From: Sipunculus nudus
Lineage: Eukaryota; Annelida; Sipuncula; Golfingiida; Sipunculidae
NCBI GenBank assembly: GCA_026874595.1
Contig: CM049315.1
Span: 67,775,916-67,839,915 of the forward strand
DNA: 64,000 nucleotides
Reading direction: 5' to 3'
The position numbers were made by a program, and so were the translations under genes. Numbering within the stretch: the stretch's first letter is position 1; each line of letters begins with the position of its first letter. Shown here one piece after another: positions 1-64,000 of the stretch. Under the pieces are notes generated by a model that was not told the origin of the DNA, did no database searches, and was given only the letters and a program-made list of their open reading frames with translations.

Positions 1-418
1 GGGTTACAGTAAGCCTAAGTCTGAATCTCTATTACAGATAGGGGTTACAGTAAGCCTAAGTCAGAACCTCTGTGTCAGGCAAGGGTTACAGTAAGCCTAA
101 GTCTGAACCTCTATCACAGGTGAGGGTTACAGTAAGCCTAAGTTAGAACCTCTGTGTCAGGCAAGGGTTACAGTAAGCCTAAGTCTGAACCCTTTTAGAA
201 GCAAGGGTTATAGTAAGCCTTAATTTGAACCTCTATAACAGGCAAGGGTTACATTAAGCCCAAGTATTAATCTCTATCACAGGCAAGGGTTACAGTAAGC
301 CTAAAAGTTTGAACATCTATGACAGGCAAGGGTAACTGTAAACCGAAGTCTGAACTTTTTTCAAAGGTAAGGGTTACAGTAAGCCTAAGTCTGAACCTTA
401 TTAACAAGCAAGGTTTAA
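1..418. repeat. Minisatellite, 41-bp unit, cut by window edge
   Basis: About ten head-to-tail copies of a 41-bp unit beginning GGGTTACAGTAAGCCTAAGT. Unit starts fall at 1, 42, 83 and 124, so the period is 41. Copies differ by point changes and small indels towards the right end, where the array decays near 418. The left end lies outside the window. Confidence 0.95.
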
Positions 419-442
419 AACAGGAAACATCAATCTGACTGT

Positions 443-508
443 GAAGCTATGCTGGAAATTCTAGCATGATCAGCGGCTGCTGGTAATTCCAGCATGATCA
501 GGGGCCTG
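443..508. repeat. Short tandem pair of hairpin-forming units
   Basis: Two adjacent copies of about 32 bp, each holding an inverted repeat (GCTGGAAATTCTAGC, then GCTGGTAATTCCAGC) followed by ATGATCAG. The second arm pair, GCTGG/CCAGC, is perfect. No function can be assigned. Confidence 0.6.
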
Positions 509-680
509 ACAGCACCTGGTTAGAGGGCAGGATCGAGGTGCTTATTAATGGCCCCACTTTATCCCTAACAGGATATCCTTCAGCATAATTGGTGCTGAAT
601 GTGTACAGCCACAGGTTGTCCCTGCTTGGGGAGTATAAGAGGGTCACAGTCGGCTTGGTGACAAACTCTCCCTGCCTCAC
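498..680 (-). CDS. Exon-like open segment, unrecognised
   Basis: A minus-strand frame of about 60 codons reads through a segment more GC-rich than its surroundings. It contains the peptide KPTVTLLYSPSRDNLWLY and later GYPVRDKVGP. A plausible donor (CCAG|GTGCTG) lies near 513, just before the in-frame stop. The acceptor side is weak: AG dinucleotides exist upstream but without a pyrimidine tract. The pattern is faintly like the edge strands of a C2 domain, but the calcium-binding Asp residues are not evident and I do not assign it. It could be the next exon after 3576-3741, or chance. Confidence 0.3.
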   Translation of the reverse strand: MRQGEFVTKPTVTLLYSPSRDNLWLYTFSTNYAEGYPVRDKVGPLISTSILPSNQVLSGP

Positions 681-689
681 ACACTACAA

Positions 690-1128
690 CTCGAGCTGCG
701 AATCCTGTCCCCGACACAGATTTCAATACATTTTGTATTACCAAATTCAATTAGATTTAGCTTCCAGCAAGCAACATAGTGAAATTTATTCTACATTTAA
801 ATGAGGTCTATTGAGAATGTAATTGATATATGCATGCATTTACTAGAAATGTTTAAAGTTACTGCATCTTCATTCCATGCCATTTCTTGATATGTTTCCC
901 ACACTAATCTCTATTAAATTACCACAATAGGTTCTGTCAGTGGCAAAATATGGTTGTGAAGTCAGGCATCAGTACACCCATGCACATCATTTGAACTACT
1001 ATGTTGCAAACAACAGCTGGTAACTCTAGATCAGAACTTTCCATGTTATATGTGTTGTTAATTTGATTATTAAAAGTTGCATTATGCATGCTCAGTCTAA
1101 AGATGGGTTTACCAAGCACGTGAAAATC
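690..1128. other. AT-rich sequence, nothing recognised
   Basis: No exon-like segment, tandem repeat or element end was seen here. It reads like intron or intergenic sequence. Confidence 0.5.
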
Positions 1129-1587
1129 TACCGTAAAAACTGGTGTATAAGTCGAAAAATTTATACCTCGAATATCGATTGAGAAAAGCTACCCCGACTT
1201 ATACACCAAAACTTGTAAATGAAGCCCTGGATCGACCAGAAACTACGACTTACCTGTGTCACGATGTCAAAAATGGTGGCCAATGGGAGATCAACAGTAT
1301 TCTGTTATTGTATTGTCTTTTTTAAATCCTATTAACAATATTATTATTAAGCATTCAAATGTTGATATAAACAACAACAAGAAACAAAAATGTTCAATCT
1401 TTTTATTTGTTCAAGTGACACTCAAGTCAAATTAAAAAATCTCACTTACCTTCACATCCTCAGACGGAATGGTCTCAACCTGTCTCCTACTTTATTTGGC
1501 TAAAAATAATTGTTACTCCATTTTTTATGCAAAAAAATCCACCACGTCTTATAAACTAGTTCGTCTTATACACCCGTTTTTATGGTA
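1129..1587. mobile_element. TA-flanked MITE with 26-bp terminal inverted repeats
   Basis: The left end (1129-1154) starts TACCGTAAAAACTGGTGTAT and the right end (1562-1587), reverse-complemented, starts TACCATAAAAACGGGTGTAT. They match at all but about four of 26 positions. TA lies at both outer edges, as expected for the TA target duplication of Tc1/mariner/pogo-type DNA transposons. The 459-bp interior has no transposase-like frame, so it is non-autonomous. The TACCGTA terminus is shared with the larger element at 50620-52152. Confidence 0.75.
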
Positions 1588-3575
1588 TATGCAAAAAAAT
1601 TACTTTTTCATTCTAGTTATTTTATCATAAACCTTTACCGGGCCCCAAGGTATGCACAATGCATTATAAGACACACAGTAAAATGTAATTTTCAGTTGAG
1701 AATTGGATCCACATACTATGCTCGGTAAAGCACACATGGGCTCTGGTTACCATATGTATGACCTACGAATGCAGTGCGATCTAGTGGGTTTTGACATCAT
1801 CGGGCCAATATAGCAGTGTTTTACAACCCACCTAGTAAATATTCCCCACATGATTTTAAATTGCAATCCTCATTCACTTGGATCAAATGCCAGGTTATAA
1901 GTTTCTATTCCTGAAGCTGTGTTTCCACGTGCATGTATATGCATCAAATATCGATCATATGGTTTTGTAACTAGGATGTTTCAATGTGTCTGTTAGTGTT
2001 CATGCATGAAAATCACTACATGAGTGATATGAATGAATAGGGTCTGCATGAACAAATGCAGGTATTCCGACCAGATAAAATTAAATCACTCCACCATCTT
2101 TTTTTAAGAAGACCTTAGTGCTAGATCTACTGTACCAATATATATGTCTGCCAGTTCATTCATATATACACATTTATGAGCACAGCTTGAGAGTTACAAA
2201 ACATGCCCTTCAACAGAGACAGACAACTGGTTACAAGGACATCATATAAAGGGCCATCACCCACTGCTTAGAATAAGATGACTTCAGACAGCATGGGTAA
2301 TTAGGAAAACATCTAGGGGCTCTAAATAATGTTGCTGCATGGCTTTGGCCTTTTGAGACTCTGACATGACCAGCCTTTTGAACTGCCTTACAGACCTCAA
2401 GTGAGTTCTAATGGCTGTTCTTTAACTGTGAAAACAACAAGAACTCAAACAGCAAGGTATAACAGCTGTCACAGACAAAAACTGAAACCAGCGTCCCTCA
2501 GCTCATGACCTTTAATATCACATCCAGGTCTGCTGCATCAGGGGCCTCATGCTAGAATACAAAATACTCAAATGCTGACACAAAATCAATATTTCAACTT
2601 AAATTTATGTTATTTTCATTACATCACTCAGACATAAGTGAATCTGAAATGGTTTTATGTCAGTATCAGGTAGCTTATAACAGGGTTATCAGGCATATTA
2701 CATCATACCCAATCCCCTTCTTATTAATTTATTATCCTGTACTCCCTGAAATTCATATAACTGGCAATTTAAATGTGACCTGAGACAAAACCTGGCGAGC
2801 TTTAATCTCCGATTGGTTTATGATCTCTTCTTCAGATGGCGCCACCATACATAAATGAAATGCCTAACTGAACCAAATAATTGCATATTGGTTGAAATTC
2901 CACACTTAGTGATTTCTACTCACAGAAACCCTAAAAAATACAGATTTGAATGTTTGAAAATTTCAAACATACAAACACAAACACACATAAAAAAACAGGA
3001 GGCTTGGGATGGAGGGCACACCACAGACAAATGGGTATTCCCAGCTGAAATGAGCTACAGTTATTTGAGCTAATATAGGCAGGTTAAATTATATCTACTA
3101 AATTGATTTTAAACCTACTTAAACTTTGAAAGTTTAAATGTTAATTCTGAGTGTGTCTTCAAGTGGTAAGTATTATTTTCTGACCCCCAGATACTAAAAG
3201 TCTTTGTCTCAGAGGGATACAATAAAATTGTGTAGAAGAAAAACCTCATGGTTTTCCAATCAACCAGGCACTCAGCCACAGGTAATAAGTTTAATTAAAT
3301 CTTCCCTGATGGAATGGTTAATTTAAATCCAGGTATAATTATTATTTGGTATTTCTAACATAATAAATAACAGTGACATTTTAACAAATGAGTTACTGGT
3401 TACCCAAAAACGTCCATACATGACATTAAATGACACTCTCAGCATACATTGCAAATGATAACAGTATGTACTAGAAATTACTGGGACTGAACAGGTCCTC
3501 AGTAAAGACTTCACTATGCCCAGGCTCAATAGTGCAATAGGTACAAATTTTCAGTCAAAATTTCACTGCAGTTAC
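1588..3575. other. AT-rich intron-like stretch
   Basis: No element ends or arrays seen. A minus-strand open stretch of about 55 codons near 2240-2400 has coding-like composition but no convincing splice pair, so I do not call it. Confidence 0.4.
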
Positions 3576-3741
3576 TTGAAAGGTTCTTGAGATAAAACAT
3601 TCAAAAGGAATATCCAGATGGCTGTCTGTTGTATGTACTGCTGGATTTCTGAGGGAGCTGAAATCTGTCTGCAGACATCCTCTTGTAGGCGCCTGTCTTC
3701 ATAAAAATTAATGGAACCTATTTGAGCACTTCTTGAGTTGA
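3576..3741 (-). CDS. Internal exon of unrecognised minus-strand gene
   Basis: A 166-bp minus-strand segment sits between a strong acceptor (TTTATTTTTGACAG|TC) and a donor (TTTCAA|GTAACTG). It is open for 54 codons with two bases over at each end. The peptide includes INFYEDRRLQEDVC and IQQYIQQTAIWIFLLNVL, a charged stretch followed by a hydrophobic one. The start phase fits the exon at 6851-6976 (one base left over there, two here), so the two may be consecutive. I do not recognise the family. Both strong splice sites and codon composition support it; no homology could be checked. Confidence 0.5.
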
Positions 3742-4220
3742 CTGTCAAAAATAAACAGCTGGATTGATGAAAGGAAACCGTAATTACTACAGGGCACCAG
3801 CTTTGTCTAGTCTCTTATGATATAAAATAAAATATTTGTTCATGTTTAGGTCTATGTCCTTGAACACCAAGAGCAGTCTGTCATTGATGGTGTATATAAT
3901 CATTTGCAATAACATGCGTTTTATCTCATGCTATTAGTTCATTTCAGATAAATACAAATGTTTCCAAGCAAATCATTCCAGCACAAGGACAAATAGTCAC
4001 ATACCACCTCCAATTCACCTATTTTATACATTGTTATGGTTCTGTGTGTCAGTAAATTCAGTCCTTATTTGTCTGTTTATCATGTTACAGAACCTAATAT
4101 CAACAGATCAAGTAGTCGTGATGTACATAAATTTTGTAATGGAGATATATAAAATCATATTCTGTAACACAAGGCAGCGTGAAATGTCTAGGGGCATGAA
4201 TAAAGAATTCAGTGGTTTTT
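3742..4220. other. Intron-like; fragment shared with 11167
   Basis: The string TTGTTATGGTTCTGTGTG near 4031 recurs near 11167 with related flanks, so both are fragments of one dispersed repeat. Nothing else was recognised. Confidence 0.45.
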
Positions 4221-5054
4221 TGTTAACAAACAATTACAATTTATTCTTAAAACAACCCTAATATACAATACACTTAATCAGTACAATTACACAGTACAAC
4301 AGTCAATCAATACAAGTATATAAATAAAGTGTACAGTCCCTGGATTCCACCACTGTCACAGCGATAACAAGTCCTTTATAACGTACAACCCAGATGAACA
4401 GTTCACATAAATCTATTCAAAGAATATTTCAGAGAATAACATTCCAGTTCTTTCACAAAATCAATCTGTTGTAATCCCAAAGTGAAGTTCTTGTTATAAT
4501 CCCGAAAGCAAACTGAAGACTATATAAGATCCATCACAAATTTAGAAGAAAATCTATATAACTGCTGCAATTACAGGAAATGTTCCACAAACTCTTACAC
4601 TCTTCTGTGTCCGCTGGAATATATCTCTCTCCTCTCTCTTGGCTCTAAAAGCAGCCCCTTTATATTATTTTTTACCTTAAGCCTTGAACTTGCCATTTCT
4701 CGAATAATCCAAAGAAACCAATAGCACATACGTTACAGGGAACATCTAGAACAACATCGCTGTGTTTCTACATATCAGGGTTCACACGTGGGCCGGCCTG
4801 GATTGGCCAATCGAGAAAGCCCCAGACTAGCATGACCGCTGTGTTTACACTTGGGCCGCCTCTGGCCAGCTATAACAAGGAACGCTGTAGCATAGCAAAG
4901 CCCAGAGCTTATGTCAAACACGAATCAGAATGTCAACAGCGTCCAATAAAAGAGACGTGTCAACAGCTCACAATAAAACAGACATCTGTGACAATCATAA
5001 CAAGACTGCGTGACCAGAAGCTCAATCATCAGCATGCACGATAACTCCCTAACA
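4221..5054 (-). mobile_element. LTR-like block, minus orientation
   Basis: Read on the minus strand this block looks like a long terminal repeat. It has a TATA box (TATAAAG, plus positions 4658-4664), a polyadenylation signal AATAAA (4240-4245), and ends of the form TGTTAGGG...TGTTAACA. The promoter-to-poly(A) order and spacing suit U3-R-U5. Flanking bases do not give a convincing target-site duplication, so the boundaries are uncertain and the copy may be truncated. No internal coding region is attached, so a solo LTR is likelier than a full element. Confidence 0.4.
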
Positions 5055-6850
5055 AGGAGAATAAACATGAAAGAAGAAACACCAGTCTGAAGCTTGAAAA
5101 TTCTTTATTTGTCAGGTTGTGTGGTCTGATCACATCTGATGGCAGCTAATATGCGTTCCTGTACAGGAGTAATTAAAAGGTTTGAGAATGAAAAATACTA
5201 GCAGATACCACATTATTTTAGGCAGAACACCCTAAATTGCATGTATATTTAATATGCCTGGTATGTGAATAGGTCCCTTTAATCGAAGATGTTCAAAATT
5301 GTGTTTTTGTATTACAGTTTGTAGAATTTAGGTCACAGTGAAATAATTGTAGGTTTCCAAAGAATTTTCCCTGAGACCTCCCTGGATCTTAAATTAGAAG
5401 TTTCTGGGTCAAACAATCATTTGTGAACAGCCTGACAGTTAAATGGTCAAGAGGAACAAAGGGTGATCACCATAGCTCAGATGACTTCCAGTCAGCCGAA
5501 ACTGATCGAGGAGACAAATAACCATAAGATATACCTGCAAATTTAACAAGAAATGGAGGAGTTAGTTTTTTAGTTACTGCATCATATATGATATGTTTAA
5601 TTCAAAATTGAAAAATTTCATGAATAATCTAAAAATCCTTCAAGTGTGATCAAAACTGAAGCTGGTAAATAGACTCATATGCCATTTTAATTAGAAGTGG
5701 GCATGAGTAAAGAAGTTTTAGACATGGCATTACATATATATTGTTCAGGGACAGATGGACAGACATGTGCAGAGGTGAACACTATATATCGTCCCCCCTT
5801 ATTGCGGCAGGGGACAACATATATCAATGGCTCTAAATCAATGTCTTTACCATCTAGCTGTCTTATACCTAGTTCTTCATATACAGAGAAGCCTGGTGTT
5901 TTGATAGTAATTACTGGACTTTGTGACCACAAGGTCATGAACTCATAACCTGTATGGACTGCCTTCTGTGTTAAAGTCTTTACCACAAGGGTGTACCCTC
6001 TCCACCCAGGAGTGAATAATTAGTTACTTATAACTAAAGGTGCAGACAGGCCTGGACCACTCCTTGGTAGTCTAATCCTACACATAGACAGTCTGATCCT
6101 GATCCAGTTCAGATGAAGGAGGAAAGGTCCAGTAAGTGGACTTGTCCAAGTGGTCTAGTCCATTTATTAAAAATAATGAATAATAAATCAAAATTGATTT
6201 TTTTATTCAACATTATTTTTCTACCTATATTTGTTCCAATATTTAACAAAACCAGAAATCACGTACACAGCAAACCGTGAATTAAATGTAATATTATAAT
6301 CTATACATGAATCGCAAGACCTGGGTTTGATTTTGTAATGATAATTTAATTAAAATCACATTAATCTTTGTAAATAATTAAACAGCAGTGGAATAGCTTG
6401 TGTCTCTGTGTGAGCATGGTGGTTGGAAAGTTAGAATATACACCAAACTGTGCAGGGTGGGGTGAGCTGATTAAAAGAATTTGCTGGGCAGGAATGACTG
6501 AAAATAGAAAACTTATTATCTTACGTTAACATTTATTATATAAAGTATATATAGGCCTATGTATTTAATATACAGAAATTGTTCTTGATATACTTTGCTA
6601 CACAGTGATAGAGAGGAAAAGCATCACCATTGTAAAACATTAGGGGACAAATTGATTATAAGGCTGAACATGTCACTTCAGTCACAAGTTTATAATATAA
6701 ACTGACCCTTCACTGTTACTTTGAGATTAAAAATTTAAAACAGTACACATATATAATTATACTTTTGTAGCTGTAGTTGCTTTAAATACATTTTATGTAG
6801 CAAAATATTCATTACATCTCAAGGTTTATAACAACAGCACTCAAAATGAC
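5055..6850. other. Intron-like, with a repeat-end fragment near 5340-5500
   Basis: The segment 5340-5500 carries a degraded copy of the repeat tail seen elsewhere (a CATAGCTCAGATGACTT type end, compare 36392 and 60632). The rest is AT-rich sequence in which I see no exon. Confidence 0.45.
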
Positions 6851-6976
6851 CGGTATCGCATCCCAATTTGCGACACAAAATAGACGCGGTGCGACCCGAT
6901 TTCCCTTTTGTATCGCTCTGTTGGAACCAATTAAAATGCATGTCTGGCATTTTGAGGTAAATGATTTCTTGGACCC
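6851..6976 (-). CDS. Possible internal exon, unrecognised
   Basis: A strong minus-strand acceptor (CTGCATTTCACCACGCAG|GG) opens a 126-bp segment. The frame with two leading bases reads VQEIIYLKMPDMHFNWFQ and later SILCRKLGCDT, ending one base before a GT in ATACCG|GTCATT. That donor is weak. The resulting phase matches the exon at 3576-3741. A second frame is also open through the segment, so the reading frame is not certain. The region is more CpG-rich than its flanks. Family unknown. Confidence 0.38.
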
Positions 6977-7395
6977 CTGCGTGGTGAAATGCAGCGTAAA
7001 CAGAACAGTAAATATGTGTATCAGAAATGCAAGTGCATGACTAAGACCGTGGGGTTCAGTTAATTCTTATGTGAGCGAACTTCATTGAACGATGTATATA
7101 TAACGTAATATGTGTTTGCTGCATAATTTTCCCAGTAAGCTAATCCTACTAACACCTGTGATACCTGACCCACACACCCATTGGCTGAAATTGCTTCGAC
7201 ATTATTTGACCCATGTGTTTATTGGTTGACCTCAACTTTATTTGAATACACATCATCTGACCTCTGACCCCCGCTGGTGCTACTGTCTGACCGCTGTGTT
7301 TTTTTACACTTCACTGACTAAACGGTTTGGCTTCGGTGGACTTGACCTGCTATAAAGAGTTCACCAATGTGAATCAGAAAGGAAACTATTTGTAA

Positions 7396-8287
7396 CTAGA
7401 CATTTCTTGGCACCACAGGTGCCAGAGTATCCCCAGACATAGTACAGCCCCCCCCCCCCCCCCCCCCCTTTAAGAATAGGCCCCCATTTTTAGCAGCATA
7501 TACTGACCCTTGGCAAGCAATTATTGTTTCTTCCATCTATCAATCCACAATCTTTTTGAAGATGTTGGTCCTGGGACCTTGACCTTTTTGCACATCACAA
7601 GGCTACATCAATAAAAGCAGGAATTATCATCCAAAAACTAATTTTTGGACAGATGGCTCCTGTGACCTTCACCTTTGACCTTGTGACCTCAAAATTGATA
7701 GGGGTCTTCCACTCTTGGCAGGTGAACTATATGTGCAAGATGAAAGATCTGAGATGAAATGTTTGGCTGAAAATGCATCCATAAACTTTTTAAAGATGTG
7801 TCCTGTGACCTAGACCTCATGACCCCAAAATCAATTTGGGTCTTGCTTTTCCAATGGGACATATACAAGTCAAATCTGAAATCCATACATCAATAAAAGC
7901 AAGAATTATCATCCAAAAACTAATTTTTGGACAGATGGCTCCTGTGACCTTCACCTTTGACCTTGTGACCTCAAAATTGATAGGGGTCTTCCACTCTTGG
8001 CAGGTGAACTATATGTGCAAGATGAAAGGTCTGAGATGAATTGTTTGGCTGAAAATGCATCCACAAAGTTTTTAAAGATGTGTCCTGTGACCTTGACCTT
8101 TGACCTCATGACCCCAAAATCAATTCAGGTCTTGCTTTTTCAATTTTCTTACCTATATCTATACAAATGTAAAGTTTAAAAAAGATCAGTGAAATATTTT
8201 TTGAGCTATCCCGCTCACAAGGTTTTTCTGCGGCGGCGGCGGCGGGACCGTCGTGAAACCATAGTATCCCGACTTTGTCTGGGGATA
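7396..8287 (-). mobile_element. Helitron-like (HINE-type) element, family 1, copy 1
   Basis: On the minus strand the element begins near TATCCCGACA-type sequence (8287 side, hairpin TATCC...GGATA) and ends with a subterminal inverted copy, GTCTGGGGATACTC. A perfect 7-bp hairpin (TGGCACC/GGTGCCA, 7408-7424) follows, then AAGAAATGT and CTAG, followed by T. This matches the asymmetric-TIR, hairpin and CTAG design of Helentron-related non-autonomous elements. The interior has a C tract (7448-7468), two copies of a 283-bp TGACCTTGACC-rich unit, and a (CGG)5 run near 8230. No Rep/helicase reading frame is present. Confidence 0.65.
7448..7468. repeat. Poly-C tract, 21 bp
   Basis: Uninterrupted C run at a fixed place just inside the hairpin end of the family 1 element. 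The other copies carry shorter C runs at the same place (30442-30452, 56158-56167). Confidence 0.95.
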
Positions 8288-8294
8288 AAATTAT

Positions 8295-9360
8295 TTTAGC
8301 AAAGCAAATTATCCACGTTCATTAAACGGGCCGTATGTGGCTAACAATGTGCCTTCGTTTTACTGTTATATCAAAATCATCACCAGGTCTAGCATAATGC
8401 CGCCGCCGGCGATGTCAGCCTTTCACCTGTTCACATCGTCAGTGTGAATTCAACATTACAAGTAAATTCTTGATTACGCTGAAATGTGGTGAAAATAAAA
8501 TTAAAACTGTATCTTATATCCTTATCCTATTATCTGATCCGCTTTTTCCGGGCATTGCGTTCTGTCACGGTGGTGGTAGATATATAACTTGGAAATACCC
8601 GCCTGTGTACGCTCTTTACACAGCGCTTTACCTATAGGGCTACTTCCTATATCGTAAGGTGCTGTTTGTTATGACCTCGTATCCTGCTTTGCAACACCAG
8701 AGGGGAGCACTGTATTTTTGACCAATCAGATGAAACTTTGTGCTGGAAGACAAAGCCAAGCGAGGAATACCAAAGCCAATCATATTCATTTCTTTTTGAG
8801 TGACAGCTCATCCCCCAGCGTAACCGTCTAAACAGGCCACAGGCTCAGAGAGAATTGCCCCTGACGTGGTTTGCTTAGGGCCTTGGGCACATAGGATGCT
8901 CGGCCGGTGAGCTTTAATTCAAACGAAACGTAACAACAAAGGCTGCGTGCACACCTCGCTGGCTGGTTTCAGTTCTGCAGACAACAGATACATGGCTACG
9001 CTAACACAGTCATAATGTCATAATCGAATCGGTCGATGATGCGAGAATGCAGAGGGAGCAATTTAAATTCGACCGGAAACTCATCAAACGGCGCTTGAAG
9101 CGCGGCAATGGGCGGAGCCAGGATGCCTGTCTAGTGTTTGTTTATTGGCATCTGATTGGCTGCTTGTCACATCGTACTCACGTTTATTTCAGTGGACAAC
9201 AAACCGCCATCTGGTGTCTAAATATATCATAAACGGTCAAAGCTGGCAGCGTGAAAATCAGTTGCTTCTTTAGAAGCGCAAGATTTCCGCTGCCTTGGGA
9301 GCGTACCGCCTGTGTGGCGGATTTGGGGAATCCCCGTAAAAAAGTCCCGCTCACTTGTCA
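8295..9360. promoter_or_regulatory. CpG-rich segment with CCAAT and GC boxes, possible promoter
   Basis: This kilobase is visibly richer in CpG than the AT-rich surroundings. It holds CCAAT motifs on the plus strand (near 8702 and 8775), ATTGG near 9155, and a GGGCGG box near 9111. Such clustering is typical of housekeeping-type promoters. Direction is uncertain. The exon candidates at 6976 and 3741 lie downstream on the minus strand, and a plus-strand 61-codon frame starting with ATG at 9047 lies inside. No TATA box or transcript evidence supports a start site. Confidence 0.35.
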
Positions 9361-9809
9361 ACAGAAAAAGCTTTTCGTGCTATATTTGGAAGGTTATCCG
9401 TTATATAATTATTCAAATTTATATTTAAAAAACTGGCCACATGAATAGACCCCTCAAATGAACTTGTCATGTTTCTATAAAGACATGCAGACAAAGTGAG
9501 GCTATGTAGTACACATTGATGTTAAAGGATCTTCACAACTGACTTGGACAGCACAATTAATTTAATGCTTTGGTAGCAATGCAAATATTTATACAAGAAC
9601 TGCAATAATGCTTTAATTTTTGTAAATGCTTTGATTTATTATTCATTTGAATAAATTTATTCAATAAACAGCTGAAAATGATATTTTTGTGTTAATTGCT
9701 CTTGACAACTCATATGTTAGTTTTCTTATCATGCTCAGTTGTAACTTTCTCTATAAATGACAGTAATAACTTAAAGAAACTTGCCTTTTTTACCTGAATC
9801 TTCCCCTCG

Positions 9810-9834
<25 letters not shown>
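9810..9834. repeat. (TA)n microsatellite
   Basis: Perfect TA dinucleotide run of about 25 bp. Confidence 0.95.
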
Positions 9835-9840
<6 letters not shown>

Positions 9841-9983
9841 TACAATCTTCAGCTGAGCGATTACTTAAAATCATGAGGTGTTCATATTTACATATTAATT
9901 TTGAATATCTATATTTCTTTTATAGGTATGTTTTGCAAACTATTAAATATATATAATTTACCATTTTGGCAACATTATATATA

Positions 9984-9987
<4 letters not shown>

Positions 9988-10056
<69 letters not shown>
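9988..10056. repeat. (TA)n microsatellite, long
   Basis: About 34 uninterrupted TA units. It creates an artificial Ile-Tyr repeat in one reading frame that should not be read as protein. Confidence 0.95.
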
Positions 10057-10060
<4 letters not shown>

Positions 10061-10304
10061 AGGTATATATATCACCAAATAGTGTGCATGACAGCATTTC
10101 AGCCCTTTATTTAAATCAAATCTGATAAATACAAAAATTGCTAATAAAAATTCAATAACTGCTAATCAAAATTTAATTTGAATAGCAGTTCTGCTAGACA
10201 TAATTTTTTTCAACAATTTGGGCACTGAACAAGATTTGTAGGTTGAAACTAAATCCATAAAATCATCTGTTTAGCATAAACCTTTAAAATTCAAACAGGG
10301 TGGT

Positions 10305-10323
10305 CTGGACTGGACCAGTCCAG
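10305..10323. repeat. Perfect 19-bp palindrome
   Basis: CTGGACTGG-A-CCAGTCCAG: nine-base arms around one central base. A related but imperfect GGTCCAGTAAGTGGACTTG lies near 6126. No element could be tied to it. Confidence 0.8.
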
Positions 10324-11469
10324 GGATAAGCAGTCTGGTATTTTGTGTCAGCTGATCCTGAGACTTGATGATAATTGGGGTAACCTATGAACTCCCATGC
10401 AGCCATTCTTGTCCTTGCCACACATTTTAAAATATTTATGACATCCACATCCAATCAGCACCTGTCACATGTAATTGTTTATGCATATGGTCAGGGACCT
10501 TGACTTTGATGCCTGCTGTGAAAGACAGATGTTTTTCCCTCATCATTCCCAGAGAAAAAACTTTAACACTGAATAAACTACATTCCTTAAACCTTTTTAC
10601 AGCTTCCTTCTAGTAAACTAGGTGATTCCTTCATTCTATAATTGCAAATTACTCTCAGTGATGAACTAAATATTTCCACAAAATCTTTCTTTACAAATTT
10701 TTAAACAAATTAGGTGCAGCCCTATTTGAAGTGCTATTAAAGGACCATTATGCTCAGCTTATTTTGCTTGAAGGAATCAGAATGCATTACCAAGACATCA
10801 AGGGCATTAATCTCTGCCACACAACACCAAGTTTTACAGGGGCTTTCATCTGTGATAAATTATATAAAATCCATCAAAACTCTTGCCTCATTAAAAAGGA
10901 AATTAAAGCCAAACTGACAACCAGCTGTTTACTTTCAAAGAACGTGTTTAACCAAAACAAATCTGTTAATCCACAACGTGGCATGGGTAACCTGTTGCTA
11001 AGACTTAACTCTAAACAATGCCCGTTGAAAAATCTGCAATTTTGCCCTGTCCCATTGGGGATCTTCAGCTCATAGATTAATTATATGTATTCACCATTAA
11101 AAGAGACCATATTTTAAAGGAACATAATCATGATCTCAGTACCTCCCCTTCAGCTGCTCAACACCTTGTTATGGTTCTGTGTGAGTAAACAAGGTCCACA
11201 TGTGCCTGTTTACCATGAAAAGGCCAGGTGACCAGAAGTCAAATTTTTTGTATGTGTGGCATATCCCAAACAAGAAGTACAGGTCCTAATATCAACATGC
11301 ATGGTTGTGAAACACCCATTGTAAGCCTGAAAAAAAAACAAAAATCCAGGTGGCGTTGGCGCAATGTTTATTTTGGTGCAAGTGATTGCGCCCAGTACAC
11401 TTTTTTAAACACTTGTTTACAGGAGTAAGCCAGCATGCAGTTTCAATACAATATTTTGGTAGGTCCCAT

Positions 11470-11475
11470 TTTATT
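11470..11475 (-). terminator. Possible polyadenylation signal AATAAA
   Basis: Minus-strand AATAAA about 230 bp downstream of the in-frame TAA at 11706-11708. If that TAA is a true stop, this would suit a short 3' UTR. A bare hexamer in AT-rich DNA is weak evidence. Confidence 0.25.
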
Positions 11476-11705
11476 ATAAAGAAAGGACAATCTTTTTCAT
11501 GTTAATTCTACATGATTTGTTAGAGATTAGGTCCCTTTATATAACTTAGTTATACAAAACCTTATGGACAGATTTTGATGAAATATTGTGGAGGATAAGG
11601 GTCACCTAAGGAACAATCAATCCATTACATTTTGGAGGTAATCTGGATCACCATGATATATTTTAAATTCAAAGGATTATACATTGTGGTGATGTAGGAT
11701 GATTC

Positions 11706-11790
11706 TTAATCAACAGGAGAGGCTGCCCCATTCATTGGTATCAGAGTGAGCATTAGTTCAGCAGGTGGCCATGCAGGTGAACCCATGTCA
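11706..11790 (-). CDS. Possible exon, maybe terminal, unrecognised
   Basis: Minus-strand acceptor ATCATGTCACACTTCAG|T is followed by an open frame reading DMGSPAWPPAELMLTLIPMN and ending at TAA (11706-11708). One leading base completes a codon with the two bases left by the exon at 12106-12185, giving continuous sequence through YMP-Y-DMGS. No good donor precedes the TAA, so this may be a last exon. Family unknown. Confidence 0.38.
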
Positions 11791-12105
11791 CTGAAGTGTG
11801 ACATGATATACAACACACGATCAGGGTTGATCTTGGCAGGGATTTCCATTTAGTCATATGACTACACAATCTAGTTGGGAAAGATTATTAACCCTGCAGG
11901 AAGTGAGGATTATTCTTTTCACTTGATTCTGTGTGTGCCTGTCCCCAAGATATCTGAAGAACGGTATATAGGATGTTATTGAAATTTGAGATATATGTTG
12001 GTATATTCAAATTCTCCAAGTAATTTAATTTTTGTGTAAATTCCATTGTAAAAAACCCAAGAATAGAATGAGCATTTTAGGTGGTTTAATTGCTTTTTTT
12101 TACAC

Positions 12106-12185
12106 TAGGGCATATAACATGTGACCAATATGGCCATCATAGGAGTGTGAGTCGTGAGGATGATGTCACCCGATGTGTCGTTTCC
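12106..12185 (-). CDS. Possible exon, unrecognised; strand contested
   Basis: Minus acceptor ACTGACACCTTTCAG|GGA starts a phase-0 frame reading GNDTSGDIILTTHTPMMAIL and ends with two spare bases before CTA|GTGTAA, a weak donor. It joins in phase to 11706-11790. The same DNA on the plus strand also forms an exon (12109-12198) between a T-rich acceptor and a strong GTAAGT donor. I prefer the minus reading only because it chains in phase with a neighbour. Confidence 0.35.
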
Positions 12186-12630
12186 CTGAAAGGTGTCAGT
12201 AAGTCAACCTACGGCATGGAGGACCATGGTTGTTGCTGGTTGTTCTTGTAGTCAAAGGCAGCAATACCACTAAATATTTTCAATAAAATAAGTTCAATTT
12301 TGGATGGACCAGCTGCCCTCCCTACTAAAATATGCAACTGAATAAGGACACAATGGCTATTGGTTGTACCGTGATGTTGCTTTTATAAATAACCGAAACA
12401 CACAGACATGTCAGATGTACTAAATTGTTCAATTTAATGATAGCAATGAAATTCAATATCCCTCTAGCTTTTAGGTATGTCTTTTGTCTCCATTTACATT
12501 GCACATTTGTCTCTTGTCATGAGGTAACTTACCTGTTGAACTGTTCACTGCTTTAACAATTGAGCTTTTCACATTTTAGACAGGTAAAGTCATAGCCATT
12601 TATAAAATGCAAAGGGATGCTCAGCTTTGT

Positions 12631-15600
12631 TTTGGGTAGGGCAGGGGTAATGCTTGTTGACTCTGCCTGAATTGGGTAGGGCAGTGGTAATGCCCGTTGA
12701 CTCTGTCTGAATTGGGTGGGCCAGGGTTTTGCTTACTGACTGCCTGAATTAGGTAGGGCAGGGTTATGCTTGTTGACTCTGCCAGAATTGAGTAGGGCTG
12801 GGGTTATGCTTGTTGACTCTACCTGAATTGGGTAGGGCAGGGGTTATGCTTACGGACTGCCTGAATTGGGTGGGGCAGAGGTTATGCTTGTCGACTCTAG
12901 AAGAAGTGGGTAGGGCAGGAGTTATGTTGTTGACTGCCAGAATTGAGTAGGGCAGGGGTTATGCTTATTGACTCTGCCAGAATTGAGTAGGGCAGGGGTT
13001 ATGCTTATTGACTCTGCCAGAATTGGGTAGGGCAGGGGTTATGCTTATTGACTCTGCCTGAATGGGGATAGGGCAGAGGTAATGCTTGTTGACTCTGCCT
13101 GAATTGAGTAGGGCAGGGGTAATGCTTGTTGACTGTGCCTGAATTGGGTAGGGCAGAGGTAATGCTTGTTGACTCTGCCTGAATTGGGTAGGGCAGGGGT
13201 TATGCTTATCGACTGCCTGAATTGGGTAGGGCAGGGGTAATGCTTGTTGACTCAGGCAGAATTGAGTAGGGAAGGGGTTATGCTTATTGACTCTGCCTGA
13301 ATTAGGTAGGGCAGGGGTTATGCTTGTTGACTCTGCCTGAATTGGGTATGTCAGGGGTTATTCTTGTGGATGCTGCCTGAATTGGGTAGGGCAGGGGTAA
13401 TGCTTGTTGACACTGCCTGAATTGGGTGGGGCAGAGGTTATGCTTGTTGACTGCCTAAATTAGGTAGGGCAGGGGTTATGCTTGTTGACTCTGTCTGAAT
13501 TGGGTGGGCCAGGGTTTTGCTTGTTGACTGCCTAAATTAGGTAGGGCAGGGGTTATGCTTGTTGACTCTGTCTGAATTGGGTATAGGCCAGGGTTTTGCT
13601 TATTGACTGCCTGAATTAGGTAGGGCAGGGGTTATGCTTGTTGACTCTGCCTGAATTGGGTAGGGCAGGGGTTATGCTTACAGACTGCCTGAATTGGGTG
13701 GGGCAGAGGTTATGCATGTCGACTCTAGAAGAAGTGGGTAGGGCAGGGGTTATGCTGTTGACTCTGCCAGAATTGAGTAGGGCAGGGGTTATGCTTATTG
13801 ACTCTGCCAGAATTGGGTAGGGCAGGGGTTATGCTTACTGACTGCCTGAATTGGGTACAGCAGGGGTAATGCTTGTAGACTACCTGAATTTGGTAGGGCA
13901 GAGGTTATGCTTGTTGACTCTGCCAGAATTGAGTAGGTCAGGGGTTATGCTTATTGACTGCCTGAATTGGGTATGGCAGGGGTTATGCTTGTAGACTCTG
14001 CCTGAATTGGGTAGGACAGAGGTTATGCTTGTTGACTCTGTCTGAATTGGGTAGAGCAGGGGTTATCCTTATTGACTCTGCCAGAATTGGGTAGGGCAGA
14101 GGTTATGCTTGTTGACTCTGCCTGAATTGGGTAGAGCAGGGGTTATGCTTATTGACTGCCTGAATTAGGTAGGGCAGGGGTTATGCTTGTTGACTCTGCC
14201 AGAATTGAGTAGGTCAGGGGTTATGCTTGTTGACTCTGTTTGAATTGGGTAGAGCAGGGGTTATGCTTATTGACTGCCTGAATTGGGTATGGCAGGGGTT
14301 ATGCTTGTAGACTCTGCCTGAATTGGGTAGGGCAGAGGTTATGCTTGTTGACTCTGTCTGAATTGGGTAGAGCAGGGGTTATGCTTATTGACTCTGCCAG
14401 AATTGGGTAGGGCGGGGTTATGCTTATTGACTCTGCCTGAACTGGGTAGGGTAGGGGTTATTCTTGTGGACTCTGCCAGAATTGGGTAGGGCAGGGGTTA
14501 TGCTTATTGACTCTGCCTGAATTTGGTAGGGTAGGGGTTATTCTAGTGGACGCTGCCTGAATCGGGTAGGGCAGGGGTTATGCTTATTGACACTGCCTGA
14601 ATTTGATAGGGCAGGGGTGATGCTTGTTGATTCTGCCTGAATTGGATAGGGCAGGGGTTATGCTTGTTGACACTGGCTGAATAGGGTAGGGCAGGGGTTA
14701 TGCTTGTTGACTGCCTGAATTGGAAAGGGCAGGGGTGATGCTTGTTGACTCTGCCTGAATTGGGTAGGGCAGGGGTTATGCTTGTTGACTCTGCCTGAAT
14801 TGGGTAAAGCAGGGGTTATGCTTATTGACTGCCTGAATTGGGTATGGCAGGGGTTATGCTTGTAGACTCTGCCTGAATTGGGTAGGGCAGAGGTATGCTT
14901 GTTGACTCTGTCTGAATTGGGTAGAGCAGGGGTTATGCTTATTGACTCTGCCAGAATTGGGTAGGGCGGGGTTATGCTTATTGATTCTGCCTGAACTGGG
15001 TAGGGTAGGGGTTATTCTTGTGGACTCTGCCAGAATTGGGTAGGGCAGGGGTTATGCTTATTGACTCTGCCTGAATTTGGTAGGGTAGGGGTTATTCTAG
15101 TGGACGCTGCCTGAATCGGGTAGGGCAGGGGTAATGCTTGTTGACACTGCCTGAATTTGATAGGGCAGGGGTGATGCTTGTTGATTCTGCCTGAATTGGA
15201 TAGGGCAGGGGTTATGCTTGTTGACACTGGCTGAATAGGGTAGGGCAGGGGTTATGCTTGTTGACTGCCTGAATTGGAAAGGGCAGGGGTGATGCTTGTT
15301 GACTCTGCCTGAATTGGGTAGGGCAGGGGTTATGCTTGTTGACTGCCTGAATTGGGTAGGGCCGGGGTTATGCTTGTTGACACTGCCTGAATAGGGTAGG
15401 GCAGGGATCATGCTTGTAGACTCTGCCTGAATTGGGTAGGGCAGAGGTATGCTTGTTGACTCTGCCAGAATTGAGTAGGTCAGGGGTTATGCTTATTGAC
15501 TGCCTGAATTGGGTATGGCAGGGGTTATGCTTGTAGACTCTGCCTGAATTGGGTAGGACAGAGGTTATGCTTGTTGACTCTGTCTGAATTGGGTAGAGCA

Positions 15601-16970
15601 GGGGTTATGCTTATTGACTCTGCCAGAATTGGGTAGGGCAGAGGTTATGCTTGTTGACTCTGCCTGAATTGGGTAGAGCAGGGGTTATGCTTATTGACTG
15701 CCTGAATTAGGTAGGGCAGGGGTTATGCTTGTTGACTCTGCCAGAATTGAGTAGGTCAGGGGTTATGCTTGTTGACTCTGTTTGAATTGGGTAGAGCAGG
15801 GGTTATGCTTATTGACTGCCTGAATTGGGTATGGCAGGGGTTATGCTTGTAGACTCTGCCTGAATTGGGTAGGGCAGAGGTTATGCTTGTTGACTCTGTC
15901 TGAATTGGGTAGAGCAGGGGTTATGCTTATTGACTCTGCCAGAATTGGGTAGGGCGGGGTTATGCTTATTGACTCTGCCTGAACTGGGTAGGGTAGGGGT
16001 TATTCTTGTGGACTCTGCCAGAATTGGGTAGGGCAGGGGTTATGCTTATTGACTCTGCCTGAATTTGGTAGGGTAGGGGTTATTCTAGTGGACGCTGCCT
16101 GAATTGGGTAGGGCAGGGGTTATGCTTATTGACACTGCCTGAATTTGATAGGGCAGGGGTGATGCTTGTTGATTCTGCCTGAATTGGATAGGGCAGGGGT
16201 TATGCTTGTTGACACTGGCTGAATAGGGTAGGGCAGGGGTTATGCTTGTTGACTGCCTGAATTGGAAAGGGCAGGGGTGATGCTTGTTGACTCTGCCTGA
16301 ATTGGGTAGGGCAGGGGTTATGCTTGTTGACTCTGCCTGAATTGGGTAGAGCAGGGGTTATGCTTATTGACTGCCTGAATTGGGTATGGCAGGGGTTATG
16401 CTTGTAGACTCTGCCTGAATTGGGTAGGGCAGAGGTATGCTTGTTGACTCTGTCTGAATTGGGTAGAGCAGGGGTTATGCTTATTGACTCTGCCAGAATT
16501 GGGTAGGGCGGGGTTATGCTTATTGATTCTGCCTGAACTGGGTAGGGTAGGGGTTATTCTTGTGGACTCTGCCAGAATTGGGTAGGGCAGGGGTTATGCT
16601 TATTGACTCTGCCTGAATTTGGTAGGGTAGGGGTTATTCTAGTGGACGCTGCCTGAATCGGGTAGGGCAGGGGTAATGCTTGTTGACACTGCCTGAATTT
16701 GATAGGGCAGGGGTGATGCTTGTTGATTCTGCCTGAATTGGATAGGGCAGGGGTTATGCTTGTTGACACTGGCTGAATAGGGTAGGGCAGGGGTTATGCT
16801 TGTTGACTGCCTGAATTGGAAAGGGCAGGGGTGATGCTTGTTGACTCTGCCTGAATTGGGTAGGGCAGGGGTTATGCTTGTTGACTCTGCCTGAATTGGG
16901 TAAAGCAGGGGTTATGCTTGTTGACACTGCCTGAATAGGGTAGGGCAGGGATCATGCTTGTTGACTCTGC
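12631..16970. repeat. 4.3-kb minisatellite, 40-bp unit with higher-order structure
   Basis: About 110 tandem copies of a 40-bp unit of the form GACTCTGCCTGAATTGGGTA plus GGGCAGGGGTTATGCTTGTT, with 37-bp variants lacking TCT. From about 13.9 kb rightwards the array has higher-order repeats. Blocks recur at exactly 1542 bp (13921 with 15463; 14350 with 15892) and, within each, at 554 bp (14350 with 14904; 15892 with 16446). The array ends abruptly at GACTCTGCCC near 16970. Long peptide frames in it are artefacts of the repeat. Confidence 0.97.
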
Positions 16971-17354
16971 CCAAAGGGCATATAATCAAATGTTTATCAA
17001 GTTTGCCTGCCCAAGTATAAACTCAAAAACCTGATCATGGATCTCAATGAAAGTTTAGATAAAGATGGATAATTTAAAGATGCGGAAGCGGATAATTTTG
17101 TTTGTACATCTCTATTTGATTAAAGGAACTGTAACTAGTGGTAACACCTTGATGAAGATTTCACATGATTGTTATATAATGATGTGATATATATTTTACA
17201 GGTCATGTTATTTTAATATTATAAGAATCTTAGGAAGCAAAGCTCCCTAATAAATGAGTCATCAATTTGCAGTAAAAAATGTTACAAAATTACAGATAAC
17301 AATCCTTAGTTATTTATTTTACCACTATATCAATAATAAACTTGTTCCTTTTCA
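16971..17354. other. AT-rich flank of the minisatellite
   Basis: Nothing recognised apart from the pyrimidine tract that precedes the plus-strand exon candidate at 17356. Confidence 0.4.
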
Positions 17355-17355
17355 G

Positions 17356-17482
17356 CAAAACCAAAAACAGGAAATGTATACCCTCAAGATACAACCAGGG
17401 CTTGATCTTGCCGCAGATATATTAACACGGCATTATAGTAAATACACTGACAAACTTCTCACTCCAGCAGTTACAGACTCAG
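17356..17482 (+). CDS. Possible plus-strand exon, unrecognised
   Basis: A plus-strand segment lies between a good acceptor (CTTGTTCCTTTTCAG|CAA) and a good donor (GACTCAG|GTATGGG). It is 127 bp, phase 0 at the start with one base over. The peptide contains KIQPGLDLAADILTRHYSKY. A PG...Y.D.L pattern occurs in ASH/MSP-fold domains of ciliary proteins, but this resemblance is slight. It disagrees in strand with nearly all other exon candidates here, so it may be a nested gene or chance. Confidence 0.25.
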
Positions 17483-17554
17483 GTATGGGGTCCCATCTCA
17501 ACCTCTGGCCTATGCCAAGGAATCTTTACATATATTCATTGCAACGTCCCCCAC

Positions 17555-17643
17555 TGGTGGCCAAACAAAGTGATGCTGATCCAAGGGTCCGAGAACTTGG
17601 CTGTTGAGCCGTCATATCCTGCTGTCAGTGCCTGACCAGTTCC
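17555..17643 (-). CDS. Possible exon, unrecognised
   Basis: A very good minus acceptor (GCCGTTCCTCATCCCAG|GGA) opens a phase-0 frame with GYDGSTAKFSDPWISITL. The likely donor is CCACCA|GTGGGG at 17555; otherwise the frame runs to a TGA 17 bases later. The YDGST motif slightly recalls a WD-repeat strand but is too short to judge. GC content is higher than in the flanks. Confidence 0.35.
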
Positions 17644-19030
17644 CTGGGATGAGGAACGGCTGTGCCATCCAAGGTGACTTGGTTATTATACTACAAGTAT
17701 GATGAATGACAAGCACGTTCCAGCGCCAGAATAACCCAGCAACCTCAAGTTTATTGATCATGAGAAACAAGGTCTGCCCACAAGAAATCCACTCTCCATG
17801 TAATCACACTTGACTTTGCACAAGAAAGAACATCAGCTTTTGTTAAAACCTTCAACCTCATTCAGTGTAATTATTTTTGTATTATGGTGACATTGTAAGT
17901 GACATTCTATATTGATTTCATCTGTCATTAGATAACTTTGTGTATCCAGTATTCATTAGAAAACCATGTGTATAATAATATGCACACAAAAAAAAACACA
18001 TATATAGAGGCAGTTATATATCCTAATACAGTGCTAACTGCTGTTACATCACCTTTAACATATTGACATGATCAGTAAGCTGTCAGCTCTTTGTACTAAC
18101 ACGTTTTATAAATAACAAACGTTAATATATATATTTACTTGGATTAATTGGATTATTTTAAGAATATGATACCTTTAATGTAAGGTAAAGTCTGTTGGGC
18201 ATTACACACGAGCCTACTAGCACATCAGGCTAGGGCTTATCCCAGTTTCTGTAGCATGAAGCGACTTAGGAGTTAAACTCCTCCTGGATGAGGAGTATGC
18301 CAGGAAATGAGACTGTGTCCTGGAATGGTTTTGCTGGCAAGCTTTTGTATAAAGTAAAACTGAACTGATAGTGTGAAAGAATAGGCAAAAATTAGCTCCT
18401 GATTATGTCCCTTTAATGTAAAGGAAGTTAACTGCACATATAATGATCAAGCAATGAATTAACTTTCAGGAAAATCTAGACTTCCAATTTTGCCATTTTT
18501 AAGCTCTATGCTGCACTATTGAAGCCATAAAACAACTCATCTCCCTCCACTTACAAAGTCAGTTCCAAATTTCATTAATTATAACAGATGTACCTTTTTT
18601 CAGTAAGCAATTATATCCGGGGAAAGCTTACACCTGATTATGCCATAGATTGGTCTATGTGGCTACATTCATTATCATGCATATAAGGATATACACCATT
18701 TGAGTAGGTTTTCAGTTCACTGCCATGGCTTAACCATAAATCAATATTCCATCAACCAGAGGAAATAATCCATTGGCTGCTTGCCACATATTTTTTAAGG
18801 AGAGTTAACAGTTCCCTGGTGCTGTGTTCATTTAGCTGTTTTAGCTGGCTGCTATAACGACCAAATTCCTGTCTGGTACACATTTAAATCCTACTGGAAG
18901 AAAAAAACATAACATCTCTGATAACCTATATAGGTCAATCAACATTAAAAACATTAGTAAAGCTTTTTTTTTCTCTAGGCCCATTTCTGAAACCAATGAA
19001 GTGCTTTTTAAGTCATCTGGTAAAAAAAGT
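17644..19030. other. Intron-like; possible SINE remnant near 18200-18330
   Basis: The segment 18200-18330 (AGCGACTTAGGAGTTAAACT and flanks) has the look of an old SINE body, but without clear A and B boxes I leave it uncalled. A minus GTAAGT near 18556 has no open exon before it. Confidence 0.35.
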
Positions 19031-19215
19031 ATAGTCAGGACGGTCGAGTGTTAAAACACTCTCCTCTCTCCACTGATGACCCATGTTCAATCCACGGAGC
19101 TGTAATGAGAGTGGGTTGTAGTGACCCATCCAAGGTCAGTGGTTTTTTCTGGTCCTACGGTTTCCTCCACCTATACAGACTACTGAACGCCACAATCTGA
19201 CCCCCAGAGTGCCGC
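19031..19215 (+). mobile_element. tRNA-derived SINE
   Basis: A polymerase III promoter-like head: A-box-like GGTCGAGTGTTAAAACACTC near 19042, then B-box-like GTTCAATCC near 19085, at tRNA spacing. A body with ACGGTTTCCTCCACC follows, a motif like the conserved central domains of several animal SINE superfamilies. The 3' tail is unclear. The copy is old and probably inactive. Confidence 0.6.
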
Positions 19216-20071
19216 GTATTAGTTATTATAGCTAGTTGTACAATCTTATAGTTTAAAAATTTAAAGTATATTACAATTTAATCAAGGACCATACTGATAA
19301 TCCAGATATGAAACAAATAAGATGATCTTTGTCTCTGATTATGACCCAACTGGCCACAAAATTTCAAATTAAATATAAACTTATTCTTTATTCTATATAT
19401 TTTCTTACCAAAGTGGTTGCAATTGCAGGGATTTCTCTACTAAAACACACTCCTTTCTTGTCAGTGAATTTTGATGACTTAATTGTTTACAACAACAAAA
19501 CTGTCACATAAGAGGACCTATTTTAACATGAAAGACTGGGAATATATCAGACTCTGATTCAAAGGACATTCACAAAAAGGGTTTTACCTTTTACAACTCA
19601 CCTGACAAAAACATTTTGGGATCACTGTAAGGGACAATAAGGGCCATTTTTTTCGATTTTAAACACGGCTTCACTCCTGATTTTCCACAATATAATTTAA
19701 ATAAAAACATCTTTTACTAAAATTTTTTTCCCAGCATTTACAAGCCCATGTTCATCCAGCACCTATCATATATATTAACTAGCTGATAAACACAGTATAC
19801 CAGGCTTTTTGCCGGGGATGGGGATATGTATTAATTGAGAGGATTATTGGGTCCTTTTTTATTTAAGAATTAAAAGAAAATATAGATTTTTAGTTGTTTG
19901 GCTCAACTGTAGAATAACTCGCGCACCTCTCTGAGGCACAACACTTCTGTGAACAGCAAATGTTTTTATGTCCAGCTGCTTGTATCTTAACTCTGCCACT
20001 TTTTTTTATGTGCATCTTACTATTCTAATACATGAATCCTAAACATCATACCGTCCATATATACTTATAAC
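19216..20071. other. AT-rich, nothing recognised
   Basis: No array, element end or exon identified on either strand. Confidence 0.4.
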
Positions 20072-20145
20072 CTCGTCGAGACACTGCGTGAGTGATCCTC
20101 CAGTCGCTTCAGAAATTCATACACTAGTATGTTGACCCTGAAGAC
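20072..20145 (-). CDS. Possible exon, unrecognised
   Basis: Minus-strand segment reading VFRVNILVYEFLKRLEDHSR, phase 0 at the start and two bases over at the donor GACGAG|GTTATA. The frame stays open upstream for about 30 more codons through a CpG-rich patch (GGGGCGCGGGGG at about 20187), so the exon may start earlier; the acceptor used here lacks a strong pyrimidine tract. Codon composition is coding-like. Confidence 0.35.
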
Positions 20146-21375
20146 CTGGTCAGTGGTAATGTTAATATTATTTTGCGAACCGGAATGGGGCGCGGGGGCA
20201 CTCCGGTTTTCGATGATCTTTGTCTGGTTACTATTTTTTTACGTTTAAAGTACAGGTTAATGTGAGGAAGACATTAATTCAACATAGCTTAACCTCTAAT
20301 CTAATTGGAGTAGGAAGACATGAAAGATGAATGTACGTTTTAAGGCAAGGAAACTGTTCGTGAAGAAAAAAAGGATATATGCATACCTCGTTGGTAGCAG
20401 AATCGGTCCCCCTTTTAAGCTGCAACCTTTTTTAATCATATGAGACCAATTTTTTTCGTAAAGCGAGCCACAGTCATGTGTTTTTCATATTGACTGACCA
20501 CACACGTGGGTCAGAGCCTTTGTCAAATGTCAGCACAAACATGCATAAAAAGCAAGGTTATTCATAAGCACTGAAGTCCTTAAATAGGCTTAATTCTGGG
20601 CTTGAGGTGACCACAAAGAAAATCCGGTCTTTGCCGAAGGCAGTTTTGCTGTGCTCGGTCTAACCTCTGTGAAAATCGGTAAAAACTGAAAAATCACTCA
20701 GAATTATATGTATGTTAACAAAATATTTATTCTCATATTGCCTATGTCACTGCTGGGATAATAACCTTTAAAATGATGTATGGCACAGTATTGTACACAA
20801 CCCGGTTTTAGAGAACACTGCAAACAGACATGAACTGAATTCCTTTTATAAGTATTAGATTACATGTTTTCCACATGATCAATGGCCTTGATCAGAAGCA
20901 ATGGGTTTTGTCATGAAAAACAATCTTCCCAGGAAGAAATATACATGTATCAACAGATTATTCATAAATGTGTCAGATAAATCTTTACTGTCCTAGCACA
21001 AGTGAAGATATGTTGAGTCATTATATGTCATCCTCCAACTTCTAGTTGGATGAGTTTTTGCCCAAGTGTGTCTACTTGACAGCAGGAATAATAATGAATA
21101 ATCTACAATAAAATCTGGAAAATCATTGGTCTTACTTTTTAAACAAGAAAATCTAGAAGCAAATCTAAGGTAACTTAATTTTGCTCCCAATGGATGACAA
21201 TTCTTGCTCCTTTTAAAATCACCAGTATTCACACTGGGTCTCACAACACTGTACTAATGAGAGAGTTTTTATAATGGTGCTCAGAGCAAAATGAAAGTAG
21301 ATTAAGTGTAAACAACCCATGGAACAGAGGACAGTAAAATTATATGCTCGCAGTACCAGATTCAGTGAATACTGG

Positions 21376-21378
<3 letters not shown>
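20146..21378. other. Intron-like stretch
   Basis: Apart from the CpG-rich patch near 20180-20215, nothing was recognised. A minus open frame at 20993-21244 is AT-rich and unsupported by splice sites. Confidence 0.4.

Positions 21379-21406
<28 letters not shown>
21379..21406. repeat. Poly-T tract, 28 bp
   Basis: Uninterrupted T run, not clearly joined to an element end. Confidence 0.95.
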
Positions 21407-21489
21407 GTGGAGGTAACCACCAAAATTTTTTGATGCTGACTAAACTTATTCTTACCCTAAGTAAGTACACCTGCAGTGTTTCGATTCAA

Positions 21490-21835
21490 GTTTAGGACTA
21501 TGTGACAGGGGGGTAGCACTGTATCCTATTATATCTTTTTTTTTATCCTGGTGTAACCCAGGCCCAGTGTCTAATTTAACATACCTGCAGGACCTTAATG
21601 TGTAATCATCCCCATTGCTGGGTCATAACACCAAGGTACCTCCCCAGAGATGCACTTGTTTGTGAGTGATACATGGTTGTCGGGCACAGCCTTCCCATTA
21701 AGCCTGCAGAGTGCTCACCCTTGGTGGGGGTCCACCATGAAAATCACACCCCCTTGGCTGAGATTTGAACTCAGGACCTCCCGGCTTTGAGTCATGTGCT
21801 CTAACCCTAAGCCACAGCTGGTGTTGTGTGGACAC
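21490..21835 (-). mobile_element. tRNA-derived SINE
   Basis: On the minus strand: an A-box-like TGGCTTAGGGTTAGAGCA (plus 21797-21814) and a B-box GAGTTCAAATCTC (21760-21772) at tRNA spacing, followed by a body of about 250 bp. The B-box string is identical to that of the SINE at 61625. Ends are not sharp. Confidence 0.65.
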
Positions 21836-22739
21836 AGTTTGACTATATTATGCAATAAACAGACATAACAGTGGCTATGGTTGAAACCAACTGTGGCTCT
21901 AGTTGAAACCAACTGTGGCTTTAGTTGAAACCAACTGTGGCTCTGGTTTAAACCATGTCACCAGCAAGAAGGTATCTTTTGAGTATTATGTTGATTAACT
22001 TTTCTAATTTAACAAGTGAATCCTTGCCTCGGGGCAATTATTTGACTGGGGACTGATTAAACGAGTTTCTTGTTCATTATGATAAATATCCTGATGAAAA
22101 GCCCTTTATTGATTAAAATTGAATAAAAATAGGAAAATTCTGTTCTGCCAGACTTAATAATAATGAGTAAGAGGAGGAAACATGGCACCAAAGGAGGCTC
22201 AAGTTTGTTAATGAGTGAAATGTTAGCCTGACAAATGATTTGAAACTGCTTCCGTCTAATGAGAAAGCCATTTGCATAAGAGGCATTAAAAAGCTGAAGA
22301 TTCATATTGTATCATAATTTGAGTGATGACACACTCATTAGACAAAGCTGGCTAGTTAATGATTAAGTGTTTGTTAGTCTTGAGAGTGCTTCAGCATCAT
22401 TAAAATCTAATCAGCAATCTTATAAGTAGGTGCTTGGGAACTCAACTGAATGACCAGAGGCAATTCTTAGCATGTAGGAACAAATACTGAAGCTGATTCT
22501 GATGGCAGAATAATGAAACTGATTATGAGAATATATTTTTATAAAAAACCTAACATATGGAAATGTGGCAACAGTTAGCCACTCATGTTTACATATTTGT
22601 GCAAGTACTGATATCTGAATAAAGTGACTGTAACATGCATGTAAATGATCAAAAGCAAGAAAGTGGAGATGAGTTATAATAATACTCATTGAATTTATTA
22701 CCATAACTAAAATCAGAGGATGTTAAAAAATTATCAAAA
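21836..22739. other. AT-rich, with a short local repeat at 21865-21960
   Basis: Four imperfect 26-bp repeats of GGTTGAAACCAACTGTGGCT type occupy about 21870-21955. Elsewhere nothing was recognised. Confidence 0.5.
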
Positions 22740-23545
22740 ATTTCCATTTTCTAATCAGAACATGTTTGACTTCCATTTGTCAATCCAAACTGGAGTAATC
22801 ATTTGGAAACAAATATCTAGACAGCTGGCCCCTTTGACCTTGACCTTGTGACCCCAAATTCCACAAGTTCTTCCTCTAATGGCAGGTGAGCAAAATTTGG
22901 AAGATTGAAGTTTTAGGATGAAAAGTTTGGCTTAAAATGCATCCACATTCTTTATATAGAAATGGGTCCTGTGACCTTGACCATTGACCCCAAATTCAAA
23001 AGGGTTAAACTTTTGTGGTGGGACATATATTGTTCAAATTTGCAACCAATATTTCAATCCAACCTGGAGTTATCATCTGGAGACAAATATGTGGATAGAT
23101 GACCACTGTAGAGAAACTGACATGAATGCTGTCATTTGATCGTCTCAAAAACAGTTAAAAAATCATAAAAATTACCCAAAAAAATGCGAATAGCACTCAG
23201 GCTGCCAGTTTCTGGGAACTGACAAAACAAGTCGTGGTCAAAATGCATGGCTATATTCAGGGCAATCCATGCATTAACTATCAAGATACTGGAGGTTTTG
23301 TATAAATTTTTAAAAATTATTCTGGGGGGGGGGGGGGGGGGGAGTACTTACAAGCCCTATAGCTTGGTAGATATAGGTCACAGTGACCTTATTTCAGGTT
23401 TTGAAGGAGATTTTTTATTGACCTCTCTGGATATTCAGTTACGGGTTTCTAGGTCCAATGGTGTCACAACTTGCTAGTCTGACAGACAGACATACAGACA
23501 GATGGATGGACGGACTTGAACTGATTTCTAAAGCTCAGTTGACTT
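22740..23545. repeat. Dispersed repeat related to the TGACCTTGACC-rich cores
   Basis: The left half resembles the core unit of family 1 elements (TTGGCTTAAAATGCATCCAC and CTTTGACCTTGACC). The right half is the tail type with TCTAGGTCCAATGGTGTCA, GACAGACAGACATACAGAC and a terminal CTCAGTTGACTTACAGTCAA. Such tails also occur at 36270-36420 and 54600-54822. It is a composite or truncated copy with a G19 tract inside. Confidence 0.6.
23324..23342. repeat. Poly-G tract, 19 bp
   Basis: Uninterrupted G run inside the composite repeat. Confidence 0.95.
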
Positions 23546-23559
23546 ACAGTCAACTGAGG

Positions 23560-25410
23560 TAATGATTGTAGGTGGCGCCAACAGTCTTGTTTATGACTAA
23601 GCTATCTGAGATGTATACATATACCCAATTTTAGGCTGATATATCAAATCCCTCCTAAGAAATAAGCAGGGACATACACTTTGCAAAACGTATTGTAGGT
23701 GGCATCACAAGTCTTGTATACAACAAAGCTATCAGATATGTATAAATATGCACAATTTCAGGCTGATATATCAAATCTCTCCTGAGAAATAAGCAGGCAC
23801 ATACACTGTGCAAAAGTCATTGTAGGTGCCAACACCAGTCTTGTAAACCACAAAGCCATCAAAGATGCATGGACAGGTTAAAATATCAGGCCAATACATC
23901 AAACCTCTCTTGAGACAGGTGCACTGGGCTAACCAGGCTTAAGTGAGAAAGGCAGTTGCCCTGAGTGACCCAGAACAAATTGCTAGCCCCAACTACTGCA
24001 CTGAGTGAATACTTCACCTGTACCTGGCTGCACTGAGTGAACTCTTGACATGTTGCAAGATCTAACACAGTTGGCAGTCTGCCAAAGCTATAAATAGATC
24101 CAGACTGACCTTTAGCCTGTTGCCAAATCTGAAATAGTTGGCAGTCTATTAAAAGATACAAACTCAATCTTGGTCTGTGGGTAAATCTGTTTACACATAC
24201 TGAAAGACTTTGGATAAAATGTTTTTTATTTCAAGCTGACATATCCATAAGATTTTTAAAACTAAATGTTTAGAATAATAAAACAAAAAAATGTAGTCCT
24301 TTCATTGTTAAAGGTCCAATAATTCTGCCAACAATCATTTAAGTAAACTTGAACAAAGGCCTCCAAAGAATCATATTATTGCAAGGTTACATAAGTTGAA
24401 ACAACAATTTTTCTAGAATAAGACTATAGCAGTCCTCAGTTTGAAATAGGTTTACTCAAATAATGAGGTTTTTGTCCATATAAAAAAGGTCAATGTAGGT
24501 GGCAACACAAAATCTTTGATTTAAAATATGAGTCATCTGACAAACATTTGCATAAAATTTGGTGATGCTAGCTCCTGTTGTTTCAGAGACTGTTATGTCA
24601 GTATGCTTACTTGAGCAAATGATTTCAAATTCCTGTAACTTGGCCAAAATTCATCAAACCCAAACCATTTGAACAAACTTGAGAGAACTTATCTCTGGGA
24701 TTATATCTGTGAAATATTGAACTTGACTGAATAATTTCAGAGAAGAAGATTTTCAAAGGGTTTTTTTTTTTTGCTTTTTCCTCATAAAATGTAAGTTAAT
24801 GCAAGTGGGGCAAAAAAAAAAACACTTATAATCCCACATCATTTGATATATGACAGATTTTGCATAAAAATTGGGGATGTTAGCTCCTGCTATTCCTGAG
24901 AAATTATGGGTTAATGTACTGATGACCCTCATACAGAAAGGGTTGATGCAGGTGGTGCCACCAATACCTCAAATTCATATATGAGTCATGTTACCAACAT
25001 TTGCATACAATTTGGTGGAGATAGCTTCAGCTGTTTCTGATACTATAATTTAAGTTTCCTTTCTTGGCCAAATGAAAAAGTTCAGCTTCCTGTAACTCCG
25101 CTAAAATTCACTGAACTGGAACCATTCAAACAATCTTAAGAGAGATTGTTTCAGACGTTATTTTTGTGAAACACTGAACAATTAGGTTGGACAATTTTTT
25201 TGAGAAGATGATTTTTAAAGTTTTTTCACTTTTTCCTGATAAAATCTAAGTAAATGCAAAGAGCCAAAAAATATAAGCAAAATCCCGTAGAGGTTTTTAG
25301 ATGACTGATTCTTTGCATAACATTTGGTGATGATAGCTCGTGCCATTTTTAAGATAGTATGGGTTAATGTGCAGAGGATGGATGACGCTTCACCATCGCA
25401 CAAGCTCACA
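23560..25410. repeat. Composite repeat block, copy A
   Basis: Starts with three tandem units of about 125 bp, each with a GTAGGTGGC motif and GGCTGATATATCAAAT. These are followed by a body with CTGAAATAGTTGGCAG and AAATTTGGTGATG stretches, and it ends near GGATGACGCTTCACCATCGC. The same order of parts recurs in copy B. Long and diverged; no coding frame. Confidence 0.7.
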
Positions 25411-25429
25411 GTTTGCTAAAAAAATACAG

Positions 25430-25489
25430 CATAAGACATGAGTAGATAAGAACTGCTGTAATGATTGCTGGTGCAGGGCTACAGCAGAG
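25430..25489 (-). CDS. Weak exon candidate
   Basis: A strong minus acceptor (TTGCCACAACCCTGGTACAG|CT) is followed by two open frames, one starting SAVALHQQSLQQFL. No clear donor was found and the frame is undetermined. Listed only because of the acceptor. Confidence 0.15.
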
Positions 25490-26094
25490 CTGTACCAGGG
25501 TTGTGGCAAGGAATAGATTTGAGTGATTACGGTCTCCCCAGGCAGGTCCAGCACCATTGATTCCTCATCTCATCAGCATGATTCCATCCAGGTGCTATTT
25601 ACCTTCTTTGCTTACATTTATTCACTGACAAGGCCACCTGTCAATAATGTGCACACATACTGACATATAGAACATATAGGCTCATGTCCCTAATACAAGG
25701 CCTGTGTGATGTACCCATTATCATGATGATTAGGTGACACCATTCAATCTCTAAAGAGCCAGCTTAATCTTTGCTGTGAAGGTTTGCTTTGTAAGCAAGA
25801 AGCTGTAAATATAGTTAGCAGGTGAAGACACCACCCTCAGTGAGCAAGATGGCCCAGCTAGTGAGACCATGAGCAAGTATGAATAAATAACCACCCTCCA
25901 AGGAAAATAATACAGTAATATTAAACAAGGCCTACAGGCCTAATGGGAACCTGTGCAATGGAATATATACACCAGGTATAATGCTTCAATACTGGACCAT
26001 TACTTTTCAATTACACATGTAATATGTATATGAACAATGCAAGTACTTAACATTTTGAACAAGAAACAGTTACACAAACATCACTGCTACAATT

Positions 26095-27700
26095 CTGGCA
26101 TGGGTGCACACAACACAGAAATGATTGTAGCTGGCACCACCAGTCTGGTATAAAACGAACCTAAAGGAGGTATATACATATTTGAGACTGATATATCAAT
26201 CCCCTCCATAGAAATAAGCAGGGACATACATTCTGCAAAAATTGTTGTAGGTGGCGCTATCAGTCTTGTATACAACAAAGCTATCTGATATGTATAAATA
26301 TGCCCAATTTCAGGCTGTTATATCAAATTCCTCCATAGAAATAAGCAGGCACATACACTGTGCAAAAGTCACTGTAGGTGTCGACACATGTCTTGACCTG
26401 CTCCTGGCTAGACTGAGTGAACTTTTGACCTGTTGCCTAATCTGATAAAGTTGGCAGCCTGCCAAAGCTATAAATAGATCCAGGCTGACCCTTGGCCTGT
26501 TGCTAAATCTGAAATAGTTGGCAGTCTGCCAAGCTATTTATAGATACAGACACAATCTTGGGCTGTTGGTAAATCTGTTTACACCTACTGAAAGACTTCG
26601 ACTAAAATGATTTTTTTTAAAAGACTGATGCATTCATAAGATTTTTTTAACTAGATGTAACTGCTTCACACAGCTAACATATATGGTAAAATAATTCAAT
26701 TCAATCTCCATTATTCAGCCAAAAATCATTCATGTGAAACCATTAAAGATAATAATTAGTAGATTTATTGTGGGTATTATTCTTGTAAAATATTAAATAA
26801 ATTGGCTTCAGTGGCGTCAGTGGAAAAAAACCCTTTGGCAGGTTTATAACTCATATGAGAAGATACAGCAAACTGGCTAAGTTCAGCTTCCCATAACTCA
26901 GCCAAAAAGCACTGAACCAAAACAATTTGAACAAACTTGAATTATCAACATCTGAGGATAATTAATGTGTGAGATTTAAGAATTATGCCCTGTGTTTTTG
27001 AAAAGAAGATCTTTGTAGCCACTGAGCTAAAATGGGCTGTTATGGCATATGACTAAATTCAGCTTCCCATAACTCAGCCAAAGATCACTGAACAGAGACC
27101 ATTTGAACAAACTTCAGAAAGCACTACCCTAGGATCATTTCTGTGCGATATTAAACAATTTGGCCATATGGTTTCAGAGAAGAAGTATTTTGTAGCCCTC
27201 AGTATGATACAGGCAGTGATGACCCCAATACATAAAGGCAGGCGGCGCCAACAATGCCTCAGTTTTAGATATGACTCATGTGACCAAAATTTGCATAAAA
27301 TTTGGTGATGATAGCTCCAGCCGTTTCTTAGATTGTAATTTTAGTATGCTTTTTTGGAAAGATGTCTAAGTTCAACTTCCTGTAACTTGGCCAAAAATCA
27401 TCGAACTTCAACAATTTGAACAAACTTGAGAGAGATTGTTCCAGGAATCATTTCTGAGAAATATTGGACAATTTGGCCGAACAGTTTAAGAGGAGAAGAT
27501 TTTTAAAGGTTTTTAAGCTTTGTCCCTATAAAATTTATGAAAATGCAGTTATTAAAAAATTTAGCAAAAGTTGACAGAGTTTTTTAGATGACTAAATTTT
27601 GGCATAAAATTTGGTGATGCTACCTTCTGCTGTTTACGAGATAGTATGGTTAATGTACAGACAACGGATGGCGCCACACCATCGCATACACTCCCAGGTT
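26095..27700. repeat. Composite repeat block, copy B
   Basis: Same order of parts as 23560-25410: GTAGGTGGCGCTATCAG-type units, AAATCTGAAATAGTTGGCAG, repeated AAATTTGGTGATG, and an end at GGATGGCGCCACACCATCGC. The two copies are in the same orientation about 2.5 kb apart and are diverged by many substitutions and indels. Confidence 0.7.
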
Positions 27701-28003
27701 CCTTAAAAATATTAGAATGATTGATGAAACAATGCAACAGAATATTTCACAAGAAAACGACTCTTAAATGGGATAAATGTACACCTTTCTTTAAGTATGA
27801 CTTGCACTGTTGACAAGATGTGAAGGTGTTCTAAAGCTAAATATAGATCTTAGCAAGGTTTTTAACTTTTTTTTTTTAATCATGGCAGTAGTCACGAGGC
27901 ACCTGTAAATCCTAGAAGTGGCCATGAGACAAGAGGTGGGTTCAGCAGTCAACTTGTCAACTATTTTGATGCTTACCTACCCTAACATTCATGTACAACT
28001 TAC

Positions 28004-28060
28004 AACAATATCTGAATGTACATTTGCCTCCAGCGGTTATCCAAATGAGTTAACATGGCC
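28004..28060 (-). CDS. Possible exon, perhaps a first coding exon
   Basis: A 57-bp minus segment reads AMLTHLDNRWRQMYIQIL and stops two bases into a codon at a strong donor (ATTGTT|GTAAGTTG). The acceptor (GGCTTGGTGAACAAG|G) is weak. The ATG at 28054-28056 could instead be an initiator, giving MLTHLDNRWRQM at the start of a gene lying to the left. It lies 1.2 kb beyond the poly(A) signal of the exon set ending at 29319, consistent with a separate gene. Confidence 0.35.
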
Positions 28061-29284
28061 CTTGTTCACCAAGCCGATGAAAGGCCATGGTTATGAACAT
28101 TGGAATATGAATACTGTTCTTGCATCTTGTCATGTCAGAACTACCATGTTGAGTGATAGAAATGTGGTATTGTTCTTGAATTTTCACCAGAAATGTTGGA
28201 AAATGGAAATGTTGGGGGTATGTTTTTAGTTAAAAGAAAAGTTTGATATTGTTTTATTGTAAACATTTCATTTGTGAAACATTTGTTTGTGAGATGTTAG
28301 GGGATAAAATGGAATTAACAACAGAATATTTTTAATCACATATTTTTAAAGTAATTTACAAGAACAGTAATTCAGCACATTTATATGTATCAATGGCAAT
28401 CATAACATAGTTATAGACAATTTCTGTACCTTTACTGAAAACTCAGCCAGCTATATAAACTATAGATGAAGTCACACCAGCTCTTGTTAAGATATTTTCT
28501 GACCGTGTGGTTTATGATCGTTGGAATCATGAAATCATGGATATATTACCTTATAATCAACAAAACCATGAAATCAAATCCCAAATTATATTTTTGAATC
28601 TACAATATACTAATTATAAATAAATGTTTTTTATGTGTGGACCAGCCTACAAACGCACCCAAATGATGAATACAGAGTCAGGTAATGGGTAAGAATTAAT
28701 TACTCTGACTTGAGCATTCTTTTCAGCAATCCCCTGAATAAGACATCCCCTTCATCTAGTAGTTAATGTGACAATTTTGACAAGCCAAAACAAGATGACC
28801 ATATCCTTTTTTATGCTATAACATAAATATGTCAATTTAATTTTTTCTTCTGATCATAAGAGCTTTAATACATATTATTTAGAGATAATTTCCATCCCAT
28901 GAATGAATTACTTTGGTATAAAATGCACAAATCCACCAGGCATATTATCAACAGAATTATAAATTAACTCCTGCAGTTTTATTATTATTTAAACTACGTC
29001 TGTTGCTTCTTCTTGGCCAATCTATAAATCTTCATTGCATTATCCAGTTTTCATCAAGCATGCCACATAAATGACACTTTTTAATGACACTGTGGTAGTT
29101 TAAAAAAAAAAAAAACAACATTTTTGGGACGTTATGCATGGCCTATATTGCCAAGATAGTACTGATCTGCACTGATGTAGTTTTTTTTTGTGTAAATTAG
29201 GCCTTTCCATAAACTATGCCAAGGAACTGAGTATAACATATTTTTTAGTAAAGAACAATTTTTCAAAAGAGTGGGGAACTTGTT
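28061..29284. other. Intergenic-like AT-rich sequence
   Basis: Lies between the possible gene end at 29285 and the exon candidate at 28060. No repeats or exons seen. Confidence 0.4.
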
Positions 29285-29290
29285 TTTATT
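29285..29290 (-). terminator. Polyadenylation signal AATAAA
   Basis: Minus-strand AATAAA starting 28 bp after the stop codon at 29319-29321. The position supports this being the 3' end of a transcript, although the spacing is short. Confidence 0.45.
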
Positions 29291-29318
29291 CCATGCAGGA
29301 TACCCAGGTTTAACGTGT

Positions 29319-29410
29319 TCAAACTCCGCAATAATCTTCTGCAACACTATATCCATCAACAGTCTCTTCAGCAGCTGCAAAAGCACTGACATTTTCCATC
29401 TTACTAAGCT
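29319..29410 (-). CDS. Terminal exon of unrecognised minus-strand gene
   Basis: Minus acceptor ATCTTGCAG|AG is followed by a frame reading LSKMENVSAFAAAEETVDGY, ending YCGV and TGA at 29319-29321. About five of six codons begin with a purine, a strong coding signature. The two leading bases complete a codon with the single base left by the exon at 35901-35996. A poly(A) hexamer follows at 29285. The acidic, Ala-rich C terminus is not diagnostic of a family. Confidence 0.55.
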
Positions 29411-30420
29411 CTGCAAGATGACTTGTTATCAGCTCCAATTTACCTTTTCATCCCAGAACTATAATTGACAATCAATTTATTAAAGGAGACCATGCATGCA
29501 GTACAGCAGACCCAGTGACATTTACGCTGAACTGATCAATACAGATTTTTTGGGTGCATTACAGTTCACTGAACTGTTATTCAAGCAGCTAAACGAATTC
29601 TTTGGCATTCTTCATTTGAACTAAAATGTTCAGCCCTGTTGCAAATGTGGATATGAACATGAACAGCAACAGAACATAAGAAAAAGTTTCAAGGAACAGA
29701 AAATTCTCCCAACCATATTTATTAAAAAAAATTCATGTAACTCTGAGGATAAACTACAACTGGTTAACCAGTACTGCATAATTTACTTATCACTGATCAA
29801 CGAGTATGCCTAGAACACTTTTAAAACCTCCTGGTTAAGATTATCCTGAAAATTATTTGCTCATTTCTTAAACAGATGCACTGACCAATACATATAACAC
29901 ATGTAGTATTTTTATTTTTTAAATATTAGTATCATGGTCTATACCTGTTATCACTGATAAGGTAATGAATTAATTTATGACCGTGAAAATTAATTCCTGA
30001 AGCTTCCTCACTTTCATGATTTTTACATGTGTGATGCTGGGAAACACCATCCAGAAGTAAGAGCCATTGTTTGTGATATATCACAGGTATGTGATATGGC
30101 CTTGTTAAATTCCACAAAGTATGTTTATTGAGTAAATGGAAATGTACCTTGGACTTTTAGCTATTTCAGAAAAAGCATTAATGAGCAGTTTTAATGATTC
30201 ACAGTCCAGGACCTAAATTAAAGGATCAGCAACATTTTTATAAAACCAAGTTAAATGATATGATCTTTTTACAAATTTCACAATTTGAATATCCTGCTGG
30301 CTAAAGAAGGATGATGATGAAAGAAATTCCCTATAATAAAACTATAAGCTGATTTAAAAATAATTCAAAGCAAATCAAGGAATAAATAGACATGTCATGG
30401 CATCATAGATGTCATACTCA
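29411..30420. other. Intron-like, nothing recognised
   Basis: AT-rich sequence between exon candidates; no arrays or element ends. Confidence 0.4.
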
Positions 30421-32283
30421 TAGTATCCCCAGATAATTAATCCCCCCCCCCCTTCAAAAATAAGCCACCACCTAGGTGTGCATGACCTTAAAAACCAAGG
30501 TCACTAGTCTCTTTCAACAACTTATCACCTGACTTCTTACATTTTGATTTTCAGATGGATACATCTATCAAATTAAGAAAGAATATTTTTCACAAAATAT
30601 GGGAATATTCAATATTCAATATATGTATTCAATAATAAGCAGAAGACAAAGCTATCTAAGATCTTCGATCAATTTGATTTTTGGACCAATCCTTATTGAG
30701 AATATATTTAAGATTTTTTGAATATTCACCACATATGGAAATGTTCAAGTTGAGTCCACTCTCATAGTAAAGGTCATGACCCAAAATTTCAATATACATC
30801 ATCCCATAACCCATATTAATGAATATGCATAATATGAAAGTAATATGTCCATTAGTTTTTGACTTATTATGCTCACAGTACTGTCAAGTAGCAATTATGG
30901 CCAGGGAATTAAAAGGCTCAAAAACAACTAGAATATCAGCAGAAGCTGACAAAAGCCCTCAGCCAAAAGAACAGTGTTTAGAGGTGGTAACAGTATCAAG
31001 TACTAAATATCTGTTCTCACATGGATGTATATCTGTACATGTCTCAGTTATAAACTTAAAATGGAGAGGTATGTACCATGAATCATAACAATCCACCTAA
31101 TGCTTCCTGAAAAATAAGCTTCTAAATTTAATTCTATTATAAGCTCTGTGACCTTGAAAAGTAGGTCAAGGTCACCCATCTTCGAACTTGACTGAGATTT
31201 TGTTGATATACATCTTCACCAAAGGAATAAAATTCCTATTGTGAATCCTTTTAGAGATATACCGCTCACAAGGCCAAAGTTGAAAAATCCAAGAAAAATT
31301 CATTTAAAATCAGAAATTGTAGGTGGGGCCCCCAAACTTGTGCAGCAGTTACAGACCATCAGTCCCTATGATCATAGTAAGTATTGTGAAAATCCACCCA
31401 ATGGTTCCTGAGAAATAAGCTTCTAAATGTTTTTTTCTATAATCAGCTCGAAAACGTAGAAAAATAGGTCAAGGTCACCCATCTTCGAACTTGACCGAGA
31501 TTTTGTCAATATACATCTTCACTGAAAAAATAAAATTCCTACGGTGAATCCTTTTAGAGATATCCCACTCACAAGCCCAAAGGTGAAAAATCCGATAAAA
31601 ATTCATTAAAAATCAGAAATTGTAGGTGGCGCCACCAAACTTGTGTAGCAGGTACAGACTATCAGTCCCAATAATCATAGAAAGTTTTGTGAAAATCCAC
31701 CAAATGGTTCCTGAGTAATAAGCATCTAAGTGTTTTTCTATAATCAGCTCTAAAATGTAGAAAGTCAAGGTCACCAATCTTCGAACTTGACCGAGATTTT
31801 GTCAATATGCATCTTTACAAAGGAAATGAAATTCTGACGGTGAACCCTTTTCAAGATATCCCGCTCACAAGGTTAAAGTTAACGGACGCCGGACGGACGG
31901 ACGAACGGACAGCTTGGGTGACGACAATAGCCCATCAGCATAAGGGCTGAGGGCTAATAAAAGGATTATAGGTGGCACCACCAGCTGGGTACACAACAAA
32001 ACTATCCAAGATCTTTGGTCAACATGTTAAGATCAATCCATGCAAGATTTCTTGAGACATTTAGAAATTGTGTGATTTTCTAAATAAATGGACCTGGTCA
32101 AGGTCACTCTCCTAGTAAAGGTAATGACCCGATTTTAAATAGGATTTGTCCTCTCACCCATATCTATGAACATATCAAGTTTGGTAAAGATCTGTAAAAT
32201 ATTATCACACAAACAAGATTTATTTGCGGTGGCTGGACCGTCATGAAACCATGGTATCCCCTGACTTTGTCTGGGGATACAAT
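30421..32283 (-). mobile_element. Helitron-like element, family 1, copy 2 (hairpin end missing)
   Basis: The right boundary has the family hairpin GTATCCCC...GGGGATAC followed by AATAA. The left side begins at TAGTATCCCCAGATAATTAA with a C11 tract but lacks the TGGCACC hairpin and CTAG, so the 3' terminus (minus orientation) is truncated. The interior has three tandem units of about 300 bp (31090-31870). Each carries AAGGTCAAGGTCACCCATCT-type sequence and a GGTGGCGCCACC palindrome or its variant, followed by a GGACGGACGGACGAACGGAC tail. Confidence 0.6.
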
Positions 32284-32584
32284 AAAAAAGAACTACAGTG
32301 TCCATGAAATATAGCAGAAGCTGTGCCAGAATGACTGGCATGACAATGATGGAAAGTACCTCTGTTTAGCAGTCAATCAATGTAGTAGCCATTAGGCACC
32401 CACCTGGGGTCATGCTTTAAATTCCTCTGTGTATTAATTCTGATTTTCTTTTAAATTCTAACATTTCTTCGATTCAAAAATTGAATTTTAACTAAAAGTT
32501 AACTTCACTGCAGCACAGCCATAGTACATGACATAGGAGCAGAAGATGTACAGGAAACACATAAAGGAAAGTATCTGTGTTTGG

Positions 32585-34147
32585 CAGCCAAATAAGGTAA
32601 TGCAAGTCTGGACTCAGCTTGATAACCAAATGAGGTAGTGCCCATCGAGGCTCAGCTTAACATCCAAATAAGATAGTGCCAATCTAGGCTCAGCTTAACA
32701 ACCAAATAAGGTAATGCCGTTCTAGGCTCAGCTTAACAACCAAATAAGGTAATGCGGTTCTAGGCTCTGCTTAACAACCAAATAAGGCAGTGCTCATCTA
32801 GGCTTAGCTTAACAACCAAATAAGGTAGTGCCCATCGAGGCTCAGCTTAACATCCAAATAAGATAGTGCCAATCTAGGCTTAGCTTAACAACCAAATAAG
32901 GTAATGCCCATCTTAGCTCAGCTTAATAACCAAACAAGGTAGTGCCGTTCTAGGCTCTGCTTAACAACCAAATAAGGCAGTGCTCATCTAGGCTTAGCTT
33001 AACAACCAAATAAGGTAGTGCCTATCAAGGCTCAGCTTAACATCCAAATAAGATAGTGCCAATCTAGGCTTAGCTTAACAACCAAATAAGGTAATGCCCA
33101 TCTTAGCTCAGCTTAATAACCAAACAAGGTAGTGCCGTTCTAGGCTCTGCTTAACAACCAAATAAGGCAGTGGTCATCTAGGCTTAGCTTAACAACCAAA
33201 TAAGGAAGTGCCTATCAAGGCTCAGCTTAACATCCAAATAAGATAGTGCCAATCTAGGCTCAGCTTAACAACCAAATAAGGTAGTGCCCATCTTAGCTCA
33301 GCTTAATAACCAAACAAGGTAGTGCCGTTCTAGGCTCTGCTTAACAACCAAATAAGGCAGTGCTCATCCAGGCTTAGCTTAACAACCAAATAAGCAAGTG
33401 CCCATCGAGGCTCAGCTTAACAAACAAATAATGTAGTGCCAATCTAGGATCATTTTAACAACCAAATAAGATTGTGCCAATCCAGGCTCAGCTTAACACC
33501 CAAATAAGGTGGTGCCCATCTAGGTTGAGCTTAACAACCAAATAAGGCAGTGCAAATCTAGGCTAAGCTTAACAACCAAATATGGTAGTGCCCATTTAAG
33601 CTCAGCTTAATAACCAAATAAGGAAGTGCCAATCTAGGCTTAGCTTAACAACCGAATGAGGTCGTGCCCATCTGACTCAGCTTAAAACGCAAATAAGGTA
33701 GTGCCAATCTAGATTCAGCTTAATAACCAAATAAGGCAGTGCCAATCTAGGCTCAACTTAACAACCAAATAAGATAGTTCTAATCTAGGCTCAGCTTAAC
33801 AACCAAATAAGGTAGTGCCAATCTAGGCTTAGCTTATCAACCAAATAAGGTAATGCCAATCTGGGCTCAGCTTAACAACCAAATAAGGTAATGACAATCT
33901 AGGCTTAGCTTATCAACCAAATAAGGTAAGGCCAATCTGGGCTCAGCTTAACAACCAAATAAGGTAATGACAATCTAGGCTTAGCTTTTCAACCAAATAA
34001 GGTAAGGCCAATCTTGGCTCAGCTTAACAACCAAATTAGGTAATGACAATCTTGGCTCGGCTTAACAACCAAATAAGGTAATGACAATCTGGGCTCAGCT
34101 TAACAACCAAATAAGGTAGTGCCCATCTTAGCTCAGCATAACAACCA
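32585..34147. repeat. Minisatellite, 38-bp unit with exact 190-bp higher-order period
   Basis: About 41 copies of a 38-bp unit of the form CAACCAAATAAGGTAGTGCC plus CATCTAGGCTCAGCTTAA. The variant TAGGCTCTGC recurs at 32761, 32951, 33141 and 33331, a constant spacing of 190 bp (five units), so this stretch grew by five-unit steps. The right part is less ordered. Confidence 0.96.
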
Positions 34148-35228
34148 TTACTTCCTCATCATCTTCTGTATTGATTTCTTCCTGCACCATGATGGATTCA
34201 GAAGTGGAGACCCTGATAGTATAAAAAAAAGTGAATTATCCACAATCAAAGCTATAGGTTGACTGCTCCCTGGTTAGAAAATGAAAAGTGCAGACATAAG
34301 AGGATACGAGATAGTAGGACGTTAGTGCTGCTCGTTGGTGATAGTCCTGTTGCATTGTGGTAAAATCTGTACAGCTGTATTGATCAACAGCACCTCAGTA
34401 AATGCAATCACTTAAACGCCAGTTGCGACGTTATAAATGTCATTTACAGACAGGTTTTCAGACCAAAGAAGAATGTCCCAAGCACCTCATAACCAATCTT
34501 GTTCAGTGGAAACAAAAGAGGGAGTAAATTATGATCTTCTGGCAGGAAAGCTCAGCATTATGAGCTGGAAGCCACGTACATAATTTGCACAAGCTCTTTC
34601 CAGCAGGCACTACAAAGAAGCCACGGAACTAAGTGTCACCCAGGATGGCTCACAGACAATGAAACTGTATAGCCTGCACCACAATACATCACTGGTCTTG
34701 TGGATGAAGAAAGCTATCAGTAGGCAACAGGTGTTTGAAGCAGTCACCAGACATATAATATCGTCTTAATCTCCTGTTTAGGTCATTGTGGCAACCCTAC
34801 ATCATCACATCCAGCAAATGCTTTCAGTATGTTAATCTGTATTTTTTTCATTTATCATAATACCTAGCCTGGTGCCTAGAACCTGTCCACCAAGGGTAGT
34901 CCTGTCTAATGCACAAGAAATTTAAACCAATAATGATTATCAGTCTGATATGGCCAGTTCGAATTAAAACTTGACAATAAAAAAACCCTGCTTTTTCTTA
35001 AATTCATGCAATGCATTGTTCACCAAAGCAATTACATGGGACCATCACTGCAAGAAAATCCAATTTTTACCAAATTAGTAATTAAAAATGCTTCAAGGCC
35101 ACCTGTATTCTGCCTTGACCAAGCGCTTGATAAGGTGCATCAATGGTGCAAGCTTGGTGACTGTACCACAAAATGTTTTTGAGTTATTGCATTAGCATCA
35201 ATTTAGCATTATTGCCGCTGTAACCTGA
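34148..35228. other. Non-repetitive stretch, no exon called
   Basis: Somewhat less AT-rich than its flanks between 34430 and 34780, but I found no frame with acceptable splice sites on either strand. Confidence 0.35.
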
Positions 35229-35402
35229 TTATAGGTGGTGCCAACTGTGCAGACAGGAAAGGTCAGAGGTCAACTCAAAATGAGGGCACAGCAGTTCAAT
35301 AAAATTCAATCTAATGGTTATGGAGGAGTTCTCCGGAAATCTATGTGGCGGCAGCAAGCTGAAAACAAAGTATCCGCAAAACTCTTTTTTGGTGGATACA
35401 AT
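35229..35402 (-). mobile_element. Helitron-like family 2, truncated copy
   Basis: On the minus strand it starts TTGTATCCACCAAAAAAGAG, then TTTGCGGATACTTTGTTTTC, matching the start of the family 2 copy at 44877. It ends inside a GGTGGTGCCAAC motif near 35232 and lacks the 3' hairpin. Confidence 0.55.
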
Positions 35403-35900
35403 TATACTCTGAACAAGAAGCGTATTAGATTTGAATCTCAATCATTGTTTCATTAATTGTAATGCATCATGATATGTGTCATATTTTAAGATAATACCTG
35501 AATATCTTTACATCACTATTGAGAGGTGTACATAACATCTTACAGGACCTGTCCTGATGTATAAGTATCCATCATGTGCTTAGATTAAAAGTTTCTCAAT
35601 TCAGTACATCAACAAATATATTTACCATAATTCTATTTAATATATTTTAATGAATTTATTCAGAGGTGCACGGTACAATCACCAAGAGTCCATGACATGT
35701 CTCTCATCTCATTGAGAAACACAAGGCTGTTTAGAAAATACTGACTTGTCAACTAATTCTTGATGAGGTCATGGTCTGATATACTGCAAGTTGGCTGCTA
35801 GTGTTCAATGATTTATTTGAGAGAACATTGGAAAAGAAGCAAATGTGTACAAGAGGACACGGTTGTGGAAACTTCAATTCCTGTTTGATTACAGTGGCAC
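35403..35900. other. Intron-like, nothing recognised
   Basis: AT-rich. The minus frame running through 35749-35900 is the continuation past the donor of the exon at 35901 and is not needed for it. Confidence 0.4.
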
Positions 35901-35996
35901 CTGCAGAAGCTAGCTGTCTGACCGGACTTAGTTTTATTTCCTGTTCTCTGTGGCTACCATGACAAAAAGGCATTGGTAATTGATTCTGTCCATGCA
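35901..35996 (-). CDS. Internal exon of unrecognised minus-strand gene
   Basis: A 96-bp segment lies between a clear acceptor (CACGTTTATAATACAG|TG) and donor (CTTCTGCAG|GTGCCA). Two leading bases and one trailing base fit the exons at 36509-36555 and 29319-29410. The peptide holds QNQLPMPFCHGSHREQEIKL followed by SPVRQLASA. No domain recognised. Confidence 0.5.
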
Positions 35997-36269
35997 CTGT
36001 ATTATAAACGTGAAATAACATACACAAAAGTTCTATCCTGGCCAAGCAAGATTCAGAGGTGGTGAATTATTAAGGATGTCACAATACTACAAGTTCTTCA
36101 TCTACAAGTTCTTCATCAGGAGCTAACAAGTTAATTCAGCATTTCTTTATATATTATAGCTAACATAATAACTAACATATAATAGCTAACATATGCTAAA
36201 ACTATACTGAAAGTTGGAAGAATTTTAAAATGGTAATAAAGTAGAAAAAGAGTTCTCATCAATATGAGA

Positions 36270-36420
36270 ATATGAAAGTGAACTCCCTGGATATTCAGTT
36301 ACAGGTTTCTAGGTCCAACAGTGTCAAAACCTGCCAGTCTAACAGACAGACAGATGGATGGAAGGAAGATGGACTCTGATGAATCACTATAGCTCAGTTG
36401 ACTTACAGTCAGCTGACCTT
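36270..36420. repeat. Dispersed repeat tail fragment
   Basis: Contains GGTTTCTAGGTCCAACAGTG, an AACAGACAGACAGATGGATG tract and a TATAGCTCAGTTGACTTACA end, like the right half of 22740-23545. Confidence 0.65.
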
Positions 36421-36508
36421 AAGAAACCCTAGTCATATCACCTCCTTATGATTAATGTAAATTAAATATTGCACCTTCAATGACTGGTTAGTTAATGGAT
36501 GATAATAC

Positions 36509-36555
36509 AGACTCCACAGACTGGCAATTTATTCCAAAGTACATGGCAGGCACAT
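36509..36555 (-). CDS. Short internal exon of unrecognised minus-strand gene
   Basis: A 47-bp segment after a strong acceptor (TTTCTTTAACCTCACAG|A). One base in, 15 codons (CACHVLWNKLPVCGV), one base out at GTCT|GTATTA, a moderate donor. These phases connect exactly 40998-41085 to 35901-35996. Another frame through the same DNA (LGIRWNYNFFNLTDVPAMYF) is also open but breaks the phase chain, so the frame rests on the neighbours. Confidence 0.42.
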
Positions 36556-36599
36556 CTGTGAGGTTAAAGAAATTGTAGTTCCATCGAATGCCAAGTTTT

Positions 36600-37090
36600 A
36601 CAGAATACTATGGTTAGCTTAATTAATATTCACAAGGTTACATGGAGTTTAAATAATTTTTTTTTTCATTTTAGCTAATATGATCTTGAAGATGAACGTC
36701 ATGGTCACTGGTTTTCCAATCCGTGCGAGATATTGGAAGAAACAATTCTCATATCAAATTTCATGAAAAAAATATAGTTACAATGCTATTGGATTCAGAA
36801 TAAATAAAAAAGATGCCAATGATGCCAATGAGAGGGGAGACATAATTAGAGTATGATTTCCTTATAGCTAGCAGGTGTGAAAAAATGGGGCTTTAGCATA
36901 ATTTTAGAAGCAAAAAAAATAACCCTGACCAATTTCATTAATGAATTTTATCTGACTAACCAGTGGCAATTTTTGTATCATGGACAGAGACAACATGACA
37001 ATACATTAATATCTATAATAAATTTTGCCGGACATTCTTCAATGCTTGTGCATGGATAAACTATACAAAGATGCTAAAGAAGTTGATTAT
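36600..37090. other. AT-rich, nothing recognised
   Basis: No element end or exon before the Helitron-like element that starts at 37094. Confidence 0.4.
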
Positions 37091-37093
37091 TAA

Positions 37094-40000
37094 CTAGACA
37101 TTTCTTGGCACCGCAGGTGCCAGAGTATCCCCAGACATAGTAGGCCCCCCTCCTACAAGAACAGACCCCCATTTTTAGCAGCATATACTGACACTTGGCA
37201 TATTTATTGTTTATTCCATCTAACGATTCCACAATCTTGTTGAAGATGTTGGTCCTGTGACCTTGATCTTTTAAAAGATGTGTCCTGTGACCTTGACCTT
37301 TGATCTCATAACCCCAAAATCAATTTGGGTCTTGCTTTTCCAATGGGACATATGCAAGTCAAGTTTGAAATCTATACATCAATAAAGCAGGAATTATCAT
37401 CCAGAAACTTATTTTTGGACAGATGGCTCCTGTGACCTTCACCTTTGACCTTGTGACCTCAAAATTGATAGTGTTCTTCCTCTCTTGGCAGGAGAACTAT
37501 ATGTGCAAGATGAAAGATATGAGATGAAATGTTTGGCTGAAAATGCATCCACATCTTTTTAAAGATGTGTCCTGTGACCTTGACCTTTGACCTCATGACC
37601 CCAAAATCAATTTTGGTCTTACTTTTCCAATGGGACATATACAAGTCAAGTTTGAAATCCATACATCAATAAAAGCAGGAATTATCATCCAGAAACTAAT
37701 TTTTGGACATATGGCTCCTGTGACCTTCATCTTTGACCTTGTGACCTCAAAATTGATAGGGGTCTTCCACTCTTGGCAGGTGAACTATATGTGCAAGAGG
37801 AAATATCTGAGATGAATTTTTTGGCTGAAAATGCATCCACAATCTTTTTAAAGAGGTTTCCTGTGACCTTGACCTTTGACCTCATGACCCCAAAATCAAT
37901 TTGGGTCTTGCTTTTCTAATGGGTCAATAACAAAGCCAAGTTTGAAATCCATACATCAGTAAAAGATGGAATTAAAATCCAGAAACTAATTTTTGGACAG
38001 ATGGCTCCTGTGACCTTCACCTTTGACCTTGTGACCTCAAAACTGATAGGGTTCTTCCTCTCTTGGCAGGTGAACTATATGTGCAAGATGAAAGACCTGA
38101 GATGAAATGTTTGGCTGAAAATGCATCCACATCTTTTTAAAGATGTGACCTTGACCTTTGACCTCATGACCCCAAAATCAATTTGGGTCTTGCTTTTCTA
38201 ATGGGTCAATAACAAAGCCAAGTTTGAAATCCATACATCAGTAAAAGATGGAATTAAAATCCAGAAACTAATTTTTGGACAGATGGCTCCTGTGACCTTC
38301 ACCTTTGACCTTGTGACCTCAAAACTGATAGGGTTCTTCCTCTCTTGGCAGGTGAACTATATGTGCAAGATGAAAGACCTGAGATGAAATGTTTGGCTGA
38401 AAATGCATCCACATCTTTTTAAAGATGTGACCTTGACCTTTGACCTCATGACCCCAAAATCAATTTGGGTCTTGCTTTTCAAATGGGACATATATAAGTC
38501 AAGTTTGAAATCCATACATCAATAAAAGCAGGAATTATCATCCAGAAACTAATTTTTGGACATATGGCTCCTGTGACCTTCACCTTTGACCTTGTGACCT
38601 CAAAATTGATAGGGGTCTTCCACTCTTGGCAGGTGAACTATATGTGCAAGATGAAAGATCTGAGATGAATTGTTTGGCTGAAAATGCATCCACAATCTTT
38701 TTATAGAGGTTTCCTGTGACCTTGACCTTTGACCTTATGACCCCAAATTCAATTCCGGTCTTGCTTTTCCAATGGGTCAAATACAAGTCAAGTTTGAAAT
38801 CCAAACATCAATAAAAGAAGGAATTATCATCCAGAAACTAATTTTTGGACAGATGGCTCCTGTGACCTTCACCTTTGACCTTGTGACTTCAAAATTGATA
38901 GGGTTCTTCCTCTCTTGGCAGGTGAACTAAATGTGCAAGATGAAAGATCTGAGATGAAATGTTTGGCTGAAAATGCATCCACATCTTTTTAAAGATGTGA
39001 CCTTGACCTTTGACCTCATGACCCCAAAATCAATTTGGGTCTTGCTTTTCCAATGGGACATATATAAGTCAAGTTTGAAATCCATACATCAATAAAAGCA
39101 GGAATTATCATCCAGAAACTAATTTTTGGACATATGGCTCCTGTGACCTTCACCTTTGACCTTGTGACCTCAAAATTGATAGGGGTCTTCCACTCTTGGC
39201 AGGTGAACTATATGTGCAAGATGAAAGATCTGAGATGAATTGTTTGGCTGAAAATGCATCCACAATCTTTTTATAGAGGTTTCCTGTGACCTTGACCTTT
39301 GACCTCATGACCCCAAAATCAATTTGGGTCTTGCTTTTCCAATGGGACATATATAAGTCAAGTTTGAAATCCATACATCAATAAAAGCAGGAATTATCAT
39401 CCAGAAACTAATTTTTGGACAGATAGCTCCTGTGGCCTTGACCTTTGACCTTGTGACCCCAAAATTTATATGGATCATCCATTATTGGCAAGTGAGCTAT
39501 ATATTCAAGATGGAAGACCTGGGATGAAAGTTTGGCTTAAAATGCATCCACAGTATCTTTTAAAATGCCAGTCCAGTGACCTTGACCTTTGACCTCATGA
39601 CCCTAGAACCTATAGGGTTCTTACTTTAGTGGTTGGCCATACATAAGTCATGTTTGAAATCCATATGGCTATCAACACTGGAGATATCATAAGAGGTGTG
39701 TGATTTTCACCATATATGGCAATATTCAAGGTCAAGGCCACTATCATAGGAAAGGTCATGACCCCAATTTAAATAAGCATCATCCCATAACCCATACCTA
39801 TGTATATGCATAATATAAAAGAAATCTGTCCATTAGTTTTTGACTTATAATGCTCACAGTGCTGTAAGGTGGCAATTTAGGGGGTATTAAACGGCACGAA
39901 AACAAGTAAAGAATAATAGGTGGCGCCACCAGTTTCTGGAACATGACAACCCTATCCATGATCTTCCATCAACTTGATTTTGGGATAAATCCATGCAAAA

Positions 40001-40194
40001 TTTCTTGAGATATTAAAGAATTTGTGTGATTTTCCCCGAAATTGGACCTATTCAAGGTCAAGGACACTCTCCTAGTAAAGGTCATGACCTCATTTTAAAT
40101 AGGCGTCGTCCTCTTACCCATATCTATACATATACCAAGTTTGGTAAAGTTCCGTGAAATATTTTTTGGGTTATCGCGCCAACAAGATTCATAT

Positions 40195-40234
<40 letters not shown>

Positions 40235-40283
40235 GACCGGTATGAAAACATAGTATCCCCCGACTTTGTCTGGGGATACAATA
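37094..40283 (-). mobile_element. Helitron-like element, family 1, copy 3 (expanded core)
   Basis: The most complete copy. The left edge has CTAG (37094-37097), then hairpin TGGCACC-GCA-GGTGCCA (37106-37122), then GTATCCCCAGACA. The right edge has GTATCCCC...GGGGATAC near 40272 followed by AATAATAA. In minus orientation this gives a 5' inverted repeat, a subterminal 3' copy, a hairpin and CTAG before TT. The core holds about eight tandem units of 281-290 bp with a partial 570-bp dimer period (38580 against 39150). A 3' part resembles copies 2 and 4, and a (CGG)13 run lies at 40195-40234. Confidence 0.72.
40195..40234. repeat. (CGG)n microsatellite
   Basis: About 13 CGG units just inside the right end of the family 1 element. 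The other copies have CGG-type tracts at the same place (8230-8244, 58322-58363), so the tract is part of the element. Confidence 0.95.
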
Positions 40284-40997
40284 ATAAACGACCATTAATA
40301 TTCACAGTGGTTTCATTTTTGCCATGATTTCCTCAATGCAAATATCATGAACATGAAACATTATACATATTTGTTAGTAATTGATACCTGTGCATAGATT
40401 CTCAAGGTTTTTGTATTTTATTTCCAGGTGTTTTTCATTTTTGCTCATCATGCATTTAAATGGAAAAAACATGTTTAACCTTGTGTATAAATGCTTTAAC
40501 TGGAACTGAAGCAGGTTTAACTAATGTGACACATAACAAATTCCTATAGAGATCCATGTATTTTCATCAGTCTATGAAAAAAACTCAGCCATGCAGCGGC
40601 TAGATGTATATTTATCTTAATTGAATAGTCAATATACATTTTTGTTACATTAATCATGAAGGCAGAAGCAGCCTTCAGGTTTTAAATGAGCAGAAAAGCA
40701 TCCTACATATAAATTGTAAAAGTACATTTTTATGAGATGCCCTAATCTATACACGTATCATGTACAGATGTCTGGACTCTGACAGGCACCATTGGAATAG
40801 TAATGAGCACACAACTTATTCAAACATGAGATGGACCTTCTTGTATCACACAAAATCTACTTGATTTTAGAAAGACAAATTCTTGTTCTTCAGTGATCTC
40901 AGCTGATTATAAACGAGATAAATTACTGTTGCCATCAGCCCCCGTCAGCCATCTTTTCTCTTTAACAAAGAGAAGATTTTGCAGGAATGAACCTTAC
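40284..40997. other. Intron-like, nothing confident
   Basis: Several minus acceptor-like sites (for example TTTTTTTCATAG near 40580) but none opens an exon whose phase fits the neighbours. Confidence 0.35.
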
Positions 40998-41085
40998 AGT
41001 TTTATCTCGGCAGATACAGCTGCCTCTAAGCGCAGTTCTATGCTCTGTTCCATCAACCCATCCAGTTGTTTTGGAGGATAAGTTT
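40998..41085 (-). CDS. Internal exon of unrecognised minus-strand gene
   Basis: An 88-bp segment with two leading bases, 28 codons and two trailing bases, ending at a strong donor (AAACT|GTAAGG). The acceptor (AAGCTTTCAAG|AA) is moderate. The peptide includes YPPKQLDGLMEQSIELRLEA followed by AVSAEIK, probably helical. Phases join it to 42033-42125 on one side and 36509-36555 on the other. Confidence 0.55.
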
Positions 41086-42032
41086 CTTGAAAGCTTTTAT
41101 TATTGTATATTTTCATAGAAACTACACTTGGGAGTAATAATCGAAAGCAGCAGTGTGGATTTATTAATGAAATCCAAAGTTAATGTTTTACCACTGTTAG
41201 GACCAGTTACATACTTCAAATGACATACAGATCAAATGTGTTTCTGTTAGTTGTTTGGTTGGTTATAAACAGAAGCTGATAGCAAGATTGCACTAAAACA
41301 CTACTTGGTCAGAAACAAAATGGCATCTCTGTAATGACAAAATTAGTGTCAACATTTTTAGCATTTCTCAAAAATGTGTAGTTGGGTTTTTAAAAAAATA
41401 GTTATTAAACAGATTTTAAGGCCTACAAAGTGATGATTTATCTGCATATCCCTGTTAAGTTTTTTTGATGTTTTTGTTTTTCAAGGCAAAATGACCTTGA
41501 AGCTACTGGGTTTAACCCCGTTGACTCTCAATGTCCAATTACGCTTATGCTTGTTCAGGGGCCACATCCGTTCTCCATTTAGTTTGATCCAACCACTGGT
41601 TCAATCAAATTTAAGCCCTGAACAGGAGGGCCAAAACCCCTTTTGTCAAAACCAAACACATAACAAAATTTTGGTCAGGGGACCAAACATGCCCTTTTTG
41701 GAGTGTTTACTTTGCATGATCAAATATTGCTGTATTTGCATGTGACTGATGAACTTGACAGACAGATACAAGATTTTTTATTACCTTGGTATTTGGATTT
41801 CTTAATACAATCGATGGTACATACTTTATCCTGTTAATATTGTGAATTATCTTTATGCTTAACAGGTTTCCCTTGCCACATACCATACTTTTCTACAAGG
41901 GAAAATCTGGTTAAATAAATACTCACCCACCGCCTTTCACACCAGACAGAGCAGTTATTCGGGGATGGGATACCGCCCTCTCATTTGTCTGATTACAATC
42001 CTTTGCTACACAAAGCAGTGGTTAAAACATAC
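41086..42032. other. Intron-like
   Basis: A plus frame at 41491-41745 is long but has no splice or codon support. Nothing else seen. Confidence 0.4.
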
Positions 42033-42125
42033 GGAGATCTGAGACAACTGTGGTGTATAACAGCTGTGTGAGGAATGTACCACCCCATGTAACTGAGAAC
42101 GTGGATGGTGGAACAAACCAATAGG
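42033..42125 (-). CDS. Internal exon of unrecognised minus-strand gene
   Basis: A 93-bp segment after acceptor ATACAATGGTTGCAG|CC, ending at a strong donor (GATCTCC|GTATGT). Two bases in, 30 codons, one base out; the spare C plus AA from the next exon gives Gln. The peptide reads YWFVPPSTFSVTWGGTFLTQ then LLYTTVVSDL, beta-rich in appearance. Family not recognised. Confidence 0.52.
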
Positions 42126-43183
42126 CTGCAACCATTGTATTACAAATTACAGGCCAGATTTTTTTGTTATAACATTTTGTGGAGAATTTGAGAGTAGGAA
42201 GCAACAAGCCAATCAGCAGGTTTTAAGTTCAGCTGAAATCTCCACTCAACAATTTTAAAAACCACATCAAGTGTATATATATACTGTCATTGGCTTCATA
42301 TCTGTGGGGTTAAAATTTTCTATTTTCAATTTTCATTGTTTCACGAGGGTTCATATTGCCTATCTAACCAAACAAAATAATCTAGCAGAGTAATACATTA
42401 TCATATGAATTAATTATATAAGATAATATGGACCATTTTGTGGTCTGTCATTTGTGGTTGATCATTTGAAAAATGTGGTATTATCTGTGAATAATGAGTA
42501 AAATACAAGGTCCATACTTTATTGAAATATTGGTCTTTTGCCATTTGACCTGCCTTTGATGATGGGACCTTTTATTCATGAAGGTTTTATTTTTCCCATT
42601 CACAAACATCACAAATTTGTAACCCTCACAGACATAAAGGCAACCACAGAACATGACAACATATATTGTTTCAAGTCTGTAGACTTGTATCTTGCTTGTT
42701 ACTTATGGCATACATTTAAAAATATACATTTCCTGTGAAAAATGAATATGGAACCAGCCTTTAGTATAATTATTTAGGATGTTTTGATCACTGGCAGCTA
42801 TATACCATGCTGAACATGCAGGGCCATCAGGTGGTGTTTACACTTTCCATGGAAATGTTCTCAATATAACTGAAACCTAGCAAAGTGAAGATAATTTTTT
42901 ATTATTTCATTTTTTTTATTGAAGAAAACTTTTAGGAGGGAGATTTTGTGATCCATAAAAAAAATAAACTCGGCAGGAACTATGACAAATCCATTTATTG
43001 TAAAGTAAGATCACACTACAGAATCTAGTTAATTGAGATATAAATATGAAAATAATGAAATATACATTAAAAGCAAAACAAGAGAAAATAAAAATCATCT
43101 GATAAAAGCACCACTGCTGCAAGCTTGCAGAAAATACCATCAATACATGTTGCTGTTCATGTCAAATTCACAGGGAAAAAAAC
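42126..43183. other. Intron-like with a dispersed repeat near 42530-42660
   Basis: The stretch around 42530-42650 (CTTTTATTCATGAAGG ... AAAGGCAACCACAG) is similar to 47725-47840 (CTTATTCACAAAGG ... AAAGGCAACCACAG), so both belong to one old repeat family. Confidence 0.45.
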
Positions 43184-43252
43184 CCATTAATTTATGTATG
43201 TTAATAAAAAGTCTCAAGCCAGCATGTTCAACAATTTTCTGCCAGCCTCTTT
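43184..43252 (-). CDS. Possible internal exon
   Basis: A good minus acceptor (GATTTAATACTCCCCCAG|AA) opens a 69-bp segment reading RGWQKIVEHAGLRLFINIHK. It ends one base past a codon at AATGG|GTTTTT, a weak donor. The end phase suits the exon at 42033-42125. An alternative donor (AACAT|GTATTG) further left would break that phase. Confidence 0.33.
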
Positions 43253-43653
43253 CTGGGGGAGTATTAAATCAATGGCACTTCCTCTTTGTGATCAGTACAT
43301 CACACTTTATCCTTAACTCAAGTCCCAAGGAGAACTTGTTTCTACGTTATATTTCATTCCATGAGCCTTAAGTAATTATCACCAAGTAAGATCAGCTGTT
43401 GTTTAGGGAGGCTTGAGTCTTAGAGAAAGGTTTGCAGCAGGATTTATGTGAATGTTGGGGTGATCAGTAATTTATATAACCATTAGTATATGTCAGAGAT
43501 TTAGCCATAGGATGTGGACAGATTTCTCAGCCACTCACCAGCCTGAGTATGATTAAGGCAAAACTTGAGTGATCACATTCATAAATGAATCTATGACTGC
43601 AAACTGTTCATTTGCCTACACACATGAAATCTAACACGCTGCACTTTTTTAAA

Positions 43654-44383
43654 CTAGAATACGGGTAGTTGATATGTGACTTCATGTATCTGCTGAAATC
43701 AGAGTGATATAGGTGAAGTGAGGCATGAATTTAGTGTTAAGGGGAAATAGAGTTAGATATGTTGCATATTAACATGGATGTCTGCAACATAAACATGGTT
43801 GAATGTGGTGCCACATGTCATTTTAATGAGAAAGCTATCTAAGATGTATACACAGGCAAAATTTCAGGTGGAGAAGTCAAACGACTGCTGAGATACTAGT
43901 GATTTTCTCCCAGGCAGATAAACAGATAGCTACCTTGCAAAATTAGTTGTAGGTTGAGCAACCAAATTTGTACAATTTGTAGATCGAGCTATGTAATATC
44001 TATACTCATGCAAAATTTCAGGCCTATATGTCAAACCAGTCCTGAGATATGTGCATGGATGTATGGCACACAAACGTAATTGTAGGTGGCACCACCATTC
44101 TTAGGTATGTGTTAAAGCCATCCAAGATCTAGCTATGCATGCAAAATTTGAGGCCAATAGGTCAAACCACTCCTGAGATATGTGGGATAATCATCTGACA
44201 CAGACGGACAGCAGGCCAGAGGGAGGGTCAGAGGTCAGCCCTAAACAGTTAGGCACAAGTTAATATGTGACCCGACAATGGGGCCACGTTTTGGAAAAAT
44301 CGGTCCAGTGGTCTCAGAAGAGATGTGGTGGCAGAATCCAGTCAAAAATGTAGTATCCGCAAAACTTACCTCTGGCGGAAACA
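43654..44383 (-). mobile_element. Helitron-like family 2, minus-oriented copy
   Basis: The left edge has CTAGAATACGGGTAG (43654-43668), the reverse complement of the right edge of the neighbouring copy (46603-46617). On the minus strand it starts near TTGTTTCCGCCAGAGG, then TTTTGCGGATACTA, and ends with CTAG before TT. The subterminal hairpin is degraded. The interior has GTAGGTGGCACCACC-type units of about 170 bp and a GGACAGCAGGCCAGAGGGAG tail. Confidence 0.62.
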
Positions 44384-44485
44384 ATGAACTTTAGTAGATC
44401 TATTTGAATCCAGAGACCATGAAGAGTTCATCAAATTTCTGAACTGATCGAGTTGGAGATCTAGGTCTGGATGTAGTTTTAAAGT

Positions 44486-44769
44486 CTCCGCCAGGAGGGT
44501 AAGCATATATTCCCATTTGTGTGTTTGTTCCCAACATAACTCATGCAATCATGAACAGAATCCCATGACATTTTCAGGGCACTTCGTGAATGGGCCAATA
44601 TGGGTTGAATAAATGAATGTAAACACTTGTTGGGGATTATATGCCCGAAAGAACCTGGGAATATGGGCCAATTATGGAATGAATACATGGGTTGCTAAGT
44701 AGATCACATTAAGGAATGCCCACATGGCGGAGGCATGCATTCATGAGAATTAATGCACATTTCAAGTTT
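44486..44769 (+). mobile_element. Helitron-like family 3, short element between the inverted pair
   Basis: The left end is CTCCGCCAGGAGGGT. Near the right end is the inverted copy TGGCGGAGGCATGC, then a hairpin-capable GCATTC...TTAATGC, then ACATTTCAAG and TTTT. The layout repeats that of families 1 and 2, with CAAG in place of CTAG. A second partial copy with the same left end and TCATGCAATCATGAA interior starts near 48991. Confidence 0.5.
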
Positions 44770-44876
44770 TTGTCTGTCTGTACATCCTCTAACAGGCCAT
44801 CTGGTAGATAAGTTTAGTACCAAAAGAAAGATAGGCCCTGATGCAAGAAATTAATTAGTATATTACTAATTAATTG

Positions 44877-46617
44877 TATCCGCCAAAACAGAGTTTTGCG
44901 GATACTATGTTTTCAGCTGCACGCCGCCGCCGCCGCCGCCGCGTAGGTTTCCGGAGAACTCCTCCGTAACCGCTGGGCTGAATTTTACGAAACCCGGGAT
45001 TATGTTCGGGTCACATGTGAACTGCTGCGCCCCAATTTTGTTTTGACCTCTGACCTTTCCTCTGTGCTCTGCGTCCGTTTGTGCGTCTGTTTCCACACAT
45101 AAACCCACATATCTCGGGAACCGTTTGACGGATCAGAAAAATTTTTTTGCACAAATGTAGCCCTTGGAGAGCTTTATAACATACACAAAAAATGGTGGCG
45201 CCACCTGCAACCATGTTTGCACAGTGTCCATCTGTTCGTCTGCCTTAGGTTAAAATCACTCATATCTCTGCAGTGACTTGACTAATTCACCTGAAATTTG
45301 GCATGCGTATACATTCTGGATAGCTTTTCTGAGTTTGTGACAGGTGGCGCCACCTACATTCACGTTTACGCTGCAGACATCCAAGCTCATATCTCGGGAA
45401 CCGTTTGACCGATCAGGAAAATTTTTTTGCACAAATGTAGCCCTTGGAGAGCTTTATAACATACACAAAAATGGTGGCGCCACCTGCAACCATGTTTGCA
45501 CAGTGTCCATCTGTTCGTCTGCCTTGGGTTAAAATCACTCATATCTCTGCAGTGACTTGACTAATTCACCTGAAATTTGGCATGCGTATACATCCTGGAT
45601 AGCTTATCTGATTTTGTGACAGGTGGCACCACCTACATTCACGTTTACGCTGCAGACATCCAAGCTCATATCTCGGGAACCGTTTGACCTATCAGAAAAT
45701 TTTTTTTGCACAAATGTAGCCCTTGGAGAGCTTTATAACATACACAAAAAATGGTGGCGCAACCTGCAACCGTGTTTGCACAGTGTCCATCTGTTTGTCT
45801 GCCTTGGGTTAAAATCACTCATATCTCTGCAGTGACTTGACTAATTCACCTGAAATTCGGCATGGGTATACATCCTGGATAGCTTTTCTGATTTTATGAC
45901 AGGTGGCGCCACCTACATTCACGTTTACGCTGCAGACATCCAAGCTCATATCTCGGGAACCGTTTGACCGATTAGGAAAATTTTTTTGCACAAATGTAGC
46001 CCTTGGAGAGCTTTATAACATACGCAAAACTGGTGGCGCCACCTGCAGCCATTTTTGCACAGCTCTATCTGTTTGTCTGCCATGGGATAAAATCACTCAT
46101 ATCTCGGCAGTGGTTTGACATATCTGGCTAAAATTTTGCAGGTTTATACATCCCTGACAGCTCTCTTGATTTTATGACAGGTGGAGCCAACTGCATTCTA
46201 GTTTATGCAGCAGACATCCAAGCTCATATCTTGGGAACCGTTTGACCGATTGGGCCAAAGTTTTGCATGTGTATAGTTCTCACATAGCTCTTTATCATAC
46301 GCAAAACTGGTGCTGTCACCTGCAACCATTTTTGCTCAGCGTCCATCTGATTGTCTGCCACAGGCTAAAATCACTCATATACATGTAGTGGTTTGACTTA
46401 TCTGCCTTAAATTTTGCATATGTATACAACTGGGACGGCTTTCTGGATTTTGTGGTAGGGGGGGCAACCTTCATACACAATTTGGCTGCAGACATCTATG
46501 CTAATATGCAACACTTCACTCTATTTCCCCTTGCCACTTAATCCATGCCTCACTTCACCCGTTCCACTCTGATTTAGGCGGATACACGTAGTCGCTTGTA
46601 GACTACCCGTATTCTAG
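44877..46617 (+). mobile_element. Helitron-like family 2, plus-oriented copy
   Basis: The 5' end is TATCCGCC (44877-44884), followed by AGAGTTTTGCGGATACTATG and a (CCG)n run (44922-44942). Near the 3' end are GGCGGATA (46577-46584), the hairpin GTAGTC/GACTAC (46588-46606), then CCGTATT and CTAG (46614-46617), followed by TT. The core has tandem units of 280 bp (45338, 45618, 45898, with a more diverged fourth and a partial first), each with two GGTGGCGCCACC-type palindromes. No protein-coding capacity is evident. Confidence 0.68.
44922..44942. repeat. (CCG)n microsatellite
   Basis: About seven CCG units just inside the 5' end of the family 2 element. In family 1 the CGG tract also lies near the 5' end when read in element orientation. 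Confidence 0.93.
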
Positions 46618-47108
46618 TTAAATCTGGCACTGAGCTCTCTCTGTTTTATCAAGTAAATATTTGTACATGAAAAAAATGTATTTTTTAACCCTGTCCCAAA
46701 TAAGCTGGAATTGGATTTAGAATGATATTTCTGGTCATGACAGTAAAATGATATAAAATCTAGCCCACAAATACTGCACTTAATATAGTTTATATTCAAG
46801 ATAATCAATTTTGCTGTGCACATCCTGTTTAAATGACTTTAAATAATCAAGTAACAAGTTTTTTTATTTAAATTCCAATACTCATACTTGATAATAAATC
46901 CCTCATTTCAAACAATGGAGATACAAAAAAAATCAAACATACTTCTCTTGATCTTATATCCAAACAATAGCCTTAAAAGAACCAGTGATAGTTTAAGCTG
47001 TAAGGTTCAATTGCTCTCGACCAAAGGCCCATAAATCAAAACACAACAACAAATTTCCACAAACCTGACCCATAAAATTTACTGTAAAAACAGAAAATTT
47101 AGACAGAC
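46618..47108. other. AT-rich, nothing recognised
   Basis: Intron-like sequence between the element pair and the exon candidates at 47.1-47.4 kb. Confidence 0.4.
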
Positions 47109-47164
47109 CTGCCATGGCAGCGAAGGGCACACTTTGGTGTGAAAGCAGACAAAAATACCACCCT
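47109..47164 (-). CDS. Weak exon candidate
   Basis: A 56-bp minus segment lies between TTCCTGTTTGTAATAG and GGCAG|GTCTGT. All three frames are open, for example RVVFLSAFTPKCALRCHG in phase 0, which would follow 47347-47407. The donor is weak and the frame undetermined. Confidence 0.22.
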
Positions 47165-47346
47165 CTATTACAAACAGGAACTCTTGGTTTTATTCAGTGA
47201 CTATAACAGGTTCCTATGATTAAGTAATTAGCTATGGCTGACGAATTTAATTAATCTGGAATTGAGTTAATCATTCACACAACAAGTAATATTCTTTCTA
47301 GGATTTTTTTATCATATGTTGATTAAGTCACTGATGTTAAACTTAC

Positions 47347-47407
47347 ATTGATGCTAATCTCTCGTACCACTGGATGATTTGGATTCTCCGGGATCAATAA
47401 GTGGCTT
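47347..47407 (-). CDS. Internal exon of unrecognised minus-strand gene
   Basis: A 61-bp segment between acceptor AAAATTGCTTCATCAG|A and a strong donor (ATCAAT|GTAAGT). Only one frame is open: one base in, then SHLLIPENPNHPVVREISIN, ending on a codon boundary. A good donor and a single open frame make this one of the better short candidates. Its flanking exons could not be fixed by phase. Confidence 0.45.
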
Positions 47408-48987
47408 CTGATGAAGCAATTTTTTACTCTTCTATCACTGGAAGAGAACAGCCCCTGTCCTCATTTACAAGAGCAGCCTACAGAGAGCTTAAACCTCCAC
47501 ATGGGCCAAACATTTGGAACCAAAATATAACAAGTTTTAAAATTAAGTCTAGGTGATAACTATTATAAATACTAAATCAACTATTATATGGATTTATGAT
47601 ATTAGATAATATGTGCAAATCGTATCAATTATATGGGGACCCAAATGAACATGGAACAAGTAGTAATTACTCTTAATTATTAGCAGATAATTTGACATCG
47701 TTAATAATTACAATCTTTTTCCTTTCTACTTGCCTCCAACTATTGGGCTTCTTATTCACAAAGGTTTCCTTCTCATGATAATATTATTTTCGTAAATATT
47801 TGCGTATCTGAAACCCGCACAAACTAAAAGGCAACCACAGTATCAGGTGCAAATCTGTCACCTGTGACTTTTACTTTGACCAAAGGTTAGTTTTGGAGAA
47901 TTAGCAGCGTTGTATATCTAGTGCAAACATGGGCAGAAATAAAAGGTTTCTCATTTTTAGGAAAGTGTGAAAAAGTTAAATAATCAGACTGCAATGTCTG
48001 ATAATTAAAAGCTTGATCACAGCTTCACTGAGCACAAATGCTGCCAATAAGAACAAGCAAAGATTTGAAGAGTGATCTCAATTTGAGATAAAAAAATAAC
48101 TAGGGAGGAAGATGGGGTTTCCTTCCACAAACCCATGCTATGCATCTTATGCGGGTGGACTTTCTTAAGCACACAAGGACTTATGAAAATCCCTTAATGC
48201 TATAAATACAAGTATTTCATGAGTAGAGGTTGTGTTGATAATGCAGTGGGAGTGATAATCTTAATTAGGACAGTATCCTTGAACACCATTTGAATGAGAA
48301 ATAACACTAAAATTTAATGATTAATTCCTGCTAATTAGACTAATTATCCCACAATGCATGAAAAATATACTGATAACTATTAGAGTTATATTACAAACTA
48401 ATGAAAACATAACCTCCTTGCCTAATGGCTGAAATTACACTTGATTGGTTTTAACCTGCATTAAGATATTAGTTTACTGTTTTAAATATATTTATGAGAT
48501 GATATTTACCACAGACATAGGTAATCCTGTGATTTAATGAAACCATTCATTCTTGTGCCAAAAGATTTAAGTAATTTATCAGATTGCTAAGCTCATTATT
48601 TCTTTGATTAAACAAGGTGAATATTTTATATATTTAATCAGGTTAACTACACAATATTTAATAACAATATTTAATTAAGTTAATTACACATAAGTGGCTT
48701 ATCAAATCAGTCAGGTGTGGCATAAAAGTTCGAAGTTAACATTATGAGGATTAAAAAGGGAGGAATAGGGATATTTATTAATTGAATGCAGACAGAATGT
48801 AAGAAACAGAAAAGTCAGGCTTTGTAATGACTCAGAACTGAAAGGAATCAATTAACTGTTGATTGGCTGATTGCTGTCAGTGTTGTGCCATTTTAATTAA
48901 ATCTACTTCTGCATTTTTTTTTAATTTGTTTGCACCAAAAAGCTTATGGGTATGATGTCATCCATCAGCCATCAATGTTTCTCTCTT
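47408..48987. other. Intron-like AT-rich stretch
   Basis: It holds the old repeat near 47725-47840 and a minus open stretch near 48090-48170 (KVHPHKMHSMGLWKETPSSS) with a weak acceptor, not called. Confidence 0.35.
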
Positions 48988-49020
48988 ACTGCCTCCGCCA
49001 GGAGAGTATGCAATAATTCC

Positions 49021-49046
49021 TGTGTGTGTGTGTTTGTGTGTGTGTT
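49021..49046. repeat. (GT)n microsatellite, interrupted
   Basis: TG dinucleotide run with two TTT interruptions inside the partial family 3 copy that starts near 48991. Confidence 0.9.
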
Positions 49047-49289
49047 TGTTCACAACATAACTCATGCAATCATGAATGGAATCTGATGAAATTTTCAGGG
49101 CATTTCAGGAATGGGGCAAGGAAGAATAAGTTAGAGTTTGGTGTTGATACTCAAAGGGGACTGACAATGCAAGTCAATACAATAGGGCCTAAAAAAAATT
49201 CAATTTCTAGCCTAATTTTTCAGCTCAAATTTCAGATATAAACAGAATAAATACTTATGTATACATGCTGTGAAAATTCAACAGTTCTT

Positions 49290-50275
49290 ACAGGAACCAG
49301 GGGTCTCTACGCTCAGCTGTACTTGTCTACAAGGATATTCTGAAGACATTTTTCCAGAATGACGGTCCTGTGACCTTCATCTTTGACCATCAAAATGATT
49401 CTTACTTAAGTGGTGGGTCATTAACAAATCAAGTTTGAACCCAATCTGTCAAGCCAAAGCAGAATTATCATCCATAAACTAATTTGTGAAAGGATGGGCC
49501 CTGTAACCTTGACCTTTGACCCTATGACCCCAAATCAAAAAGAATCTTCCCCTTTCAGCAAGTGAGTAATATCTTGAAGATGGAAGGTTTGAGATGAAAA
49601 GTTTGGCTTGAAATGCATACACATTCCTTTTAAAGAAATGGGTCCTGTGACCTTGACCTTTGACCTTTGGACACCAAAATTAAAAGGGTTCTTACTTTAG
49701 TTGTGAGCCATATAAAAGTTAAGTTTGAAACCAATATGTCAAACTAAACTGGAGTTATCATCAGGAAACTAATTTGTAAACAGATGGCCCCTGTGACCAT
49801 GACCTTTGACCTTGTGACCCCAAATTAATTTTTGCTCTCCCGATACTGGCAAGTCAGCTAAATGTGCATGATGGAAAGTTTGGGATGAAAAGCTTGGCTT
49901 AAAATACAGCCATTGTCTTTTTAAAAAGAGAGTCTTGTGACCTTGACCTTTTACCTCATGACCCAAAAATCATACAGGTTCTTTCTTTATTGGTGGGCCA
50001 TTTGTAAATTGTGTTTGAAATCCATATATCGATCCAACCTGGAGTTATCATCTGGAAACAAATTTGTGTGGATGGATGGATTGACTTACAGACAGACAGG
50101 GTGATTACTACATAGGGCATCCACTTGTGATCAATAAACACATCAGGTTTTGGGACACTAGATGGAATCACAGCTGAGAAACTGACATGATTGTCAAAAA
50201 ATTGAAAAATATTCTTAAAAATATATAAAACAAGGGACCTATGGGTCACTGTGCTCAGCTGACGTTAACCTTGAA
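49290..50275. repeat. TGACCTTGACC-rich dispersed repeat with family 4 end
   Basis: About three tandem units of 280 bp related to the family 1 core (CTTGACCTTTGACC, TTGGCTTAAAAT, AACTGGAGTTATCATC). Near 50230 lies AACAAGGGACCTATGGGTCA, then CTGTGCTCAGCTGACG. This is the type of end in which a GACC...GGTC hairpin precedes CTTG-TT on the minus strand. The same end occurs at 55726-55755. Confidence 0.6.
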
Positions 50276-50619
50276 GGTAAAAATCTAAAATAATATTAAA
50301 TGGAGATAAAGTGTAAGAGGAAGAGGTAATAAAGGCCATGGTTGGTTTATATGATTGGTTTGTATTGATGAGCAAGAAATTGTTGCAAAAAAAATTTTGT
50401 GACCTGACCATGTGTTTCCTAATGTTGAAACTAAAGCATGTGAGCAGTTTGTGAAAAAATGATCTGTACTATTACCATGATCATTAGTTGGTTTTTCAAT
50501 TAACTGTTGACATTTCAGTAGTTTACACATTTGTTCAATTGAATCTATTTTTTTGTATAATATATATTATTAAATATATATGTATTTTTTTTATGAAATG
50601 TATACAGTTGAAATATAGC
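50276..50619. other. AT-rich, nothing recognised
   Basis: Flank of the TIR element; no exon or array. Confidence 0.4.
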
Positions 50620-52152
50620 TACCGTAGATCCGCGTTTTGCCGCCGCACGTCGTCTAATGGCCGCACCCCATGTTCGTAAAATATCTGGAAGGCTCCTTCA
50701 CTGGAGAAAAAAATTCCCAAAACCTTACTTAATGGCCGCACCACATTCTCATCACGTTCCATTGCCGGGTGAGGTATGGGAACACAACGAAAAAAGGTTC
50801 TTTCTTAAACGCTAGGCTGCAGCTAGGTACGCAGCGGTATGCTGATATGCGGTCAGGCATAACAGTTTTGGGAAACAGTTGCAACTGTGTATGTTGCTTG
50901 GCTAATTAATTAATTAAATTAATTGGTTAAATCGCCTGATCTATCCGATTAGAATAGATGACAATTTGTTCGGTTTATAACGACTCATCCAAGACGAATA
51001 CTAGTAGGGCCACGAAATTAATTTAACACATCACTGAATGCCGGAGAATCTTGCGCCTTTAACTTGGCTAATTAAAGTTCAATGAGACATCAAAGCATTG
51101 TATGGGACGACTGTAGTTTAAATATTATTTAGACATTATACATCGTCGGTCATTTAACAACAAAACATTAAATAAACGACACATTCGTCGGTGATCAGAA
51201 AACCTCGGGTTGTGCTGATCATAATATATGCAAAATGGTGTCCGAACCGGCAAAAGATGCCACATAAAATGATTACGGAACTAGCGGGCCTTGGTGTACC
51301 TTGCGCCTTTACCCTGGCTAATTAAACTTCAGTGGGACATCATAGCCAACGGTACTCTTTATGATGCTTTTATTTACACTCTATACAACGTCGGTCAATT
51401 AACAACCGTGACAAAACCTTTGTATAAGCGAATCCCGCGTCGAGCCTTTTCGGGTACTCCCAGGGTCCTGCTGATCATAATATATACACACTGGTGCCCG
51501 AACCGTCTGCTAGCAAAGTGTGCCATATTTAAAGATTACGGAACTAGCTGGTGAGGTTATGACATTTGAGCGCCATCTATTGACAATGTAATGAACGAAG
51601 AAGTATCTGAACGTGAGCGCAGGTTTAATTGCCGAAGAACGTATGGTCTTTGGTTATCTTTTGTTTAACAGTTTATTTGAAAAGAAATGATATGTTCAAG
51701 AAATATCTTAAAATAATGTTTTACCGATATTGCAGCCATACTCAAATATAGGTACAACCGTTAGTCTTGATAGAATGCATAATTTGGCGAGTGAATATCG
51801 ATCTTTTATCAATCATTGCGTGAAAATTGCCGTGGTTTATGACTGACTCAGAAAATTTTCATAATACATATAAGCCTGTTTAAAATATCAATTTTACATT
51901 TTATAAAATTAATAATGAATAAAATTAATATATAAATATGCAGTATCATAACATGTACGTTCTCAGTATTCACTTCTTCCTCAGCCTATTATCGCCCATT
52001 GCGCCTCGGCGGGCCGTCTAGTCACTTGTACATGTTTGAATCTAGCCTAACCTGCGTTTTAAAGCCGCATCCCTTGTCGAGAAATATTAGTCAGGATTTT
52101 TGGCTGTAAGTCTTATTTTATGGCCGCGGCGGCAAAACGCGGATCTACGGTA
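50620..52152. mobile_element. TA-flanked DNA transposon with perfect 27-bp TIRs, non-autonomous
   Basis: The left end 50620-50646 and right end 52126-52152 are exact reverse complements (TACCGTAGATCCGCGTTTTG then CCGCCGC, outer TA included). TA at both edges fits Tc1/mariner/pogo-like insertion. The 1533-bp body is GC-richer than its surroundings and carries an internal tandem duplication with 250-bp offset (51051 against 51301, TTGCGCCTTTA). Only short ORFs exist (the longest runs from 51291), so no transposase is encoded. Perfect ends suggest a young insertion or strong constraint. Confidence 0.82.
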
Positions 52153-52377
52153 ATTAACAACATAAAACAGGGCAAACAAAGCCTGATCTCAAATTCTGCT
52201 GAGGCAGGAAAATAATGAACAAATCTTTGTATTAAATCCTCATTTTTTTATCACATCAATTATTTTCTAGTTTTATTGGGGTGGTGATATGAGAATAACT
52301 GTACCCTGTCACAGCAGGGGACCTCCCCCAGTGACTGTAACAAATCAGAAACCCTGGCATAGCTGACTTTCAGTGAC
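52153..52377. other. Intron-like
   Basis: Nothing recognised between the TIR element and the exon candidate at 52378. Confidence 0.4.
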
Positions 52378-52442
52378 CTGGAGTGGGACCCTGCATCTGT
52401 AATCATAGCAAGTGACTACCGGTACAGAAACCATTTGAAAAG
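52378..52442 (-). CDS. Internal exon of unrecognised minus-strand gene
   Basis: A strong acceptor (GGCCATTTTCTCTTAG|CT) and an acceptable donor (CTCCAG|GTCACT) bound 65 bp. Two bases in, 21 codons, codon boundary out. The peptide is FQMVSVPVVTCYDYRCRVPL and Gln; the other two frames contain stops. The start phase matches the single base left by 59114-59187 in its preferred frame. The two Cys suggest an extracellular or metal-binding context, but no family is recognised. Confidence 0.42.
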
Positions 52443-53284
52443 CTAAGAGAAAATGGCCCAGCTTAAATGAACCTCTGTAAATTATAGAATAATGGACATG
52501 AGCTAAAGCATATGGACTGTGTAATAAATGAAACCTTTGGCCTGAAACCATTTAGTGATGCACCAAGGGAAAAAATGGGCCTACGGTAAGTGTCATATAA
52601 AAGTTCCATTTCATAAACAAATAATGTGTGAAGGTAATAAAGTTTTCAAAAGTTAAATATATGGCCATATGAGTTAAAAATTAATCCCACAAAGTTTGAC
52701 CAATATTCCTAATTTTAAAAACTAGGTTTAACAGTGTTATTCACACCTAGGCCCCGCCAATTTTAAGAGATATGAATGAAATGCTACCAAGTATTTATAT
52801 CTTTTTAAATCTTGTCAGTTAGCACTTACATTAGGTCCTTATATTTTACCATATTTGAATATTAGGATTAAATTCCAGAAAATTTTGTTCTTTAAAAAAA
52901 TCAAAATTGTCCAAGTCTCGACAAAAAGAATTTTTTTAACATAAAAATTTTAAGCTTTGTCTTGTATATTAGTCCTATGTTTCGAAGCGGTGGGTCAGGG
53001 AGGGGTCTCTGTTGTTACTGTTCATCGCTGAAAAAATGTGAAATTATAAGATTCATCTTGTTTAGAGTACACGTCTATCAACAGAATGGGGTGGGGGGGG
53101 GGGGGGGGGAGAAAGGCTCCCTGTGGTATTTATGCTGGCAGCCTGATCAAGCTCAACAAGAGAGAGGGCTTGCCTGAGTGATGGGATTACATAATAGCCT
53201 GGGGAGCATTGAGAGTTGCACTGAATGACCTACGATGACCTCAGTGGACTGCTTGACAATGTAAGGGAATACAACAAGAGCCTC
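52443..53284. other. AT-rich with a G17 tract at 53093-53109
   Basis: No exon or element end other than the poly-G tract. Confidence 0.45.
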
Positions 53285-54455
53285 CAAACAAAATAAATCA
53301 CCAGCCTAATTTTGCAGCTTTTATTTTCAAATTTCAGATTTTAACAGATTAAATCCTTATGTGTACATGCTGTGAAAATAACATCCACAGTACTAACAGG
53401 AAAAAATTGTGCCGTGGCCAAAGTTGGGCAAAATTTAAGGTACTGATTTTATATTTATGCTAATAACTTAAAAAAATGCATTTTTCAGATCTAATTTTTC
53501 GGTATACAATTGAATCTTAATTAAATGATGTTATATTCCTGAAAAAAAGTCTCAGCCATTCTTATTTTAAGTGAGTAAATATATATCCTGATTTTTTACA
53601 AGGTGCATTATGTTTGGGCCTGTAACTTCAACAAATTATGCAATACTGACCGAAATTTTGGTATGTACATAGGAAATGTATGGAAGAATATGAATATTTA
53701 CAATTACATCTACCAGGTAAACAAAAGTAGGGTCATGATGCTAGAAAATACAAATACATTAAGGCTTCTAAAAAACTTCAATAGCTAGACTAATTTTTAA
53801 GCTTATACTTTCAAATTCAAAATTCATCAGATTAAATCCACATGTAAACTGGCTGTGAAAATTAAATCAAATGTACTTATAAGAAAAAAACGTGACATGG
53901 TCAATTTAGGCAATTTTAAGGTACCTTTTTTTTTTATTTTTGCTAATATTTTAAAAAATTTAACAGATTTTGATCTAATTTTGGGTATACAATTTAATTT
54001 TGATTGATTAAAGATATATTACTGGAAAAAAGTCCATAGCTTTAAAATGTTTTGTTTTAAGTGATCAAATATCTTTCCTGATTTTTTCCAAAATGCATTA
54101 TGTTTAGGTCCATAACTTTTTTAAATTATATAATACAGACCTTATTTCTGGCATGTACATAGGAACTATATAGAGGAATATTTATGGTAAATATGAGGAA
54201 AAACAGATGAGTAGTTTCAATATTAGGCAGTCCTGAAGTGTGAAAATAGGTTTTTAATAAAAAATTGAGGTTTTTCCTTAATTTCTCAAAGGAACGAAGT
54301 CGCAAAGACCCAGTTTTCGGCTTGGTAGGAGATCTTGGGGACATCTAACATTATGCTGAATTTTGGATTCCTAGGTCTTACGGTTTCAAAACGTGCCACA
54401 TCTACGGACGGACAGACAGACAGACGGACGGACAACGGACAATGGACCACGACTA
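53285..54455. repeat. Dispersed repeat family R, two tandem copies
   Basis: Units of 500-600 bp share GTGAAAATTAAATCAA, TTGGGCAAAATTTAAGGTAC, TGCATTATGTTTGGG and AATATTTATGGTAAATATGA. The second unit ends with a GACAGACAGACGGACGGACA tail and GACTATAGCTCAG. Further copies lie at 54823-54852 plus 55692-55725, 59290-59880, 59990-60660 and 60660-61197. Confidence 0.75.
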
Positions 54456-54477
54456 TAGCTCAGAAGTGGCACCACCA

Positions 54478-54822
54478 CTTTTTGGGAACTGACCAAAAAA
54501 GTCATGGTCAATATTCAAGGCAAGTTTCATGACAATCCATGCATTTATTATCAAGATATTTGAGGTATTGTATCAAATTTTTTATTATTCTGAGAAGTAG
54601 TTCCAAGCCCCATAGCTTGGAGGATATAGGTCGCAGTGACCTAATTTCAGGTTTCCAAGGAGATTTTTTATTGACCCACCTTGGATTTTGACTAATAAGT
54701 TTCTAAGACCAGCAGTTAAGATTTGTGCCCTGCTAACAGGTGACCGGAAGGCTGGACGGCATACGGACAAAGTGCCATTCCTTAACCTCAGTAGACTTAC
54801 AGTCAGCTGAGCTAAAAAATGA
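54478..54822. repeat. Dispersed repeat related to 23215-23545
   Basis: Contains GGGAACTGACCAAAAAAGTC, CAATCCATGCATT, ATAGGTC-CAGTGACC and a terminal GACTTACAGTCAGCTGAGCT, parallel to the right part of 22740-23545. Confidence 0.65.
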
Positions 54823-54852
54823 GCCATGGTCAAGGTAGGGCAAAATTCAAGG

Positions 54853-55691
54853 TGTCAGGGGTTGCCGACTTGCAGGTTCTCTCGTCAAACTCGAACTCAA
54901 GGCAGACATTATAAGACGTTCTTTAATCAATATATCAAAGACGTACAGGTTCGCACCATGCACATAGGCTAAAAATATATCAAAACAGCAGGCTACTGGA
55001 GACTTCACTCGAGACCTGAGACCTGAGACTTGACACTCTTTTCAGTGCCATCCCAGTATACTTATACATTCTACAGGCGTGAGTGAGGACCTTAACGAAA
55101 CAGGGGTTGCAAGGCTGGTGCTGATATCGCTATCTGGTCCAGTTAGAGTAAAAGTGTGTTTCTTGTTAACACTTATAATGAATATAATACAAAGAATACT
55201 TTACGATCAACAATAAATATTACCTTGCCGGATAGCTCACCGCACACTTAATCAGTGATACTAATTGTGACGTAATCATGAATTAGGGTTAACTAGTAAT
55301 GAGAAATAAACTTAGATTATAACATGTGGATTTTAATTTATCAACTGGAAAATTATTAATAACTGGCAAATTAAATAACGTAAGGTATCTTGGCATATAT
55401 GTACATAAAGAGAAGGAGCCCACCTGATACACTATTATTCTAAGAAATATGAATTAGGACCTGCTTGCAAATAAGAAATATACTTGAACAGAAAACACTT
55501 TCTCTCCATATGTATATATCCATATGGGATATTGAGCAGGGGTCGAGGGGAAGCCATCAGCCTAATTGCGCAGACGCTGGGCTTGGTGGCCTCTTACGCA
55601 ATCAGGCCGCAGAGACCAGAACTAATAGTTAACGGCTGGACATCAGTGTTCGCCTAGACCTCATATATGTATAAGTGTGTACTCTGTAACA
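54853..55691 (-). mobile_element. Solo LTR with AAGG target-site duplication
   Basis: An 839-bp insertion splits a family R repeat. The host sequence GGGCAAAATTCAAGG is followed by TGTCAGG, and the host resumes after TGTAACA with AAGGTACAG. Removing the insert and one AAGG restores the sequence seen at 59401 and 53433. TG...CA ends and a 4-bp duplication fit an LTR retrotransposon. On the minus strand a TATAAG box (plus 55071-55076) precedes ATTAAA (54922-54927), in promoter-to-poly(A) order. No internal domain is present. Confidence 0.8.
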
Positions 55692-56105
55692 AAGGTACAG
55701 ATTTTATTTTTATGCTAACAACTTAAACAAGGGACCTATGGGTCACGGCGCTCAGCTGTTATATGTGGAAAAAAAAAATGATTTAGAAATGAGGCACATG
55801 CTGGTTTTGTGTGGTAATAAATATAAGCTGTATTATGAGTTGTTGTTGTTTAGCTTATGTATGATTTTGATAGTACCTTTAGAGACAGGGAAGAGGATTG
55901 ATTTCATTTATTTTATTAACAAATGGAGTACTATTGTCACACAGATTTTGACTTGGCCGTATAACTTATAAGCAGAACATATAATATATGAGTTTATTTA
56001 TTTAAAAAAAATTACAAATATTGTCCCAAATATAATTTTTATTAAAAATAATAAGAGAATCATATGATTTTTTAAAAGGAAATATAACTGAAATGATTAT
56101 TAAAA

Positions 56106-58412
56106 CTAGATATTTCTTGGCACCGCAGGTGCCATAGTATCGCCAGACAATTAATACCCCCCCCCCCTTTAAGAATAGGCCCCACATCTTCAGCAACAAT
56201 TAATATCAGACCACACTCATAGAAAAGGTCATTCTCATAGAAAAGGTCATGATCCAAATTTCAATATACATCATCCCCTAACCCATGTCTATGTATATGC
56301 AAGAAATCTGTCCATTAGTTTTTGACTTATAATGCTCACAGTACTGTTAAGTGGCAATGATGGGGTATTAAACGGCACGAAAACAAGTAAAAGAATAACA
56401 GGTGGCACCACCTGTTTCCAGTACATGACAACACTATCCAAGATCTTCGTTCAAGTTGATTTTTGGACCAATCAATGCATCCCTTATTGAGAAATTAATG
56501 ATTTTGTGTGATTTTCACCATATATGGCAATATTCAAGGTCAAGGCCACTCATTGGAAAGGTCATGACCCCTATTCAAATAAACATTATCCTATAACCTA
56601 TATCCATGTATATGCATATTATGAAAGAAATTTGTCCATTAGTTTTTGACTTAAAATGCTCACAGTAATGATAAATGGCAATGATGGGGTATTAAACGGC
56701 ACAAAACAAGTAAAAGAATAACAGGTGGTGCCACCTGTTTCCGGTACATGACAATACTTTCCAAGAACATTGAACATGTTGATTTTTGGACCAATGCATG
56801 CATGCCTTATTGAGATATTAATGATTTTGTGTCATTTTCACCATATATGGCAATATTCAAGGTCAAGGCCACTCTAATAGGAAAGGTCATGACTCCAATT
56901 TATATATACATTATCCCATAACCCATGTCTATGTATATGCATAATATGAAAGAAATCTGTCCATTAGTTTTTGACTTATAATGCTCACAGGTTATAAATG
57001 TACTGTTAAGTGGCAATGATGGGGTATTAAACGGCACGAAAACAAGTAAAAGAATAACAGGTGGCCCACCTGTTTCCGGCACATGACATTACTATCCAAG
57101 ATCTTCGGTCAAGTTGATTTTTGGACCAATGCATGCATCCCTTATTGAGAAATTAATGATTTTGTGTGATTTTCACCATATATGGCAATATTCAAGGTCA
57201 AGGCCACTCATTGGAAAGGTCATGACCCCTATTCAAATAAACATTATCCTATAACCCATATCCATGTATATGCATAATATGAAAGAAATTTGTCCATTAG
57301 TTTTTGACTTATAATGCTCACAGTACTGATAAATGGCAATGATGGGGTATTAAACGGCACAAAACAAGTGAAAGAATAACAGGTGGTGCCACCTGTTTCC
57401 GGTACATGACAATACTTTCCAAGAACATTGAACATGTTGATTTTTGGACCAATGCATGCATCCCTTATTGAGATATTAATGATTTTGTGTAATTTTTACC
57501 ATATATGGCAATATTCAAGGTCAAGGCCACTCTAATAGGAAAGGTCATGACCCCAATTAATATATACATCATCCCATAACCCATGTCTATGTATATGCAT
57601 AATATGAAAGAAATCTGTCCATTAGTTTTTGACTTATAATGCTCACAGGTTATAAATGTACTGTTAAGTGGCAATGATGGGGTATTAAACGGCACAAAAA
57701 CAAGTAAAAGAATAACAGGTGGCGCCATCTGTTTCCGGTACATGACATGACTATCCAAGATCTACCGTCAAGTTGATTTTTGGACCAATCCATGCATCCC
57801 TTATTGAGAAATTAATGATTTTGTGTGATTTTTACCATATATGGCAATATTCAAGGTCAAGGCCACTCTCATGGAAAAAGGTCATGACCCCAATTTAAAT
57901 AAACATCATCCCATAACCCATATCTATGTATTTGCATAATATGAAAGAAATCTGTCCATTAGTTTTTTTACTTATAATGCTCACAGTACTGTCAAGTAGC
58001 AATTTTGGGGGTATTAAACGGCACGAAAACAAGGAAAGAATAATAGGTGGCGCCACCAGTTTCTGGAACATGACAACCCTATCCATGATCTTCGATCAAC
58101 TTGATTTGGGGATCAATCCATGCAAGATTTCTTGAGATATTTAAGAATTTGTGTGATTTTCCCCAAAATTGAACCTATTCAAGGTCAAGGTCACTCTCCT
58201 AGTTGAGGTCATGACCTCATTTTAAATAGGCGTCGTCCTCTCACCCATATCTATACATATACCAAGTTTGGTAAAGATCCGTGAAATATTTTTTGAGTTA
58301 TTGTGTCCAAAAGAAATCTCTGCGGTGGCGGCGGCGGTGGCGGCGGCGGTGGCGGCGGCGGTGCGACCGTGGCTAAACCATAGTATCTCCAGACTATGTC
58401 TGGCGATACAAT
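56106..58412 (-). mobile_element. Helitron-like element, family 1, copy 4
   Basis: Left edge: CTAG (56106-56109), then hairpin TGGCACC-GCA-GGTGCCA (56118-56134), then GTATCGCCAGACA and a C tract. Right edge: TATCTCCAGACTATGTCTGG then CGATACAATAATA. The core has six units alternating near 322 and 336 bp (56397, 56720, 57056, 57377, 57714, 58033), so the real period is a dimer of about 658 bp. Each unit starts at an AGGTGGC(A/G)CCACC motif. A CGG/TGG tract lies at 58322-58363. Confidence 0.7.
58322..58363. repeat. (CGG/TGG)n microsatellite
   Basis: Interrupted CGG tract at the position conserved among family 1 copies. Confidence 0.9.
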
Positions 58413-59113
58413 AATATTAAAGAATATATTCATGAATGCATCCATGAATACATTTTGAAAGTATTTGCACTGGTATTCATATACTTTCATTTTTACCTGA
58501 ATTACCATTCTTTATGCAAGAAATTTTATAATGGAGTACATATTCATATTTGTATTTAAAGACAATTGCGAAGTATTCACACCATGTCTGGTATTTATTC
58601 AGTTTTCACCAATGAAGTTGAGAATCCAGAATATACAAAATTCACACATTTAAATAATGATCATAAGTACCTAGTTTTAGAGCTTTTATTTATATTAAAA
58701 AAAAAATTAATGTAATATATTCATTTTGGACTAATTTCACATCAATGTACACACTAGACACAGTAGGAATCTAGATTAATATTATTAACTGCATCTTTGT
58801 CTATCATTAATTTCCTTCATATGATCCCTAATAATTAGTAATGAATAATATGATTTACTATTTTATCATTAAAATTGAACTGAAAAATACCATAGGTGAC
58901 TGCATGGTGTTATTTGGAATACGTGACATTCTACCCATTGATACAAGATTCTTATATCATCAGTAACTGCAAGTTAATTTCCTGTTATTATAAACTAACA
59001 AATTCCTTTTCTATTTTTCTTTAACTTGTTATTAAAAACCAATAAAAATTTATTAATTTATTGTTTATTGTTATGTTGTTGGTTAAAACTACTAGATGAG
59101 TTGGGTTGGACAC
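58413..59113. other. AT-rich, nothing recognised
   Basis: No exon, array or element end. Confidence 0.4.
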
Positions 59114-59187
59114 CTGGATCAACTGTGGCTGGCCATAAGCTGCCTGGCTGCCCCGATGCATGCCTCTCCTCAAGCATGCATAATTTG
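59114..59187 (-). CDS. Internal exon of unrecognised minus-strand gene
   Basis: An excellent acceptor (GACCTTGTTGAACTTTCAG|C) and a good donor (GATCCAG|GTGTCC) bound 74 bp. Preferred frame: one base in, KLCMLEERHASGQPGSLWPA and TVDP, one base out. This joins 62616-62714 (two bases left) to 52378-52442 (two bases in). A second frame with two leading bases is also open, so the frame depends on whether the exon at 61456-61547 is included in the same transcript. Confidence 0.45.
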
Positions 59188-59289
59188 CTGAAAGTTCAAC
59201 AAGGTCAACTCACAGGTGACTTAAGAGGGGCTGGAGAGAGCCAAGGTCTGACATGGTCTCATAAAAACATTAATAAAAGCCACAATTTT

Positions 59290-61197
59290 TAGCCAATTTC
59301 TTTCAGCTTTCTAAACTAAAAAGCTGAAATCCTTATGTGTGCATGATATGAAAATTATATCAACAGTTCTCACAGGAAACAATGTGCCATGGTCAAAGTT
59401 GGGCAAAATTTAAGGTACTAATTTTAGACTTATACTAATAACTTATAAAATTTGAAAAATTCAAAACTAATTTTGGGTATTCAATTGAATCTTGATTAAA
59501 TAATGTTACATCCCTGACAAAAATCTCTAGCTTCAGCAATCCCCTTGTTAAGGGAGTAAATATATTTCTTGATTTTTTACAAAGTGCATTATGTTTGGAC
59601 CCAAGATTTAAAACAATTACGCAATACTGACATCATTTCTGGCATGTGCATAGAGAATGTATAGAAAAATATGTATATTAAATATGATTATATAAGTCTG
59701 ATCAGTGGTTTTGATATTAGGCAGTCTTGAAGTGTAACAATGGGTTTTTAATGGAAAAATGAAGTTTTTCATTAATATCTCAATGGAATTATGTCCTAGT
59801 GACCAAATTCTTGGCATGGTAGGGGATTTTGGAGACATCTAACTGTATGCCAAATTTAAGGAACTTAGAGCTGAAGCTAGGGAGCTGAGCTCTTTCAAAC
59901 TGCATAACACTAACTTGATGTAAACAATATGTTACATGGTGCTTGAAAACTTGAATAAAATCTAAAGTTTTTGATCAACTGGTTTCAAATTTTTGGTGTT
60001 AACAGACAAAATGCTAACAAAAACATGCTGTGAAAATTAAATCCACAGTACTTACAGGGAGAAAAGGTGCCATGGTCAAAGTTGGGCAAAATTTAAAATA
60101 CCAATTTTTTATTTTTGTTAATATTTTAAAAAATTAGAAAGATTTTAATTTAATTTTAGGTATACAATTTAATTTTGATTAATTTAAGTTTTATTACTGG
60201 AAAAAAAGTCCATAGTTTTAACATGTTTTGTGTTAGGTGAACAAATATCTTTCCTGATTTTTACAAAATGCATTATGTTTGGGCCCATAACTTTTTTAAA
60301 TTATATAATACAGACATAATTTCTGGCAAGTACATAGGAACTATATAGAGGAATATTTATGGTAAATATGAAGAAAAACAGATAAGTGGTTTTGATATTA
60401 GGCAGTCCTGAAGTGTGAAAATAGGTTTTTAATAAAAAATTGAGGTTTTTCCTTAATTTCTCAATGGAACAAAGTCGCAAAGACCCAGTTTTCGGCTTGG
60501 TAGGAGATCTTGGGGACATCTAACATTATGCCGAATTTTGGATTCCTAGGTCTTACTGTTTCAAAACGTGCCACATCTACGGAAGGACGGACGGACAGAA
60601 GGACAGACGACGGACAATGGACCACGACTATAGCTCAGATGACTTATATTCAGCTGAGCTAAAAATTTACAAAATTCAGATCTATTTTGGGGAATAGAAT
60701 TGAATCTTGATTGAACAAAAATATATACCTGAAAAAGAAAATCTCTCGCTTAAAAAATTATCCTTTTAAGTGAGTAAATATCTATCCTGATTTTTTACAA
60801 AGTGCATTATGTTCGGGTCCACAACTTCAAGAAATTAGACAATACTGACTTAATTTCTGGCATGTATATAGGAAATTTATAGGAGAATATTTATGGTAAA
60901 TATTAAGAAAGACAGATAAGTTGTTTTGATATAAGGCAGTCTGTGTTAATTGTTTTTATCATGGAAAATTGAAGTTTTTCCTTAATTTCTCAAAGGAATG
61001 AAGTTTGTGACACAGTTTTCAGTTTGGTAGGAGATTTTCGGGCATCTAAAAGTATGCCAAATTTTGGATTTGAAGGTCTAACGGTTTCAAAACATGCCAG
61101 TCTAATGGATAGACAGATTGATGGACAAATGGCATGATGGACAATTATGAGACAATGGCTATAGCTCAGACAACTTATAGTCTGCTGAGCTAAAAAT
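59290..61197. repeat. Dispersed repeat family R, three tandem copies
   Basis: Three units (about 59290-59880, 59990-60660, 60660-61197) parallel the pair at 53285-54455. The second and third end in GACGGAC-type or GATAGACAGATTGATGG tails, then TATAGCTCAGA...CTGAGCTAAAAA, which can form a CTCAG/CTGAG hairpin. A minus-strand frame starting MSPRSPTKPK or MSPKSPTMPR recurs at the same place in three copies (54126-54344, 59617-59838, 60301-60519). Confidence 0.75.
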
Positions 61198-61455
61198 CAT
61201 AACTGAAAAGATAATTCATCAAGACATTCTAATCTGAGATACTTTATTTTACAATGAATCTTGGAGACAAAAGGAATAGAAAGTGTCATTATTGATGGAA
61301 GCTGCTTTCTAACATTTGTACTTCAAGATGCAGGATAGAATGATTTCTGTTGTACCATATATTGCTTTCTATACCATTTATCTTTGCCCACCAAAAATTT
61401 GCAACTGAAGGCATATATACCTTCCAGACAGACACGTCAATGCAGTAAAGCTTAC

Positions 61456-61547
61456 CATGAATTTTATTAACAGCCAGTGCCCCTTGCCACCCCCCGCCAG
61501 GTAATGTCATATTAATGGGAAAAAAATTGACAGATGACGCACAATGG
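61456..61547 (-). CDS. Possible internal exon
   Basis: Acceptor ATAGTTTCCTCCATCAG|C and donor ATTCATG|GTAAGC are both good. They bound 92 bp: one base in, 30 codons, one base out, and the other two frames have stops. The peptide includes HCASSVNFFPINMTLPGGGW then QGALAVNKIH. Its start phase fits the exon at 62616-62714, but its end phase does not fit the preferred frame of 59114-59187, so an extra exon or alternative splicing would be needed. Confidence 0.4.
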
Positions 61548-61624
61548 CTGATGGAGGAAACTATGTTCATGAATACTGATCTTTGGAAACATGTGTTTGA
61601 ATAGGTTAGTCAAAACAAGAGACT

Positions 61625-62044
61625 TAACATACATGTAAGCACTGGCTTCTTAAGTCCAGGTGAGCAAAGGACTCAAAGCTGAGAGGCTATGAGTTCAAAT
61701 CTCAGCAGAGGAGCAGTGAGCTTTTTCACTGTCGTCCTCCCAAGAAGAGTGCTCCTTGGGACTTACCAAAGTGGTCATAATTTGGGCATGTTTGAATGTC
61801 ATATGATGTCACTTATGTATAATTCAACAACTATCAGACTGCAAAGTCCCTAATCCAAGGTAGTACTGTGTGGAAAGAGAACACTCCCTACCCGCTGTCA
61901 GAATCCTGCTCTCAAGGATACAGAGCACTGGACAAACCTACCTCCCCCTCCTCACATGGGAGTTGGCGTAGGGTAGCCAGCTCACAGCTTATACACACAC
62001 TTCCAGGCCCTATTTAGGGCATATAACAAACAAACAAACAAAAC
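61625..62044 (+). mobile_element. tRNA-derived SINE with AAAC tail
   Basis: B-box GAGTTCAAATCTC at 61691-61703, with an A-box-like region about 35-45 bp upstream, a body of about 330 bp, and a 3' tail of repeated ACAAACAAACAAACAAAA (62025-62044). A simple-sequence tail is typical of LINE-mobilised SINEs. The B-box is the same as in the SINE at 21490-21835. Confidence 0.7.
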
Positions 62045-62615
62045 GCCCCCTTTCCAAAAAGGCTAGTTAATAGGACTGCAACCACAAAATTTTCCACTGT
62101 AAAATTTTTTCAATAGGGTGGGATGGATGTAACTTCTCCTATTTCTAGGGTCATTACTTGCTGCAGGTCCAGTTGTTAATCAACTGACCACCAGCTGTCA
62201 GCCAATCACATGCAGTTAAGCGATTCCCTCCCTCCCCCCCCCCCCCCCAACTGCATATTGCTTGGGCTATATATATTCCTGGACAGGGGTTTAATCTTTC
62301 TCATTGGGATCAAGCATTGAACTGGGCACTAGGAAACCACGTGATGTGTTTAACTTTTGACTTTTGTCAGTTACCTCCAGTGGGGTAAACCCTTTTTAAA
62401 CAGCAGTCATGCTATCTAAGTATGTACATTTCCTACCTTATGTTCAACTGAATCAGAAATACTGCAGTTTGATAACTTGAATGTTTAGAGTTTAATTAAA
62501 TTCCTTTTAAAATTAAACAGTGTTGTTTTATTTCTTTAAATTGTACATACTGTCGTCCAGTACACTGTCCAATCCCAATTTTCCCCCAGAAAAAGCAAAC
62601 TACAACATGATGCAC
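62045..62615. other. Intron-like, with C15 tract at 62234-62248
   Basis: Nothing other than the poly-C tract was recognised. Confidence 0.45.
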
Positions 62616-62714
62616 CTGCAGTTGGTCAGTGTTGAGCAGACATGCCTGACTGGCCTGAGCCTACCACTAGAATCAATCAGCCGTGACACACACATGAGGG
62701 CTGATTCATCAGTG
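62616..62714 (-). CDS. Internal exon of unrecognised minus-strand gene
   Basis: Segment of 99 bp: acceptor GTGATCTGACTAAG|C, donor AACTGCAG|GTGCAT. One base in, 32 codons, two bases out. The peptide is TDESALMCVSRLIDSSGRLR then PVRHVCSTLTNC, with three Cys. It joins in phase to 62997-63173 upstream and 59114-59187 downstream. The plus strand of the same DNA is also open for 102 codons but has weaker splice context at its right end. Confidence 0.45.
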
Positions 62715-62996
62715 CTTAGTCAGATCACACCAAGTTCACAGAAATGTAAACCCTCATTTGATCAGATGAAATATCAAACAGATCCGTCCACCACAAGGTT
62801 TTTAAATTTTCAAATACAGTATGTATAATCCATTTAGAAAACAGTAATAACAGAATATGACAATGTTAATCAAATGTTTTTGATATAAGATAATCTTGCA
62901 GAATAAATGCTTTTAGACTAATATTCCTATATGATGTTCCTCCAAAGAATATCCCTGGATGAACACTCATCAACCTTTCTGATTCTGAGCTCATAC

Positions 62997-63173
62997 CTGG
63001 CAGACAACTGAGGCCCTGCCACCGCACAATATGTGGAATATTGTCTCCCATAAATTGTCTTGTTACGGAAGACACTGTCACAAAAAGTCTGGTCACCATT
63101 GCTCATGGCCTGGTTCTTCAGATATATCACAGACAAACAATGATCCTCCAGAGGCCTTATGAAGCCGGCATGT
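62997..63173 (-). CDS. Internal exon of unrecognised minus-strand gene
   Basis: Segment of 177 bp: acceptor TTAATTCTTCCATGCCAG|A, strong donor TCTGCCAG|GTATGAG. One base in, 58 codons, two bases out. The peptide includes DHCLSVIYLKNQAMSNGDQT and later IYGRQYSTYCAVAGPQLSA, with three Cys. The plus strand is also open across this segment (82 codons), so strand rests on the better donor and on phase agreement with 62616-62714. Confidence 0.45.
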
Positions 63174-63198
63174 CTGGCATGGAAGAATTAACCAGGAC

Positions 63199-63295
63199 CT
63201 ACACGGCTAAACCCACTGTGGGTCTCCTATACATCTTGGTCCATACCAGGTACCCAATAAGAGAAGCAATTCCTGATTTGATTCCATAAACCATC
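63199..63295 (-). CDS. Weak exon candidate
   Basis: A minus frame after ATATATATAACTAG|G reads MVYGIKSGIASLIGYLVWTK then MYRRPTVGLAV and a stop. Possible donors (CTG|GTATGG, ACA|GTGGGT) leave phase 0, which does not suit 62997-63173 as called. Included as a possible neighbour only. Confidence 0.2.
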
Positions 63296-63299
63296 CTAG

Positions 63300-64000
63300 T
63301 TATATATATATGTATGAAGATTAATGTGAAGTCAGAACTGCCACATCTACCATCTACATATATTAGATTCAAAGGTAAATACACAAATATGTTCCATCAA
63401 CTAGCTGTTTTCATTCTTGTTGCCCAACTCTCACCTGCAATCCAATTTCAGACAATTAATCTGATCTTGAATCTTAAAATATCAATCTGGAAAAAAAACT
63501 TTTTGTAAAAATGTTTTATTCCCTGCTAATATGTTTATATTTACAGTTCATTTTTTTCAAAGTAGTGTTTTTTCAGAATTGATTTTTTCATGTTTTTATA
63601 TTTAATGAATGAACGTTCTTTTTATAAACAAGTTATCTCATATATCTTGAAGAATTATTATTTGTATATCAATTATTCATAAATAAATGCATTTCTACAA
63701 TACAAATAGTAACTATTTTTAATACAGGAAACTCTCTTCAATGAAAAAGAAGTTGAAATAAGAAATTCATTTGATTGTATTTCCCTGGTCCTCTTTTTTT
63801 TAATTTCTCTGTCAAATATGGTTGTAAGAAATGTTTTACTACTGTAATTAACATCTCTGGAAAAATAATTGGATGCCATCTTGCCAATCCTGGCATCAGA
63901 TACACATGACAGTAGACCTGCTTAATCAAATAAACATCACATCCTGCAGCTACCCTTGTATCTCATTTAATTAACCTGGGTCAATTAGACTGGGTTGGCA
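63300..64000. other. AT-rich right edge
   Basis: A minus frame at 63738-63929 (QVYCHVYLMPGLARWHPIIF) could be an exon but has an uncertain acceptor and donor. Nothing else seen. Confidence 0.3.

Follow-up and report, generated by a model that had tools for sequence, protein, structure and literature searches.

HINE-like elements with satellite cores lie mostly at a five-base T-N-A/G-T-T target that resembles their own 3' tail

Satellite-carrying HINEs are abundant in the Pacific oyster, Crassostrea gigas, where, in the account of PMC7492417, their target is T-rich, preferably TT, and no autonomous partner could be identified. The elements described here share with Cg_HINE, as far as that account goes, a 5' subTIR with an inverted repeat, a short-repeat tract, an array of satellite-like monomers, a 3' subTIR and a 3' palindrome, as well as a T-rich target, the lack of a target-site duplication (TSD), related ends around different cores within one group, and an autonomous partner yet to be identified; the likeness is one of described layout. 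They differ in that Cg_HINE prefers TT and the main text of that paper holds no CTAG string, whereas here the target is TNRTT and a poly-G run precedes the 3' subTIR. Short satellite-like core arrays between conserved ends are also part of the published descriptions of the bivalve elements pearl, DTC84 and MgE (PMC7492417, PMC5139131).

CTAG ends, in turn, are found in several other groups. The subTIR-bearing Helitrons of C. gigas, possible Helitron-Helentron intermediates (PMC7992393), have the CTAG 3' end, the 3' hairpin and the insertion between A and T that are seen here; subTIRs are reported there for 257 of 751 Helitrons, some of these with a 5' inverted repeat. Their 5' end is TC, as against TT or G here, and the description assigns a microsatellite to only one subTIR-bearing Helitron, as against a trinucleotide run in 27/32 copies here. 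Hel-2 Helitrons of Lepidoptera (PMC4344730) resemble our elements in the CTAG end, 5' inverted repeat, subterminal inverted repeats, microsatellite following the 5' repeat and 3' hairpin, but have a 5' TC and a 250-bp consensus, and the passages on their structure mention no satellite core. Proto-Helentron-Pi of Phytophthora (PMC4067079) is alike in its 5' TT, 3' CTAG, A|T insertion and lack of a TSD, but is autonomous, about 14 kb long and described as structurally Helitron-like.

The Helitron2 elements FoHeli1/2 of Fusarium (PMC5148889) share asymmetric inverted repeats, a hairpin at each end and TNAT ahead of the insertion point; for these and for Chaetomium Helitrons the site is given as TNAT, with the next base T in the figure legend and A in the text. 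The fifth target base is T here. FoHeli1/2 differ in their 3' end (ATTTT, compared with CTAGTT here) and in being coding and about 5-6 kb long. Finally, the DINE-1/HINE elements of Drosophila and a mite (PMC4067079) are described with 12-15 bp subTIRs, a 5' inverted repeat in DINE-1, a 3' stem-loop, a T-rich target and no confirmed TSD, all as here, but with a variable number of terminal Ts, whereas nearly all copies here have TT, and the HINE features set out there do not include CTAG. A Helentron proper is defined by a closely similar partner with Rep, a PIF1-like helicase and an AP endonuclease, and its terminal T number is variable.

Elements in the window and copies elsewhere

The window, the whole 64,000-nt stretch that was analysed (C10:67775916-67839915), belongs to a genome of 1.43 Gb in 153 contigs. 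It carries four elements of one family (family 1), all on its minus strand, as the original prediction of a single orientation had it, together with an element and a further 5' end of family 2, and it holds no ORF of at least 150 aa (ATG/GTG/TTG to stop). The features are as follows.

37094-40279, minus strand: E37, a family-1 HINE-like element of about 3.19 kb (motif and hairpin searches, copy alignment)
40253-40279, minus strand: 5' subTIR of E37, GTATCCCCAGACA, with its inverted copy GGGGGATAC, a hairpin (predicted DNA fold -9.7 kcal/mol, z -5.4)
40195-40234, minus strand: (GCG)n trinucleotide tract by the 5' end of E37
37266-39603, minus strand: tandem core of E37, 8.2 copies of a 289-bp unit, each unit being two halves of about 145 bp
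37125-37137, minus strand: 3' subTIR of E37, TGTCTGGGGATAC in element orientation
37106-37122, minus strand: 3' hairpin of E37, TGGCACC/GGTGCCA with a loop of 3 (motif search and predicted fold)
7396-8288, minus strand: E7, a family-1 element of 0.89 kb, with hairpin at 7408-7424 and CTAG at 7396-7399
30386-32280, minus strand: E30, a family-1 element of 1.9 kb, with a decayed 3' end (CTAT, imperfect hairpin) and a 303-bp core unit
56106-58409, minus strand: E56, a family-1 element of 2.3 kb, with a GTATCGCC subTIR at each end and a 323-bp core unit
44876-46617, plus strand: family-2 element, with a 5' GTATCCGCCAAAACA hairpin after TAATT, a 280-bp core array, the 3' subTIR-like GGCGGATAC, the hairpin GTAGTC/GACTAC, and CTAG followed by TT
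35370-35401, minus strand: another family-2 5' end, after TAATT

E37 is bordered by CTAG (37094-37097) with TT beyond it (37092-37093) and by a 5' flank of TTATT (40280-40284), and is 94.0% identical to a genome copy (L021) across 3,210 bp. Read in element orientation, the order is flank TTATT, GTATCCCCAGACAAAGTCGGGGGATACTATG, (CGC)n tract, tandem core, G-rich tract, TGTCTGGGGATAC, hairpin TGGCACCTGCGGTGCCA, AGAAATGTCTAG and TT.

In the window the end motif GTATCCCC is found 7 times, as compared with 1.12 expected (7 was reached in 0/100 shuffles), and the hairpin TGGCACC-N-GGTGCCA 3 times, with 0.01 expected. Genome-wide, the exact 13-bp subTIR GTATCCCCAGACA has 4,251 + 4,315 = 8,566 matches and its reversed control 9 + 13 = 22; when up to 3 mismatches are allowed, GTATCCCCAGACA shows no clear enrichment within the window (20 vs 13.8 expected, reached by 7/100 shuffles). 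The end pair that all four elements had been thought to share is present in exact form (GTATCCCC...GGGGATAC) in E30 and E37 and absent as an exact pair from the other two: E7 has a shortened form of it, and E56 has GTATCTCC...GGCGATAC, with the same change, to GTATCGCCAGACA, at each end. The predicted hairpin with CTAG and TT is intact in three of the four (E7, E37 and E56). The exception is E30, whose end had been placed at 30421 and lies instead at about 30386, because its 3' module is decayed, with CTAT for CTAG and an imperfect hairpin.

Copies were sampled as 40 stretches (L009-L048) and eight loci (L001-L008) among the GTATCCCCAGACA matches listed; all of these places are on contig C1, and the sample is therefore drawn from a single contig end. 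With the L013-L016 cluster excluded, the best alignments of 289-bp-core copies show about 88-97% identity. The ends are constant while the core changes, with units of 289 bp in E37-like elements, 323 bp in E56-like elements and 303 bp in E30. Two copies with GTATCGCC at the 5' end, E56 and a copy in L046, could be read at both ends, and each has the same change in its 3' subTIR; 5' variants without a counterpart at the 3' end occur in E7, L041 and the second L046 copy, so that an end-to-end subTIR match is not general. Among 32 paired rows, which include two from one cluster (L016, L017), a trinucleotide run of at least 9 nt lies near the 5' end in 27, and a poly-G run of at least 6 lies ahead of the 3' subTIR in 29.

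The subTIR is 13 bp long, within the 12-15 bp of HINEs, and lies 0-2 nt from the 5' end according to the cut frame (a few nt at most in HINEs). Measured from the 3' end, the inner edge of the 3' subTIR is at 31 bp (33 with the TT) and the outer edge at 44-46 bp, near the mite HINE range of about 38-60 bp. The 3' palindrome has a 7-bp stem that ends 12 bp before the element end (HINE range, 8-35 bp), and the tandem cores of 289-, 323- and 303-bp units are satellite-like and lack coding capacity, as in HINEs. At the 5' end, hairpins far beyond shuffles are predicted for all three sequences folded (z -5.4, -7.0 and -3.5), and at the 3' end predicted folds are modestly above shuffles (z -2.7 and -2.8), with z -0.1 for the decayed E30. 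The 3' hairpin is lost in L013-L015.

The 289-bp core unit is a dimer of halves of about 145 bp. Their consensuses, built from 39 and 51 of 132 half-units, are identical at 48/58 positions around AAGACCC...GGTCA..AGGTCAAAGGT.AAGGTCACAGGA..CATCT, and have 46 identities over 82 aligned positions in the rest, a score reached by 6/200 shuffles. Each 289-bp unit contains six copies of AGGTCA, the nuclear-receptor half-site (0.33 in shuffles), and the 323- and 303-bp units contain two each (0.09 and 0.17 in shuffles). Across 15 tandem-unit clusters the motif is found at least once in 5 and is absent from 10; E37 has 54 in total. This recurrence may stem from a common origin of the cores and not from selection. 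Literature searches with core-motif strings, or with Helitron, satellite DNA and nuclear receptor combined, yielded nothing relevant.

Borders, target motif and empty sites

For junction counts, five rows of L014-L017 were dropped (the satellite cluster being counted once, as L013), as were, at the 3' side, L001 and L008, which duplicate L009 and L010, and L016, which duplicates the cluster. The 41 deduplicated 5' junctions have T at -5 in all 41, T, A or C at -4 (21, 18 and 2), A or G at -3 (38 and 3), T at -2 in 40 and T at -1 in 39, corresponding to 0.72-1.95 bits from -5 to -1 and at most 0.51 bit from -20 to -6. At the 3' side (n = 34), CTAG is followed by T in 34 cases at +1 and in 33 at +2 (1.74-1.94 bits), with at most 0.52 bit from +3 onwards. 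This 3' set was selected by a fuzzy pattern that contains CTAG, and its CTAG frequency is therefore no evidence. A separate tally of 3' flanks (TT 29, TC 2; n = 31) was set aside, its pattern having required T[TC], a bias that the n = 34 and held-out sets are free of.

TNATT accounts for 36/41 5' junctions, as compared with 185 of 11,370 positions of the flanks (1.6% background), and among sites reading NNATT the T at -5 is present in 36/36 junctions and 185/450 controls (Fisher p = 9e-14). The exceptions in this sample are TTATC, TTGCT and TAATA. Two flanks of the sample combine G at -3 with an intact TT, and both read TAGTT, which is also the 3' tail of the element. L029, L030 and L038, which a row filter had passed over, have the 5' flanks TTGTT, TCATT and TTATT. 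TT itself is present at 38/41 5' junctions and 33/34 3' junctions, in line with the TT insertion without a TSD that characterizes HINEs; some 3' flanks have longer T runs, of ambiguous host or element origin, and nearly all copies have TT at both borders.

Since TNATT had been derived from this first sample, it was tested on held-out places, namely 27 stretches of 133 bp from unused places among the GTATCCCCAGACA matches listed. One of 17 ends classed as 5' (L051) is really a hairpin-less 3' end of the satellite cluster and was dropped; another stretch (L054) lies inside L019 and had not been counted earlier. TNATT recurred at 14 of 16 held-out 5' ends, the others being TAACT and AAGTT, and T at -5 at 15 of 16, while at the 10 held-out 3' ends TAGTT was found in all 10 and CTAG (as CTAGTT) in 9. 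In AAGTT, G at -3 and TT occur without the T at -5, so that G at -3 is not always part of TAGTT. For the most part, then, the target is a 5-bp T-N-A/G-T-T preference that resembles the element tail TAGTT, and it is thus narrower than the TT site described for Helentrons. Family-2 5' ends, from a stem-pairing scan and the L022 insertion, follow TNATT in 5/6 cases and TTTTT in the sixth; the single family-2 3' end available, from the window, reads TTCTAG with TT after it.

The original prediction called for empty sites with an intact TT, and three were obtained from independent insertions into host minisatellites whose other units are uninterrupted. In the first, with a 55-bp unit (C1:1407323-1422469), ATATAATTAGTATT becomes ATATAATT-GTATCC...CTAG-TTAGTATT; five copies have the insertion at one unit position and four of the five are 97.3-99.6% alike, from which we conclude that they spread with the host satellite. 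In the second (L003), TTATTAGTTCACTAC becomes TTATTAGTT-GTATCC...CTAG-TTCACTAC, and in the third (L022), GTTTATTACTACTG becomes GTTTATT-GTATCC...CTAG-TTACTACTG, with a family-2 element (5' GTATCCGCCAAAACA) inserted at the same position of another unit. A fourth minisatellite (L039) was left out, the alignment of its 3' flank not being clean. At all three sites TNRTT is host DNA and remains intact, and the filled site gains one TT net with no other duplication. No fixed-length target duplication besides this ambiguous TT was thus seen at them, and the ends, instead of varying freely, stop at CTAG plus TT, both in agreement with what had been predicted.

Rolling-circle identity and the cut frame

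The HINE-like rolling-circle identity of the elements is well supported, and we regard them as probably non-autonomous, HINE-type elements mobilised in trans by an HUH Rep/helicase. The subTIRs and 5' inverted repeat, the short-repeat tract that most copies have, the tandem core and 3' palindrome, the lack of a long ORF and the T-rich target strongly support the HINE-type reading of the original prediction, which needs amending as to the target, a 5-bp TNRTT rather than plain TT. The mollusc-like genome of that prediction is suggested solely by likeness to bivalve HINEs in the literature. As to CTAG, the portions of PMC4067079 and PMC7992393 that treat element termini describe it as the end of Helitrons or proto-Helentrons and not as a mark of Helentrons. 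As to the canonical Helitron (Helitron1), its 5' TC is replaced here by TTG or G, and its 3' CTRR and A|T insertion are found, with CTAG at 9/10 held-out ends and A at -3 in 38/41. No autonomous partner was found: of the 11 ORFs of at least 80 aa in L028, the longest copy fetched (5.8 kb), the 10 that were scanned had no Pfam match, and 10 ORFs chosen from other loci gave no Rep in Pfam (two reverse transcriptases, one TALE-type homeodomain, four weak or low-complexity matches and three without a match).

Recognition by HUH Reps typically involves a few bases lying 5' to the nick. In the mechanism that we infer for the Rep chemistry, cut frame, strand and circle, Rep would recognise T-N-A/G-T-T in single-stranded DNA and nick 3' of TNRTT at the 5' border, directly ahead of the hairpin GTATCCCCAGACAAAGTC.GGGGATAC. 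The helicase would strip the element strand as far as the 3' subTIR and hairpin, where a second Rep nick would follow the element's own tail CTAGTT, the last five bases of which, TAGTT, fit the target motif. The freed strand, or a circle with the junction CTAGTT/GTATCC, would then be joined into a host TNRTT, so that the new copy would read TNRTT-GTATCC...CTAGTT-N, one TT beyond the empty site.

That one Rep cleavage motif serves both borders, the element being GTATCC...CTAGTT, is a tentative proposal, and we would not call it probable. Beyond the resemblance of target and tail, its support is modest and comes from the TAGTT flanks and from L029, in which the 3' end of one element is joined to the 5' end of the next with exactly one TT between them. 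The head-to-tail copy in L029 could also be a plain insertion at the TT of the other element.

It is just as possible that the TT is part of the element's 5' end (TTGTATCC...CTAG, inserted at A|TT) or that it represents a duplication of 2 bp. The first of these, a rolling-circle element TTGTATCC...CTAG inserted within TNA|TT, with CTAG as the true 3' end and the TT after it host DNA, is a quite plausible alternative that falls somewhat short of even chances. It parallels proto-Helentron-Pi (5' TT, 3' CTAG, A|T) or, its 5' TC aside, the canonical Helitron, and A|T insertion with CTAG ends is described in the relevant parts of PMC4067079 and PMC7992393. The A at -3 in 38/41 junctions agrees with it, as does L027, which has TT at the 5' side but TC at the 3' side, as expected if the element carries the 5' TT. 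It does not by itself explain, however, the T at -5 or a tail, TAGTT, that is an accepted target, and deviations of the 5' TT are no rarer than those of the 3' TT (3/41 vs 1/34; 1/16 vs 0/10 in the held-out set), small as these numbers are. The three empty sites are compatible with both cut frames alike.

A TIR (DDE) transposon or MITE with a 2-bp TT duplication is highly improbable: it would fit the TT on both sides of filled sites, the single TT of empty sites and subterminal inverted repeats readable as TIRs, but the repeats are asymmetric, the 5' one being terminal and the 3' one set back by 31 bp with a separate hairpin outside it, and the two sides do not match in L027 (TT/TC), L028 (TC/TT) and L035 (CT/TT). 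We know of no DDE family with a TT TSD. Spread of satellite amplification units by recombination, not transposition, is hardly credible: although much of the element length is tandem core and the five copies of the first empty site were amplified with the 55-bp host satellite, subTIR copies are dispersed in their thousands, and their borders are fixed, their flanks unrelated and their empty sites clean.

A target motif that resembles the fungal Helitron2 site

Elements of this kind are already known, because satellite-core HINEs (PMC7492417) and CTAG-ended elements with subterminal repeats (PMC7992393, PMC4344730) have been published. In the published accounts targets are TT or A|T, or TNAT for FoHeli1/2 and Chaetomium (PMC5148889). 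A literature search that left most subscription papers outside its reach found no TNRTT or TNAT-type target for animal HINEs, and for Helitron with TNAT only PMC5148889 was clearly relevant among the matches listed.

The five-base target, repeated on held-out copies and matched by the tail, provides a concrete hypothesis for the cleavage site, which may guide the search for the partner, and the shared site preference suggests that fungal Helitron2 elements and these HINEs are connected. It is conceivable, though less likely than not, that TNRTT is a single-strand cleavage code of a Rep common to these presumed-animal HINEs and fungal Helitron2, read in target and tail; were this so, the long-known ends (CTRR/CTAG) and targets (A|T or TT) would be two aspects of a single recognition site. 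Under one motif at both borders, each inserted copy would, through its own tail TAGTT, offer its 3' end as a target, and such 3' ends could seed head-to-tail arrays of satellite-bearing elements.

A second HINE-like family

Besides the GTATCC- and CTAG-ended elements of family 1, the window holds a second HINE-like family, at two positions:

44876-46617 (+), second HINE-like family
35370-35401 (-), second HINE-like family

Its subTIRs and hairpin are unlike those of family 1, whereas the TNATT target is common to both families, and it too ends in CTAG wherever the 3' end could be read.

Insertions in repeats and, apparently, in another element

Among the sampled loci, drawn from one end of contig C1 around family-1 subTIR matches, a 55-bp host satellite (L013-L017; C1:1407323-1422469) holds a trapped element that was amplified together with it. 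The 3' hairpin is gone from L013-L015, and these copies were therefore probably multiplied by copying, without transposing. Several sampled insertions lie in minisatellites (L003, L022, L039 and the L013 cluster). Long minisatellites in the window are:

12632-16971, minisatellite, 40-bp unit
32588-34147, minisatellite, 38-bp unit
1-417, minisatellite, 41-bp unit

At L029 (3' end at 398), two elements stand head-to-tail, and precisely one TT separates the CTTG of the first from the GTATCC of the next. A family-1 copy with GTATCGCC ends (761-1970) appears to be nested, in opposite orientation, in a second family-1 copy at L046 (~300-3250); the same locus carries a KN/TALE-type homeodomain ORF (6185-7477, minus strand) about 3 kb away from the family-1 elements.

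Motifs shared by different cores

The 12-bp palindrome GGTGGCGCCACC recurs in core units and elements otherwise unlike each other, with 19 window matches at one mismatch or fewer (0.02 expected):

31625, GGTGGCGCCACC
39919, GGTGGCGCCACC
45194-46043, GGTGGCGCCACC
56401-58057, GGTGGCGCCACC

It is present in 30 of the 48 sampled loci and, allowing up to two mismatches, lies 100-450 bp from the 5' end in 26 of the 32 copies with both ends read. AGGTCA half-sites and TCAAGGTCA are dense in the core units at 37266-39603, 56225-58254 and 31090-31871. Across the window, TCAAGGTCA occurs 30 times (0.85 expected) and AGGTCANAGGTCA 14 times (0.02 expected); some of these occurrences fall outside family 1. 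Judged from these motifs, the elements would scatter very many nuclear-receptor-like sites, of putative function, across the genome.
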